Below, piece after piece: positions 1-64,000 of a DNA stretch of 64,000 nt. Origin of the DNA: Porphyra umbilicalis (taxonomy: Eukaryota; Rhodophyta; Bangiophyceae; Bangiales; Bangiaceae). Every line of letters starts with the position of its first letter. Position 1 is the stretch's first letter. The notes beneath the pieces were generated by a model. That model was not told the DNA's origin, did no database searches, and saw only the letters and a list, made by a program, of their open reading frames with translations. The position numbers and the translations under genes are program-made. Where the stretch lies: NCBI GenBank assembly GCA_002049455.2, contig KV918873.1, forward strand, positions 156,344-220,343, given 5' to 3'.

Positions 1-1137
1 TCGGGCGCGTGAGCGCGCAACGACACGAAGGTCTCCGAGATGCCGCTGTAGGCCGCCACCCCCTTGACGACAAGCGCAGCCGCCACCTTGAGGGCGTCCA
101 GGTCGTCAGTAGCGGTCGCAACAAAGACGACTGAGCCCCCCCGCCCGTCAAGCAGCAGCTGACGACGAAGTTGGCCGCCCAAAGCAGCTCCCTGGCGGTG
201 TTGTCGTCGATGGCGCGGCGGACTGGTTGTTAAAAACAAAGCGCAGGAGGGGAAAACCGATCCAGAGAGCACGAAGAAGGGTTGCCGGATAGTAGGAGGT
301 GCCGAGCCGCCTAACAGAGGCAAAACCCCGCACTCCATACGAGCCCCACTCGTCGCCGTGCCCCGTCCACCGGTTCGGCGCACAACGAGCACACACCAGC
401 AAGACAAAGCAGAGCAAACAAAACGCCCGGCGACGTACTCGGTGCAGCGATCAAAAATGACAAACAGTGCGACATATAGGACTGGACGGTAGTGGTGCGA
501 GCGGCGGTGGAGTCCTAAAGACCGGGCAGTGCTAGCAGCCTGCCGCCACTGTTTGTGAGGGTGCTGGGCGGGTCCCCCTCAGACACGCCCGTGTTCCCCT
601 CCTCCTGCAGGGCCGTCTCCCCTGCCTCATCAGTCACCTGTGTCGCCTTGCTCCGGGGGGCATTGAACGCTTTCCTGCGAGGGGCAGGCAGTACGGTCGC
701 CTTGCGCTGACGGGCCTTGAATGGTCTTTTTGACGGAGCAGGCAGGACGAATGGCACGGTGACGCAAGCCTCGACCATCGCCCAGGAGTGGTTGCGACAC
801 TGGTAGACGACGCGGGTTTTGAACGTCTTTGCAAATATGCCTCCCGGGCAGGGCACCGGCGGCTAGCCTTGAAAGCGGCGGTCGCGCGCGAGAAAAGACC
901 GGTTCTCCTGGTCGGTCCATTCACCTCTCCGCCACGGGTCGCGCGCGTCCTTCGAACGATGGTGAAACGTCGCCGGGCGGCTCTGCTGCACATCGATGAC
1001 CAGCGCCGCTCTCTGAAGCGTATCGCCTGCTGCTCCGCCGCATAGGTGGGCAGCGCGGCTGCCCGCTGCTAGGAGACATCCCTTATCGCATCCAGGCGCC
1101 GGTCCTCCACTGCGTCGGCAAAATATCCAAGTGCCTG
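1..1137. other. Edge region without a recognised gene
   Basis: No recognisable gene lies here. On the minus strand an open stretch runs from about position 210 to the window edge and encodes a plausible, beta-strand-like segment (including SVVFVATATDDLDALK). It needs one frame change near 175, so it may be part of a decayed gene that continues beyond the window. Positions 500-990 are GC-rich and open in several frames with no family motif. Confidence 0.25.
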
Positions 1138-1731
1138 ATGGACTTTTTGCTGGCGCTACTCACCCAGGCCTTCATGAACATTGCGCGCACCAAGATTTAC
1201 AAGCTGTTAGGCCGCTACATCTTGGGGGCTATGTACCGGTACGAGTTTGCACGGTTGTGCGCCATGGTGGTGGCGGTGACGCGCATCGTCAGCGACGACT
1301 GTGACGTCAGCAGCGGTGTCGTCGTCATCCTCCAGCTCATCCGGGTCCTCACCGCTTCCTGGCGCCGTGCCAGCGGCGTCCATCCCGCTGACGGGCGGGA
1401 ACGTGCCGCGGCTGTCTTGCAGCTGTCTTTCTTTCTCTTGGCGCCGATGTACGCCGCACTCAAGCCCTTCGACCCCGAGACCAAGAAAGCGGGGGTGCTC
1501 AACCTCTATGTGTATGCATCCCTGTCGCATGTGCGTCAGGCCGTCGGTCAGGCGTTTCCCACGCTTGCGATGGTCTATCACGACAACATTGAGGGAACGA
1601 TTGCGGAGATGAACCGCAACGTCCCAAGCAGGCGGCTGCGATGGCGTCAGACACGGCGGCGGCAGCGCTGCTCGAGTTGGTCGGGGTTGTGCCCCTGCTC
1701 CAGTCCCTTGATGCCGAACCGGACCCGTTGA
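1138..1731 (+). CDS. Unknown protein fragment, possibly from a mobile element
   Basis: I do not recognise this gene. The ATG at 1138 opens 197 codons, but the same frame is open back to the TGA at 997-999, and the translated lead-in (including LLGDIPYRIQAPVLHC) looks as protein-like as what follows. The true start is therefore probably upstream and lost. The first ~160 residues are hydrophobic and helical, with a plausible fold and few low-complexity runs. From about 1625 the frame becomes Arg/Ser-rich, which suggests a frameshift and a truncated C-terminus. No catalytic motif, zinc finger or signal peptide is visible. In this repeat-rich setting an orphan piece of a transposon-encoded protein is likely, but that is inference. 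Confidence 0.35.
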   Translation: MDFLLALLTQAFMNIARTKIYKLLGRYILGAMYRYEFARLCAMVVAVTRIVSDDCDVSSGVVVILQLIRVLTASWRRASGVHPADGRERAAAVLQLSFFLLAPMYAALKPFDPETKKAGVLNLYVYASLSHVRQAVGQAFPTLAMVYHDNIEGTIAEMNRNVPSRRLRWRQTRRRQRCSSWSGLCPCSSPLMPNRTR

Positions 1732-2469
1732 AGAAGGACAACACTCACAATTTGTAGCTGAGCATGGAACGGACGCTGCAGCAAGAGCTTGAGGCCACAC
1801 ACTGTGCGGCCTCACACTGTGCGGCACAGCGCCGTATCTGTATGTGTGTTTGCGGTCTGATGCCTGCTGTCAGCGGCGTCGCTTCCAAGGCAATGAAGTA
1901 GCTCGCCGCCGGGACATCCGAATCAGACGAGGACGATGACGATACAGCGGATGAGGTTGCGCCGGGCTGGGCAATGATGGGACCTGCGGCGGCAGCGCCA
2001 CGCGCGGGGGGGCGCACCGGGGCGGCAGGGTCGACGTCGACGGGGTTGTCTTCGTCGTCGGCCGCGGTGGCGGCGGCGGCGGCGGCGGCGGCGACGGCGG
2101 CGGCGGCGGCTGTTGAACCCAATGGTATGAAGAGAACCCACCCGACCGCTATCGGCTCAGGCAGCAAACTGCATCTTCTTCGAACTGGGCTCGTCGGATG
2201 TCATCTCTTTCGCATGAGAGCCGAAGACAGATCAGAGACCGGCCTTCACTTGGAGTCGACTCAAGGGCATCTCGCCTGTTCAGTAGGTGTCATGCGCTGA
2301 TTGGCCCACATCCACTTCCGCAGGAAGAACTGAGGACGTGGAAGCAGTAAGTGCGTTCTTTTCCAACCCCACTGCCGGCCACCGCAACAGCCAATAGAAA
2401 GCCGAAATTGTTGGACCAATCCAATCAGGTGGCTTCCTGGGCCCTGAAATCCAAAAGAGCCGCTGGAGG
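1732..2469. other. Gene-free stretch with a GCG/GCC tract
   Basis: No convincing gene. A short trinucleotide tract (GGC/GCG units) lies at about 2066-2112 and would give poly-Ala or poly-Arg in any frame. The remainder is non-repetitive with no recognisable motif. Confidence 0.5.
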
Positions 2470-2623
2470 CGGTCTTAACTAGGCGTGGTGTGGTGGCGAC
2501 GCCGTCGGCAGCGATCGTAGTCGCATCGACCAGTTCGTGTTTATACCCGCTGACAACCGGAAGGGCACCTTCTATTATTTAATCACGGATGTTTGTATAA
2601 ATATTCTAGCCTGCGGATCTGGT
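2470..2623. repeat. Duplicated 5' flank of the ATAD2-like gene
   Basis: This segment is a diverged copy of 5825-5955, the upstream edge of the first ATAD2-like gene. Shared blocks, in order, are CATCGACC, TTTATACCCGCTG, a pair of A/T-rich words around ATCACGGA-GTTTGTAT, and TAGCCTGCG-ATCTGG. No AAA coding sequence follows on the minus strand here, so it is a promoter-region fragment left by duplication or by loss of a third gene copy. The copy ends at the insertion point of the MITE at 2624. Confidence 0.7.
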
Positions 2624-2756
2624 ACAGTGCGTTCTCGTTATAAGAGACAGCTGATTCGGCTCAATACGAAGAAAAAGTGGCCCACACGGACTGGAATGGA
2701 TGACACGCGACCCATATTCTTTTGTAAACGATTCTCTTATAACGAGAACGCACTGT
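2624..2756. mobile_element. MITE with 24-bp perfect terminal inverted repeats
   Basis: The ends are exact inverted repeats: ACAGTGCGTTCTCGTTATAA plus GAGA at 2624-2647, and its reverse complement at 2733-2756. The element is about 133 bp and has no coding capacity. The CAGT start and the CTCGTTATAA core resemble termini of pogo/Tc1-mariner elements. A clean TA target duplication is not seen; TCTG flanks both sides and is a weak alternative. The homologous unoccupied sequence at about 5950-5966 shows that the MITE entered an existing repeat. Confidence 0.75.
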
Positions 2757-3044
2757 CTGACGTGGCACATGAATTTCTAATCTGAGAAATCATTGTGTGA
2801 AGAACTCGTACAGACATTTGCTTGGCTTGGGTGCTGTTTCCAGCAGGACATCAGGAGCGCCCCGGCGGGAACGGAAAATACCGCCGACCACGCGAGGCTG
2901 TCCCGAGGCGAGCCGTGATTTTCTTTTCCGGTGGGGATGAAATTAAGCCTTTATCAGAGCAGCCGACGCGATGGAGCGGCGACGCCTGTGCACACCCCCT
3001 GGCGCGGGCCCAGATGCGTGCAGCCAAGCGGGACAGACCACGCG

Positions 3045-3275
3045 ACCGTTGGCAGCGGCGCTGTGTCGCCACACCGGGAGAGGCGTTGCCGGATTGTCGA
3101 CATCTCGCTTGACAGTTCTTGCAAAAGAGGAATTACAAACACGCAAGACGTGGAAATCTCCCTTCACAGACGGTATACAGTGGTGTAAACATACGCGGGG
3201 ATCCGTACAGTACCGGTATACCGTCACGTGACGACCTCGGCCAATCGCATCCACGCTACGTCGGCACACCGTGCC
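3045..3275. repeat. Dispersed hairpin repeat, copy A
   Basis: Closely related to 28807-29030. Shared landmarks are CCGGATTGTCGACA, TTGACAGTTCTTGCAAAAGA, AAGACGTGGAA, CATACGCGGGGATCC, CGGTATACCGTC and a CCAATC box followed by CTACGTCGG. Inside it GACGGTATAC (3169-3178) is mirrored by GTATACCGTC (3216-3225), giving a stem of 10 bp. It has no coding potential and is probably a non-autonomous mobile element. Confidence 0.7.
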
Positions 3276-3368
3276 ACGCGCACGGACCACCCACTCGCAG
3301 GAGCAATGGACGGTCGACGCACGCCGCTCGGCTGCGGCGGTTTGTGGCTGCCACACCCCCCCCCCACC

Positions 3369-4629
3369 CTACATGTTGCAGTGGCAAACGGGAAGGGTGC
3401 TGCGCTTGCCCCGCTCCGCTCGGGGTGTCGGCGCGGTCGACGCCTCGTCCGACGGTTGGACAGGCGTCTCGTCAGTCGCGGCTCGTGTGCCACGCGGCGC
3501 GCCAGACGCGTCACTGTCTATGGCGGGACCACGGGCGCCGCGGTTGCCTTCGCGGGGGCGGTCAGCGTTCGTGTCGCGGCAACCGGCGCGGTGCCCCACA
3601 GGTGCGGCAGCAGCCACACCGTCCGGTGCGTGCGAGGCCGACCGAGCGGCACGTGCGCCACCGAGGGACGTGCGGCCGCCGCTCACAGACAGCTGGTCGA
3701 TGGCCGCCAGCACCGTCACCACCCACGCGTCGATCCCGTGCGCCACAGGCGCTGCCTCGTGTACGCTCGCGACGGCGTCGAGGAGCTGCTGAAAAACGCG
3801 CTCCATCTCGTCCACTGGTGCGTGCGTGAGGTGCACGCCGTCCAACGCCACGTCCAAGTCGGTGACGCGGGCACGCGCGACGCCGGTCTTGTGCCTGCGC
3901 ACGACCGCCTTGAGCGCGTCGACGACCGGGCACCAGTACTGCCGCCGCCGCTGCTCCGACGCCTCGTCCATGCGCACGACCGTCGACCACGTCGGCGCCC
4001 ACGCGTTTGTCACGTCCTCAGTCGCGTTGGCAATGCCGAGCACCAACACGGACGTGTCGACGGGGATGCGGGCCAGCACGCTGCGCAGCAGCGCGGTGGG
4101 CGGCCCGCCGGCGGCGGCGGCAAATTCGGCCATCCACATCTCGGCGTAGGGCATGTAGAGGACCGACGGCGCGACGCGGACGGCCGCCGCCACCGTGGAC
4201 AGCAGCAGCGGTAGCTGCCCGTCGGTGCCACTCGCAGTGAGGGAGAGGAAGCCGACGTCAAACACGGGCAGGGACTGCAGGCGGCACAGCACCGCAGCCC
4301 CAACCAGCGACTGCCCCATGCCCGCATGCCCCGCAATGCAGAGGCGATGCGGGAGGACCGGCCACGCGGCGAGCATGGCGGCGGCAGACGCACTCGACGT
4401 CGGCCCGTCACGGCCTGGGTGGCCCCTCGGCGCCGGGGGTGATCAGCTTGTCCCGCGGAAAGCGCGTGTCGAGGACCCCCACCACCCGCGACACGGCGGC
4501 TCGAGGAGCGCGCTCAGGCGCAACGGCAGCGGCCGGTGCAGCGCCGGGGATCCCCCGCCCGGCGGACTGCGCTCGGGAGGCCAGCGCCACGTCCCAGTCC
4601 GCGTGCGTCACGTCTGGGAGCGGCGGCGG

Positions 4630-4661
<32 letters not shown>

Positions 4662-5862
4662 CCGCACCACCCCCGACTTCGCCGGGTCTGTGGCGGCGGT
4701 CGCCACCGCCTCGAGCCACTGCGGGTCGGTCCGGCGCCACGCGCAGCACACGGCTTCGGTGGCAGGCCCCGGATTTCCGCTCCCGACCAGCCGTCTGTGC
4801 GTCGGACGACGTACGAGACCGCCGTCTCGTCTGCCGACGTGCCTGCGTGCAACTCCATCAGCCGCCGGCGGTCGGACGCGTCGGGCAGCTGAAAGTCGAG
4901 CTCCAAGTCAAACCGGCCCGGACGCCGAAACGCCGAGTCCAACAGGTCCACCTGGTTGGTCGCGGCGAGGACCAACACGCGACCGCGCGAGCGAAAGCCG
5001 TCGAGCAAGGCGAGAAGGGTGTTGACGACCCGCGAGTGGTCGCGGTTGTCGTCCCGCGTCGCCGCGAGGGCGTCGACTTGGTCGAAAAACAAGATGGACG
5101 GGGCCGCCGCGGTCGCAGCGTCAAACAGGCGGCGCAGGCGGCGCTCGCCCTCGCCGACGTACTTGGAGAGGATTTCGCCGCCGCGGATGAGGTACAGAGG
5201 CACGGGGGCGCCACCATTGGCCGCCCGCGCGTGCGAGGCGAGCACCCGGACGCTCAGCGTCTTGTCCGTCCCGGGCGGACCGGTCAGCAGCACACCCCGG
5301 GGAAAGGGCAGGGGCCGCCCGACACCTCCTCCGCGCGGCGTGGCGGTGAGCAGCGCCAGCACTTCGCGCAGCCGCAACACGTGCGCGTCGTGCCCCGCCA
5401 CCGTTGCCCACGGGAGCGGGGCGGGGGGCTCGGGCTCGGGAAAAATACCCTTCTCGCCCCGCCGGCGGCGCTTGGTCGCCCGCCCGACACTGACCGGTCG
5501 GTGCGGGCGCGCTTGGCCCCGAGGAGCGCACCGGCGAGCCACCCGGTCGACGGGCGGGGGGGGGGCACGCGGTTGGCGGCGCTCGCGGCACTCGCCGGCG
5601 GCAGGGTGTGGAGGCGCCCGTCCAAGCGCGACGCCACGTCTCGCACGGCGGCAAGCGCCGCGCGTTCCCGCGCGGAACGACCACCCCGAGGCGTGCCGCG
5701 CGGCGAGGGCGACGCGGAGACATGGTGCTGCAGACGGGTGGCAAAAGACAGGGCGGCGGCACCGCGCGCACCCCGCGCGCCGCCGAGCGAGCCGCGCGGT
5801 CTCGCACGAGGGCGCCTCGGTGTGACGTCGACGCCCGTCGGCGGCGGTCGCAGTAGTCTCAT
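3369..5862 (-). pseudogene. ATAD2/Yta7-like double AAA ATPase, copy 1, frame-disrupted
   Basis: ATAD2/Yta7-type proteins are nuclear hexameric AAA ATPases that act on histones and chromatin. Read from 5862 downward there is an Arg-rich N-terminus with KRART and KRRRR basic clusters, then a first AAA domain (about 5420-4700) with Walker A GPPGTDKT, Walker B LFFDQVDA, sensor-1 ATNQVD and the RRPGRFD box. A second, degenerate AAA domain (about 4360-3960) has GHAGMGQS in place of Walker A and LYMPYAEMW in place of Walker B, as in ATAD2. No bromodomain is recognisable in the tail. The P-loop Gly is Asp and the Walker B Glu is Gln, so hydrolysis by domain 1 is doubtful. The frame shifts near 5500, near 4765 (one base short), at the C29 tract and near 4425. 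The real start is uncertain because the TATA-like box lies only 11 bp upstream of the first ATG. It could be a pseudogene or an error-rich sequence of a real gene. Confidence 0.75.
4635..4663. repeat. C29 homopolymer
   Basis: Twenty-nine consecutive C on the plus strand, inside the linker between the two AAA domains of copy 1, where it encodes poly-Gly on the coding strand. The reading frame differs on its two sides. Confidence 0.95.
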
Positions 5863-5872
5863 CGACCGGTCC

Positions 5873-5882
5873 GTATTTATAC
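5873..5882 (-). promoter_or_regulatory. TATA-like box upstream of ATAD2-like copy 1
   Basis: GTATAAATAC on the minus strand. The surrounding words are conserved in the duplicated fragment at 2538-2550, which supports a functional 5' flank. It is only 11 bp from the first ATG at 5862, so transcripts would probably use a later start codon. Confidence 0.4.
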
Positions 5883-6164
5883 CCGCTGTCGACAGGGGGG
5901 GCAGCGGCTAATTTTTAACCACGGAAGTTTGTATTCATACGGTAGCCTGCGAATCTGGCAGTGGCACGTGTGGTGGCAGATGCTGGTTGCAGACGGTCCC
6001 GTCCCAACATCCGCTTTGGCATCATGAACCGGCCCCTGAGCCCTGAGCCAATGAAACAGTGAGTTTGCTGACGCACCTAGGTCCGAGTTTTGTGAGAAGC
6101 ACAGTAACACCCCGCCCCCTGCGCGTCCGCCCCCCCCCCCCTGCCTCCCCCACCCGTCCGCCCC

Positions 6165-6540
6165 CGTCCCCACGTCTCTGTCCTTTGCTGCAGCCTTCCC
6201 CACGTCTCTGTCCTTGGCTGCAGCCTTCCCCGCCCGCCTCCCCCCCTCCCTCCCCCCTGCTCCACCCTCGACGCCCGCCCAATGTCTTGTGTTTAGAAAC
6301 CCCCCGTGTCTCATATCCCTAGAGGTTCCTCATCACCGCACGTGTCATACGCCTCCTCTGCAAAGCGTTCACAGCTACACGCGCTCCCTTGGCTGTGTAC
6401 CCCACAGGCGTCCTGGGGGGGGGGCTTGGATCACTAGCGACGCGCAGGGATCCCCCCGGGCCGCACCCCGGTAGGTGGTTGCGTCGTGGGGGGGGCTTGG
6501 GTGCCCAGCGACGCGCAGGGGTCCCCCCGGGCCGCACCGC
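6165..6540. repeat. Two short tandem duplications
   Basis: A 30-bp unit (containing CACGTCTCTGTCC and CTGCAGCCTTCC) is repeated at 6169 and 6199. A ~48-bp block containing AGCGACGCGCAGG and CCCCCCGGGCCGCACC is repeated at 6422 and 6492, a period of 70. They lie between the two ATAD2-like genes; no gene is visible from 5955 to 6700. Confidence 0.7.
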
Positions 6541-6701
6541 GGAAGCCGCGACGGGGTGGTTGTTTTTGCAAATATATTTTTTTGTAGCCCACCAGGCTAC
6601 CATAAAACCAACGGTACATCACCCCATCCGGGGTGGGGTGCCCTGCGGGTGCCCACTCGCGTCCACCTGCGCAAAGCCCCCCCGCCGGTTGGTGTGTGTG
6701 T

Positions 6702-9227
6702 CTAGACACCTCGCGAGCGCTTTGCCGGCCGTCCACGTCCACGAGAGCCGTCAGCGGCGCCGTCGCCGCCGCCGCCGCCGCCACCATTGTGCGTGTCGTC
6801 GCTGGCGACACCGTCGGCGTTGTTTGCGCCGACACTCGGCGCTTTGCCGTCGAGCGCGACGGTGGCCGCCAAAAGGCTCGCCCACAGGTCCCCCCCGTCT
6901 GGACTGGCATGCACAGGAGGGCGCGGAGACCTCAAACACCTGCTCCATTGCGTCGACGCTCCACTCCGCCGACTGAGTCAGCAACGCCTCCAACCGTGCG
7001 TGTACGGCCTTCATGGCGACTGGCAGGCGCACATCTAGCCCTCGCTTCACGGCAAACGTTTTGAGGCACGCCTTGACAATGTGGGCCCAGTCGTGGCGGC
7101 GCTGCGCATCCGTGGCGCATTTGAAAGAAAAGGTGGAGGGGAAACTGGCCAGCAACGCAGGACGGGCGCGCCCACCCGTTGTGGCCAGAACCAGGAGCGG
7201 CGTGCCGACGGGCACGTCCCGGAGCGCCGCCTCAAAAACGCACGAGTCCGTAGAGTCCCCCGCCGACGGGTCGTCCACCCACAAGTCTGCGTGGGGGATG
7301 AAGAGCACGGCCGGCGCGGCGCACGTGGCGGCGTAAATCGTCTCTGCCAGCCGCTGCTGGGGGGTGCGCGCCCCAGCCCCACGTGTGAGCGACACAAAGC
7401 CCTCTTCATAGATCGGCATTGGTGTCAGCGCATGCAGAACCGCACCCGCGACGGTGCCTGGGCACATCCCCTCGTCCCCGTCAATGAGCAGTCGCTGGGG
7501 CAAAACGGGAAGGTCCTTGGCCAAGGCTCTGAACCCAGTGTCCGCGCCGCACCCAACCGCCGCTGCGGCGGCGCAACGCCCAGGCACCGACGGGAGCCGC
7601 TGGACGGGAAAGTGGCGAACGAGAAACGCCCGCACGTCGGCCAGCGTCGATGCCAGCAGCAGCGCCACGCGTTTCGGGAGCGGCCGCCGCAGGGGCGGCG
7701 GCGCCCCGAGCCGCGTGGACTGTTCGCGCCGATAGAGGGTGTCCTGCCAGTCGAAACGCACGTCGGCAGTGTCGTCGGCAGCCTCCTCAATCGAGTCGGG
7801 CCACCCCGGAAACCGCCGCGCGAGGACGGTCGTGGCGGCGTTGTCACAGAGGCCAGCGAGCTCGGCCCCCGACCAGTCGTCGGTGTGGGCGGCGATCCAG
7901 GCCGCGTCCGCGGCGTCCATGTGCACGCCCTCTGCGGCGGCCGACACGCGCATGATAGCCGCGCGGCCGGCCGCGTCGGGGAGCCCAAAGCGCAGCTCCG
8001 TATCAAACCGGCCGGGCCGACGAAACGCGCGATCGATCAGGTCGACACGGTTCGTCGCCGCCACAACCAACACCCGGTCCCGCCGCACCAACCCGTCCAG
8101 GAGTGCCAACAGCGTGGCGATCATCGGGATCGACTCTTGGCGCCCGTCGGTGCGCGCGGCCGCGATTGCGTCAAACTCGTCGAAAAAATGATGGACGGCT
8201 GCGCGGCGGTGGCGGCGTCAATCACACGCCGGACGCGCTGTTCTCCCTCACCAATAAACTTAGAGAGGAGCTCGCCGCCATTGACGACCCACAGGGGCAC
8301 CGTGGTGCCCCCATTGAGCGCCTTGGCACGGCCCGCCAGCAGGCGGACGGCCAGCGTCTTGCCCGTCCCGGGGGGGCCCGTCAACAAAACCCCATTCTTG
8401 GTCGAGGCCCCCGCCGCCCGTCACGCGTCGGGCATTAGGAGGACAGCGAGGGCGACTTTAAGGGCGTCCACGTTGGCCGCTTGGCCGGCAAGCGCGTCCT
8501 ATCTCGGCGTATCGTCGGGCAGTTTCAGCAACTCGGGCGGTGGCGTCGTCGATCGCGGTGAGTCGGGGGACGCGCGGCGCCCGTTGTCGGGCGTGCGAGT
8601 GCGGTGGCGCTGCCGTCGCTGCGGCGGTGGCTGCTCCTCCTCCTGGTGCTGTGGACGCGGAGGGAGCGGGCCAGCCAACAACGAACAAAAGGAACCATAA
8701 TACATCGCCGAAATGTTCTGGGCGCCGCCCGTGGCAGGTGATCGGGGGGGGGGGTGGTGGGCGGGGCCTCGGGCGGGGCCTCGGTGCGTCTGCCACCCCG
8801 AGCGCCGGCACTTCGGCCGGCAGTGGGGGGGGTGCAGGCGGGCGTGCCCCGGCAGACGACAGCGGGAGGCGCCCAAGGACGGCCCGCCGGCCCCCCCTGC
8901 CCCGAGCGGGCGCGGCTGCGCCGCCCACGCCGCGCGGACCAGCGTCGGGGGGGGGGGCACCCCAGCGCCCGCGCGGTCGCCACCGGCACCGTCATCTCGC
9001 GTGGCACGCGCCTTGCCGACCGTGTTGACAAGCGAGGAGAGCCGCCGCCACGTCACGAGGGGGGGGGGGGGGGGGGGGGGGGGCGCCCGACCGACGCGGC
9101 CACGGGGGCAGTGGGGGTGGGGTGGGAGGAGGGTGTCGCTGCCTGGACCACCGCGCTGTCCGTCTTTTGCCCCGACCCACAGCGCCAACAAATCATTTAT
9201 AGGGGCTCGCGCCCGCGGGACGACCAA
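6702..9227 (-). pseudogene. ATAD2/Yta7-like double AAA ATPase, copy 2, frame-disrupted
   Basis: Paralogue of the 3369-5862 gene with the same domain order and orientation, so the pair arose by tandem duplication. AAA domain 1 (about 8460-7830) has an intact Walker A GPPGTGKT, sensor ATNRVD and RRPGRFD. The degenerate second AAA domain (about 7540-7130) has GDEGMCPG and LFIPHADLW, typical of ATAD2. The C-terminus in the best frame ends with RGRGRPAKRSR, an AT-hook-like basic motif. Damage in the AAA frame: TAG at about 8502, TGA at about 8422, and a one-base loss in an A6 run (8185-8190) that falls in the codons just before the Walker B acidic pair; another shift lies near 6900. The N-terminal part is Pro/Arg-rich and contains a G25 tract. 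A TATA-like CTATAAATG (9194-9202) lies inside the first ATG reading frame, so the true start is unclear. A pseudogene is more likely than for copy 1. Confidence 0.75.
9059..9083. repeat. G25 homopolymer
   Basis: Twenty-five G on the plus strand, poly-Pro codons on the minus strand, in the N-terminal part of ATAD2-like copy 2. Confidence 0.9.
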
Positions 9228-10599
9228 TTGCGATAGACCGACAGCCCAGGCTCATCAACAGGAATGCAGCCGTGCCCATACCAGAAACCACGACCGCCAG
9301 TCTCGAGGGCCCTGTGGCAGAGCCGTTCAATACCACAGTCGGTGTTTGCACCCACCACCCATATAATGCCGTACTGTCTGTCCCTGGCGCAATTCTGGAT
9401 CAGCGACGCAAAGCTGGATCACCGTAATCGTCGATTCCAGCTCATTTGCCCGTCTTGTACTGCTGTTTCTCTCTACTGCAGCGCTGCTACAAAAAGACAA
9501 CAGCGGCGGGAGAGAAATATATCAACAGAAAGCCCAGAGGAAGGCGCATCTTTTGCTGTTATCGCTGATCCCCCAATTCTGTCCTTATCGACCAGGAACG
9601 GTTCCTGGCGTACGGTTCTTGTGGAACTGGCCATCTGTTGGTTAAACGCAGCCGTAAACAGGTGCTCAGCACGAATCTGAGACGTCCTGTTGGCTCTCCC
9701 ACCGCCACTTCCGAGCAAATCAGAGATCCTTCTTTTTCTCGAAATTTTCTTCCGATCCCTTCCGTGCCAAGGCAGCAACCGGCCCGCAATCGTTGGGATA
9801 TCGAGATTTTCTGGCAGATACGCAGAAAAGTGCAGAAAAACGCAGGCGTCGATTGTGCGATTGGGAGCCGTACGGGCACATTCTGTAAAGATCGGGCCGG
9901 ACGTGCACTGCTGTCGGACTGCTCGACCAATGAGAGATCTGCATTCATTGCCGTTCCACCACCATTTCTGGGCGATGAGGACAGAATTGGGGGATCAGCA
10001 ATATGTGCCCTCGTATGCTCGAAAAAAATCGGAGACGGTCGGGGTGGCGATGGTGGAGGCCGTTCTGTTGGTGTCAAGTGCCCGTACCATGGCAGATCCG
10101 ACCGATCGACCACGGTCGGGACCACAAACCGTTGATTCGGCGCGGTGATCGGGGGCACTACTCCTCCCGGCTGGCACTCATCCGCGAGCGCGCACTTTCT
10201 CGCCGTCTCGTCCACTCGTTGCTGCAAAGTGCCCGCGCGCGAGCCCTTCCGTCAACGCCCCCTGTCTGTGCCAAGGACAGGAGCCTCTCAGTCCACAAGT
10301 GGGCACCCGGTCGTGCCCGAGGGCCGACTGGGGCGATCTCCTCGCCCTCTGTAACCGGTGGCAGTGCCGCTCAACGGCCACGACTCATCTGTCACCCACC
10401 ACCACACCACCACCGCACAACGACCACCCATTCCCGCCCCCTGCTCACTTTTTTTTCCACCACGCAACGCGTCTTGCGTGCGCTGAGGGTCATTCTACAC
10501 CAGCCCAAACGCCCCGATCGTCGGAACGCTGAACGGCCATATCGACATCCCATTGGGCAACGTGGCCTCGGCTGGGATGCTTTGCCAATGGAATTTCAA
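9228..10599. other. Gene-free stretch with an inverted repeat
   Basis: No family-level gene is visible. An inverted repeat pairs 9563-9600 with 9964-9999 around the word GCTGATCCCCCAATTCTGTC. The interior is AT-richer than its surroundings. From 10380 to 10470 the sequence is rich in CCACCA words. It may contain a fold-back type element, but no target duplication was found. Confidence 0.45.
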
Positions 10600-11099
10600 C
10601 ATGCGGGAGACGCGTATCCTAGTGCTACCTCAAATGCGCGTCAACAGGGGGTGGTGTGGGCAGCGTTTGCAAGGGCGGCGCCTCGCCCGTGCGAGTGGCT
10701 CGGCCGCTCGCAATGACAAAAGACGCACACACACGAGCAGCAAGGCGCTGGGGGGTCATGAGCACCCCTTGTGTGGGGTTGACACAATGGGTGGCAGTCA
10801 TGGAGGAGTCGACTTCCAGTGCCTCTGTCTGTCCGCCCACAATTCCATTTGTATTTGTTACCTGTCCAAGGCGGGCAAAGCTTATCGGAATATCCGGTGA
10901 GAACAGAGGCACGGTCATCTGGGAGCAAAAGTACAAAGACTTAGATCTACTACCGAGTTGTTGCTGCTGGTGCAGGTCCCACTGGGCCGCCTACAGTGAG
11001 CGCGGCGAGGGTGTCGTCAGACGCCACATTCGCCCGGTGCCATTCGACTGAACAGCGGGCCCGCCGGATCCCATCGTATGCTTGACATACAGTACGCAG
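10600..11099. repeat. Long direct repeat, copy 1 (~500 bp)
   Basis: Matches 17343-17830 in the same orientation, about nine bases in ten by eye, with small indels. It contains one copy of the CGGATAATCCG-type block (palindrome here CGGAATATCCG, 10886-10896). On the minus strand both copies keep short open frames, one with a Cys/His-containing end (ARCSVEWHRANVA here, ARCSVAWHRANVA in copy 2). The two copies bracket the ParB-methyltransferase-SET gene. Confidence 0.85.
10862..10944 (-). promoter_or_regulatory. Conserved palindrome block, copy 1
   Basis: Minus-strand reading contains CCAGATGACCGTG, GTTCTCACCGGAT and the imperfect dyad CGGATATTCCG (10886-10896). It is part of the direct repeat. 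The same block occurs at 16190-16262, 17590-17664 and 18287-18352. Confidence 0.6.
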
Positions 11100-11723
11100 C
11101 GGGTCGGCGGCGTGGTCGAAATTGCCACAACAAATAACAGCTGGCGCGTGTACAATACCCTGTTGTTCGTTTTTTGTGTGAGATGCACAAAAATCTCGCA
11201 CACGGTCACAGTACGGCCCCGAATTGCCCAAATGGGGCGCGTGTAACAAGGTAAGGCTTTTGTGTGCGGAGACACCGTTCCGGGACGAAGATTCACAAAC
11301 GGGGGGGGGTGCGTGATTGGAACGGCGTGCGTTCGTGGGTGGCTTGAGCTCTCCAGGTGTGGTTCCAGGGTGTAGAGCGGCATCGGGCAAAGGTGTAGGC
11401 GTCTCAGCCGACTCGAAGCTGTTCCCCACAGCTCCACCTCTGTTGTTTGAGGATTGCAATGATTCTACCGCCACAATGTTTTGTCGAGGATCAGCCATAC
11501 ATATGATCCTCACACTGCTGTGGCCTACTCCTCCCACCATTCACACGCCGCGTACTGGCTGTACGGTCAGTCCGAGTGACCATAATCGTCCAATCAAGGC
11601 TGTTGTATGCTGAAACGTGAGCGGCCGACGCGGCCGTCCAAGCTATTTTGCAACGTACACCCACACCGACGACACGCACGCACAACACACACACAGTCTA
11701 TCTCTCCCTTCCACGGGCCCGCG
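11100..11723. other. Spacer downstream of the methyltransferase gene
   Basis: The minus strand is open from 11540 to 10953 (196 codons) without a recognisable family. It contains scattered Cys residues and runs into the direct repeat. No other feature was seen. Confidence 0.35.
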
Positions 11724-14700
11724 TCACGCCGATTGGGGCGTCGTACCAGAGGACGCTGCGAGCATCGCGTTGACTCGACTCCAATCAAAGTCGAACCCAT
11801 AGACGAGAAACAGCTCCTCCCCAAAGGCGACGTCCGCCGTGGCCACCACCGTCAACAGGTCGGGGTGCACCATGTCGGACGGGCGCTTGAGGGGCCGCAA
11901 GCGCAGGCGCACGTTGGGCTTGAGGGAGAGCGTCGAGCCGTCCGCCTGAAAGTTGACCTTCTCGGCGCCACTAACCGCCCCATAGTGGTTGATGTAGCCA
12001 CACGCGCAGCCGACAGACGGGACGAGCCAAAACTTGGGCGGCGGCGGAGCACCGCACCGCGCCTTGAGCGGCACCAAGTGCGCATTGCGGGTAAACGTCT
12101 GGGGGGTGATGCAGGCCGTCGCCCTCATCGTGCCATACGGTCTGTGGGGGTTGTCTTGCAACGTCTTCAGACGGAGGTCCTTAAAGACGAGCCCCCCCCA
12201 CATGGACCCGACCTGGTCGCCGACGCGCAAGCCGCCGGGGTGGCTGACAAAGACGCCCAAGCCACCAAAGGGGACGCCCGACGAGGCGACGCGCACCCGA
12301 CATGCGGTCGCGTCCGCGGCTCGCACAGTGGCCGTGTCGGCACACTCGAAAACCGCCCGCATCTGCTGCGGCCAGTCGTGCACCGGCTGGACGAGCAGGT
12401 CGTCGAGGCCCTTGACGGTAAAGAAGTCGTTTGGCACATGGTGGCCAGGGAGACGAGAAAGTGGACGATGTGTGTCGGAACCCGGGTGTGTGCCGACTCG
12501 CCGGCTTTCAGGGTCAATGCCGACGACAGCCACTTGGTCGACGACGAGGGCTCAGGGCGACGCGCCGCGAGCTCGGCGGCCACCCTTTCCACAGCGTCGA
12601 GCAGCTGCGGTGTCACCCCACCTGCACCTTGGTTCGCCTTGGCCCAGTCGACAAACGCAAAGTAGGTGCGACGACGCGCGGCCTTGACGACCACGTCGTC
12701 GACGTCGCAGCCGTAAAACTGCGTCGCGTCTGCACACACGCGACCGCCGTCGTGCCCGTCCCCATAAACAGGTCGAGGACCGCGTCACCCGCGTGAGAAA
12801 AGCGGCACACCAGCTCCCGCACGCACCCCACCGACTTTTGCTCGGGGCGCAACCACTTGCCGTCCTCGTTGTACACAATCTCCAACGGGCCAGGCGGAGC
12901 GACGTTGGTGATCGCGTTGCAGTGGCCGGGCAGGGGAGACGAGGTCTGGTTGTGATTCTTAAAGCTCACCCTGCGATGCGTCCCGGTGCCGCCGCCCGTA
13001 CGCGTCGCGTGGAGGGCCTTGTCCACCCAATTGGCCAGCGCGTGCTGGAGCGACCACCCCACCGCCGTTGGACGACACCGCGACCATGGAGCACGGGTCG
13101 ACGAGCCACTCGGGCTCGCCCCGACCCTTCAGCGCCGTCGCCGTCCGTAGGTTGGACAGGATGTCAAACCACTTGGAAACCTGCAAGTCGGAACACTGGA
13201 TGATGAGCTGGCCGCCGTGACGCACCATCCCAGTCACGTCGCGCGCCACTGCCAGCATGTCCGCTCCGACAGCCGGTCATGGGCAGAGTTGGGTTCCCCG
13301 CGCTTCAGCCGTGTGCCGTAGGGCGGGTCGAGGTACGCCAGTTGAATCTTGTCTTGAGGTTGCCGTGGGGAACTGCCAAAAGTTGCACGATACCATCTGG
13401 ACACGCGCCGCGAGGGCCCCCTCAATGAGACGCACGTCGGCGACGCTGACGGCAGAGAATGGTCGGCCGTCGGCCACGGCATCGAGCATGTCCGAAGAGG
13501 GCGCCCCATCGGCCAACTTGGCGGGGGCCTCGTCGTCCAGCCACAGTTCCCGCAGGGAGGGCCAAGGACGGGCACCACGCCACCAACGAGAGCCGACTCG
13601 TGGGGTAGAAAGGAGCAGACGCTCAACTTGCCCCTGTCCGTTTGCCTCGACAGCGGCTCGTACGTCGCGGACCACAACTCTGGGGACCCCAACACGTCGC
13701 TCATGTGCCGCGCGTACTGCGCCGCCGCCTTGCGCAGCAGCCGATCGTCGTCGGGGGAGTTGGTAAAGGTCGCCAGCGCCACGGGGTCGACCACGTCGGG
13801 GTCCATGGACGTTGGCAGACCATGGAAGAGGCGGTACCGCTGGCACCGCGGGGAGAAGCCATCCGAAGGATGCAACAAGGGCTTCAACTTGCACTCCTCG
13901 GCGCACCACACCAAGTACGGCCAAAACATCGTCATGGCGTCTGCGTAGCCACACTTGGCCGCGACAACGTCCCAGGACCGGTTGACGATCATGGCGGCGT
14001 ACGACACGCGCACAGTCCGCATGTCGCGCTCGACAACAGCGCCGGGGGTTTTCGACGCTGCCGCACCGGCCACTGACTTTCCCTTGGCAGACGCCGACAG
14101 CCGCTTTTGCTTTTTGGCCGACAACGTCTGACCCGTACCACGCCCCCGGGTGGTACCGTCGCCGTCGTCGTCGCCGTCGGGGTGCGCCTTCCCTCGCGCA
14201 CGTCTGCCATGAGCTGCAAAACGAGCCACACGCGCTCGTCCATGGTGCTCAGGGGCCGATGACCGGGTCGAGCGGGTCGTCCAACAGCTCCGGCACCGCG
14301 CCCCCTGCCGCCGACCCCGCGCGGCGGCAGACGCAGGTGCGCCCCGATCACGAGGCACCAAACCATCGCCTTGATCGTCCTCATCCGCGTCCATGTCCGC
14401 GGCCTTGCGCTTAGCACCCTTTCCGGTCCCCGGCATCGGCAACAGATCCTCGCTCTGCTTCTTGGCTGCAGCGCGTCGCGCCTTGTCGATACCCGCCTGC
14501 CCCTCATCCGGCCGCGTCTGGATGTAGCTGACCATCACCTGCCACCGACGGAGGGCGCCCGCAACGGCGGCCGTGTGTGCTGCACCCTTTTCCGTCCGTC
14601 GAGGCGTCGCGGCGAGTGCGGCAAGGCGGTCCCGCATAGCCATCTCACGACGCCCGCTGCTCACCTTGGGCCACGCAAAGCCGCTCAAGTCCCGCCACTG

Positions 14701-15928
14701 CAGGGCCACCGGATATCGACAAACCAAAGCGTCAACCCGGACGCGCGGCGTCCGGTCCGGCGGTCGGTCGCGGACGATCACACCCAACCCGCCGACGGGC
14801 GACACGAACCCAGGGGCGGGCACAGGGGTGGCCACCCGAGAGCTGGGACCGCCCCCGGTGGCCGCCGACGCGTCTGTCGGAGCGACCGGCGCCTGCTCCG
14901 CCGGCCCGTCAGCGTCGACCAGCACATCCTGCAGCTGCTCCAAACGGTGGCTCATGAAGAGCAGGAGCTCCCACAAGCGCGTGTCCACGGGGGCGCCCCC
15001 CGCCATCCGCGCACGGTGCAGGTTCCACGTCACCCAGGCCTTGCACCACATGAGGACGGCGTACCACAAGTACGTGCGCTCCTGACTCATCTTGGCGAGC
15101 AGAGCACTGCTTGACGTAGACGACGGTGCCATGGCCGCCACCCTGGTCTGAGTTCAACAATCGACACTTTTGGCCAGAAGGCAGCTCGCGCAGCGTCGCT
15201 CCGGAGCGCTGCGAGTCGCTCGTTCGCCACCTCGTCTCGCACGACGACCGCCGCAAGGACCACGTCCATGGCGGCCATGGCCTTGACATTCTCGGCCACC
15301 CACTGCAAACCAATGGCTTCAACGATGCGGCTGCCGTCGCGCGGGTTCGCAGCAGACGCTTGGGAGACGGCGTCCTTTGCCAAGAGCATCGGGAGGCGGT
15401 GGAACCCGTCGGCAAACGTGCCGTTGGTAGCGCCGCGGAGGGCCGCCTCGAAGCGGGCGTGCCCCGACACGAGCACCACGGCGTCCTCCCCTCCACCTTG
15501 CGGCCAGCGCATGGCGCTTGGGCGTACTCCTTGAGGGAGGTCACGCCCACGTCGACCACGTGCTCGTCGTGTGCAGGCCGTATGTCCGTCCAGTAGCGCA
15601 CCATGGAGAGGTGCACCCAACAGGTGGCGTTGGGCGACTGCTCTCGCCAGTTGGCAATGGGAACACCCTCAACGTCCGTCACCAGCGCCTCGTCCTGTGC
15701 ACGGGCTGGGCGCACAACCGCAGCCCGAGGGCCGTCGGGCGGCACCGTCGGCGCCCCATGAGGGACCCCCGTCGGCGAACTGTCGCGGGCGCCACCGTCT
15801 CGGCGGGTGGCCCGGCCGCCGGACGCGTGGCGTGGGCATGGCACGCGCGGGCATAGGGGGGGGGGGGGGGGGGGGGGGGGCTGAGAACCGTCGAGCACCA
15901 CGCCGACGCAAACTTCGCTCCGCGGCAC
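11724..15928 (-). pseudogene. ParB-like / amino-DNA-methyltransferase / SET fusion, frame-disrupted
   Basis: Read from 15928 down. A ParB/Srx-like N-terminus (about 15600-15300) contains VVLVSGHARFEAAL. A helical and linker region with basic stretches (GKGAKRKA, KKQKRL) follows. Next comes an N6-adenine/N4-cytosine methyltransferase domain with catalytic DPPYG (13315-13329), a ~180-residue spacer and the SAM-binding motif DLFMGTGTTA (about 12745-12774). This order (motif IV before motif I) is that of beta-group bacterial enzymes. The C-terminus (about 12300-11730) is SET-like: GLGVFVS, CGYINHYG, then VATADVAFGEELFLVYG before W. A single protein could thus mark DNA and histones. No one frame covers it: the pieces change frame near 15490, 15140, 14260, 13560, 13360, 13255, 13040, 12740 and 12430. 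The joins preserve protein-like sequence, so short introns, sequencing indels or pseudogenisation are all possible. A TATA-like box lies 93 bp upstream of the first ATG. Confidence 0.7.
15856..15880. repeat. G25 homopolymer
   Basis: Twenty-five G on the plus strand, encoding poly-Pro near the N-terminus of the ParB-methyltransferase-SET gene. Confidence 0.9.
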
Positions 15929-16020
15929 CGGACACCCCGAAAGGCACGCAGTGTGGGGGGTCGCCGCGTGTCTCGGGACCGTGCGGCGAGCTCCGCAAGC
16001 GCAGGGCTTGACGAGGCAAC

Positions 16021-16030
16021 GTATTTATAG
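16021..16030 (-). promoter_or_regulatory. TATA-like box of the ParB-methyltransferase-SET gene
   Basis: CTATAAATAC on the minus strand, 93 bp upstream of the ATG at 15928. This is a sensible distance for a core promoter. The conserved palindrome block lies a further 160 bp upstream. Confidence 0.5.
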
Positions 16031-16189
16031 TGGAAAACCACGCCCAGACCCAGTGTGGGACGACTCGGCCCGTTTGTGGGCGGAACACAGCCCGACGGTG
16101 GCTCGAACGCCGCGCGCGGGAGACGACGTGCGGGCGACCCGACAGATACGGGTTGCAACGGCGTCCCCATGCAAAAAGTCCGCGTAATT

Positions 16190-16262
16190 GTCACCAAGCG
16201 ACGCCGCCGGAACGCTCTCGGATTATCCGGTGAGAACAGCGTCACGGTCATCTGGCAAAACA
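16190..16262 (-). promoter_or_regulatory. Conserved palindrome block, copy 3
   Basis: Minus-strand sense reads CCAGATGACCGTG, GTTCTCACCGGATAATCCG, then AGAGCGTTC and a GCTTGGTGA word. The dyad CGGAT-A-ATCCG (16219-16229) is perfect. It lies 262 bp upstream of the ParB-methyltransferase-SET start. It matches the block at 18287-18352 over ~65 bp (about 57 identical), with the same orientation relative to the downstream gene. Confidence 0.65.
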
Positions 16263-17342
16263 AGTAGATCAAATTACATTTGGTGAACAACGCCTGTACC
16301 GTGGAGGGATTCCCACGTGTCTGCCGTGCGCGACAACCCGACGACGGTACGACCGTCCGCACGTGCCTCTGGGGATCGCGCTACGGTCCCCGCACGTCAC
16401 TGGTACGGGGTGGTATTCTGTATCTTGACGAGGTGCTTTCGGGGCTGTGACGTACGCAACACATCATCACTGGGCTGGAAAGTCGACCCGCACGGCATGA
16501 ATGACTCCCAGTGCCGTTACGACCACTTATTTGTGTCTCTCCCCAGGACAAACACCCTGACGCGCTGCGGTGCATCAAAGCGCCTCTCCGCTGCTGCGAC
16601 GCCTGGACCGTGTGCGCACGCAAATGGACCCAAGATCGGACGTCAGTGAGGCCGATTCTGGACACAATTGCTCTCCCAGTTATATAGCAGCGTGCTATAC
16701 AACGAAAGGTGCATCCCACGCATTATAACCTCTGGCGGCGACGCATGCTCAGGCCCAGCAGAGAGGGACACCAACGCCCCCGATGCCGAATGTCCCACTA
16801 TAGAAAGAACCACCAACTTGCAAGCGTTCAGTCCATGCGCGCCGAGGCAAATTTTGCACTGCATGTTGGAGCTTTGTCGTGCGTGCAAAAAGAAGAGGGT
16901 GCCGGTTTTGTGGTACTTTTTGCGCCCTCGTTGACGCCATGCTTCTACGGTGGCCATGGGAGGCGTGCTCGACCAGGGAAAGTTGTAAGCATGTACATGA
17001 CGCATGCAGCCAGCCGGCTTGATCCGCCCTATCAATTTGCGTGGACAGTATTTATCAGCTGGATCTTTGTTGCAACGGCTAGTGTTGAGCTGGAAACCAG
17101 ACGCAGACCTTCACCAGTGTCACGCAACCCACGCCATTCGGGCGCTTCTCGCACTCACAGGCCCTTTAATTCGGTGTACCGCCAGAACACCCATGTCTGT
17201 CATCTGGGAGACTTTGGCTCCTGGAGGTCCATTTCCGACGCCCTCACATCGTTTTTGGGACAGGTGTTAGTGCATGGGGTACGGTATACCTTTAGTGTCG
17301 ATATAACCGGATATTGACTGTACCAGCTCGATGCCAGGGCGT
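16263..17342. other. Intergenic stretch between divergent ParB-type genes
   Basis: Only short open frames without family signatures are present. GC content is lower than in the flanking genes. A GGTATACC word with ACGGTATACC context (about 17281) resembles the ends of the hairpin repeats at 3169 and 28969. Confidence 0.4.
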
Positions 17343-17830
17343 CATGCGGGAGACGCTTCTCCTACCTCAAATGCGCGTTAACAGGGGGTGGTGTGGGCAG
17401 CGTATGCAAGGGCGGCGCCTCGCCCGTGCGAGTGGCTCGGCCGCTCGCAATGACAAAAGACGCACACACACGAGCAGCAAGGCGCTGGGGGGTCATGAGC
17501 ACCCCTTGTTTGGGGTTGACACAATGGGTGGCAGTCATGGAGGAGTCGATTTCCAGTGCCTCCGTCCGCCCACAACTCCATGTATTTGTGACCTGGTCAC
17601 GGCGTGGGAAGCTGATCGGATTATCCGGTGAGAACTGAGGCACGGTCATCTGGGAGCAAAAGTACAAAGACTTAGATCTACCGCCGAGTTGTCGCTGCTG
17701 GTACAGGTCCCACTGGGGCGCCTACAGTGAGCGCGCCGAGGGCGTCGGCAATAGCCACATTCGCTCGGTGCCATGCGACTGAACAGCGGGCCCACTGAGT
17801 CCCATCGTCTGGCTCACAGACGGTACACAG
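17343..17830. repeat. Long direct repeat, copy 2 (~490 bp)
   Basis: Same orientation as 10600-11099, with a few short deletions. It carries a perfect copy of the dyad CGGATTATCCG at 17617-17627. The encoded minus-strand peptide around 17880-17680 has a Cys-rich pattern (CPVC, CPLCTVC) followed by the conserved ARCSVAWHRANVA. Confidence 0.85.
17590..17664 (-). promoter_or_regulatory. Conserved palindrome block, copy 2
   Basis: Same block as at 10862 and 16190, with the dyad at 17617-17627. It is located within the second direct repeat. Confidence 0.6.
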
Positions 17831-18286
17831 AGGGCAGCCACCCAGGCGCCCCGTCTTTCCCACGCACACGGGGCACTGAGCACACACGCGCAGCGTGGGT
17901 GGGGGGGGTCTCCCCAGAAGAAACCACCGCCGTGCCGCTCCCGCCCTTCACATTGCCTGGCAGCACACACAATCTCCGGCGAGAATCGGCGCGCCGGTCA
18001 AATCAGACCAGCAAGCAATCACAGCCACACACAGACACCCCCCCGCACGCTAGCGGCGCTGCGATCATCCGGCACGGTGCGGCACTCTTGCAGAGCCACA
18101 GCCCGTTCCACACACACGACCAAAGAAGCACGCGGTTGGGCCATTGGTGGCCGACACGGTCAGATGTGCGCGAGGATGTGCGGGCTGCCGCACTTTCCAT
18201 ATGACGCCCAGATCCCCGATCAGAATTTCACAATGTTGCTTTCTTTACGTCGCTTTCATATTGTACTTGTATTCTGTATTTATATC
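17831..18286. other. Spacer, no gene seen
   Basis: Low-complexity CA-rich words (CACACACAC) and short open frames only. No motif recognised. Confidence 0.4.
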
Positions 18287-18352
18287 CCAGATGACCGTGA
18301 TGTTGTTCTCACCGGATAATCCGAGAGCGTTCTGCCCGCGTTGCTTGGTGAT
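18287..18352 (+). promoter_or_regulatory. Conserved palindrome block, copy 4
   Basis: Plus strand reads CCAGATGACCGTG, GTTCTCACCGGATAATCCG, AGAGCGTTC and GCTTGGTGA. The perfect dyad is at 18313-18323. It lies 388 bp upstream of the ParB-like gene and is oriented towards it, mirroring the copy upstream of the divergent fusion gene. Confidence 0.65.
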
Positions 18353-18637
18353 GAATACGTGGATTTGATTGTCGTGCCATGCGTTGTGCAACGCAGGGAC
18401 CCGCTGCGCGCTCTGATTGGTCAATCTCCGACTCGTTTCAACCGTCGAGGCGGTGGTGACACATGCACAAGGGGGCCGATAAAGGCGGCAACGTCGGACC
18501 CGCCGGTCATCAGCCGACAGGCCCGCACTGTCCTGTCCACACCACCCCCGGCGTGCACGCAGTTGCCTGAGGCGTGCGTACGCACCGCTGCTCTCTCTCC
18601 CCAGGGACAGACCCCAGCGCTCACGCGAGGCGCCCTT

Positions 18638-18661
18638 CCCCCCCCCCCCCCCCCCCCCCCC
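18638..18661. repeat. C24 homopolymer
   Basis: Twenty-four C on the plus strand, 78 bp upstream of the ParB-like gene start. Confidence 0.9.
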
Positions 18662-18739
18662 GGCGCACTCGCCCTCGCCCATTCGTGGGTCTGACCCTGC
18701 GCTTCGTGTCGGCTGTTCGCCCCAACCCGCTGCTGTGGA

Positions 18740-20509
18740 ATGTCGCACGCCGTGGGCAACCTGGTGCCACGTGTGATTACCGTCGCGGATCTGTGTTTGC
18801 CGGACGAGTCTGCGCGGACGGTCGATGACCAGCACATTCGGAGGCTCAAGGCAGACATCCGCAATGGGACCTTTATCGGCAACGTGTCCCGCATGGTCGT
18901 CTTTGTCCTACCAGGGGACCCTCCCCGCTACCGTCCCGTCGACGGCTTTCACCGTGGCAGCGCCTTGACGCAGTCGGTTCAGGAAGACGTCCTCGAGCCG
19001 ACGTTCCCGTTCTCCGTCGACGTAGTCTCAGACGAAAAAGGCCGCCCCCGCCATCTGACCGACAGCGAGTGGGTCGGCTCGTCCATGCAACGGAACGACA
19101 TTGGCGACAAGTGCGCTGTCGTGACCCTGACGGACACGCTAAAGAGCGTCAAACTCCTGTTCACAAGTGTGTGGGGCGACGACCCACCACCTTCCTACGC
19201 CGTCGCCCAGTCGTTTCAGGCGAACCAGGCTGTCGCCGCGCTCTACACCAGCGGCACCGTTCCGGGGGATCCGCAAGCCCGCGTCAAGGGGCTGGCCACG
19301 GTCTTCCTCGCGGTGTGGCCGTTCCTGGACAGTCCACGCGCCTGGGCGGAGTTCCTCAGGATCACCCACTTTCAGCGCTTTGGTGGTGGCTACCCGCACA
19401 AGCGGTACTCCATGAGCATGCTCGGCAAACCGCCTTTCCGATTGCCGCTGGCCGACTTGGATCCGGCGCTCGGCTCATCGGCGCTCTCCGACTCTGTGCG
19501 CTTCCTCATGCTGAGGACCGCGGAGGCTTGGCTTGATCTGCACAATTGCCATGTGGATGATGCGCGGGCGCGAGATGCGGAAAAGTCGCCCAAACTCTCC
19601 GTTCCGGTCGCCTCTGACCAGTTCTCCGCCGTCTCCAAGTACGTGTGTGGCATGGTCGCGTGTGACAAAGGTCAAGCGGACGTCCTCGACAACCCCATCC
19701 TCCATCTACACGACGGTGCGCCCGTCGTTCCGTCGGTCGCGATCGTGGACGCGTTTCGCTTCTTTCGTGAACCAAAGAATTCGGCGGCTGGACTCGTGTC
19801 GTCCGCCTCGACTATTGGCAGCATGGCTGAGTTGTTTGTTGACAAGGCCACGCGCCTGCGAGCTCTTGTTCGCTCGTCACTGGCTGATGGGGGCGCGCGA
19901 GTGCCATGGGGCATTGCAGGTGTCACGGACGACCCCGCGCTGTTGTCGGAACCTCTACCGGCTGAGGACTCGACCGACGGAGCGCGTTCGAGGCTGTCGG
20001 CGTCGCCTCCTTCCGCCGTTTCTGAGGACGACGAAACCAACAAGTCCGGCGGCGGCATGCTCGCCTACTTTGCAGGCTTGAACATGAGCCAGTACTCTGG
20101 TGCGTCTGCTGGGGACCCCAGCGCCACAGCTGCGGCGGCCGGTGGCGCACCTGCGGTGGAGACCCCTGGTTCTGCTGCAGGGGGCTGTGAGTCGCCTGGT
20201 GCGGACCCGCCTGGTGCTCCTGCAGGGCGCAGCGGCGCGCCTGGAGAGGCCCCGCCCGGTGCTCCTGCTCGGGGCGGTGAGTCGCCTCGAGCAGACTCGC
20301 CTGCGCCACCTGCGGTCGTCCCGGCGGCGCCGGGCGGTGAGTCGCCTGGTGCGGACCCGCCTGGTGCTCCTGCAGGGCACAGCGATCAGGTACGACGCGA
20401 CTTGGGGATTTGCCACCGCGGTTTTCAGATTGGTGGCAGTACGTCTGAAATGGCTGCACTGGGACATGTTCGACCGCACTTTTTAACAGTGTCTACACAA
20501 TCAGTATAG
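18740..20509 (+). CDS. ParB/Srx-like domain protein with Pro/Gly/Ala-rich repeat tail
   Basis: 589 codons, uninterrupted. Residues ~10-85 fit a ParB/sulfiredoxin-like fold: a TVADLCLP strand, DDQHIRRLKADIRNG helix, VVFVLPGD strand and the signature PVDGFHRGSAL (compare DGHHR in ParB). Residues ~110-135 (WVGSSMQRNDIGD) resemble the NxQRxDL stretch that follows in ParB proteins. ParB-fold domains bind DNA or nucleotides; some act as CTPases or nucleases. Residues 140-400 are a helical region I do not recognise. The tail (~430-560) has imperfect repeats around ESPGADPPGAPAG. The gene is divergent from the ParB-methyltransferase-SET gene and shares its upstream palindrome block, so the two probably work together. 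The ATG at 18740 is the first in frame, and the upstream region contains the block and a C24 tract. It is the only intact gene of this module. Family assignment is by motif reading. Confidence 0.65.
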   Translation: MSHAVGNLVPRVITVADLCLPDESARTVDDQHIRRLKADIRNGTFIGNVSRMVVFVLPGDPPRYRPVDGFHRGSALTQSVQEDVLEPTFPFSVDVVSDEKGRPRHLTDSEWVGSSMQRNDIGDKCAVVTLTDTLKSVKLLFTSVWGDDPPPSYAVAQSFQANQAVAALYTSGTVPGDPQARVKGLATVFLAVWPFLDSPRAWAEFLRITHFQRFGGGYPHKRYSMSMLGKPPFRLPLADLDPALGSSALSDSVRFLMLRTAEAWLDLHNCHVDDARARDAEKSPKLSVPVASDQFSAVSKYVCGMVACDKGQADVLDNPILHLHDGAPVVPSVAIVDAFRFFREPKNSAAGLVSSASTIGSMAELFVDKATRLRALVRSSLADGGARVPWGIAGVTDDPALLSEPLPAEDSTDGARSRLSASPPSAVSEDDETNKSGGGMLAYFAGLNMSQYSGASAGDPSATAAAAGGAPAVETPGSAAGGCESPGADPPGAPAGRSGAPGEAPPGAPARGGESPRADSPAPPAVVPAAPGGESPGADPPGAPAGHSDQVRRDLGICHRGFQIGGSTSEMAALGHVRPHFLTVSTQSV

Positions 20510-20560
20510 ACCAGGGGTCGTCAAGCGTACTTCTCCTCAATCATATTCGCGCATACTTTC

Positions 20561-20855
20561 TGTTGAAACGCAGTGGGGATAGGGGATGGGGGACCACGGT
20601 GAAGTGCTTGAGTGGCTTGAGCTTGTGTGTATGTGTGCGAACGTGCTTTGTTGGTTGTCTCTCCAAAGCGCCCCTCTTCCCATCAAGGGCACTCCTCAAG
20701 TAGTCCAAGTCGGAGCACTCAAGCCCACCACGAAGCCCAAGCAGCTCGCCCGCGCACGCGCCCGCCCACACTCTAAATCAAAACGCTCACCAAATCAAAA
20801 CATCAGGGATCAAAGCAAAGCCCACGCAAATCAAAGCATCAGAAGCGCAAGAACA
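20561..20855 (-). mobile_element. Isolated Ty1/copia LTR
   Basis: Reverse-complement relative of the LTR at 59597-59895. The strongest shared stretch is the 3' part containing ACAACCAACAAAGCACGTTCG, CAAGCTCAAGCCACTCAA and CCTATCCCCACTGCG. It starts TGTTG and ends ACA on the plus strand, as expected for an inverted TG...CA LTR. No internal element sequence is attached, so it is a solo LTR or a fragment. A matching 5-bp target duplication is not visible. Confidence 0.75.
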
Positions 20856-20944
20856 AAAAATGTGAAATCGCAAAATTTCACTCAAAATCGCACGGGTACA
20901 AATGTCGAATGCACCAGCGGTCACCAAACTGCGAGGAAGTCGCA

Positions 20945-21058
20945 TGGGTAGCCTAGTGGGAAGTAGGCACCCATTCTCATTAGGCGTGACCTTCGGGTCG
21001 CGTCAGGGAGTCGGGGGTTCGAACCCTGTCAATACCTGGTTTCTTGAATTTTGCTTTT
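20945..21058 (+). ncRNA. tRNA-like Pol III unit (tRNA pseudogene or SINE head)
   Basis: An A-box TAGCCTAGTGGG (20948-20959), a B-box with GGTTCGAACCC (about 21016-21027) and a T5 run (21053-21057) form a complete Pol III arrangement. A D-arm GCCT...AGGC pairs, and a 7-bp hairpin with a TTCG loop sits where a long variable arm would be, as in tRNA-Leu or tRNA-Ser. The acceptor stem pairs at only about five of seven positions and I could not fold a convincing anticodon arm. A tRNA-derived SINE or decayed tRNA is more likely than a working tRNA. Confidence 0.5.
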
Positions 21059-23958
21059 TAGAGCAGGAGGGCTTACAGCGGCGTTGAGCATGACGTTCCA
21101 ACACTTTCTTCGGATGTACACCCGAACGCTTGACTTTCGCGGATATACGCTACCCAGTGATTTCGCACAGTCGAATGTACGCTTGAGGTGAATGTCATCG
21201 GGTGCTTCCGGACATAACTAACCCGACTGTCGACAAGGAAAATACGTGCGACTTGGGCATTCGCGCGCGTGTTTGCTCACGCGCAGTTCAAGAACAGTCC
21301 GACTTATCTGACATCCAAGCGAAACAGGAGGCACTCTTCATTTGGATTTCTGAAGTCAATAAACATTAAAAGTCCGTTCAGCCAATGACCAACTACCTCT
21401 AGTACCCGAAGAGCTCCCAGACTTGCCAATATGCTTGGTCGAGTTATTGTTTGAAAAACACGCGGAAATGTACGCTTGCCGTTTGCTGGCTGGAAAGTAT
21501 GCTTGAACCAGACCTCTCGCGCTCGACATACGCGAACGTTTGCCATGCACCATACCGAAGTCGCAGACGCTATTTCAAAATAGGTACTCTTGAAGACCCC
21601 TTGTATGGACGGCATATTCGCATTTAAGAGCTACAGTTCGCGGCCAGCGCGGTTTTGACACTGTCCAACGACATTTCTGGGAGCCGCCTTCCCCTCCCCA
21701 TCAGAGCTCCAATCGGGGGCATCGCAGCATCTGCTGAGACAAGTCACGTGGCCCCCCTCGGTGTCACTATTGCGAGCGTGCCTGGGCTGGATTCGTATTC
21801 TATCAGCAGGACACTATTGCAGTCTGCTCAATTTTGCCGGTACGCAACAAGAAGGGGACAAGAACAAGAGTGGAAATTCCCGACTGAGGCCATGTAAACA
21901 TGGACAGTTTCTAACTACTTCCGGGCCCCGATTGTTGGCAGCAGTCGAAAAAAACAACAGTCTTCAGAGAATTGAAACAAGGGGGGGGCACCCATGCCTT
22001 CGCTATCGGCGATTTGGATTGAAACGGCCACGAAAAGATTCGGGGGCGGGCAAGATTGTGTGCAGCATCTGTCCCGATCCCGGCGCGGATTGGCGGAGAA
22101 CGGAGGGGATCCGATGGGAACCGGCCTGCCTTGAAGGCCCCGAGCCCTGAATTGGTGGCGGATCGACGGGAAGCGACCGAGAAACGACGGGAACCGACGG
22201 GGCCCGACCCACGCCACCCTCTTGTCGCAAAGCGACGTGACTGTCTGTCAGACACCTCTGCACAGTGGATCTACTCCCGATTGGCTGCAACGGGAGCTCC
22301 TTGCAATGTGTAGTCGATCGCTGATTGGCTGTCATATGATCCGTGTCGCTCTTCGTCTTTGTCGTCTGCTCCGTTCCCTACCCCATTGCAAGTGGCAAAC
22401 AAGAAGGGTTTCGTCCATGCGTCCAGAGGACGCGGAGACACCGCAAACATGGGGGGGATCTGACTGCTGAGCAGGGAACAAGAAGTCGCGTCTAGCAATG
22501 GATTTCAGGAAAGCGAATGCAATGCACAAGCCATACGATCTCTCCACACCCTACCTCTCAGTCCGCCATCCTCAGAATGCCTTCCTACAGGACAGATGGC
22601 TGTCGCGAACAAGGAAATCGCAGCAAAACCAGAAGTAGATCACAAAGAACAGGAGTACCACCAGCAAGGCCTAGACCACCGCCCCCCGTCCCTGGACCCG
22701 CCCCCACGACGCACTCAACCCGCCTCAGAACCCCCCCCCCCTCCCAGAGCCATCCCTTCCCGTGAGGTACCCGTCCCCGATTCTCCCCTGCGGCCGAGCT
22801 GCCGGCTCCCTCCCCTTCAGCGCAGATGCACAAAATTAATGGCAGCGGTAGAGATGTGCTCTCCGATCAATGCAGAAACTATGAACAACAGATTTGCAGT
22901 GGGGCGATGGGGGTGGTGGCGGGCGTCGCAGTGGACGTGATGAATGCGCCGTCCACGACGGCCGTGGTCCTTGCTTCTGCGGGCCGACTTCAATTTAAAT
23001 TCGCTGTGCACAAGTTTTGAAAATATGGATATCAAATGCAAACAAAATGCGGACCTAATAGAGTTTCATGAAAACGACTCTTGTCCCAGTCTTGTTCTGT
23101 ACCGGCAAAATTGAGCAGCCTGCAATACGTTGTGCATACCGACCGTCATACGCATCGCTCTCTAGAGAGCTCTCGTATCGGGCCTCTGCGGCGCCACGTC
23201 GTCCCACCCGGGCGGCATACGTTACAGGCGGAAAGACGCATTTTATAAGGTCCTCCAGCGCCTCCTTGGGGGGGGGGGGGGGAACAGGGGGAGGGCAGCA
23301 GTATGCTTCTTGCCAACCCCCCCCGTGCACGTCCCGCTCCCCCCCACCGGGGCCGTGCGCTTCTCCTCCCGCGCCCCCCGCTCCCCCCCTGCAACCCCCC
23401 ACCACCAAGCAAACCAGAAAAGAGAGAAACAGAGCAGACCAAACCAAACTAAGTACACACAAGACAGGAGCATACGACTAAGACGAGTTGCGCCGCGTCG
23501 CGACGTCATCGGGCGCAAACTCAGAGTTCGACCCCATACTGTTTTCACCCCCTGAGCCCCCAAAATGCGCCGCCGTGACCACAAGTGCTTGCGGGGCCGC
23601 CGGACGACGTCTTCCTCCTTCGTCCGAACGGTCAAAAGGGTGAAGCTGCCACGACAGCAGGCGCCCCGTCCTCGAAGGCAATGCGTCGCTGCCGCTGGCA
23701 GCGTCGGCGCTCGCACCCGTCTCCCCCCCATCGCGCCCTTCGCCATTTGCGGCACCGCCGCAGGGGTGCTGGACACGGCAGCGTGGTGCCGCGGAGCCGT
23801 CGCCAGACGCCGTGCCGCCGCCAGCCGCCGTGCCGCCGCAGGTGCAAGTACTGCTGCCGCGCTGGTGATGGCCGTCCGCTGCGTCGCCACCCTCACCCCC
23901 CCCGTCCCCATCCCCTCCGACCCGGCCTTCCTCGCCTCTGCCCCCCCGATTTCCATCC
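21059..23958. other. Long stretch without a supported gene
   Basis: 21059-22500 is relatively AT-rich with only short open frames. 22590-23040 shows no repeats. 23260-23420 contains C/G-rich runs. 23480-23958 is open on both strands in low-complexity Arg/Ala/Pro frames that probably reflect base composition. It may include the 3' part of the minus-strand gene that starts at 24432. Confidence 0.4.
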
Positions 23959-24432
23959 CTATCCGCACCCCCATCGCGACCTTTCCCGGCTCCGCCTCCG
24001 CCACCCCCGTCTCCCCCCCCCCCGTCCCTCTTCTACATCCTCATCAGCATCCAGGTCGACCACTGCCGCGGCATTCTCCATACGCCCAGCGATCCAAGAG
24101 TCGCCCATCTCCCGGAGGGTATCAATCTCCTCTTTCTTCACGTCCTTTTCCGCAAGGAGCCTGGAGCCATCCACGAAGACGTCGGCCAGCTGGGCAACGT
24201 CGTTGGTGGGGTACGGCGGGGGCTGCAGGTTTGTCGCGCGGTTGTCCTCGTCTTGGCTCGTTTGGAACAGCCTTCCCCAGTAGTCGCCGGCCTCGTCGAC
24301 GCAGACGTTCAAGTACCGCAGCACCTTGGCCCACATGTTGCGCCCAGACTTGGCACTGATGCCGTGTAGCGCAATACATTCTTCGCCATTACCAATGGCT
24401 TCCAGGTAGTCGACCTCGAGTGATACCCAAAT
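23959..24432 (-). CDS. Partial unknown protein, possibly SANT/Myb-like
   Basis: The open frame begins just after a good 3' splice site (TTCTTCCCCAG, about 24433-24443), so it is probably an internal or last exon. It starts at 24432 and ends with a stop at 23959. The first ~45 residues (including VSLEVDYLEA, SGRNMWAKVLRYL) have the spaced aromatic residues of a SANT/Myb-like or related DNA-binding helix bundle. The next part is acidic (EEIDTLREMGDSW, DLDADEDVEE) and the end is Arg-rich. The Arg-rich end may be a frame artefact, because a C-run lies at about 24016-24026. It sits divergently 465 bp from the hAT transposase. The upstream exon was not found and function is unknown. Confidence 0.4.
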   Translation of the reverse strand: MWVSLEVDYLEAIGNGEECIALHGISAKSGRNMWAKVLRYLNVCVDEAGDYWGRLFQTSQDEDNRATNLQPPPYPTNDVAQLADVFVDGSRLLAEKDVKKEEIDTLREMGDSWIAGRMENAAAVVDLDADEDVEEGRGGGRRGWRRRSRERSRWGCG

Positions 24433-24896
24433 CTGGGGAAGAAGCTGCCCTCCTGATTCGAGATGGCAGATTTCCAGACACGTATGGAAATTTCAAGGAA
24501 ACTTCCGTTACCTCCCACATGGGGTGTTCTGCCCTCGTTTCGGTAATTTCCGTTTCGTCACCGTTTTCTCTCGAGACATTGAAACGTGTGTCACTGACAA
24601 CCGTCCCTCTGTCTGTGGCGCTGCTTTGTGGCTGTGCATGGCGCATCCTAGCCACACAGACGACGAAGGCTGCCCACAGGGAGCAGCTGCAAAGCGGCTG
24701 CTTTGCACTGCGCGCAGGGCGTGCTGAGGACCGACGAGGGCACCCTGGCGACAGGGCCCGCCGGGCGCAAGCTGACTCGCCTTGGCCGCCTCGGGGGACA
24801 AGCGCATACTCTCCTCAGCTCGCTGTCGTTGACGTGACCATCATTGTCCTGGCTTCCTCCACCGCACAGCACCTGCTTACCCCCCACTTGGCCCCC

Positions 24897-26971
24897 ATGC
24901 CGCCTCCACCGCTACCTGCACCCCCCGCTCTTCTCCCCGCTCCCCCTCCCGATGCCCCACCTTCCCCCCCCCAGCCCATGGCATCGTTGGTGTGGCGCTT
25001 CATCACCTTGCATCCCTGTGGCCAGCGCATGTCCTGCCAGGACCGCCATTGCACCTACAAGAACGTGCGGCGCAACGCAACGCGGGCCCGCCGACACCTC
25101 CACACCTGCACGGGGGCGTTGGCGCTCTACCCCGACCTCGCCCTGCCAATGTGTTGGCCATGTGGAGGACCAATTTTGCTGCAGTCGTGCTTCAAGCGGG
25201 GCTGCCTTTTGGCCTCTTTGACACCGCGGCGTGGCGGTCGGTTTTTTTGCTGATTTCGGGCGGCCGGTTTGATGGACCGAGGGGTCGCCGCGCCGTTGGC
25301 GGGGCGCTGCTAACGTCAGCGGTTGCGGCCGTAGACAGCAGCCTGGCGCGCTTCTTAGAGGGGTACCACTCTGTGTCCCTCTCCATTGACGGGATGACTG
25401 ACGCGAGCGGGGGTGGGGTCTACAACGTCGTCATCTACACCCCGCGCCCCTTTTTGGTGGCTACGTTTCGCATGGGATCGGAACCCAGCACAGCGGCCAA
25501 TCTCTTGACCCGCCTGCAAGGAGCCCTTCAAGCCCCCCTCTTGTCTAGCTTCGCCACGTCGGCCACCACTGAGTTGGCGGCCGGGGCGTCGGTCCTTTCC
25601 TTGTTCGGTCACCGTCGGGTCCTTGCACTCGTAACGGACTCGCCAACGACGATGGTGGCCTTGCGGGGTATGGCTGTCGCCAGCGGCTCGTTCCTGTTTG
25701 CTTTTGGGTGCGGGGCTCACGCCGCCAACCTCGTGGCGCAAGACGCCGCACGGGTGCCCATTTGCGCTCAGGCGTTGCGTGCAGCGCTGTTGATCACTGT
25801 GTTTTTTACGCGATCGACGCGCGCACACGCGCTCCTGCGGGCCGTGTGGGCGCGCCTGCCGGCCGCGGGTCGACGCGTGGGGTCCGTTAAGACCAACTCC
25901 CGCACACGATGGGCGAAGGAGGGGGCCACCATTGCAGCTGTTGGGTCAAATCTTCCGGCTTTGGACCATACTCTGCTCGAGAACACCCATTCCCCTTCGC
26001 CGTTTGACGTGCCGACGCCCGTGGCCGACGCCATCCGGTCCCCCGCGGTCCGGTCGTCGATTGATGGGTGCGTGCCGTTTCTTCTATTTCTGGCTCGTCT
26101 GGTGGCCCACATGGAAGGTGACGCCACCCCCCTGTCGTCCTACGTGGCTATTTTTGCGTGCCTCCGTGCATCGCTGGCCACTCATTTCACGGGCCTATCT
26201 GTGGCAGCGCGGCAGGCGATGCAGTCTTCAATCGAGCGTCGCTACACGTCGTTTTCAGACCCACTGGTAGCCCTCGCGTTTTGGCTGGACCCTTTTTGGG
26301 CCTCGGTGCGGACGCGGCTGTCGTGCCTCCTTTGGGGCACCAAGTCGCTCGCAACCTTACGCGATGCGGCCGTGGTCTTCCTATGCCGACCCGACAATGC
26401 TGCAAGGGCTTTGGTCCTCGCCGAGTTGGCAAGCTTTGAAGACACGGAGCAAGGCCCTGCTGCTTTGGAGCAATCCCGTGATTTACACCCTGTGATGTGG
26501 TGGCGCCTTTGGGGATGGCGCTTCCCCACTTTGCAGCCGCTGGCTGTGCGCCTACTTGCCATCCCCCCTTCTGCGGCGGGGGGCGAGCGCATCTTCAAGG
26601 CGTTAAAGACTGTGCTCTCCACGCGCCGTAGCCGCCTCGCCCCGGAGCGCGTCGACAACCAAACACGATGACGGTTCAACACGCGGCAGCTGGAACGCGC
26701 AGACGTGCTGGCGGCGTTTCGCCGCCCCTCGGTTGAGTTTGAGTTGCGGGCGCTGCTCGCCGGGGAGACGGGGGCGGGCGCGCCGGCGGCCGCTCCCCCC
26801 GCCGCGGCGGAGCCGGATTCGGACGGCGATGGGGGAGGGTCTTCTGGCGAAGACGTATCAGATGACGAGGGCGGTGACACTGGTGGCGGTCATCCGTCAG
26901 ATGACGCCACTGTTGACCATTTGTTGGGAACGGCGGGCGTAGACGCTGCGGTAGACTTTTTGTTGAGCTAG
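24897..26971 (+). pseudogene. hAT-type transposase with BED finger, one stop and one frameshift
   Basis: hAT transposases cut and paste DNA elements. In the first frame (ATG 24897 or, better, 24978) there is a BED-type zinc finger with CGQRMSC-QDRHC and a RRHLHTC end. The frame changes near 25150 and the catalytic part follows: SLSIDGMTD (DUF659-like), a CGAHAANLV segment with the conserved Cys-His, and the C-terminal dimerisation motif LAIPPSAAGGERIFKALK. A TGA at 26669-26671 interrupts this motif; the same frame then continues for 100 codons through RFNTRQL and an acidic, Ser/Gly-rich tail to the stop at 26969-26971. With one frameshift and one stop the length (~690 residues) is normal for the family. 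Terminal inverted repeats and an 8-bp target duplication were not found. It is probably a recently inactivated copy. Confidence 0.8.
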
Positions 26972-27077
26972 ACGAGTAAAGTAGAAATGGCTTGGTTGTA
27001 TCACAATGAAGTGAAATGAGTTTTTTATCTGATGCTACTGGGCGCTGCCCAACAAGCGGATGGGTACCGCCTTTGTC

Positions 27078-27268
27078 GCCGCCACCACCACTGCCGCACT
27101 CATTGACCATCGTCCCGCGCAGACAGTGGTCATAACCACGCCTACCACCACCGCCGCACGCCGTGACCATTGCCCCGCGCAGACAGTGGACATAACCACG
27201 CCCACCACCACCGCTGCACACCGTGACCATCGTCCCGCACAGACAGTGGGCATAACGGCGCCTCGCCC
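27078..27268. repeat. 60-bp tandem repeat, ~3.2 copies
   Basis: Units begin at 27106, 27166 and 27226 with GACCATCGTCCCGCGCAGAC and include CATAACCACGCC and CACCACCACCGC. A partial unit precedes the first. It lies just downstream of the hAT copy. Confidence 0.85.
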
Positions 27269-27375
27269 TCCCCATCTTGGCGTTGTGCGAGGTGCCGCAT
27301 GTAGGGGTTGTCGTTGCCGTGGGCCCAACGTGGTCCGCACAGCCGCTGCCGCTCAGCCGCCTCCCCAACTTGCCG

Positions 27376-27400
27376 CCCCCCCCCCCCCCCCCCCCCCCCC
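27376..27400. repeat. C25 homopolymer
   Basis: Twenty-five C on the plus strand in non-coding sequence. G-rich runs also occur at 27892-27930. Confidence 0.9.
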
Positions 27401-28806
27401 TCGCTGTCCCCACGAACGAGGCCGCCGCCACCGCGATTGCCTGCGATGCTCCGCGTCTCCTCCTGTGATGGCCCTTTGCAACTCGGCAGGGTCAAAACAA
27501 AGGCCTTTACTCCACGCAAGTCCTGCTCGTCCCACCACTCACCCCCCTCAAGCTCCCGCTCCTCTGGAGCATACGGCAGTGTAGAAAGGCGTCCCGTGGA
27601 GGTGGTTGATGCGCTGATGCGGGTGTCGTGACCTGCACAAGAAACGAAAGAAAGGGGGACAAACAGGGTGCGTAGCACAAAACAGCAACGTCAACAAACG
27701 AAGCACAAACAGCAATGCGGGTGGCATACGGTAGCCCCAGAATACGCAAAAAGACTTGCATTGATGCGGACACAACGATGCTGCAGAGCGGTGGACAGGT
27801 GGGGTCGGTGGAGCCGTACCACTGGACGAAAGCCGTGCCAATGCAGTCGAAAGAAACCCCTACCAAGGTCCAAACCGCGCGGGCAAATGGTCGGGGGGGG
27901 GGGGGGGGGGACGGGGGGGGGGGTGAAGCACGGCATCACACGGGGATGCGGACGAAAGCAGCCATCCTCATGGGGGTGGTCGGCGGTGGGCGTGATGAGT
28001 TGCCCGAAAGCACCTCCTCGGTGCGCGGGTGACTCCAGATGGTCACGGCTGGTGTCGTGAGTGGTGGCGTGTGCCTCAGCCTCGGCTGGCCGAGGAAACG
28101 CCGAAACGCAGTTGCGGGAAAGCAACGGGAATTGGATTTTCTGCAACCTTTCCTCGGCAACGGCGCCACCTGTACTCCTGATTCGATCAATGCAGGTCGG
28201 TCTCTGAAATGGTGCTCAGAGCCTTGCGCGACGTGAGAATGTGCCTTGATTGCCTCTCTGGGGGCGATCGTCGGTCGACTCGGTAAAGGCCCACCTGGGC
28301 CTATACCGGGTGTGACAAAGTCGGGCATTGACTGTACCGACCGCCATGCAGCTTGTCAACGCACGGCGACCGCCAACATGGACCATTTCCGCACCCTACG
28401 CGCGGGCGCCTTCGTGACGTCGCTGGCGGGGGTAGTGCACTCTAGCCTGAGTATCTTTTTATCACTCACTCAATACACAACCACTCGCGTTTCTTTTTTT
28501 CCATGTGCGTGCTCGTTACGGTCCCCACTTTGAGCGCGCAGTGCGCATGTCTGACCGCGCATTTCATGCCTTGGTGGGCATTTTGCGTCCTCGCTTGCCT
28601 CGCCCCGGTCTCTCGGCAAGTGTCTACCGCCATAACGGTCAGCTACCGTGTCGCGCGCCGCGATCGTTGTTCCCAAAGGAGGGGGGGTGGGGGGGAACGG
28701 TGTGCAGTTTGAAAGGGCGGCGGGTGGGGAGGGTTGCAGCGAACAGTGCCATGCAGCGCGGTGCGTCTCGAGTGGGCTGCGGTGCGCGGGTCGACTTCTC
28801 ATGCCC
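27401..28806. other. Gene-free stretch
   Basis: Only short, overlapping frames with no family motif; interrupted G/C runs. No gene supported. Confidence 0.45.
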
Positions 28807-29030
28807 GCTCGCAGCGGCGTGTGTCGCGAGGAGCTTCCGGATTGTCGACAAGTCGTTTGACAGTTCTTGCAAAAGAGGAATTTTAAACACTCAAGACGTG
28901 GAATTCCCCGTTCTCAGACGGTATACCGCGGTATAAACATACGCGGGGATCCCGCGTATGTCTGTACCGGTATACCGTCGCGTGACGGGCTCAGCCAATC
29001 AGATCAACGTTACGTCGGTATACCGTCACA
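28807..29030. repeat. Dispersed hairpin repeat, copy B
   Basis: Relative of 3045-3275. Here the nested structure is clearer: GACGGTATACC (28917-28927) pairs with GGTATACCGTC (28969-28979), and inside it an 11-bp perfect stem ACATACGCGGG/CCCGCGTATGT is separated by only GAT. A third GGTATACCGTC copy follows at about 29015. Confidence 0.75.
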
Positions 29031-29044
29031 TGGTTTGCAACTGC

Positions 29045-29955
29045 GAACGGGCCTCAGGCCCTTTCTTAGCAGTTCCTTCGTTCATGCGACGCTTCGTGTG
29101 ACGAGCTCTCAGCTTAGAAAGGTCGCAGTGGGTTGTCCCTTCGTGTGAGAGTGTGAGGCGGAAATTTTTCGATGAATTTAACGCAAGTGATTGTCTGTCA
29201 AAGGGCTGACTTCGAGCGCTCGGTTGCTGGGGTCGGCACGGGCGCACACCGATGCTGTAAAACGCCTTGGTTCAACATATCCCATGAGGGCGACGCCTTC
29301 GTCGCCCTCCCCTCCTTGCCGGCGCCTCGTTGCCCAGCCCGACAGCCTGAAATCGAACCCTTGGCGCCACGTTCGCCGAAGCAGGATAGCCTCCCTGGAT
29401 GGTCCATGCGGCAGGCTGTGCACAGCCGGGAAAGAAGTCCATTTGGGGGCGCAGCTTGGGCCCACCATGATACCCGCAGCGTACGCTCGTATCGCGCTGC
29501 GGGCGTACTGAGGAATCCTCGAATGTGTGCTGTCGTACAGAAACGGCGACGGAGAGGCGGCCATCTGCCACAGGGCAGCGTAGGGGGCCAGTTGGTCATT
29601 CGGACAAGGCTGGGGGGCGTGGGGCGTCGCCGACGAAGGGGGAAGACGTGGCCCGACTCGACTGTGGCGTCGCTTTCGACTGCAGCCAGCAGGGGCCGAC
29701 GGACTCGAATGTCCATCACACCAGTCGATTTGGAATTGATTGTTTCCAAATTCGCACTTGAAACCGTTCCACAAGACCAGCACGATGAGATCACATGAAG
29801 CAACGTCGGAAAGTTCTTTTCCGAGGTTGCTTCGTGTGATCACATGTGATCACACTGTTTCGCGTTGCAGCCAATAGCTGGCCGCCCCACATCGTCACAT
29901 GAACCGTCACACGAACGAAGCTGCAGCTAAGAACGGGCCTCAGAGACTCCCGTCC
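29045..29955. mobile_element. Candidate ~0.9-kb inverted-repeat element
   Basis: The left end (about 29045-29115) and right end (about 29897-29955) match in opposite orientation around GAACGAAG, GCTAAGAA-GGGCCTGAGG/CAG and GTCACACGAA words. The match is imperfect and exact ends are uncertain. The interior has no transposase. A strong hairpin lies near the right end (29788-29841). Confidence 0.4.
29788..29841. repeat. 24-bp-arm hairpin
   Basis: GATCACATGAAGCAAC-TCGGAAA is followed after a few bases by its reverse complement ending TTGCTTCGTGTGATC, with about three mismatches in the arms. GATCACATGTGATCAC continues immediately to the right as a second palindrome. Confidence 0.8.
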
Positions 29956-31626
29956 GTGAGATAGCCTCGGCAATCCTAAAAGCTATTCCGACTCGAAATA
30001 GAAAAGCGATAGACGCACAGCTAATCTTGGTCAGCGGCAGCTTGAATCAAGTAGGGAGTTCGATTTCCATGGCCCGAACAAAAATAGAGCTTCTTCGTCT
30101 AAAAAGTGGTGTTACATCGGACTTCAGGTGCTTAATGGGACACGTTGTGCAACGTGGCGTGAAGATGACGATAGCACCTCATTGTGAACAATGCTCTTAA
30201 AACGTATCAACTGGCTCCCCCGCGTCCAGGAGGCCACTTGCCTCGAGGCAGGGAGTACATCTCCCAGTCATGCCCACAACAGGCGGTCGTCTCCCCACGA
30301 CAGTCATTGCGCATGTATATGTGTCCCGCTTAAGGTAATACCCTGCTTTATAACTGAGCACAACTCGATCGCTCCAGTGCAGGGCCCACCGCACTTGATG
30401 GCACTTGAAATGATGATTCACAGCTGATCTGTGATCGAGTTGTCTGTCGCCTCAAGTCTGTCAGAATTTGCCTGCATACCCCCCAGGAACACCTCGTGAA
30501 GAACGGGGCACAAGTCTTGCCACGCCTCTCCGTGTCTCATTGCACCATTTATCATTCAAATCCACGATCGAGCGTCATGAGCGCCTCGAGTGGTTGTCGA
30601 TTCGGAACCGATTGTCCAATCAGATATAAATTAACACGTGGGCTACAAAGTGCTCCACCGTGCTTTATAAGCGCACAATGACGGTACATCTGTGCGCACA
30701 CGCAGAAGCGGCTACCCGCTCCATTTTGGCGGCGGGCCCCTCAGAGCAAAGCCACCAATGTCGGTCTATCACAACGTGTCTATATTATTGATGAAACGTG
30801 TCTAAATTCGTTTAATAGGGCACAGGTAGGTGCTTGTCAATGTGAACGTGCCCTAACGAACGTCGAGCCACATTCTCGAATTTGGATAATTCCAACTCGA
30901 TTCGATAGTCCCGGTGTCACGATAGATCGCGCATGTCCTATTCGAAGCCGAAATACGGCACGCACACCCTATTCAGGACGGTTGGAGTATGCTACGGGCC
31001 CTCTCATTGGCTGGGCGCCAAATGATTTTATTGCCATACGTGTCTGACGACGACCGACGACGCAAAACAACGACCGCGACACGATCGAGGCCCGATGCAC
31101 TGGGCAGATGGTGACACGTGACCGAGGGACTGATGCAGACGCAAACCTTGTGAAAGGCCGCGACGTATGAGGGCGACAGAGACTCGTGGCACGCAGCCAC
31201 AAGCATGCCCACACTTCAGAACGTAGATTGATCCCCGGCAGCAATCGCGTTGCACTCTGGGCCCGACTTGTGCCTCTCGAGTCGTGCGAGGAATGAGAAT
31301 CAGGGGGAGCGGTGGACGCGCAGCTCATGCTACGTATCAGTCAGTGAAGTGTGAGTGCGTGGGACGTACACCTGTCGATGCGGATGTCGTAGTACTGGCT
31401 GCCAGCCTCTCCTACGTATGAGAGAGTCGTCAGCTCTGTTGAGCCTGGTTGGTCACGCGACACGATTGGTTCAGCGACTAACACTGATTCCAAGGCTGTA
31501 CCGGATGGCAGGTACGGCCCGGCTGCGCCAGAATATGCGCGGTCTGCCGGGGGTGCCAGCGGGGGGGTGTCCCAGAACCGAGGCGCACGCGTGCCCCTGT
31601 CGTCGCCCTGCCTCACCTGCCGCTGT
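29956..31626. other. Gene-free stretch
   Basis: Only short open frames on both strands and no recognisable motif. Composition is AT-richer than the genes. Confidence 0.45.
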
Positions 31627-31730
31627 GCTCGCCACCGTCGTGCTCGCGACCGTCGTGCTCGCCACCGTCGTGCTCGCCACCGTCGTGCTCGCCACCGTCG
31701 TGCTCGCCACCGTCGTGCTCGTGGCCGGCG
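31627..31730. repeat. 15-bp tandem repeat, ~7 copies
   Basis: Unit GTCGTGCTCGCCACC repeated head to tail, just upstream of the Harbinger transposase ATG at 31746. It may lie in its 5' untranslated region. Confidence 0.9.
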
Positions 31731-31745
31731 CCGCCTGCGCGCACC

Positions 31746-33662
31746 ATGGACGCTGCAATGACTGTGAGTGGCTGGGAGGAGGACGAGGGCCTAAACGATG
31801 ACGTCACCACCGCGGTGGTAGTCGCCGCTCACGTGGCCACTCTTCTGGATTCGCGACGGCGGGCTCTCGCGGCCGCGCAAGTGCACAGGCCGCGGTACCG
31901 GGGCTCCGTGCCCGGTCGGTTGGCCAATCGGCCGCGAAATTTTGAGCTTGGCCTGCAGTGCATCCTTCGCGACTATTTTGGCGTCGACGGCCTTCCCCCG
32001 GTTTTCGGTCGACAACAGTTTGAGCGACGATTTCGCGTGCCGTTGCCGGTCTTCCTGCGGATCTACCATGCTATCAAGGACCGCCCGTTTTGGGCGCAAC
32101 GTGTCAACGCAACCGGGCAGCCGCAGGCCCACCCGCTTCAAAAGCTGGTGGCCGCGTTCCGCGTGCTGGCGTACGGAGAATCGTACGACCGCGCGGACGA
32201 GTACGTGCGCTTGTCCAGATCTACAATCGCGCGCGCGGTCAAGCTCTTCACCGAGTTCATGGTCGACGAGCTCGGTCCACACTACCTGCGGCCGCCCACG
32301 CCCCCTGAGATTGAGAAGATCCTTGCCCGCAATGATGAGCGTGGGTTGCCTGGCTGTCTCGGTTCTCTTGATTGCTCTCACTGGGAGTGGTCCTCGTGCC
32401 CTAAGGCGCGGGCGGGGACGTACCAGGGCCGGGATGGGCGGCGATCGATTGTGATTGAGGCCATCTGCGATGAGGACACGTGGATCTACCACATCTTCGC
32501 GGGGAGTCCGGGAAGCCTCAATGATATTAACGTCCTGTACCAATCGCCTATGTATATGGATGTCATCACGGGAAAGTGGCCGCCCCGGGAGTTTTCGTTC
32601 ACTGTGAACGGTAATACCCGAACTTTGCTGTATTACCTGGTGGACGGAATCTATCCCCGCTTCGCGTTCTTCGTTGCCCCTTTCCCCAACCCGCAGACTC
32701 TCGAGCAGCGCACGTTCAACCGTCTTCAAGAGGCTCTGCGGAAGGACGTAGAGCGTCTTTTCGGCATCCTGACGGCGCGATTCCACGTCATGTTGCACCC
32801 TTGCCGAATGTGGACGGTCCCCCAGATGGTGCTAACGACGCAGACTATTGCCATTCTTCACAGTATGGTAATCGAGGCACGCAGGGACGGTTTCCTGTCG
32901 CGCTCGCGCTCGTCCCTCTATGGGGCGGGCGCTGCCGGCGCGGGGGCTGATCTGGGCGGGGGTGGCGCGGTCGCCGGTGCCGCTGACGGTGCGGGTGTCG
33001 GCGGCGCGGCGGGAGACGATGGGGCGGGCGCGGCTGGCGCGGCTGCTGGCGCCGCTGACGGCGCAGGAGCCGGCGGCGGCGGCGCGGGAGGCGCTGGGGC
33101 GGACGGGGTGGACGGGGATGGCGCGGGGGCTGGCGCCGCCGATGGCGCAGGAGCTGGAGGCGGCGCCGCGGGAGGCGCTGGGGCCGGCGGCGGTGGCGCG
33201 GGAGGCGCTGGGGCGGACGGGGCGGACGGGGATGGCGCGGGGTCTGGCGCCGCCGATGGGGCAGGCGGCGCCGCGGGCGCGGCTGCCGCGGGCGCCGCCG
33301 ACGGCGCTGGGGCCGGCGGTGGCGCTGCGGGAGACGCCGGGGCGGGCGCGAACATCGGCGGCGGTGCGCCGCGAGTGGCCGGGGAGGGAGGTCACGGGGG
33401 GGGGGGTGGCGGGGCAGGAGGTTCTGGGGCTGGAGGCGCAGGTGCTGCTGCAGGGGGTGGGCTGGGCGACCTAGACGGTACTCGTGGTGTTCCACCCCCA
33501 GCTCTGGGGGCCGCTGCGGTGGCCCCCATGAGCGAGTTCATGCGGATTCTGATGGCCACTGGCGAGGCCAAGTCCCGGGAAGAGCATGCGGCGCTGCGCA
33601 AGGATCTGTGCGCGCACGTGTTTTCGCAGCGTGGTGAGTTCTTGGCGCCTTATCTTGATTGA
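31746..33662 (+). CDS. Harbinger-type transposase (plant transposon protein family)
   Basis: 638 codons, open throughout. PIF/Harbinger transposases are DDE enzymes that insert at three-base targets. Residues ~60-400 are the family core: an HTH-like N-part (LQKLVAAFRVLAYGESYDRADEYVRLSRST), first catalytic Asp in LGSLDCSHWEW, the hallmark SPGSLNDINVL with the second Asp, YYLVDGIYP, and the final acidic residue in the RKDVERLFGIL helix. This matches the family named Plant transposon protein (PF04827). Residues ~400-590 are an unusual Gly/Ala/Asp-rich tail coded by imperfect repeats, followed by a conserved-looking end (MSEFMRILMATGEA, REEHAALRKDLCAHVF). Such proteins need a Myb/SANT partner; the converging gene at 36924-38702 is a candidate. 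It looks intact and could be active. Terminal repeats were not identified. Confidence 0.85.
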   Translation: MDAAMTVSGWEEDEGLNDDVTTAVVVAAHVATLLDSRRRALAAAQVHRPRYRGSVPGRLANRPRNFELGLQCILRDYFGVDGLPPVFGRQQFERRFRVPLPVFLRIYHAIKDRPFWAQRVNATGQPQAHPLQKLVAAFRVLAYGESYDRADEYVRLSRSTIARAVKLFTEFMVDELGPHYLRPPTPPEIEKILARNDERGLPGCLGSLDCSHWEWSSCPKARAGTYQGRDGRRSIVIEAICDEDTWIYHIFAGSPGSLNDINVLYQSPMYMDVITGKWPPREFSFTVNGNTRTLLYYLVDGIYPRFAFFVAPFPNPQTLEQRTFNRLQEALRKDVERLFGILTARFHVMLHPCRMWTVPQMVLTTQTIAILHSMVIEARRDGFLSRSRSSLYGAGAAGAGADLGGGGAVAGAADGAGVGGAAGDDGAGAAGAAAGAADGAGAGGGGAGGAGADGVDGDGAGAGAADGAGAGGGAAGGAGAGGGGAGGAGADGADGDGAGSGAADGAGGAAGAAAAGAADGAGAGGGAAGDAGAGANIGGGAPRVAGEGGHGGGGGGAGGSGAGGAGAAAGGGLGDLDGTRGVPPPALGAAAVAPMSEFMRILMATGEAKSREEHAALRKDLCAHVFSQRGEFLAPYLD

Positions 33663-33919
33663 TTTCTCTCCCTGTATCGTGTGTCTTCTGCAAACCCTTC
33701 CCTGCGGCGTGCTCTGTGATGTGTGTTGTGTACGAGAAATCTGGTTTACAATGCGGGCGTGAACCCTAAAGCGTTTTGCACATGTTAACCTTCTTCCCAC
33801 TTCGGACACATGCACAATTGGTCGGCTGATGCGCGTTCAGGGTCCTGGTATCGGTCGCGCGGCGGTGGCTGCCACGGCCAAGGTGCTTCGCAGGTGGAAG
33901 CCTTTGCGAGGGCGGCCAC
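33663..33919. other. Spacer after the transposase
   Basis: No gene; leads into the minisatellite. Confidence 0.4.
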
Positions 33920-35560
33920 CGCAGCGCGAACCACCCCGCACGCCGTCGTCGTCTGTGCGCGGCGGCGGCCGCCGCCGCTCCACGCCGGGCACGGCGAGGC
34001 GACGGCGGCCGCCGGTATTGTTCCCCTACGGCAGCGACCGCCGCCACGCCCAACCATGCGTGGAGGCGGCCGCGGTACTTGTTGCTTACGGCAGCGGCCG
34101 CCGTCGTGCCACATGACGTGCGGCGGCGGCCGCCGTACTTGTTGCTTGCGGCTAGGCGGCGGCCGCCGTGCCGTACCATGTGCGGTGGCGGCCGCCGCTC
34201 TTGTTCCCCTGCGGCGGCGGCCGCCGCCGTGCAACATGATGCGCGGCCGCGGCCGCCTCACTTGTTCCCTGACGGCGGCCGCCGCCATCCTTGTTTCTTA
34301 CAAAGGGGCGGCCGCCGCCGCGCCACAACATGCGCGGCGGCGGCCGCGCCACACCATGCGCGGCGGCGGCCGCCCCACGTGTTCCCTTATGGCGGCGGCC
34401 GCCGCCGTGCCAGAACACGCGAGGCGGCGGCCGCCGTACTTGTTGCTTTCGGCGGCTGCCGCCGCCGTGCGCCATCACGTGCGGCGGCGGCCGCCGCACT
34501 TGTTCCCTTATGGCGGGGCGGCCGCCGCCGTGCCGCACCAAGCGCGGTGGCGGCCGCCGCTTGTGTTCTGTTACGGCGGCGGCCGCCGGCGTGCCACATC
34601 ACGCGCGGCCGCGGCCGCCGCACTTGTTCCCTGACGGCGGGGCGGCCGCCGCCGTGCCGCACCATGCGCGGTGGCGGCCGCCGCACTTATTCTGTTACGG
34701 CGGCGGCCGCCGGCGTGCCACATCACGTGCCGCTGCTGCCGCCGTACATGTTCGCTGGCGGCGGCGGCCGCCGCCGTGCACTACCATGAGCGGCCGCGGC
34801 CGCCGCACTTGATCTGTTACGGCGGCGGCCGTTGCCGTGCCACATCACGCGTGGCGGCGGCCGCCGTACTTGTTGCTTATGGCGGCGGCCGTCGTCGTGC
34901 CACATCACGTGCGGCGGCGGCCGCCGTACTTGTTCCCTTACGGCGGGGCGGCCACCGCCGTGCCGCACCATGCGCGGTGGCGGCCGCCGTGCCACACCAG
35001 GCGCGGCGGCGGCCGCCGTACTTGTTGCTTATGGCGCCGTGCCATATCAGGCGCGGTGGTGGCCGCCGGAAGTGTTCCCTTATGGCGGGGCGGCCGCCGC
35101 CGGCGTACCATGCGCGACGGCGGCCGCTGCCCCCGCTCCCCAACGGCGGCGTCTGCCGCCACGCGACTCCACGAGCGGCGGCGGCCGCCACACTTGTTGG
35201 GTTTGGCGGCGGCCCCCGCCGTGCCACATCACGCGCGGTGGCGGCCGCCGCCCGTGTTCCCGTACGGCGGCAGCCGCCCACGTGTCGCATCACGCGCCGC
35301 TGCTGCCGCCGTACATGTTCGCTGGTCGCGGCGGCCGCCGCCGTGCACCACCATGAGCGGCCGCGGCCGCCGCACTTGTTCTGTTACGGCGGCGGGCCGC
35401 CGCCGCGCCACACCATGCGCAACGGTGGAGGCCGCCGCACTTGTCGTGTGGCGACGGCTGCCGCCGCCGTGCACCGCAGGGCGCGGGGGCGGCGGCCGTT
35501 CTTGTTGTACGGCAGCGGCGGCCGCCGCCACTCATCGGCGCGCGCGGAGGCAGCGGCAGC
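33920..35560. repeat. 60-bp minisatellite built on GGCGGCCGCC palindromes
   Basis: About 27 units of roughly 60 bp. A typical unit has CTTGTTGCTTA or CTTGTTCCCTTA, a GGCGGCCGCC palindrome, CGTGCCACATCACG and a second GGCGGCCGCC palindrome. Some units have lost part of the spacer. Because 60 is a multiple of three, long frames stay open on both strands, giving Arg/Pro/Gly/Cys repeats such as RRPPPCHMTCGGG. I regard these frames as by-products rather than genes. Degenerate NotI-type palindromes continue to ~35.6 kb. Confidence 0.9.
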
Positions 35561-36923
35561 ACTTGTGCTCGTGATGCGGCGGCCGCCACAGCCCGACGCA
35601 CTGCGCGGGCGCGGCGGCCCCACACGTGGTCGGTGGGCGGTGGCCGGCGCGCGTGTGTCCGCCTGGCGGTGGCCGCTGCCACCCACCGTTACCTAGCGCA
35701 GCCGGCCCCCGCGCGGGGGCCCACTTGTGCCCGCCTGGTGGCGTCAGCAAGCAGCCACCGCCACGTTCCGCAACCCCTTCCAAGTGGGGGCGGTCGTGCG
35801 GACAGTGAGCGGCGGCCGCTAGCCCGCACAGCCGTTACTGGCGGCGGCGGCGACGCGGGCGACGTCAGCCAAATACCGGCGTGCGCTGACATCGCACCCC
35901 CGCCCCTCAGGTACACCGTGGCTGCCCCCCGCCCTCCGCGGCGCCTCGCGCACGCGCGGCACACTGCCTGATTCATTTCCCCCCCCCCCCTCTCGTCCGG
36001 CCGTGGACGCAGTTCAGTCTCTGGCAGCGGCCGCCAAGCACGCACGTGCCCGCCCCACCCTCGCACAGCGACCCGCAAAAAATGATGTGCGACATCTGAA
36101 CTGACCAATTAGAGACGTTTAAATTATAATCAGAAAGAGACGTTGACCAATCAGGAAGGCGCCTCGCGATGCTGATGCAAGCCGCAAACAAGGTGTCGCA
36201 AACCGCCCAGCATACACTGGGCACAACAGCGACAACGCCGCTAGCCGCTCGACGAAGGCGCGCGGTGCGGCACCGCCCGCCGCGCCGCCGCTCCTCGCCC
36301 ACTGCGCCTACGGCGCCACCACCACCCCCGCGACCGCCCTCACCCCGCCGCCGCAACCGCCCCACCGCCGGCTGTCGCCACTCTTGGTGGCAGCCCTGCC
36401 CGTTGCCGCCCCCCCCCCTCTCCTGCACGCGCGGCCACCTCTGCCTGCCACGGCTGACATGGCGCCCGCCGCCGCGGCGCCGCCGCCGCCGCCGCGTGCG
36501 GCGTAGCGGCCGCCGCGGCCGCCGCGGCAACTGACGCGCGCGCGCCTGGTGCGTCGTCGCCCGCCACGCCATCGCCCCGGCACAGTGAGTGCCCATTGGA
36601 GTTGCGCGGCGCATATCGACGGCCGGCACGCGCGGGGACGGGGGGCTCGGAACAGCGTGCCGGCACGCAATTGGGGGGACGCTGAGCTGCATCTCACTGG
36701 TGTACAAGAGTGCACAGACAAGTCATGTAGGAAAAAAAAAAACCCTGCCCAATGGGGAAAAAAAACCTTGTCTTTCTACGGTACCACGCGGCATCACAAT
36801 CACACTCAAACGCAAACACAAAACGCAAAGGACAATCCCCTACAAAGCGGCAGAGGAACAGATGGTCCGCGACCTCGAAACAAACAAGACAGAAAACAAT
36901 ACAATGGGCATGGGCATGTCGGC
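35561..36923. other. Gene-free stretch between minisatellite and Myb-like gene
   Basis: GC-rich with Ala/Arg/Pro-rich frames only up to ~36.0 kb. 36080-36180 is AT-richer and non-coding. Two short A-runs lie near 36730-36770. No gene supported. Confidence 0.45.
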
Positions 36924-38702
36924 CTACTCCTCTTCAGACTCACTGGACGAGCGCCCGCAGTTCCGGGCAAGAGACTCGATGAGATCACTGTCAAAGCCAT
37001 CGAAGCCGCCGCCGTCGGAGACCGAGTCGTCAGAGCCAGACGCCGGCGGCGGCGTGCGACGCTTGCGGCGCACCGAGGGCGGCGCGCTCGGTGCGCTCCC
37101 TGGTGCGACCACCACTGCCGCCTCAGCCGGCGCGGCCGCCGCCGGTGAAGATCGCGCTGCCGACGGCGCCGCCGGCGGGATCGTCAGGTCGACGGTCGTC
37201 TTCAGCGGCTCGTCCATGGCGGCGGCGGCCTGCTTGCGCTTGGTCGACTGCGCGCGGCGGCCGCGTTGCTTGTGCACGTCCTTGGCAGCCGCCCGCGCGG
37301 GCAGTACATGCGCATCAGCGGCTGCCGCCACCGTCGCCGCTGCCGCCGCCGGAGGCGCCACACTCGATGCCGCTGTCGCAGGCGCAGAAGAAGCGGCGGC
37401 GGCCATCGATGCGGTCAGCGTGGAGTCGGCCGCCGTGCCCTCGGCAGCCGACTGCGGCGGCGACCCCGGCGTCTGCTCCACGGGCGCTGGCGTCGCCGGT
37501 GGCGCCGGCGGTGGCGCCGGCGGTGGCGTCGGCGGCTGTGGCGTCGGCGGCGGTGGCGGCGGCGGCACCGACGACGTCGTGTCGCCGACGATAGTGACGT
37601 CGTCGTCTGCCGCGCCATTACCCGTCGCCGAAATGTCGTCATGAGCGGCCTTTTCAGGTGCGGGTACAGCGCCTGCAACCTTGTCCTTGTTCGCCGCCCC
37701 CACCCCGTCAGCGGCAGCCGACGCGTCGGCCTCCTGCCCGGATGACGGGACCTTAATGCCCTCGTGGGCAAGCATCTTCTTGGCTTGGTGCGCCCAAAAC
37801 GCTGCACCCTTAGGCGTTTCGCGCATGAAAGGAAGGCTGAAGGCCTTCATGGAGGTCCGCTGCGTGGTTGCGTCGCCCAACTTCTCCATCGCGCTGGCAA
37901 CGCGGCCCATCGTACGGTCGTCGGCAATGCCCTCGGCGCGGGCGCGCTTGGCCGCCTTACAGCCCATGGGGCGACCCGCCCATGGCCCTTCCTCCTCGTC
38001 GTCGTTGCTCTCATCGGCATTGCTCGGCGCCTCTTGGCCACCAGCAGCGCCGGCGGCCGCCGCATTCGCGGCGGCCGCCGGCGCGGGATCCCCCCCAGCA
38101 GCCGCCTGCTCAGCAGCGGCCCCGCCGCCGTCCGCTGCAGCGGCCGCCGCCGCCCTTGCCGCGGCACGCGCGTGGGCGGCGGCCGACCGCTTCTGCAGGG
38201 CGGCAAATTCGGCGGCCGCCGACTTGAAGCGATCTTGGTCCTTGAGCACCTCCCAATACTGTGCCCATGGGCACGTGACCCGCTTGATGCGGCGCTTGGT
38301 CTTCTTTCCAGTGGCCACCTCATCGGCGTGGTCACCGCGGATGCGCCCGTACACGTTGGTGCCACAGTACAGGCCCTCCGCGCAATTGACGAGGTCCGCA
38401 TGCGTCGTGATTCCCGTCGGCTTCGCCTTCCGCGCCTGCACAATGCAGCTCGAAAACTCCATGACGCCAGCCACCATCTTCGCCCACTGCTTGCGCAGCG
38501 CGTCGAATCCACGCTGGTCGCGCGCCGCCTTGACCGCCGCGTCCGTCTCATTCCGCAGCAGGTGCTTCCACGACGTGAGCACCCGCCCCCAGAACTCCTT
38601 CCCCGACTGGTCCGTCCCCCGGATGGGGTTGTTGGCCTCAATTAGCCACGCCTTGATGAGCGCCATGTTCTCCGCCACGGCCCACGCCGGACCGCGCCCC
38701 AT
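36924..38702 (-). CDS. Myb/SANT-like NAM-associated protein, probable Harbinger partner
   Basis: 592 codons from the ATG at 38702. An upstream in-frame extension to 39167 is Arg/Pro-rich and looks non-coding. Residues ~1-120 have the NAM-associated/Myb-SANT layout seen in Harbinger second proteins: WAVAENMALIKAWLIEA, then KEFWGRVLTSWKHLL and RKQWAKMVAGV. A basic patch KKTKRRIKR follows, then a region with PMGCKAAKRARAE, close to the RPxGxKxAK motif of the NAM-associated C-terminal domain. The rest is acidic and Ala/Pro-rich with a KRKRR-type basic stretch and a Ser/Glu-rich end. These proteins bring the transposase to DNA and into the nucleus. It converges on the transposase at 31746-33662, with the minisatellite between. 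No stops or shifts are seen, so it may be functional. Confidence 0.7.
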   Translation of the reverse strand: MGRGPAWAVAENMALIKAWLIEANNPIRGTDQSGKEFWGRVLTSWKHLLRNETDAAVKAARDQRGFDALRKQWAKMVAGVMEFSSCIVQARKAKPTGITTHADLVNCAEGLYCGTNVYGRIRGDHADEVATGKKTKRRIKRVTCPWAQYWEVLKDQDRFKSAAAEFAALQKRSAAAHARAAARAAAAAAADGGGAAAEQAAAGGDPAPAAAANAAAAGAAGGQEAPSNADESNDDEEEGPWAGRPMGCKAAKRARAEGIADDRTMGRVASAMEKLGDATTQRTSMKAFSLPFMRETPKGAAFWAHQAKKMLAHEGIKVPSSGQEADASAAADGVGAANKDKVAGAVPAPEKAAHDDISATGNGAADDDVTIVGDTTSSVPPPPPPPTPQPPTPPPAPPPAPPATPAPVEQTPGSPPQSAAEGTAADSTLTASMAAAASSAPATAASSVAPPAAAAATVAAAADAHVLPARAAAKDVHKQRGRRAQSTKRKQAAAAMDEPLKTTVDLTIPPAAPSAARSSPAAAAPAEAAVVVAPGSAPSAPPSVRRKRRTPPPASGSDDSVSDGGGFDGFDSDLIESLARNCGRSSSESEEE

Positions 38703-38739
38703 CGTGGTCGACGACCTCGCCGGCCGCAGTCTTGCAGAC

Positions 38740-40785
38740 CTACTCAGCGGATGGGCCACCACGGCGGCCCGACGCCGGATAAAGTGGCGGTCGGCCGCCG
38801 CTACAGCCCCGTCTGAGCCTCTTGAAGGGGGGCAGGTCACCGCCACCGGCAGCAGGGGCAACACCGGCGCCTGGCACCGCCGGCGGCAGCACGAAGCTCC
38901 CGGCAAAGTGGGACGCGGCCGCCGCCGCGGTGCGGGAAACTGCCGCCGCCCTTGTCGCGGTCCGCTGGGCACTCTTCGCTGTGCGCTTGGCTGCCGCGGT
39001 GATCGCGGCCGCCTCCCGGTACGAGACCTGGGCAGCCGCTGCCTCTGCTGAGGCAGTGGCGGCCGCCGCGGCCGCCTTGGTAGCGGCGGCAACCGCTGAC
39101 TTAGAAGCCTCTGCGGCAGCCGCCCGACGCTCCGCCGCAAGACGCTCGGGGCTGCGAGAGCGCGCAAGCCTCCGCTTCCTCACAGCGAGCTGCGCCCACT
39201 GCTTGCGGGGTGGCCACACCCCGAACAACGAGAACGACGATGCGGGCGGGGACGACCCGTCCGCAGATCCCGCAGCCGCCCCACGACCACCTAGAGCTCC
39301 GGCGGCGGGCTCGACGGTGGCGTGTCGGGCGGCGTGCCGCCGCTCGACCTCGGCGGGCTCGTCGGCCGGTTGGCGGGCGGCGCGCCGCCGCTCGACGTCG
39401 GCACGCTCGTCGGCGGGTTGGCGGGCGGCGCGCCGCCTCTGGCCGCCGGCGGGCTCGTCGGCCGGTTGGCGGGCGGCGCGCCGCCGCTCGACGTCGGCAC
39501 GCTCATCGGCGGGTTGGCGGGCGGCGCGCCGCCTCTCGCCGCCGGCGGGCTCGTCGGCCGGTTGGCGGGCGGCGCGCCGCCGCTCGACGTCGGCACGCTC
39601 GTCGGCGGGTTGGGGGGCGGCGCGCCGCCTCTCGCCGCCGGCGGGCTCGTCGGCCGGTTGGCGGGCGGCGCGCCGCCGCTCGACGTCGGCACGCTCGTTG
39701 GCGGGTTGGGGGGCGGCGCGCCGCCGCTCGACGTCGGCGGGCTCGTCGGCGGGTTGGGGGGCGGCGCGCCGCCTCTCGCCGCCGGCAGGCTCGTCGGCGG
39801 GTTTGCGGGCGGCGCGCCGCCGCCTGTCGTCGGCGGGCTTATCGGCGGGTTGGGGGGCGGCGCGCCGCCGCTGGACTTCGGCAGGCTTGTCGGAGGGTTG
39901 GGGGGCGGCGAGCAGCTGCTCGTCGTCGGCGGGCTCGTCGGCGGGTTGGGGGGCGGCGCGCCGCCTCTCGCCGCCGGCAGGCTCGGCGGCGGGATGGCGG
40001 GCGGTGCGCCGCCGCTCGCCGTCGGCAGGCTCGTCGGTGGGTTGGGGGGCGGCACGCCGCCGCTCGCCGTCGGCAGGCCCGTCGGCAGGTTGGGGGGCGG
40101 CGCGCCGCCGCTCGTCGTCGGCAGGCTCCTCAGCGAGTTGGAGGGCGGCGCGCCGCCGCTGGACCTTGGCGGGCTCGTCGGCGAGTTTGGGGGCGGCGCG
40201 CCGCCGCTCGCTCACCGCGGGCTTGACGGCCAATCGCCTGTCGGCGCGCCGCCGCTCGACCTTGCCTGGCTCGTCGGCGGGTTGGGGAGCGGCGCGCCGC
40301 CACTCGACGTTGGCGGGCTTGACGGCCTGTGGCCGGGCGGCGCGCCGCCGCTCGTCCTCTGCGGGCTTGAAGCTCGACAGTCTGGCGGACCGCCGCCGCT
40401 CGACCGCGGCGGGCACGAAGCCCAAGTATCGGGCGGAGCGCCGCCGTTTAACCTCGGAGGGCTCGTCGGCGGGTTGGGGGGCGGCGCGCCGCCGCTCGAC
40501 CTCAGTGACCTTATCGGCCGGTTGCCGGGCGGCGCGCCGCCGCTGGACCTCGGCCGGCTCGTCGGCGGGTTGGGGGGCGGCGCGCCGCCGCTCCACCTTG
40601 GCGGGCTCTGCCGTCGTCGCTTGGGGCGCGCGCCGCCGCTCCACCTCGGCGGGCTCGGCCGTCGCTGCTCGGGACGGCCGCCGCCCGACCTCGGCGGGCT
40701 TTGTGGTCGATGAATAGGCGGCGAACCGCCGCCCCACGTACGCGGACTGGACGGTCGTCGCTCTGGCGGCACACCGCCGCCCCAC
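38740..40785 (-). CDS. Uncertain open frame across the 48-bp repeats (16-residue repeat protein)
   Basis: 681 codons on the minus strand. About 27 copies of a 16-residue unit (consensus near ERRRAARQPADEPADV) are followed, from 39270 down, by ~170 non-repeated residues with basic clusters (VRKRRLARSRSPE, FKRLRRG) and an Ala/Ser-rich helix. The non-repeated part looks like protein and could carry nuclear localisation signals. The plus strand is also open across the repeats (39322-40713 and 38822-40717), because 48 is a multiple of three, so openness alone proves nothing. I favour the minus frame because its C-terminal part is the most protein-like. Its stop is 38 bp upstream of the Myb-like start. 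Confidence 0.35.
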   Translation of the reverse strand: MGRRCAARATTVQSAYVGRRFAAYSSTTKPAEVGRRPSRAATAEPAEVERRRAPQATTAEPAKVERRRAAPQPADEPAEVQRRRAARQPADKVTEVERRRAAPQPADEPSEVKRRRSARYLGFVPAAVERRRSARLSSFKPAEDERRRAARPQAVKPANVEWRRAAPQPADEPGKVERRRADRRLAVKPAVSERRRAAPKLADEPAKVQRRRAALQLAEEPADDERRRAAPQPADGPADGERRRAAPQPTDEPADGERRRTARHPAAEPAGGERRRAAPQPADEPADDEQLLAAPQPSDKPAEVQRRRAAPQPADKPADDRRRRAARKPADEPAGGERRRAAPQPADEPADVERRRAAPQPANERADVERRRAARQPADEPAGGERRRAAPQPADERADVERRRAARQPADEPAGGERRRAARQPADERADVERRRAARQPADEPAGGQRRRAARQPADERADVERRRAARQPADEPAEVERRHAARHATVEPAAGALGGRGAAAGSADGSSPPASSFSLFGVWPPRKQWAQLAVRKRRLARSRSPERLAAERRAAAAEASKSAVAAATKAAAAAATASAEAAAAQVSYREAAAITAAAKRTAKSAQRTATRAAAVSRTAAAAASHFAGSFVLPPAVPGAGVAPAAGGGDLPPFKRLRRGCSGGRPPLYPASGRRGGPSAE

Positions 40786-41040
40786 CTCTGCGGGCTAGGC
40801 TGCCGTTGGTCGAGCGGCGCGCCGCCGCCCCACCTCGGCGAGCTAGACGGCCGTCGGTCTTGCGGCGCGCCGCCGGTCCACCGCGGCGGGCTGGACGGCC
40901 GTCGGTCCAGCGGCGCGCCGCCGCCCCACCTCGGCGGGCTCGGCTGCCGATGGTCGAGCGGCGCGCCGCCGCCCCACCTCGGCGGGCTCGGCGGCCGTCG
41001 GTCGAGCGGCGCGCCGCCGCCCCACCTCGGAGGGCTCGGT
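39320..41040. repeat. 48-bp minisatellite built on GGCGGCGCGCCGCC palindromes
   Basis: Roughly 27-35 units of 48 bp. Each holds a 14-bp perfect palindrome GGCGGCGCGCCGCC followed by a CTCG-ACGTCGGC-type spacer and CTCGTCGGCGGGTTGGG. Two alternating unit types (CTCGACGTCGGCACG and CTCTCGCCGCCGGCG) occur in the first 500 bp, showing higher-order duplication. Units decay towards 41 kb. Confidence 0.92.
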
Positions 41041-43137
41041 GGTCGGGCCTCGGGCGGCAGCCGGCGTCTACCTTGCGATGGTCCCACCGGTCGTGGTGGT
41101 GGGGGCGGGCAGCAGCACTCGCAGCGGCAGTGGTCGAGGTGGGGGCCGACCGCCGCCACCCACTGCACCACGCGTCGGTGTTGACGGCTCCGCTGGTCTC
41201 TTCGCCTCTTGGTCTTGTCCTCGCGTGTCATGCGGGTCATGCTGGTCACAGAGGGCAGCGGCGGCCGCCCTTTTGTAGGGAATCGGCGTCCCCAGACGGC
41301 CGCCGGCAGTGCGAGCCGGCGGCGAGCACTGCCCGCAACGAGCGTCCACAAAGGTGGCGACCGCCCGCACAGGGCATTGAGGGAGAAAGCGCGGGCAATC
41401 GCCGCTCAAAGGCCACCCTGCAGCGGCTATCGGCTAGATGGCGCCCTCCAGAAACCTGGCGGCGGCCGCCGGCGGTGGAAGCCGGCGGCCAGCCCTGCCT
41501 GCAGCCACCGTCACACAGGGTACCGAGGGAGAAGGCGCCAGGACCCCAAGAGGACGAGACGAAAAGCGCGCGCACTGCCCAGAGCGCACGAGCACCACCT
41601 GCAGGAGGTTGCAGGGGGCACCTCGCCGGCAGCGGCCACTAACACCACCAGAACCGAAAGGGGGCCGAGCAAAAAAAGCGCGCGCAAGACGACGGGCCCA
41701 AACGCCACGAGGGACGCGCAGGCGAGAGCGACGCCAGCAACGATCGGTGGTGGGCGGCAAGCAGGAGGGGGAACGGTTGCGAGTCCACGCACGAGCGCCC
41801 GTGGCGGAGCGCCCGGCGCGGGCAACCAGTCACCCCACGCGCACCACAGCAGCCCAAACCACAGCGCGTGCGGGTCCCCGAAGCAGACAGCCCGACCTCG
41901 TGCGAGGCAAGACAAGGCAGAGCGATGATGCTCGGCACGGCGGACAAAGGCTCGCGGGGCCCGACAGCAGCCTGCGGCTCTCTAGCCAGCTGGCTCGTGC
42001 GGCCGACGCGAAGCGGCTGCGTGCGTCACGCCCCCCGCCGATCCTGCCGCGACAGCCACACGTCCGCCCAACGAAGTGCATCACAGCCGTGCCGTGGCTC
42101 AGTTTTGCGGCTCAGTTTCGCAGCTGACACCAGCGAAAAGATGCCTGCGGCACCGCCTCACTCAGGAACGTTGCCGGGCCCGGCCAGCAAGGCCGGGCGA
42201 ACGATACGTCGGGACAGACAATGCACGGTCAGCTGCTGGCCCGCATATCATTGGCGGACAGAACGAGCCGCCACAGGCCACCATCGGCGTAGAAAGGTTG
42301 CCTCTGATGGCTGGTCCAACCATTTCATTGGCTGCTCTGCTCGCTATATTTGACGCGCTGTTAACTGACCTGCGCAGGCTCCTGCCCACCCTCTGTTCTG
42401 GTCACTAGTCAAGTTTATCACGTCATCGGTGGCTCATTCCACATCGTTTGTTCGCGTTGTGCACCGCAAGATGACGTCCGACCGCGCTTCGTCAGATTGT
42501 TCCTCCCAGTTCTGTTGCCTTCCAGGCCGGCGAGACTCGTCGAATGTCGGATCTCGAGTATCCTCGGCACCACTTCAACTCGAAAGCACCACTCAGTGGC
42601 TGCCATACCCCGCCGTGATGCTGCCTGCCGGAGAGCCCATGGCCACGCCGACACAGGGCCACACACGACAAGGGCCCGTGGCCTTGACACTAGTGCTCAG
42701 ACCTCCTGACAACCTCTCTCGCAGGCGGCAGTCGCCACGCGTCGACGCCACAGAGGAGACGTAGCAGAGTACTGCGTGCTGCTGGCGTGTCATTCGGGCT
42801 CTCATGTCTGATTGGGTGAAGGGCCCTCACGAGGCTACTCGGTGGCAGCCTGCAGTGCTGCCATGTGTCACATGATCGACGTTTATCGAGACGATCGCCC
42901 ATTTTGCGTCATATATCTGCTTCGTGTCTGCGTCGTGTCACACGATCGCCATTTTCAATCAGTCTGTGCGCCGCAATCTGTGGCGGATCACGGCGATCTT
43001 GCCTCACAGACTCCGTCGCACCTATACTCCATTGGAATGGGCCACCGGTCTCCCAACGGTAAACGGGACTATCGACGAGATAGTAGCCTGCTGACAAATA
43101 ACTCTATTGCACATATCATCCATTTCGGGCCCCCCCG
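41041..43137. other. Gene-free stretch
   Basis: 41280-41560 shows a degenerate duplication of ~160 bp (shared GAGGGAGAA and CCGGCGGC words). 41440-42130 is open on the plus strand and 41915-41511 on the minus strand, both without recognisable features; the hydrophobic minus frame is probably the antisense of GC-rich sequence. 42400-43130 has no gene. Confidence 0.4.
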
Positions 43138-45481
43138 TTAGGGGACCTCTGAGAGGGTGCCACGTCGCATGCCCAATTGAGATTTTAACAATATAGTCCC
43201 GACATTGGTGGCTTTGCTCTCACCGGCTCCCGTCGCTGTCAGGCGCACCGCCCAGCAGGCGTCGCCCCCCCCCCCCCCCCCCCCCCCCCCCCGCACGAGC
43301 CGCCGCTCCGGCGCGCAGTGCGAGTACCACCGCGACAGGCGGGTGCAGGCATAGCCGCCAGAGCAGCGCGGGGCCCCCCCCCCGGCTGCGGCGGCGTATC
43401 CAACGCCGCCGCAGCGCGCCCACGGCGGTAGCTCTGCTGCCGCGGGCGCCGGCGCCCGGCACTGGGAGTAGTAGGAGTTGAGGGGCGTGCACACCAACGG
43501 CGCCGCGCAGGGGGGAGCACACGGGTGGGAGAGCCCGCCGCAGGGCTCGTAGAGGCGGCGGCGGCCTTCGCCGCCGCTGCCGCCGGGCGCCGCTGACGGC
43601 GACGGCGTCGGCGTCGACGGCGCCGGCGACGGCGGCGACGGCGACGGCGTTAGCGGCGACGGCGCCGCCGTCACTGCCGCTGGTGGCGACGGCGACGGCG
43701 TCGGGGGCGCCCCCCCGCCCCCCCACGGGCGTGCACGTTCCCTTGAACGACACGCCCGCCGCCGCCGCTGCCGCTGGCGGCGGCCCGCCCGGAAAGGTGC
43801 ACGCCAGGCCCGCTGCGCAAGGCGACGGCGGCAGCGCCGCGCAGGTGACGTCGCAGCACTCTGCCCCCGCCGCGCCCGGCGACGCGGCGGGAAAGACGGC
43901 GGCGAGCCCGGGGGCGTCAAAGGTCACCCGCCACAGGTCAGCGCGGGTGTCTTGCGGGCCCACCGCGTTGACGGCGCCGCCGTAATAGTAGCCCGCAACG
44001 GCCCTGCCGCCGGCGCCCCCACCACCCGGCAGCGGCACCAGCCCGCCGCCGGTGAGGGCGTCGTAGCGGCGGCCCGGCCGCGCCGCCCGCCCCGCCGTCA
44101 CAGCCGGGGCACCGCCTTCAATGTTGGCGCCGCCGCCGCCCACGTCCCGCCGCTCGGCGGCCACGTGCCCCGACGGCGGCGCCCCCGCCGCCTTCGGGGG
44201 GGCGTCATAGGCCAGGAAGCGGTCTACGTTGGCCAGCGCCCCCGCGGCAGAGGTGCCGCCAGCCGGCCCCACCGCCAAGCCCGGGGTGGCAGCGTCGAGG
44301 CGCGCGCTCGCCACCCCCGCCCGCGGCACGGAGCCGGGGAAGTAGGTGATCGCGTACCGGTCGGTCGCCCACGTCGCGTCCCTACCGTCGGGGACACCTT
44401 CTGGGCCAGCGGGCGTCAGGGACGTCCACGTCCCCGCCGCCACGTCGAGGCGCCACGCCCCCTCGCCGGTAGTGTCGGAGCGGCCCACCCACTGGGAGAG
44501 GAGCACCACCAGCCCTGTGGGGGTGGCCAGCGTGCGGAGGGACGTGACGCGGCCGAGCGTCGGCCCGCCAGGCTGCTCCGACGCTGCCGCCGCCACCACT
44601 GTCCACGCGTCAGCGGCCAGGCGGTAAGCCCACACCTCCAGGTCGTCCATGACGGGGCCGTTGAAGAGGCCGCCGCGCGCATACGGCGCGACGCGCACCA
44701 GGTAGACAGTGTCGTCGGCCGGGGCGTAGACGAGGCTCGCCAGCTCCCCAAATGTGGCCTCGCCAATGGCGCAGGGGCCCGCCGCAGCGCGCGCCGTCCG
44801 CTCCGCCCCGGCGGGCACGGCGGCCACGGCGCAGGCAGCCTCGTCGGGGGGGGAGCCCCACGGCCCGCCCTCGTCCCCGCCCAGCCACGCCCAGCTCCCC
44901 GTCGCGGCCGTGTACTCCCACAGCGCCGACGAGCGGCGGCCGAAGCGGTAGCCGCCGCCATACATCCACAGCCGCCCGCCGCCCACGTCCACCGCCGTCC
45001 GCGGGCCGGTCGGCCCGTCGGGCAGCACCGACGTGTTGCCCCGCCCGCCGCGGACGCCGCGGAGGTCTTGATAATAGCCATTGTCACCGATGCCGCCAGC
45101 GGTAAGGCGCGTCCAGGCGCCCGCCGGCGGGCCGCCGCCGACGACAGCGTCGGTCCACCGCCAAAAGACCGTGTCAGCGCCCGTCTCGCTGACGAGGAGG
45201 TAAAAGCCGGTGCGCACCGTCCACGCCGTCATATATGAGCTCGACGGGGGGGGGACCCCGGCGGGGGAGGCGCCGCCGCCGCCGCCGCCGCCGCCGGCCT
45301 CGGGGGGGTTCCCCGCGGGGCTGCCCGCCAGGAGGGACCAGCGCCAGCGTGCCGCCGCCGCCGCTGCAGGTGCGTCAGCAGCGGCAGCGCCGCCGGCAGC
45401 GGCGGCAGCGGCGGCGGCGACAGCGGCGACAGCGGCAGCGACGGCGGTGGCGGCTGCATGGCGCAGCGCGTACCCGCCCAT
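43138..45481 (-). CDS. Secreted Kelch-type beta-propeller with fungal-type CBM1 modules (one frameshift)
   Basis: The start at 45481 gives an Ala/Val-rich signal peptide (MGGYALRHAAATAVAAAVAA); an in-frame ATG at 45721 would place this hydrophobic segment internally. Kelch/galactose-oxidase-like repeats follow, with RLWMYGGGYRFG, LEVWAYRLAADAW, AWRLDVAAGTW and AVAGYYYGGAVNA. A Cys-rich segment (ECCDVTCAALPP...FKGTC) comes next, then a frame change in C-runs near 43711-43731. In the second frame a Pro/Ser/Thr linker leads to two CBM1 modules: YEPCGGLSHPC...NSYYSQC and WARCGGVGYA...SRWYSHC. CBM1 binds crystalline polysaccharide, and a red-algal Porphyra protein made of CBM1 repeats is known. 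The protein is probably an extracellular wall-binding or sugar-acting protein; no catalytic residues were assigned. The C28 tract at 43265-43292 follows the last module. Both halves look constrained, so the shift is likely a sequence error. Confidence 0.75.
43265..43292. repeat. C28 homopolymer
   Basis: Twenty-eight C on the plus strand, coding poly-Gly just after the second CBM1 module. Confidence 0.9.
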
Positions 45482-46310
45482 GGCGGTGGCAGGGGCGGCC
45501 GTGGCGGGGGCCACCGCGGGGGGGATGACGGCAGCGAGGCGGGGTGAGGGGGACAGCGGGGGGACGACGCAGCAGGCTGACGCGTGGGCGGGAAAACCGC
45601 GCGGCGACGGGCGGCATCGTCGGCCGGGGCGCGGGGCTGTGAAGACGCGGTCGCCCCCTCGTCGGCGGCAGCCCACTGCCACGGGCGGGCGGCGGCCCCC
45701 GCTCGCGGTGGCTGCATCCACCGCGGCAGCGGCGCGCCCGCCGGTTGGCCTGTCGGCTCGCGGCGCACCCGCCAGCTGGTGGAAAAGGAGAGGGGAGGCA
45801 CGCGGCGCGGGCGGGCGGGGCGCGCAGCCGCCTCAGCCCGCTGTCAGGCGCTAGGACACTACATTGAACAGCTGCTTATCGCGGTGGCGTGCCAGGCGAC
45901 GGCTACTGTAATAATAGCCTTGAAGTGTCAGTCGCTGTGCGGGGTTAACAAAGGGCCGGCGGCAAGGTGGGGGCACCCTACTAGCTAGGGGGGGTTCATC
46001 TCAGCCAGAGGGGTCCCGGGACCCAGAAGGGTCCTGGCGGTCTTAGGGACTGTAAGCCAGTCTTGCCCGAATCTGACCGCGGAGGGTACAGGTCAGCCGG
46101 TCAAATTTCTATGAGAGACATGGACGTGATTGCCAAGTCATCCGCGACAAGATTCGCTCCAAAGCCCCACGTGGTCAGACACAGAATGGAGAACAGTCCC
46201 GTGTCACTCACAATCGTTACACATTTCTCGTCGTCTCCACATTTCTCGTCGTCTCCCCTCTCGTCTCCCCCATCGCATCTGTTCAACCGGCACAGCGGTA
46301 CGCGCCCGCC
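45482..46310. other. Upstream region of the Kelch gene and spacer
   Basis: 45482-45721 is a possible N-terminal extension. 45850-46060 is non-coding with GGGTCC/GGACCC words. Nothing else is recognised. Confidence 0.4.
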
Positions 46311-47722
46311 ATGGCGCGCGTCTCGCAGCGGCAGCGATCTATACGCCGAGCGACTCGTCAGGTGCGCATCTTCACGCTCCTGGTCAGCCTGGAGGTGTCT
46401 GACTCGTGCGATCTTGACGCCATCGACGGACAGAGTGAGGAGGATGTCTCATTTTCTGTTTTGCTGCTGTTGCTGGAGCGGAGCAGGCTGCGCACTTTGA
46501 TTGCAAACAGGTACTTGCACATGAGTCGTGGCTTTGTCCCAAAGAGCGCGGAGTGGGGCATGTATTTTTTGGATGCACTGCCAGAGCACCGGTGGCGTAG
46601 TGTCTTGCGCATGGGCCGTAGTACATATAATCTACTGACCAGCCTGCTTGACGAGTACCTTAATGATTCTTGTGCGCATGGAGGGAAGCCTATCTCGACG
46701 GATCGTGTGCAGAAGATTGCGCTTTTTCGGTTGGGGCACTATGGCAATTCTGCAAGTACGTTAGATGACGTGATGGCATGAGAAGCGGCAAACTACAAGC
46801 GGAGAAGCAGAGGTCTGCCATTCAAGGCCAGAGCTGACGCAATCGCTCCATTCTTGATTTTTTTCTTTTTTTTCTTTTTTCTTCTTTTTTTCCATTGCAC
46901 ACAGGTGTGAACGCTGTCGCCAACATCTTTGGTGTGAGTGCAGGGTCAGTCAGCAACTGCACCAAACGCTTCATAGCGGCGGTCAACAAGCTATCAGACA
47001 GGTACATTGTATGGCCATCCGAGAGCAAGAGGGCAGAGCTTGCCGTGTTCGCATGGGAGAGGTTTGGGTGACGGGGGTGCATTGGATCAGTTGACGGCTC
47101 CCAGGTGCCCCTAGCGTACGCGCCGCGCGTGCAACCATGGACTTGGTGGAACCGCCATGACCGCTATAGTATTCATATACTGGTGGTGAGTGATCATAAC
47201 CGCAATATCATCGCTGTGACGCTTGGTTTTTCAGGTTCGGCGTCCGACGCCATGGTACAACAGCAAGCGGATTGGGCACGCTTTCCAGGTGAGCATTTTT
47301 CTCTTTGCGAGATGTTGCTTGGAGACAAGGGAATGCACTAAATGGACAGGGTGGTGGGTCCTTACATCGGACAACGCGGGCAAACCACGACTAGTAAGAA
47401 CTTTGCCTGGCAACTCGCTCGCCTTCGTGTCATTTCTGAGCACACGTTTGGCATTGTGAAGGGGCGCTGGGCGAGCTTGAAAGAGCTGCGTCTTCCTATA
47501 GGGTCTCAGGAGGACTTTCTGGCGGCCCTGGAGTGGATAATGGCATGCTGTGTGCTCCACAATGTTTGCAACTCTGTGAATGACGGGGGTGTCGAGCCTA
47601 GTACGACCCTGGACGCGGCCCAGGAGCCACTACCGGCTCACCCGAGTGCCGAGGCAACTCGTTCGCGAGTCAAGCGGGATGTAATTGCTTTCATGAAGGC
47701 CATTGGCGTGCACAAGTACTGA
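46311..47722 (+). pseudogene. Second Harbinger transposase, spliced, two in-frame stops
   Basis: Exon 1 (46311-46755) gives the N-terminal domain with FVPKSAEWGMYFLDALPEHRW. After the intron (46756-46904), exon 2 begins with an HTH (VNAVANIFGVSAGSVSNCTKRF) and continues through DDE landmarks: first Asp in CIGSVDGSQVP, second in GFSGSASDAM, LLGDKGMH, and the final Glu in RVISEHTFGIVKGRWASL. The C-terminus has WIMACCVLHNVCN, a family hallmark. TGA at 47069-47071 and TAA at 47339-47341 lie in the same frame and break the protein. With them ignored it is ~420 codons, normal for the family. It is a different lineage from the 31746 transposase (spliced, no Gly tail). It converges on the coiled-coil gene only 208 bp away, the same layout as the first pair. 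Confidence 0.8.
46756..46904 (+). other. Spliceosomal intron (149 bp)
   Basis: A GTACGT donor and a CACACAG acceptor, with a nearly pure pyrimidine tract of ~45 bases before the acceptor. Removing it joins the transposase N-terminus to its HTH in frame; without splicing a stop follows soon after the donor. Confidence 0.8.
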
Positions 47723-47930
47723 GACCGGGATCAAAACCCGCGTATCTTTTGCATCCGTTGCGCCTTGAGCCCTCCTTCGCCGAGCAAAGGCCCGAGCGCA
47801 TGCATGCCCAACAACACAGCGACCGCATCCTTTGTCCAAGGCTCGAAGCATGAAACAAAACAATGACAGAGCGCCACACGCACACCACCTTCTACCAGCT
47901 CCCACGTAATACTTACTTCCCACCGCAAGC

Positions 47931-49820
47931 CTAAACAGGTGGGTCCTCATCCCCCCCGCTGCCGACGGTTGAACCCACGTGCGCACGCCCTGCCCCATAC
48001 TTGCTCGCCGCGGCGCTGCCCCCACCCGCCGGGCTGGCCCCACCCCGCTCCACACCGCCACCACTCACCGCGCTCCCCGCGTCTGCCGCGCTTCCCCCGC
48101 ACCCAGCCGTCGAGGTTCTCACCCCCGTTGCCGTACCCGCCGAAGACAACTCCCCAGTCACCGGCATCGACGCAATGTGTTGCAGAATAGAGGCGTCCCT
48201 CGTCTGAAAGAACAGCTCCTGCAGGACCCTCAGCTTCTCGAGGGACACCGAGCTCTGTGCCGCCTCTAGGGCGGCCGCGGCGTGCTGCTCGGCCGCGTGC
48301 GCGCGCCTCTCCGCCTCGCGGCTCTCGTGCTTCTCACGCATGACGTCCAGCTTGTACTGGCGCGTGGCAGCAGCGAGGGTTGCCTCCTCCGCGCGTGCCG
48401 CAGCATTGGCTTGCAGCTCCAACGTCTGCTTGACAACATCCGCCTGCGCTGCCCGCGCGCTCGCCGACGAGCGCGTGCTCTCAATGATCGCCATCATCGC
48501 GCCGTCGTCACCCAGCACCGCCCGCCCGTCCTCGTCGGCACTGAGGGACCGGCGCGACCGACCGCTCGCTCCCCCGCGCTGAGCGGGCGGCAACGCCGTC
48601 GGCGAGAGACCAGGCGCCCGGCGTGCCGTACGAGAACGGACACAAGGAGGCAACACGCCACCATCGCAATCGGAGCTTGAGGAGGAGCTAGGGGTGCCAC
48701 TTTTACCACCAATACTTGCCTCGCTGTCCGAGTCGGAGTGGTTATTGGTGGCCTTGGACTTGCCCGCGCCGTCTGTCGTACCCGCGCCCTTGGTCGTGCT
48801 ACCGTCGACGACCGCGATGCGGCTGGCCGCGCGGCCGTATGTCATCGGCGTCGTCTTGCAAGTACCGCTGGTGCGCGCGAGGATATTCTTGGCAGTCTCC
48901 ACCAGCTTTGCCATCTCGTCGGCGGTCATCCTCCAGTCGGCCGCCTTCTTGGAGTCCTTGCTGCTCTCGGCCACGGAGATATCCTGTGGGCTCAACCCTG
49001 TGGAGTGTTCTTTGATCTTGGTATGGTCCGACATATAAGCACGCACTGTGTCCATCAGGTAGTGGACTGCGTCATACTTGAGGGGCTTCAGGGAGTTGTT
49101 CTTCTTCGAGGCCAACCGCTTGACAACCCACGCCGCTGCGTTAGGCAGCGACAGCTGCTTGCTGGCACCGTCCTTGCTTAACTGAGCCGCAATGAATTTA
49201 GCCCACCACTTGAGCACCAACAAGCGGTACTTGGCCGCCCAAACGCCTCGGTCCTTCAACTCGTCATCTCCGTCGGCGGCCATCGTAGTGGCCGAGCTTT
49301 TGCGTTTCTTGCGGGTGGGTGCCACTTGTTTCGCCTTGCCGGACTTTCGGCGCTTGCGTGCACGCGCTTCGCGAGCAGGCAAATCACTCGAGGAGGAGAT
49401 GTCAAACGCGGACGCCGACCGTAGCCCGTCGTCGGAATCGTCGACAACATCGATCGATTGTTGGCACGGGCCCGAAGGGCGCACCGCCGCCGGCTTTGGG
49501 GACCCCCCGACGCCTGCCCGGTACAACAGGGCTCCGCCCGAGGGCATGCCGTCGTCCGGCAGGCTGGTCCGCACAAAGGATAGCGCCCGAGAGGGATTCT
49601 CGACGGGGTTGGCATGGTTGACCCCCGCCGGCGCCGGGCGGTCGGGCGATACAGCACCGCCGTTGTACAGCCGGTGCTCAGCCCGGTGGTCGGTAGAGGG
49701 GCGTCTAGGAGCCAGGACGCTGGCAGCCCCTCGCTCAGGACGCTGCAGGTAGAGCGGGCGGGGCGGGGCTGCGTAAGGCGGGCGGGTGGCGCCTGCGGGC
49801 GTGGCGACAGACTGCGCCAC
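47931..49820 (-). CDS. Coiled-coil nuclear-type protein, probable Harbinger partner
   Basis: 629 codons, open. The first ~170 residues are low-complexity with basic clusters (RARKRRKSGK, TRKKRKS). A conserved-looking core follows (~205-330): WAAKYRLLVLKWWAKFIAAQL, AAAWVVKRLASKKN, YDAVHYLMDTVRAYM and WRMTADEMAKLVETAKNIL, which looks like a DNA-binding helical domain. Residues ~440-555 form a charged coiled coil (QYKLDVMREKHESREAERRAH and following). A Gly/Ser-rich end closes the protein. The layout (basic N-part, helical core, coiled coil) matches the non-catalytic proteins paired with Harbinger transposases, and the broken transposase ends 208 bp away on the opposite strand. No damage is visible, in contrast to its neighbour. 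A classical Myb repeat is not obvious. Confidence 0.55.
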   Translation of the reverse strand: MAQSVATPAGATRPPYAAPPRPLYLQRPERGAASVLAPRRPSTDHRAEHRLYNGGAVSPDRPAPAGVNHANPVENPSRALSFVRTSLPDDGMPSGGALLYRAGVGGSPKPAAVRPSGPCQQSIDVVDDSDDGLRSASAFDISSSSDLPAREARARKRRKSGKAKQVAPTRKKRKSSATTMAADGDDELKDRGVWAAKYRLLVLKWWAKFIAAQLSKDGASKQLSLPNAAAWVVKRLASKKNNSLKPLKYDAVHYLMDTVRAYMSDHTKIKEHSTGLSPQDISVAESSKDSKKAADWRMTADEMAKLVETAKNILARTSGTCKTTPMTYGRAASRIAVVDGSTTKGAGTTDGAGKSKATNNHSDSDSEASIGGKSGTPSSSSSSDCDGGVLPPCVRSRTARRAPGLSPTALPPAQRGGASGRSRRSLSADEDGRAVLGDDGAMMAIIESTRSSASARAAQADVVKQTLELQANAAARAEEATLAAATRQYKLDVMREKHESREAERRAHAAEQHAAAALEAAQSSVSLEKLRVLQELFFQTRDASILQHIASMPVTGELSSAGTATGVRTSTAGCGGSAADAGSAVSGGGVERGGASPAGGGSAAASKYGAGRAHVGSTVGSGGDEDPPV

Positions 49821-50497
49821 TGCCTACGCCGGTGCTTGGGGGGGCTGCCCCCCAGCCGCCACATCGGCGATCGACAGGCGAGCAGACATGGGTTGGAGGT
49901 GCCCAAACCTGTTGGGCATGATTGCAATGCTTTATCTGCAATGAGCACACAACCATGCGGCAGACACAGGAAAACAAGAAGACACAGCAACACGCGAGCA
50001 GTGGAGTACGGGCCAATGTCAGACCAATGCCATCGACATCACGTCTCGCCACCACGCCCCCGACCAGCGTGTGCCTATGACACTCAATAAAAACAGGCAG
50101 CACGGACAGAGAACCGCGACGCACCTCATAGACACAAGCTCATCTAAAAGCCGGGAGGCTCAGCTCGCGCTCACTCGGTCGCGCAGCCCTAGTCGTGCTG
50201 GCCAGCGAAGTTGAGAACGCGCGGTGATGGGGCACTCGAGGAGTGTCAGGTCCGCGGTGACGAGGTGGTGGTTGCGTACCGGAGGCGTCGAGGTAGCGTA
50301 GAGGTGGCGCCGATGTGGCGTGGCGGTGACCTGGCGAAAGGAGGGCAGATGCGCTACCAGCTTCCCGGGATCGAGCTGTATTAATAGTGCGAAGCGCGTG
50401 TTGGCCATGCCCTCTGCAAGACGATGCAATGGTGCGGGCGGCCCGTGGGAGCGTGCGTCAATGCCATGGCGCCCTCAGCCCCTCACCCCCCCCCCCC
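49821..50497. other. Gene-free stretch
   Basis: No supported gene; only short frames of compositional origin. Confidence 0.4.
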
Positions 50498-50735
50498 CAC
50501 AGCCTGCTGTCGCGGCGCTCATGGGCCCTGCCGCGCCAATCGGACTGTACCCCTCTGAATGGTGCTGTCGTGGGCGCAACCGCCCCTCCTCCCCCCCCCT
50601 CACAGCCTGCTGTCGCGGCGCCCACGGGCCCTGCCGCACCCATCGTACTGTCACCCTCTGAATGGTGCTGTCGAGGGCGCAACCGCCCCTCCCCCCCCCT
50701 ACCCACAGCCTGCTGTCACGGCGTTTCTGTGCGCA
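50498..50735. repeat. 103-bp tandem repeat, ~2.3 copies
   Basis: Units start at 50498, 50601 and 50704 with CACAGCCTGCTGTC and include CTCTGAATGGTGCTGTCG and a C-run at the end. The last unit is partial. Confidence 0.88.
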
Positions 50736-51352
50736 GTCGGCAGGCCGCGCAGGCATGTCGATTGTCTGGCAGCAACGCAGTAGCGAGAATGGATCAACGT
50801 ATCATGAGCGATACATAAATGTGTTTGGCTGGTCCACTCACAAGTGGGCTGACGTCATTCCACCGACGGCCAAGGAATGTTTCAAACTGCCGCGATGGAT
50901 GGAATCACCACGTTGCGCCACGTCTTCGGTCCTGACAGCATCGTCTGACTGACAACTCGCCCGATTCCCCAAGGGGTCCAGGAACAGCGACCCCTCCGGG
51001 TGAGGTGAACCAACCTTTAGTCAAGGGGGGTAATCGTAGGGTTGCCCAGAGTAGCCTTCTCTGGGCCACCCTGATCATGGAAGTAGCATACGCCCTGGGC
51101 AACCCCTGAGACAGCGATCATATATATCAATGTTTTGGCAGGTCCTGATGCTCGACACTCGGCCCGATCGGGGCGAGGTCGCAAGCTCGGCGGGGTCAGC
51201 TCCGACCATGAATGCTCGGGGGGATCTCTGATTCAGGCGATAAAACGGCCAGTCATGCCCTGGGTGTCGGCTGCCTGCATACCGCCACCGGCGAGCCCAC
51301 GAGCGGCCATGCCGCCGGCGCCGCCCCATCGGCGGCCCAGGCGGCTGACTCG
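50736..51352. other. Spacer with inverted GGGTTGCCCAG words
   Basis: At 51031-51112 the words GGGTTGCCCAGAG, CTCTGGGCCACC and CTGGGCAACCCC form partial palindromes. TATA-like sequence (CATATATATC) lies at 51119-51128, upstream of the weak gene at 51353. Confidence 0.4.
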
Positions 51353-52510
51353 ATGGCTGCGGCCGCTCGCAGCGCGGCCGAAAGGCACGAGGACGTGTCG
51401 CCGTCGGCGGCCGTTCCGACAGCAGAACGGGCGGGGAACGCCGCCGCCGCCGCGGCCGCCGCCGCCACCACCGCTGCCGCGGGCTACCAAACCACGCCGC
51501 GCGGCGCGCTTTCGGGGGGCGCCGCCCCGCCGGTGGGTGGGCGGGTGGCGGCTGCGGCGAGGACGCCGCCGCCGCCGTCATCGACGGCGAGGCGGAAGTG
51601 GGGGTCGGCGTCCACCCCGCGGGCGGCGCCCGCACAGTGGGGGCGCCGGGTGCCCTCGCTCTTCCCCGACGTGGCAGTACACCCCGGCGCCGACCGCCTG
51701 CTATCCCTGTGGGGCGTGGCCGCCGAACGGCTCGGGGTGCTCGGCGCGGCTGTGGCGGCGCTCCCGCCGCCGGGTGGGGGGGAGGTGCTCGCCCTTTCCT
51801 CGTCGCATGGTCTTTACGACGTGCCGCTGGCGGCGTTTCTGCTCTGCCACGCGGGCCACTGCCCGGCATTTGTAAGCGACGGGGGGGCGGCGGCGGCGGC
51901 GACGGCTGCGGTTGCCTCCGCGCTCGACCGCCTGCCGGCAGGTACGGTGGCGGCGGGGGTGCTGTCGCCGGCGGACCAACCCGCCCGCCATGTGCCGCCT
52001 GCGGGCAGGGTGAGAGAGGGGAGGGTGTTCCCCGCCACCCGCCGCCAGCGCGTGCCTTCGACTTGTCGGGCGGCGGCTCGGGCGCGGTCGTCGCCACGCT
52101 GTGTACATTCGCGCCCGGCGGGGTGCTGGTGCTCGCACCGCCCCGCGGGCGCGTCGCGCCGCCGTCTGGCAACCGAAAGCTGCCGGCAGCGCCGCTCCGC
52201 ACCAGTGGCCTGCACGTGGTAGTCATCCCCGCCGACGGCGGACAATTCGTCGCCGGCGTCGCGTCGGCCACTTTCTTGAGCGACACCGTGCCCGCGGCCG
52301 CCTTCTGCGTGCAGCAGGTGCCGCTAGCCGCCACGCCGCCAGTGCTGGCCGCCGCCGCGGTGTGCGACGGAGAGGAAGGGAGGGATCGTGCTCGTACCTT
52401 CCCCGCTGGGGGGCGGGGGCGCCCGCTCGGCCCACCCGCGGGCGTCGGGGGGGGCGGCCGCCGGCCGGGCGCCCGCTTCGGCGGCCGTGGCGGGCGCGTG
52501 CGCCTGCAAC
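51353..52510 (+). CDS. Unknown Ala-rich protein, frame change near 52010-52050
   Basis: I do not recognise this gene. The ATG at 51353 is chosen because the frame before it is less protein-like; an earlier ATG at 51212 is in frame. An Ala-rich N-terminus is followed by a well-balanced segment (SLFPDVAVHPGADRLLSLWGVAAERLGVL, LALSSSHGLYDVPLAAFLLCHAG). Near 52010 the frame becomes low-complexity, while another frame from ~52055 continues in similar style (RAFDLSGGGSGAVVATLCTF, GLHVVVIPADGGQFVAGVASATFL) to about 52510. A small intron is possible (GTGAGAG at 52009, CCAG at ~52046), but the phase is not certain; an indel would also explain it. No catalytic motif was found. Confidence 0.3.
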
Positions 52511-54255
52511 AACAGCGACGGGAGCAACTAGGGCGGGGCGGGCGAGTGGCTCGACGCGCCCGCGTCGCCCAAAAAGTCTCCATGCCCGAGCCCGTCCTTC
52601 TTTTCGCCCTCGCTCGCCCTCTGACGCGCCGTTCGGGTGCGCCGTGGCGGCCGGCCGGCGCGGCGGCGGCCGGGGCGACGGCAGCGGCGGAGCGGCGGCT
52701 CCGTAGAAGGCGTGCCGGTCGAGGCGCGTGGCTGCCTGGCGCGGCCCGTGCGGCGGCGGGTATGCGTTCGTAAGCGTGCCACCGCTCCCCTTCTCTCTGC
52801 CTCCCCCCGTCTCACGTCTGTGCGCGTGCGCACACGCGCGTGCCTCGTTTTTTTTTTTTTGTGCCTATCAGGCGCGCCCGACCAATGTGCACGTCGCGGG
52901 GGGATGGTACCGGCCTGCTGCCGCGCCGCCCTTCCACCCGCTGCACGCAGGAGCCCAGCTCGGGCGGCCGGCCTCCCGGGGCTGACGCCGACCGCGTCAG
53001 CGACACGCGCGGTGAGGGCTCCCCTGGGCGGCGCACGCCACCACCGCTGGGGCGCGGGGCGGGGCTGCCCGACGGCGAAGGCGGTGCCAGCTGAGCCCCA
53101 CCCCATCGCGAGGCAGTATCACCACCACTGCCCGTGCCCCAGCGGGTGGCGGCATGGTCGTCGCCCCCGCGGCGGGCGTCGCGGCCCCCGTCACCCCCAC
53201 CACGGCCACCAATCACGGATATAGAACACCAGGCACACTGCCGGGGGTGGCCGCCCAGTCGGCGGAAGACGGGCTGGGTGACCCAGGGGTGGCCATCGCC
53301 GCTCTGCAGAGCCGCCACTGCGGTTCCGCGTTCTCGCGCAGCGCTGGAGCCCGTGAGGGGGCGGAAAGGAACGGTGCGTGCCCTGCCGCCGCCCTCACAC
53401 CCGCCCCCACCTGTGCAGTGGCACTGACAGCAGCGGTGGCGGTCGAATGCGGGACCGCTCGCTGCGCCGCGACCACCGGTGCCGCCTGCAGAGGCGCTGG
53501 CTGCCGCGCCGCCGGCGCCGCCCCGCACTCGGCCGCAGTCGCCAGCGGGCCAACGGCGACCGCGCCAGCCGCCGCCACGGAATAAGGGGGGATCGCGGCG
53601 CGGGCGGCTGTGTTGGAAACCGCAGGGTGCACCGCGGCCACGCCGCGGCAGCAGGTGTCACTCAATGCTCGCATGTCCGGTAAGGCACTGTTACCAGATT
53701 CATATCGGTGCGAAACTGCATGATGGTGTGGGTTTCAGCCCATTCTGACGGCATAGGCGTGATCAGGGCTGTCAATGTACCCAGACGGAATGATAGAATC
53801 AAGCGCCGTACGACGTTTTTTTTTGGCTTACTACTGTCCCAAGACTGGTTGCTCTTCCCCATTGGGCATGCCCATGGCATTTTCTGCGAGTCAGCAACAG
53901 GTTCGACAAGAAAAGAACACCATGTCACATCGTCCGTGGAGCAGAAGTAGGATAGAGGACAGTCCCTGGTCACGTTGGTGTGCTCCGCATGGTACAACAA
54001 GGCCTCCCTTGTGCGCCGCTCACCTCTCCCCAACCCCCCCCCGAACCCCCCACCCAGCACCCCCCCCAGCATTGCCCCAATTCTTCCAAACCCCCCCCCC
54101 CACACCCCCCCAGAGAGCCCCCACGATCTCTTGTAGCCCCACGCACAATCTCTTGTACGTAGCCAGCTGATCGTTGTGGGTCGTTTTTTCGAGATACTAC
54201 GCCCCCCAATCGATCAATGCAACTGTGGCGACCATATGAGTTTTATTCCCTATGC
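52511..54255. other. Stretch without a supported gene
   Basis: 53154-53585 is open on the plus strand and Ala/Cys-rich with no known motif. 54020-54110 is C-rich. A T-run (52849-52860) is present. No family signature. Confidence 0.35.
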
Positions 54256-54322
54256 AGTGGCCCCAGTTGCCCACATTGTAGCCCCGGTTGCCCACAGTAG
54301 CCCCGGTTGCCCACAGTAGCCT
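54256..54322. repeat. 19-bp tandem repeat, ~3 copies
   Basis: Unit AGCCCCGGTTGCCCACAGT, with a diverged first copy. Its GGTTGCCCACAGTAGCC end resembles GGTTGCCCAGAGTAGCC at 51034. Confidence 0.85.
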
Positions 54323-54382
54323 CCTTCTTACACCAACCCGACGATTACCAGGGTTCCACCAGTGCCACGATCAACGTCGGAG

Positions 54383-54487
54383 GTTGGTACCCACCAGACG
54401 AAAGCCTGCTTCGTATGCCTTTTGTCTGGCAAGCGCTTGACAGACGGTCGCCAGACGAACGGGTTTTTGTCTGCCCGTTCGTAAGCT
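54383..54487 (+). mobile_element. CAGACG-rich MITE-like element, copy 1
   Basis: Bounded by GTTGGTACC on the left and TTCGTAAGCT on the right, with repeated CAGACG/GTCTG words inside. A related element lies in inverse orientation at 55711-55855. Confidence 0.5.
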
Positions 54488-55710
54488 TGCCGTGCGTTCG
54501 CTTCGTCTGTGTTTCGTTTGGCAGAACGTTTGGGCTTATCGACCACGCTGTATAGACCATGAGCGCAGGTGTCAGCAGATCCATCAGTGTACTTCTGTAA
54601 GTTCTTGTGTGCCTGCATTATTTTTCTATTGCCCGTTAGAGGCTTTATTTTATCCCAGCCATACGAACGATTTGTCCTGCCCGCCTGTACGGGCCGGCCC
54701 AGCAGTCTGGCTTCGCCACCCCGTCGGCCCACCTACCACCCCGCCGCTGCACCTACAACCCCACCGCTCTACCTACCGCGTCGCCACCCCGCCCCCACGC
54801 CAGCCTACCCACGCCCCACTCATGCCATCCGCAGCCTCCCTGTCAGCGCTATCTCTGCTAGCCATCCCACCACATGCTGGTACACAGGTCCAAAGATCCA
54901 CTACCAACCTCCCTCTCACTCTCATCCAATGTACCGCGCCACCACCATCACAAGCGTCACCGTCTGCCCCAACTCGCTCCCCACATCCCACCACCACTCC
55001 CGGCAGAGAGCGCCGCAGAGGTATGACAATGGCTTCTCATATCACGAAAAGAGCACCGCCACCCCCTCCGCGTACCTCTGGTGTCAACATTGGATAAGGG
55101 GGGAGCAAGCAAAAAAGACAACGATGCAACAAAGAGGTTGAGGAGAGCGGCCCCGACAGTGGTGGGGTCTAGCGGATAGAGCGGGGGGCAGCGAAGGAGC
55201 AACACGCGGCGCGAGGGCGAGCAAGGACTCACCGGGGCGGGTCGGGGCAGTGAAGGGCAAGACGAACAGAGGCCTTGTCGTCTCAAACGCACAGCGGGCC
55301 CTCTCCTCTTGCTTCCACTCGCGCCCTCTTCTGACCACGTGAATGTTAAACTTCGAAAGAAACACGGTTACAAGGCGCTCTGGGTGGCCACAGGGGACGC
55401 CGTGGAAGATGACACAGCGTACTTAGTTGCTGCATGCCGCGGTCCATGACGCAGCACCGTAGCCCTCGGAGAGCGGCCTTCAGGCGTGTCAGTTCCCACC
55501 ATTTGTCCTCGTCACGACGTGAAGTCCGCAAGCAGATGGGCATTAGGGAAAAGTGTTACTTCTTTGCTGTCAGCAGCGAGACCTTGACAACTTGCAGGCT
55601 CCTGGAGAGACTCGGTGTGCCGTCGGGCTGCACAAGCCAGCCCACTCACGAAGGCATGGCCTGCCCGCTCTAGATTTGGACCGCGCACGTGCAACGACCG
55701 TCGAGATACC
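54488..55710. other. Spacer between two inverted MITE-like copies
   Basis: No supported gene. 54720-54800 is rich in CACCTACCACC-type words. Confidence 0.4.
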
Positions 55711-55855
55711 GAGCTTACGAAACTGGCTTTCGTCTGGCTCGCGTCTGGCGCTCGTTTGTCAGACGATCGCCAGACGACGAACAGACGAATGCCAGACGGA
55801 ATCACCGTTTGTTTTTCGTTCGTATCGTCTGGCGATCGTTTGGCTGGTACCAACT
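55711..55855 (-). mobile_element. CAGACG-rich MITE-like element, copy 2
   Basis: Reverse-complement relative of 54383-54487: GTTGGTACC at the 55855 side, TTCGTAAGCTC at the 55711 side, and seven CAGACG/CGTCTG hexamers in between. Confidence 0.5.
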
Positions 55856-56074
55856 CCCTTGAAGGGCATTAATCACTGAACGCGCGACTGCTTGACAGTG
55901 CACACGGTGCACGAAGCGCAAGCCAGAAATTACTCTCTCCGCACGCACTTTTGTCATACACTGCAAGTATGGACAGGGTTGGCAAAAATATAATATTTTT
56001 TGCCTCGGCTTTGATTAATCTATAGATGAATAAACCAAGTTTTTGATTTTTTGATGGTATATGCATTGTTCATT

Positions 56075-57602
56075 ATGGTGCTATGCTGAGAAATGGAGCA
56101 TGCACGTTTGCGCAAAAAAAGATGCACACCCGACCACTGCGAGCATTGACCCGTGCTGCAGGGAGACCCACTATATCACCCGATGTTGTGTGACATGTCA
56201 AGCATCCCGACCAGGTTCGCCGGGCGCTTGGGCCGACAAAGGCTGACAGCAGCTGGAAAACCGCACTCTGAGTGACCGGGTGGCAAGTACCTGCTGACAC
56301 CCGCGGTGGTCTTTGTGAAACGATGCCAGAACATGCACGCTGACAGCCTAATCAGGACAAGACTTCTTAAGCCACCGGCCACAGCGGTGCCGTCAGGAGC
56401 GTCCCCCCTAACCGGCCCCTCATGTTTGCTCGCAGAGGCTGAATCGGCCTCCGAACATGCATGTCGTTTGAGGAGCTCTTGCAATTTTGTTCTGTCCGTT
56501 TGGTCCGGTCATTGGCCCTCCGAACACGTGAGCCCCGTGCCCAGTACATCGCCTATTTTCATTGTTTTCGAGACGTGTCACTGAGGCCTTGTCTTGACGG
56601 TGAGCACATGTGAACGTGATCGACCCAAATAAGACGTCCAAGTCCTGTTTTTCGTTGTGCTGGGGTGGGGATGGTCTTGACGACGCCGCAGAAATGTTTG
56701 CAAATCGGGTGAAAAAGAGATCGATGGACGCCAGCCACGCGATCTCGGTTGCTGTGAAAGAGGCGAGAGCCGTGGCCGCAAGCGCCCAATCAGTGACGAT
56801 CGTCCATCTCTGCCCCTGTTGTGTGGTGCCTCGTATCGTGGTCGGTCACGTGTGGGCATTACTGTCTGACAGTCGACCCAGGTCCAAAAACCGACCTGGG
56901 ATCATCTGATGGCCTCGCCACGCGTGTTCGTGTGCGAGATATTCCAGAAAGTCCCGCACACGCTCACTTCCCGACCACAATCGTCCCAAAAGGAGCCTGT
57001 TTTGAGCGTCAGTTCTGCGGGAGCAGAACTGCCGTTCGAGGCAGATTTATAGAAATGAAGCAGCCGTGATTGGAACGCAGCGCTCTCATTGGTTCACACG
57101 CGTGCATGCACGCTGAGAGCCCGTGGTCAAGACTGGGCCTGACGTTCTTTTGACCAATCATCATCGATGAAGGGTACAGCAGTGACTAGATCCAGCCCAC
57201 CTGCGTTTCTTCTGGGGCACCAGATGGCCCAGGTGCGCAGTCTCTGTCTTGTGGACTGTAGAGACCCGGCTCAAATACTGTGAAACTAGGCCGCCTGACG
57301 CAGCCAATGGGCACGTGGTCACAGTCATTGAACCCGCAATCTAACAGGGTTTGGGCAGTGTTCTTGGCATTGAATCATGAGAAGTCATTGGCTGCGTGAA
57401 GAGCCTTCAGTCCACTGTCTTACCATGTGCCAGTGGGTGGCTGTGGCTTTCGCCGGTCATGCCAGGAGCAATTGCACTTGGGACGCTATCGGTCCCCTGA
57501 AGCCAGGTGAGAGACGATCTGATGGACATCCTGACATCGGTCCACATCGGCAAACGTTTACACTCGCAAACGGGCATGCTCCATTTCTCAGCAAAGCACC
57601 AT
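56075..57602. mobile_element. Candidate 1.5-kb transposon with ~40-bp inverted ends
   Basis: The left end (56075-56114, ATGGTGCTATGCTGAGAAAT and following) matches the right end (57563-57602) in inverse orientation at about 36 of 40 positions. The interior has only short open frames and no transposase motif, so it would be a non-autonomous element. A target duplication is not obvious. Confidence 0.6.
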
Positions 57603-57928
57603 ATATAAGAAAATTACGCAACCCCTCAGGACTTGTATAGGAATCTGTGGGCCGGCTCTTGCCGCCCAACTGGACCAGCCGCCTTCAACACAGCCCTTAG
57701 CCACGCTCGCCGTCGTTGACAGCACCAGCACCCCTCCCCCCGACGACGTGATCCGTCGCGGCCACCTCGGCTGAGAGAGTGGCTCCTGGGAGGGGGGGGG
57801 AAGGAGGGGAGGTGGCGGGGGGGGGAAGGGGGCGGCCGCACCGCCGCCCCCGCCGCCGCCACCACCGCGGCCGCCACTGACAGGCGTGGGCACCCCCGTC
57901 GGGGCACCCCCGCCCCCCGTCGTAGCGG

Positions 57929-58894
57929 TCACCGCCGCCCCCTTCCCCGCCCCAGCGTTTTCTCCCGCCTCTGCCGCCACCACCTCGGCTGGCCACCGCT
58001 CGCACCAGCGCGTCGGCCACCACAGGCACCATCACCGCCGTCGAGTGTCCGAGCGGGCCGCCCTACACCGCTGCGCTCATGCGGGAGGGCGGGTGGGGAC
58101 GGCCGGAAAGCCTGGACGGCAGGGAGGAGAGGAGGGTGAGACCGACGGCGCCGCCGCTGCCGCCGTCTTCCGCCCACCGCGGTCGCGGGGGGCAGAACAG
58201 ATGGCGGCGGGGAGACCGCGAGCCACCCTCGGTGGGATTTTGCCAGGTCTGCTCCCGCTGTGCGCCACCCAAGTGCCAAGTGCCCAGCAGAAGATGCCAC
58301 CAGCCGTTGCAACCCGTGCGAGCAGGGGGTTTGAGAAACGCCCCCGACGTACAGCGTCTTCAAAGAAGGTAGTGGAGCGTCGCCGTTCCAAGATCGCGTA
58401 GGCCGCGCGACAGCTGCGGCGGCTCGCGCTGGCCGGCTGGCCGTCCCGGCAGGAGTCGAACGCCGCGACGCGGCCGGAGAGGGCGCGTGCGGGGACGCAC
58501 CGGCACCAGCGCGGCGAGGGGACAGAGGCGCCCCGCCGCGGGGGGCGCCGGAAGAGCGCACCGAGGCAGGCTTCGGCGCCCCGCGCCCGCGGCGGCGCCG
58601 GCGCTGGGAGACAAGGGTCCAAGGGCCAGCCCCATCCGCGTCCCCAGCCGCTGAAGCTGCCAGCGCAACAGGCGCACCGCTCGCCAACGACAGAGAAGGC
58701 GCAGCGACCCGGCTGAGATTAAAAAGCCGACGGTTCCGGCAGAGGCAATCCGCCAACGAAGCAAGCAAGGGCAACGGCTCGGCTGGGCGCCGCGAGGAAA
58801 GCAGCGCGGGAAGGAAAGGGGGCGCGGCGTCAACACGGTCCAAGCTGAGCGACACGCAAGCTCCAAGCCCGAGCGGCCGCAAGAATGCGGGCAA
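57929..58894 (-). CDS. Unknown basic protein
   Basis: 321 codons, open. There is a hydrophobic start, then GPWTLVSQRRRRRGRG (a Trp-Thr-Leu-Val-Ser plus Arg-run reminiscent of the first protein of some LINE elements), a Ser/Pro/Ala-rich linker, then SLKTLYVGGVSQTPC and an amphipathic stretch, ending in Arg/Gly-rich sequence that may be out of frame. I cannot assign a function. The LINE link is a weak inference, as no reverse transcriptase lies nearby on this strand. Confidence 0.3.
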   Translation of the reverse strand: MPAFLRPLGLGACVSLSLDRVDAAPPFLPALLSSRRPAEPLPLLASLADCLCRNRRLFNLSRVAAPSLSLASGAPVALAASAAGDADGAGPWTLVSQRRRRRGRGAPKPASVRSSGAPRGGAPLSPRRAGAGASPHAPSPAASRRSTPAGTASRPARAAAAVARPTRSWNGDAPLPSLKTLYVGGVSQTPCSHGLQRLVASSAGHLALGWRTAGADLAKSHRGWLAVSPPPSVLPPATAVGGRRRQRRRRRSHPPLLPAVQAFRPSPPALPHERSGVGRPARTLDGGDGACGGRRAGASGGQPRWWRQRREKTLGRGRGRR

Positions 58895-59490
58895 GTCGCG
58901 TTTTTTGCTTCTGTAGACAGGTAGTGTCTACGGACTTGCGCGGGACGGCCGTGATGGCCCAATATAATGTGGCTGCGCCTTTTGCGCCGCTTAAAGAAAT
59001 GCGTGAACACGCTGCAAGCTGCGTGACACGCAACCGTATCGCCCAAGCGGCCGCAAGAATGCGGGCAAGTCGCGTTTTCGGTTTCTGTAGACAGGTGGTG
59101 TCAACGGACTCGCGAGAGACGGCCGTGACGGCCCAATACACGGTGGCTGCGCGATTTGCCACGCTCACGGCAAAGTGTCGACACGGGGCAAGCTGCACCA
59201 CAGGCAAGCTTTGCGGCCGGGCGGCCGCAAGAATGTGGGCAAGTCGCGTTTTTGGTTTCTGTAGACAGGTGGTGTCTACGGACTTGCGCGGGACGGCCGG
59301 GACGGCCCAATACACGGTGGCTGCGCGATTTGCCACGCTCACGGCAATGTAGAGACACGGTGCAGGCTTCACGAAATGCAAGCGCCGCGGACGAGCGGCC
59401 GCAAGAACGCGGGCAAGTCGCGTGTTTGGTTTCTGTAGACAGGTGGTGTCTACGGACTTGCGCGGGACGGCCGTGATGCTGGACTGTGCT
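58840..59490. repeat. 174-bp tandem repeat, ~3.5 copies
   Basis: GCGGCCGCAAGAA starts at 58873, 59047, 59221 and 59395, a period of exactly 174 bp each time. Each unit also holds GGCAAGTCGCG, TCTGTAGACAGGT and CTTGCGCGGGACGGCCG. The period is a multiple of three and frames stay open on both strands, giving Cys-containing repeat peptides; no gene is claimed. Confidence 0.9.
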
Positions 59491-59596
59491 GCTCGTCGCC
59501 GACTTCACTGGCGGTTCGCGGATGGATGATGGTCGGTGACCCTTATGGTACCTCTCATGGTACATTTGTAAGACGTGGTCAAGTTGCACACATTCG

Positions 59597-59895
59597 TGTT
59601 GGGTTATCTTGGGGCGTTACTTTTGGCATGTTTCGGACTTGGTCTTCGCTTTGCTCTAGTGGCTTTTGATTTGGTGAGTGATTCGATTTGGTGCGAGGGC
59701 GTGGGCGTCGGTGTTGGCGCGAGAGGAGGAAGCACTTGGGCCGGTGGGGACTATTTGAGAGGTGCTATTGGTTGGCAGAGGCGGGCGAACCTTAGGACAA
59801 CCAACAAAGCACGTTCGCACACACAAACACAAGCTCAAGCCACTCAACCACTTTACCGTGGTCCCCCCAACCCCTATCCCCACTGCGATTCAACA
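59597..59895 (+). mobile_element. 5' LTR of a Ty1/copia element
   Basis: 299 bp, starting TGTTG and ending CAACA, so its ends are a 5-bp inverted repeat. It is homologous to the isolated LTR at 20561-20855. It is followed at once by a primer-binding site. Confidence 0.75.
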
Positions 59896-59909
59896 GGTTA
59901 TGGACCCAG
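59896..59909 (+). promoter_or_regulatory. Primer-binding site (half initiator-Met tRNA type)
   Basis: GGTTATGGACCCAG begins directly after the LTR. It resembles the Drosophila copia site, which pairs with the anticodon region of cleaved initiator tRNA-Met rather than with the tRNA 3' end. Confidence 0.65.
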
Positions 59910-60056
59910 AGCCGGGGCTGTGACAAGAGCAAGGTGTGCCGGCTGGTGTCGCGGCGGTCGCGGCAAGTGCGAAGAGGACGAGGTCAAGGGTGTTCAAGGA
60001 CGTGACGGTCAAGGCGCAGGGCTCGGCAAGGTCGGGCGCTACTACAAGACAACATC

Positions 60057-60902
60057 ATGGACGGCGGCGCTGCCGGCATGGGCGGCATCAAGATCGACAA
60101 GTTGACGGAGACGAACTTCCCTGAGTGGCGTCAGCGCATTGAGATGGTCCTCGCGCTGCGCGACCTGGACAATATGCTTGACGCAGACGGCAAGCCGACG
60201 GTCGCGGAGACCCGCGAGTTGGCGGTGTGGAAGCGTCGAGACACGAAGGCGAGCGCCATCATCGGGCTCACCCTTGGGTCTGAGCAGCTCGAGCACGTGT
60301 CGGGCCGCAAGACGACGTCGGAAATGTGGTCGACGCTGCAAGGTGTCTTCCAGCGCAAGATTTTGATGAACAAGATGAAGGCGCGACGCGAGTTCTACAC
60401 CGTCGAAATGTCCGTCGGCGAGGGCATGCTGGGCTACATCAACCGCGTGCGCAACCTCGGCGAGAACATCAAAGCCATGGGCGGCGAGGTGACGGAGATG
60501 GACGTTGCCATGAGCGTCCTCAACCGGCTGACGTCAAAGTACAAGAACCTGCTGGTGGCTCTCGACGCCAAGGGCGAGGACGAGCTGAGCCTCGACTTTG
60601 TCAAGAGCCGCTTGCTTCAGGAGGAGCGGCAGCAGGCGGACAAGTCACCGGCGACGAAGCGCATTGGCGACATGGCACTCGTCGGCGCCAACTATCGAGG
60701 TCAAGGCCGCCGTGCTGACCTCTCCAAGATCGAGTGCTACTACTGCCATACGTTTGGGCACATCTCACGCGATTGCCCAGAGCTCAAGGCCAAGAAGCAG
60801 AGACAGGACAAGGTGGCCGCGATTGCGGCTGACGATGGTAGCGACAGCGACGACGCCATCTGTCTGGTGGGCAATGCAGCTGGCACCGATGACATCTCCT
60901 AG
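60057..60902 (+). CDS. Copia Gag protein
   Basis: 281 residues. It coats the element RNA and forms the particle. The N-part has the copia Gag core (TETNFPEWRQRIEMVLALRD, then ASAIIGLTLGSEQLEHV, MWSTLQGVFQRK and LNRLTSKYKNLLVAL). A CCHC zinc knuckle (CYYCHTFGHISRDC) lies at ~225-238, followed by a Lys-rich and an acidic tail. The start lies 160 bp after the LTR. It ends at a TAG (60900-60902) after which the same frame continues directly into protease. Copia elements normally have one Gag-Pol frame, so this is either a read-through stop or a mutation. Confidence 0.85.
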   Translation: MDGGAAGMGGIKIDKLTETNFPEWRQRIEMVLALRDLDNMLDADGKPTVAETRELAVWKRRDTKASAIIGLTLGSEQLEHVSGRKTTSEMWSTLQGVFQRKILMNKMKARREFYTVEMSVGEGMLGYINRVRNLGENIKAMGGEVTEMDVAMSVLNRLTSKYKNLLVALDAKGEDELSLDFVKSRLLQEERQQADKSPATKRIGDMALVGANYRGQGRRADLSKIECYYCHTFGHISRDCPELKAKKQRQDKVAAIAADDGSDSDDAICLVGNAAGTDDIS

Positions 60903-63327
60903 TCGTGGCTTGTGGACTCTGCGGCGTCTGCACACATGTGCTGGATGCGCGGGTGCTTCGACGCCTACCATACGACCACGGGACGGAGCGTCACGATGGG
61001 TGACAAGGGGTCCGTAGCCACGGCGGGCGTCGAAACGGTTGTGCTCAATGTCATCGTTCACGGCAAGACGCGCAAGATCAAATTGGAGAAGGTACTCCAT
61101 GTTCCTACAATGGGCTTCAACCTCATGTCGGTCGGCATGATGGAGGAGCGTGGGGTGGAAGTGTCATTCAAGGGCGGTAAGACGATCATCAAGATGAACG
61201 AGAAGACTGCTGCGTGCGGCACTCGTAGGAACGGGCTCTACCACCTGAACATGGCCCCACTGTCGGATACTGCTGCGGTGGCCTCTCTTCAGCTCTGGCA
61301 TGAGCACCTTGGGCACGTCAACGTGGCTGGCGTTAAGCGGATGATCAAGAACAAGGACATCAATGGACTCAAGTGCTCTTCCATGGCGGTCAAGGACGTC
61401 TGCGCGCCGTGCGTGTATAGGAAGGCGGCTATTACGCCTATGCCTAGTGCAGGAGGAGTTCGAGTGACCAAGCGCCTGCAGCTCGTGCAGTTGGACCTGG
61501 GCGGGCCAATGTCGGATCCGTCGCGTGGCGGTGCGCTCTACTTCGGCACCTTCACCGACGACTTCTCCCGCTGGACCGACGTGGTCTTCCTGCAGAAGAA
61601 GAGCGATCTGCTCTCTGAGTACAAGAAGTGGCTGACTAAGGCCCAGCTGCACACGGGAACCAAGATCAAGATCCTGCGATCCGACGATGGCGGCGAGTAC
61701 GTGTCGAACGCACTCAAGGCTCTTCACGATGAGAACGGCACGACGCACCAGACCACGGTGCCCGACACGCCGCAGCAGAACGGAGTTGCTGAGCGGCTCA
61801 ACCGAGTTCTCGTGGAGATGGCTCGCACCATGATGCGACACAAGAACGTCGATCAGGATCTTTTGGGCGGATGCCATCAATACGGCGGTGTACATCAAGA
61901 ACCGCGTAACGAGCCGGTTGCATCCCGTCGGCAAGACGACTTTTGAGCTGTGGACCGGGAATAAGCCCAATGTAAGCCACTTGCGGGTGTTTGGGTCGAC
62001 ATGCTGGGTGGTGCTGCACAAGAGTCACATCGACGGCAAGTTTGGCGACAAGGCGGCGAAGGGCGTCTTCTTAGGCTATCCCGACGGCAGCAAGGCGTAC
62101 AAGGTCATCCTCGACGACGGCAAAGTCGTCAAGGCGCGAAGCATTGTGTTCGCCGAGACGAACGTAAGCGAGGTCACAGAAGTTGCGGCGGAGCTTCCCG
62201 AAGACGAAGTTGTCGAAGTCGAGACGGGCTTGCGTTCTGCAAGCGACGGCGAAGACGTAGATGTTGACAATGACGACAAGGACGACAAGCAAGACGATGG
62301 ATCTGACAAATCCGCGGACGACAATTAAGGTAGTGGCGGCTCTCAAGACACGCTGCGTCGGAGCGGCAGAGCGCGGCGACCACCTGTTGAGTACTGACGC
62401 CCGGTGAGCCTGGTTGCGCACGAGGCGCCCACGACGTACGTGCAAGCCGTCCAAGGGCAAGAATTGGCTAAGTGGAAGATTGCTTTGGACGAGGAGATGG
62501 AAGCCATCCGCAAGAACAAGACTTGGCGCTCGACGGATCGCCCGGCCAGTCGATGCGTGCTGAAGGGCAAGTGGGTTTACAAGGTCAAGAACGAAGTTGA
62601 CAAGAACGGGAACAACGCGACGCGGCACAAGGCGCGCCTGTGCTTCATGAGGAACCGGCAGATCAAGGGGCTCGACTTCAACGAGTCATTCGCGCCGGTG
62701 TCCAAGTTCACCACCATTCGATGCATCCTGGCGATGACGGCGGGGAATGGGTGGGAGCTACATCAGATGGACGTCAAGACGGCATTCCTCAACATCGACC
62801 TTGACGAGGAGGTCTACATGGAGCAGCCAGACGGCTATGTCGATCCGACGTATCCTGACAAGGTGTGTCGTCTCCTCCAAGCGCTGTATGGGCTGAAGCA
62901 AGCCCCCAAGATGTGGTACGCCAAGCTCGACGACTTCCTCAAGTCGCAAGGGTTTGACAACATTGACCCGGATGCATGCCTCTACCTCCTTATGGATGAC
63001 GGCGAAATCATCATCGTCCTGGTGTACGTCGACGATCTTCTTTTTGTGGCATCAAGCCTGGCGGCGATCTACAAGATTAAGGACGCTCTGCACAAGCGTT
63101 TTGAAATGAAGGACCTGGGCGAGGCGAAGGTCATCCTCGGGCTAGAGATAAGACGTGAGAAGGCGTTGGGCACCCTCAAGCTGTCGCAGGGCAAGTACGC
63201 GGGGCAAGTGCTGGAGAAGTTCGGGATGGCGGAGTGCAACCCGATCGGAACGCCGCTGGAGGTGGGCCTGCAGCTGGTCAAGGCCAACGAGAGCGACGAC
63301 GCGCTGCCCTACCGCGAAGCCGTCTGT
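60903..63327 (+). pseudogene. Copia Pol: protease, integrase, truncated reverse transcriptase
   Basis: Continues the Gag frame: protease active site WLVDSAASAHM; integrase zinc domain with LWHEHLGH and CAPC; catalytic core with LDLGGPM, SDDGGEY and NGVAERLNR. A one-base shift near 61860 is followed in the next frame by the integrase C-part (NKPNVSHLRVFGS). This frame then has TAA at 62326-62328 and TGA at 62395-62397. Reverse transcriptase follows with ARLCFM, GLDFNESFAPV, QMDVKTAFLN, ALYGLKQAPKMWY and the catalytic YVDDLL. It stops abruptly after LPYREAV at about 63327, so RNase H and the 3' LTR are missing. The element is dead: four coding lesions plus truncation. Confidence 0.88.
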
Positions 63328-64000
63328 GACAACACGCTCAGCCCACCCCACCCAGTTGGGGGGAGGGCGAGCCAAACCGTGTCGCCGGGTAGTCCTGTCG
63401 GGGAGTACCCGCCCCGGAAGGAAACCCCGAAGAGCACACACGCACGGCGTCGACCGGGGGAAGGCGCCCCGAGCGACAAACACGAGTTGTGTGACCGGAA
63501 GTTTACTTGCCCGCGTCGAAGGCCTCGAGGCGACACTCACGCCTCGCCCTCTTATCCCGTCCGTTCCCCTCGGACCCTCAGAAAACCCTCCTCAGACACC
63601 CTCAAAGGACCGTCGGAAGACCCTCCTCAGATACCCTCAAAGGACCCTCGGAAAACCCTCCTCAGATACCCTCAAAGGACCCTCGGAAAACCCTCCCCTC
63701 CGGGCCCATGGGGCCAGTCTCAGCGGAGGACGGCCGAAGCTTCGAATACCGCCTTGAGAAGAGGCGGGGGAAGGGTGCTACGTGACACCCTCGCGGTGCC
63801 CCGGAGTCAGGGGCACAAAGTAACGTAAGTCGATAATCCAAGTGGGGTTTACACAAAATTAGGCCCTTAAGTAGGGGCCCGCTCGAGGGGGTTATGAGTC
63901 CCAGGGAAGTATTGGGATTGCGGTTGTGGTTGGTGAGCCACGAGATGAGCACAAGTGGGTCGCCAACGGAACAATTTGAATTATGCGTTAGTGGGGCATA
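63328..64000. mobile_element. Foreign sequence inserted into the copia element
   Basis: Begins TGTGACAACACG exactly where the reverse transcriptase breaks off. A TGTGACA start is typical of LTRs, so this may be the left LTR of a second, nested retroelement that continues past the window. No coding motif is seen. It contains the 35-bp tandem repeat at 63572-63694. A deletion joining unrelated DNA is the alternative. Confidence 0.4.
63572..63694. repeat. 35-bp tandem repeat, ~3.5 copies
   Basis: Units start at 63572, 63607, 63642 and 63677 with GGACCCTCGGAAAACCCTCC; each ends ATACCCTCAAA. Confidence 0.92.

Follow-up and report, generated by a model that had tools for sequence, protein, structure and literature searches.

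The question raised by this locus is whether a single eukaryotic protein combines a DNA amino-methyltransferase of phage or bacterial type with a SET domain. A reading of the sequence alone had proposed that one gene on the minus strand fuses a ParB-like domain, an amino-DNA-methyltransferase and a SET domain. We examined the proposal in the stretch of Porphyra umbilicalis DNA that holds the gene (contig KV918873.1; 64,000 nt, hereafter the window). The window holds copia, hAT, and PIF/Harbinger transposons together with an AAA gene of the Abo1/Yta7/VCP-like type, which support a eukaryotic setting. Transposons and repeats are numerous in the area, and a 0.5-kb direct repeat flanks the gene (10,600–11,103 and 17,343–17,834, 89%). 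An LTR element was considered and rejected because the similarity of the repeat copies is lost gradually at both ends.

Coding track and changes of frame

A Viterbi codon model, the training set of which included some segments of this gene, and third-position GC in a frame plot both give a single coding track on the minus strand from approximately 15,799 to 11,727 (4,073 nt, approximately 1,350 codons), which is closed by a single stop codon at 11724–11726 (table 1). A run of 25 C residues is located at 15,856–15,880, beyond the 15,799 end of the track. The motifs quoted in the sequence-only reading are all found on the minus strand and in the order given there (VVLVSGHARFEAAL at approximately 15,480, DPPYG at 13,330, DLFMGTGTTA at 12,770, GYINH at 11,995, and GEELFLVYG at 11,820), and its caution that the parts lie in different frames is confirmed: the Viterbi model places six frame changes within the track, and eight are found by reading, the two additional ones lying near 13,560 and 13,365.

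Table 1. Segments of the putative fusion gene, in the order of translation
Feature	Position in window	Strand	Basis
Whole track of the putative fusion gene	11727..15799	-	Viterbi codon model, GC3 frame plot, codon model from other genes
N-terminal segment (frame 0), covering the first half of the putative ParB-like region	15491..15679	-	GC3, codon test
Frame 2 segment with LVSGHARFEAAL, ParB Box II-like motif	15144..15488	-	Box II score, own profiles
Frame 1 segment, low-complexity basic linker and middle region of no recognised kind	13560..15141	-	GC3, codon test
Frame 0 segment ahead of the methyltransferase	13382..13558	-	GC3, codon test; absent from Viterbi call
Methyltransferase part 1, frames 1 then 0, motif IV DPPYGT and following strands	13061..13356	-	Alignment with six enzymes
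Methyltransferase part 2, frame 1, RPEQKSV (HPTQKPV-like) and motif I DLFMGTGTT	12736..13056	-	PF01555 (3e-8), alignment
Methyltransferase end, frame 0, FYGCDVDDVV and onward	12464..12733	-	Alignment
SET-like segment, frame 2, with CRVRVASSGVPFGGLGVFVS, ACGYINHY, KPNV, and TVVATADVAFGEELFLVYG	11727..12440	-	SET motif and profile tests

When codon usage was taken from the other genes of the window only (transposons and the AAA gene), the chosen frame ranked first of six in all eight segments tested, and the ranking was the same with the AAA gene alone as training set; this test included 13,061–13,264 and left out 13,265–13,381. Across the approximately 1,350 codons of the chosen segments no in-frame stop was found except the terminal one. 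The unbroken coding signal and the shared codon usage give good support to one gene spanning all parts. In the alignment with relatives, the shift of frame near 12,735 lies within a conserved domain with no residues lost or gained, and therefore this one at least is a lesion or an error and not a gene border. Introns as the origin of the frame changes were rejected on the same ground and on the lack of any gap in the coding signal. The changes are probably small indels in the assembly, because in the unrelated AAA ATPase gene of the window the frame changes in a similar way, at a run of T within Walker B.

Alternatively, the fusion may once have existed and now be a pseudogene inactivated by real frameshifts. 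The gene has six frame changes in 4,073 nt versus 18 in approximately 31.8 kb among 22 other coding-like segments of the window, an approximately 2.6-fold excess that would fit decay, as would an area rich in transposons and repeats. However, the chosen segments are free of internal stops, third-position bias and codon usage are retained, the changes fit one-base shifts (other indels of equal phase being possible), and the AAA gene is similarly affected. We consider decay unlikely, although by no means negligible.

The methyltransferase and its flanking regions

The Pfam model PF01555 (N6_N4_Mtase; cut-off 26.7 bits) matches the raw ORF 12613–13062 with an e value of 3e-8 (34.3 bits) and the read-through protein with an e value of 1e-12 (48.9 bits), and the catalytic DPPYG precedes the AdoMet-binding, FxGxG-type DLFMGTGTT, a beta order that the alignment confirms. 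In PHROGs, phrog_67 matches residues 66–294 (2.9e-13); the nearest curated NCBIfam model is CcrM (1.4e-6, far below its cut-off), and the catalytic motifs align with those of six enzymes from a phage collection that are 22–29% identical. The beta-order amino-DNA-methyltransferase of the sequence-only reading is therefore firmly supported by profile and motif matches. Motif IV of the DPPY form points to adenine N6 rather than cytosine N4 as the target, and given that CcrM is also an adenine enzyme, adenine N6 is the likelier of the two. The linker carries KGAKRKA and AKKQKRLSASAKGK, which by eye resemble nuclear localisation signals, and in the middle region a Pfam search found no family above its cut-off.

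For the regions at either end, searches of Pfam, NCBIfam, and PHROGs reported no SET and no ParB families at a limit of e value 10 (1 in the raw-ORF Pfam search), the tool filters discarding most matches above approximately 0.1 despite that limit, and neither PF00856 nor PF02195 matched above its curated cut-off. We used targeted tests against SET and ParB sequences in addition to the curated libraries. Of 118 SET loci fetched, 71 were entered by hand, and 66 were kept after five short or interrupted ones had been dropped. In hhalign against these 66 domains the C-terminal segment scores 22.6 at a probability of 10.8%, above all 60 shuffles (maximum 18.4), and each of six off-target pairings is equalled by 30–48 of 60 shuffles; shuffles of another segment scored up to 23.1 against the SET profile. 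In the MAFFT alignment, 11 of the 18 conserved SET residues are in place, some of the 18 columns deriving from peptides used to fetch the SET sequences; none of 60 shuffles reaches 11 (maximum 10), and eight other segments reach 3–8. The best matches to three short motif cores, which were cut after the three-motif test described below had been seen, lie at the expected places and in order (P = 0.02, P = 0.03, and 0 of 2,000 shuffles), a longer motif I scoring best elsewhere in the segment and a longer motif III giving P = 0.07. The stretch before GLGVFV, which had not been used in fetching, fits the start of SET domains (P = 0.0056; 51 of the 66 have a usable upstream stretch, 42 after removal of near-duplicates), with a two-residue insertion needed and another place in the segment scoring 5.7 versus 5.3.

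The segment appears to share with SET lysine methyltransferases (PF00856) the GxG start, INH, PN, and GEEL with its Tyr, in that order and above shuffles, although NH and PN are separated by 22 residues compared with three in the prokaryotic SET rows shown by MAFFT. A C-terminus that is not SET, with GEEL and INH present by chance, would leave a ParB-methyltransferase or a plain methyltransferase with another C-terminal domain (e.g., for target recognition). Besides the silence of the curated profiles, several weak scores fit such a protein. A plain hmmsearch with our SET profile ranks the segment third among 1,145 ORFs of the window at an e value of 6.7, on the GEEL motif alone. The three-motif score of 5.4, with two of the motifs picked at positions other than expected, is the best of 264 ORFs (next −7.5) and is equalled by 3 of 5,000 shuffles, but is far below the 57–117 of eight real SET domains that are themselves members of the profile. 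AlphaFold with the single sequence (238 aa) gives a pLDDT of 31.4. A second model (194 aa), built with the help of 23 SET rows, reaches 66.5, and the 50 listed of its 76 PDB matches at e value 0.001 are SET or PR domains by title, a circular result that we do not weigh as evidence. The PDB sequence search with the segment gave no match at e value 10, and a search for SET domains of the INDYR type was negative. Against a non-SET C-terminus, four tests with real SET sequences beat shuffles, one of them on the stretch that had no part in sequence choice. We regard such a C-terminus as distinctly unlikely, and the motif and profile tests indicate that the segment is quite probably a SET domain.

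At the N-terminus, LVSGHARFEAA is the best match in its segment to ParB Box II with its conserved Arg (P = 0.0005, 2,000 shuffles), and neither Box I (P = 0.98) nor the following helix (P = 0.14 and 0.73) was recognised. Our first ParB profile gave e values of 5.3 and 11; the second, the third, and a later one gave 0.30–0.45 on the read-through protein and 0.83–1.0 on the raw sequence. The hhalign score of 18.1 (probability 2.2%) exceeds all 60 shuffles (maximum 17.4). A ParB/Srx-like region is only suggested by these matches, and for a ParB domain, as indicated by one box, we judge the chances to be even.

The sequence-only reading had named profile searches without SET or ParB similarity as grounds for abandoning the fusion. 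Those searches recover N6_N4_Mtase, and because the targeted tests support SET and ParB through profiles that are below threshold yet specific, the grounds hold for the curated libraries only. Its single gene stands as to coding track and codon usage, with ParB left unproven and SET below standard profile thresholds. Separate neighbouring genes merely in a row would account for parts in different frames, but there is no intergenic gap, the coding signal is unbroken from the methyltransferase into the SET-like segment, and one change lies within the methyltransferase domain itself, making this arrangement improbable.

Relatives and comparison with known fusions

Relatives were sought in collections limited to phages, viral contigs, and prokaryotes. 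Identity to phage records is 23–41% among the 20 listed of 629, and in a second search at most 48.9%, over short stretches, among the 20 listed of 748, with three further records counted at 60–80%. A search of viral contigs with the phage-enzyme alignment found methyltransferase relatives in at least 378 of 600 candidate stretches; none of the 80 kept (ORFs of 112–405 residues) has a Box II-like motif by a simple pattern. Scans of the viral contigs with each part singly and of the genome contigs with the methyltransferase confirmed no relative, and within the window one weak piece (e value 0.055) was the only candidate paralogue. Although the relatives in these collections are phage-type enzymes, it is very improbable that the methyltransferase stems from contaminating bacterial or phage DNA or from a wrongly joined foreign contig. 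The eight tested segments share their codon usage with the transposons and the AAA gene, no close relative emerged from the single-protein scans, and the listed phage identities reach at most 48.9%.

According to PMC12704722, ParB-N6_N4 fusions are enriched in phages and sulfiredoxin is the most common eukaryotic form. Like the enzyme described here, M.PhiCh1-I of the Natrialba phage PhiCh1 is a beta-order methyltransferase (DPPYG, HPTQKP, and GSGST); there, ParB_N (PF02195, 2.3e-7) precedes the methyltransferase, whereas here the ParB match is below threshold. The ParB-methyltransferase loci L252 (GHQRVKA) and L253 (GHGRLQA) share the GH.R..A form of Box II with GHARFEA. In contrast to the phage and archaeal-virus fusions, the ParB-like and methyltransferase parts here are approximately 700 residues apart, and the chain further contains a basic linker, a middle region, and a SET-like C-terminus. 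In eukaryotes, PMC8885841 describes N4CMT of bdelloid rotifers as a methyltransferase of bacterial origin fused to a chromodomain, likewise a permuted PF01555 enzyme with a C-terminal chromatin domain. That chromodomain is a reader of histone marks and N4CMT is proposed to act with separate SETDB1 proteins, whereas the partner here is a putative writer in the same chain. The MT-A70/AMT1 6mA enzymes carry out eukaryotic DNA amino-methylation, as the protein described here may, but belong to another methyltransferase family; the main text of PMC12695648 mentions neither N6_N4 nor ParB.

A candidate writer of two marks

We favor, with some reserve, a eukaryotic fusion of a phage- or bacterium-type DNA amino-methyltransferase core with SET, the frame changes being assembly indels. 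The protein of approximately 1,350 residues would comprise an uncertain ParB/Srx-like region, the basic linker, the middle region, the beta-order methyltransferase, and a divergent C-terminal SET domain, and its enzyme core may have been captured from a ParB-methyltransferase of phage or bacterial type. In the nucleus it would methylate an exocyclic amino group of DNA, more probably adenine N6 than cytosine N4, and the SET domain might methylate a lysine of a histone or another nearby protein; the two kinds of mark, on DNA and on protein, would then be placed together. More tentatively, the protein could be a functional dual writer in a single chain, with a ParB-like clamp still guiding DNA amino-methylation and histone methylation to one place. 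In the literature searched we found no SET domain fused to such a DNA methyltransferase. Fusions of the methyltransferase with ParB in phages and with a chromodomain in rotifers are known.

Marks on DNA and marks on histones usually strengthen one another via separate readers and writers. If the fusion is real, both catalytic domains in one protein would couple the two kinds of mark physically, and a bacterial or phage DNA-modifying enzyme would have been rebuilt as a chromatin regulator. The presence of 6mA or 4mC would then be directly testable in this lineage, alongside the case of N4CMT in rotifers.

Domains of the putative fusion gene

The methyltransferase of the putative fusion gene is, by sequence similarity, genuine. 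PF01555 matched the raw single-frame ORF at 12,613-13,062 (3e-8), the sole match among ten ORFs scanned, and matched the read-through, in which frame changes are bridged, at 1e-12; PHROG 67 was matched at 2.9e-13. In the alignment the motif order DPPY, RPEQKSV, DLFMGTGTT is that of beta enzymes, and the beta-order amino-methyltransferase claimed in the sequence-only reading is thereby borne out. The top NCBIfam model was CcrM (1.4e-6, far under its cut-off). A DPPY motif would favor adenine over cytosine as target.

The C-terminal segment is probably a divergent SET domain. No Pfam, NCBIfam or PHROGs profile reported anything for it. Our own profiles were built from 66 of the fetched SET loci (80 prokaryotic and 38 on viral contigs, retrieved by means of a hand-written consensus of SET motifs). 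In plain hmmsearch the segment ranked third of 1,145 ORFs (E 6.7), through the GEEL motif only. The hhalign score of 22.6 (probability 10.8%) exceeded all 60 shuffles (maximum 18.4), although the shuffled methyltransferase part reaches 23.1 against the same profile; of six off-target combinations of a segment with a profile, each was equaled by 30 to 48 of its own 60 shuffles. A three-motif score placed the segment at the top of 264 ORFs and was equaled by 3 of 5,000 shuffles, but it lies far under those of eight real SETs, themselves profile members, and two motif positions are off the expected place. Among shorter motif cores, scored after that test, GLGVFVS gave p 0.02, ACGYINHY p 0.03 and TVVATADVAFGEELFLVYG 0 of 2,000 shuffles, each core being the best-scoring place in the segment and the three standing in order; when motif I was lengthened its best score fell at another site, and a longer form of motif III gave p 0.07. 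MAFFT placed 11 of 18 conserved SET residues, against a maximum of 10 in 60 shuffles (none reaching 11) and 3-8 in eight other segments, with part of the conserved columns deriving from the peptides used for fetching. The start of the segment, CRVRVASSGVPFGGLGVFV, whose residues had no role in selecting the SET sequences, is similar to IKVASSPIHGLGVFA in viral locus L191 (p 0.0056 as the best of three offsets, real and shuffled sequences treated equally; one other site in the segment scores slightly above it).

The N-terminal segment is a candidate ParB domain, an assignment that we regard as evenly balanced. With profiles built from 19 and more ParB stretches, the read-through came first and the raw ORF second among 1,146 sequences, comprising the 1,145 window ORFs and the read-through itself (E 0.30-0.45 and 0.83-1.0, respectively); the first profile, of five sequences, placed them third (E 5.3) and fourth (E 11). 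The hhalign score of 18.1 (probability 2.2%) exceeded all 60 shuffles (maximum 17.4). Motif scoring recognized Box II, LVSGHARFEAA (p 0.0005), but neither Box I nor the helix. The GH.R form of Box II also occurs in two ParB-methyltransferase loci. Of the two flanking domains proposed in the sequence-only reading, the SET domain is likely and the ParB domain tentative.

One coding track and its frame changes

A single minus-strand coding track, from ~15,799 to 11,727 with a stop at 11,724-11,726, emerged from third-position GC and from a codon Viterbi model whose training set included segments of the fusion gene itself. The model placed six frame changes in the track; reading gave eight, the additional two lying near 13,560 and 13,365. 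With an independent codon model that drew its 2,753 codons solely from the transposons and the AAA ATPase gene, all eight fusion-gene segments tested ranked first of six frames, and the result was the same when training was confined to the AAA gene (457 codons); these segments were chosen stop-free, which favors frame rank and not first-to-last agreement in codon usage, and the stretch bearing DPPYG (13,265-13,381) lies outside them. That all parts form one gene, as had been proposed, is likely from the single track and shared codon usage, with the parts in different frames.

We favor indel errors in the assembly as the cause of the frame changes, because a second gene of the window, the AAA gene, also shifts frame, at a run of T within its Walker B (recognized by eye; the Viterbi model calls this shift as well), and because the change near 12,735 lies between methyltransferase motif I and the next strand, where relatives pass through without a gap in the alignment, which rules out both a gene border and an intron there. 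A G or C run of three or more lies within a few bases of at least five of the eight frame changes; since such runs hold 16% of the region's bases, no statistical claim is made. It is possible instead that the gene is decaying and the changes are genuine, as six changes in its 4.07 kb compare with 18 in ~31.8 kb of 22 other coding-like segments, some of which are antisense shadows.

Genomic setting

The window DNA is eukaryotic by its sequence content, because it holds hAT, PIF/Harbinger, copia and AAA ATPase sequences, the AAA ATPase ORF spanning 6,751-8,124 on the minus strand. A window scan found no tRNA genes.

Features of the window
Feature	Position	Strand
AAA ATPase gene, kin to VCP, Yta7, Abo1	6707-8417	minus
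hAT transposase ORF	24,992-26,671	
PIF/Harbinger "Plant_tran" ORF	31,746-33,662	
copia element (gag, integrase, reverse transcriptase; spread over several ORFs)	60,057-63,828	plus

A 0.5-kb repeat occurs in direct orientation on either side of the fusion gene (10600-11103 and 17343-17834; the copies match at 89%), and a short related piece, GGATTATCCGGTGAGAAC...CACGGTCATCTGG, lies at ~16,218-16,266 and, inverted, at ~18,285-18,366. Directly upstream of the gene, 16176-18366 carries two inverted 80-nt arms with 86% complementarity and 2.0 kb between them, and is possibly a non-autonomous DNA transposon. Elsewhere, 36 tandem copies of a 48-bp unit (39303-41038) lie in a stretch that has long ORFs on both strands, and a long minus-strand ORF (36924-39167) has weak NAM-associated similarity under the family cut-off.

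Known fusions and a proposed mechanism

No paper among the matches listed, in a literature without most subscription journals, describes a fusion of SET with an amino-methyltransferase. Such an architecture may be contained in the survey of adenine methylation in eukaryotes that Iyer and colleagues published in 2016. In the phage relative PhiCh1, ParB_N precedes the methyltransferase (2.3e-7, just over the cut-off). Published work describes ParB and N6_N4 methyltransferase fusions as phage-enriched and ParB folds as DNA clamps that depend on nucleotides or as other NTP modules (PMC12704722), phage multidomain proteins that combine ParB and methylases (PMC5512222), and, in bdelloid rotifers, a PF01555 enzyme fused to a chromodomain that writes 4mC (PMC8885841).

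Judged by its families, a ParB-like clamp could hold the enzyme on DNA or move it along DNA, and the methyltransferase would flip a base and methylate its exocyclic amino group. A basic linker, with KRKA and KKQKR picked out by eye, would be consistent with import into the nucleus, and the SET domain, again by family, would methylate lysines of nearby histones.
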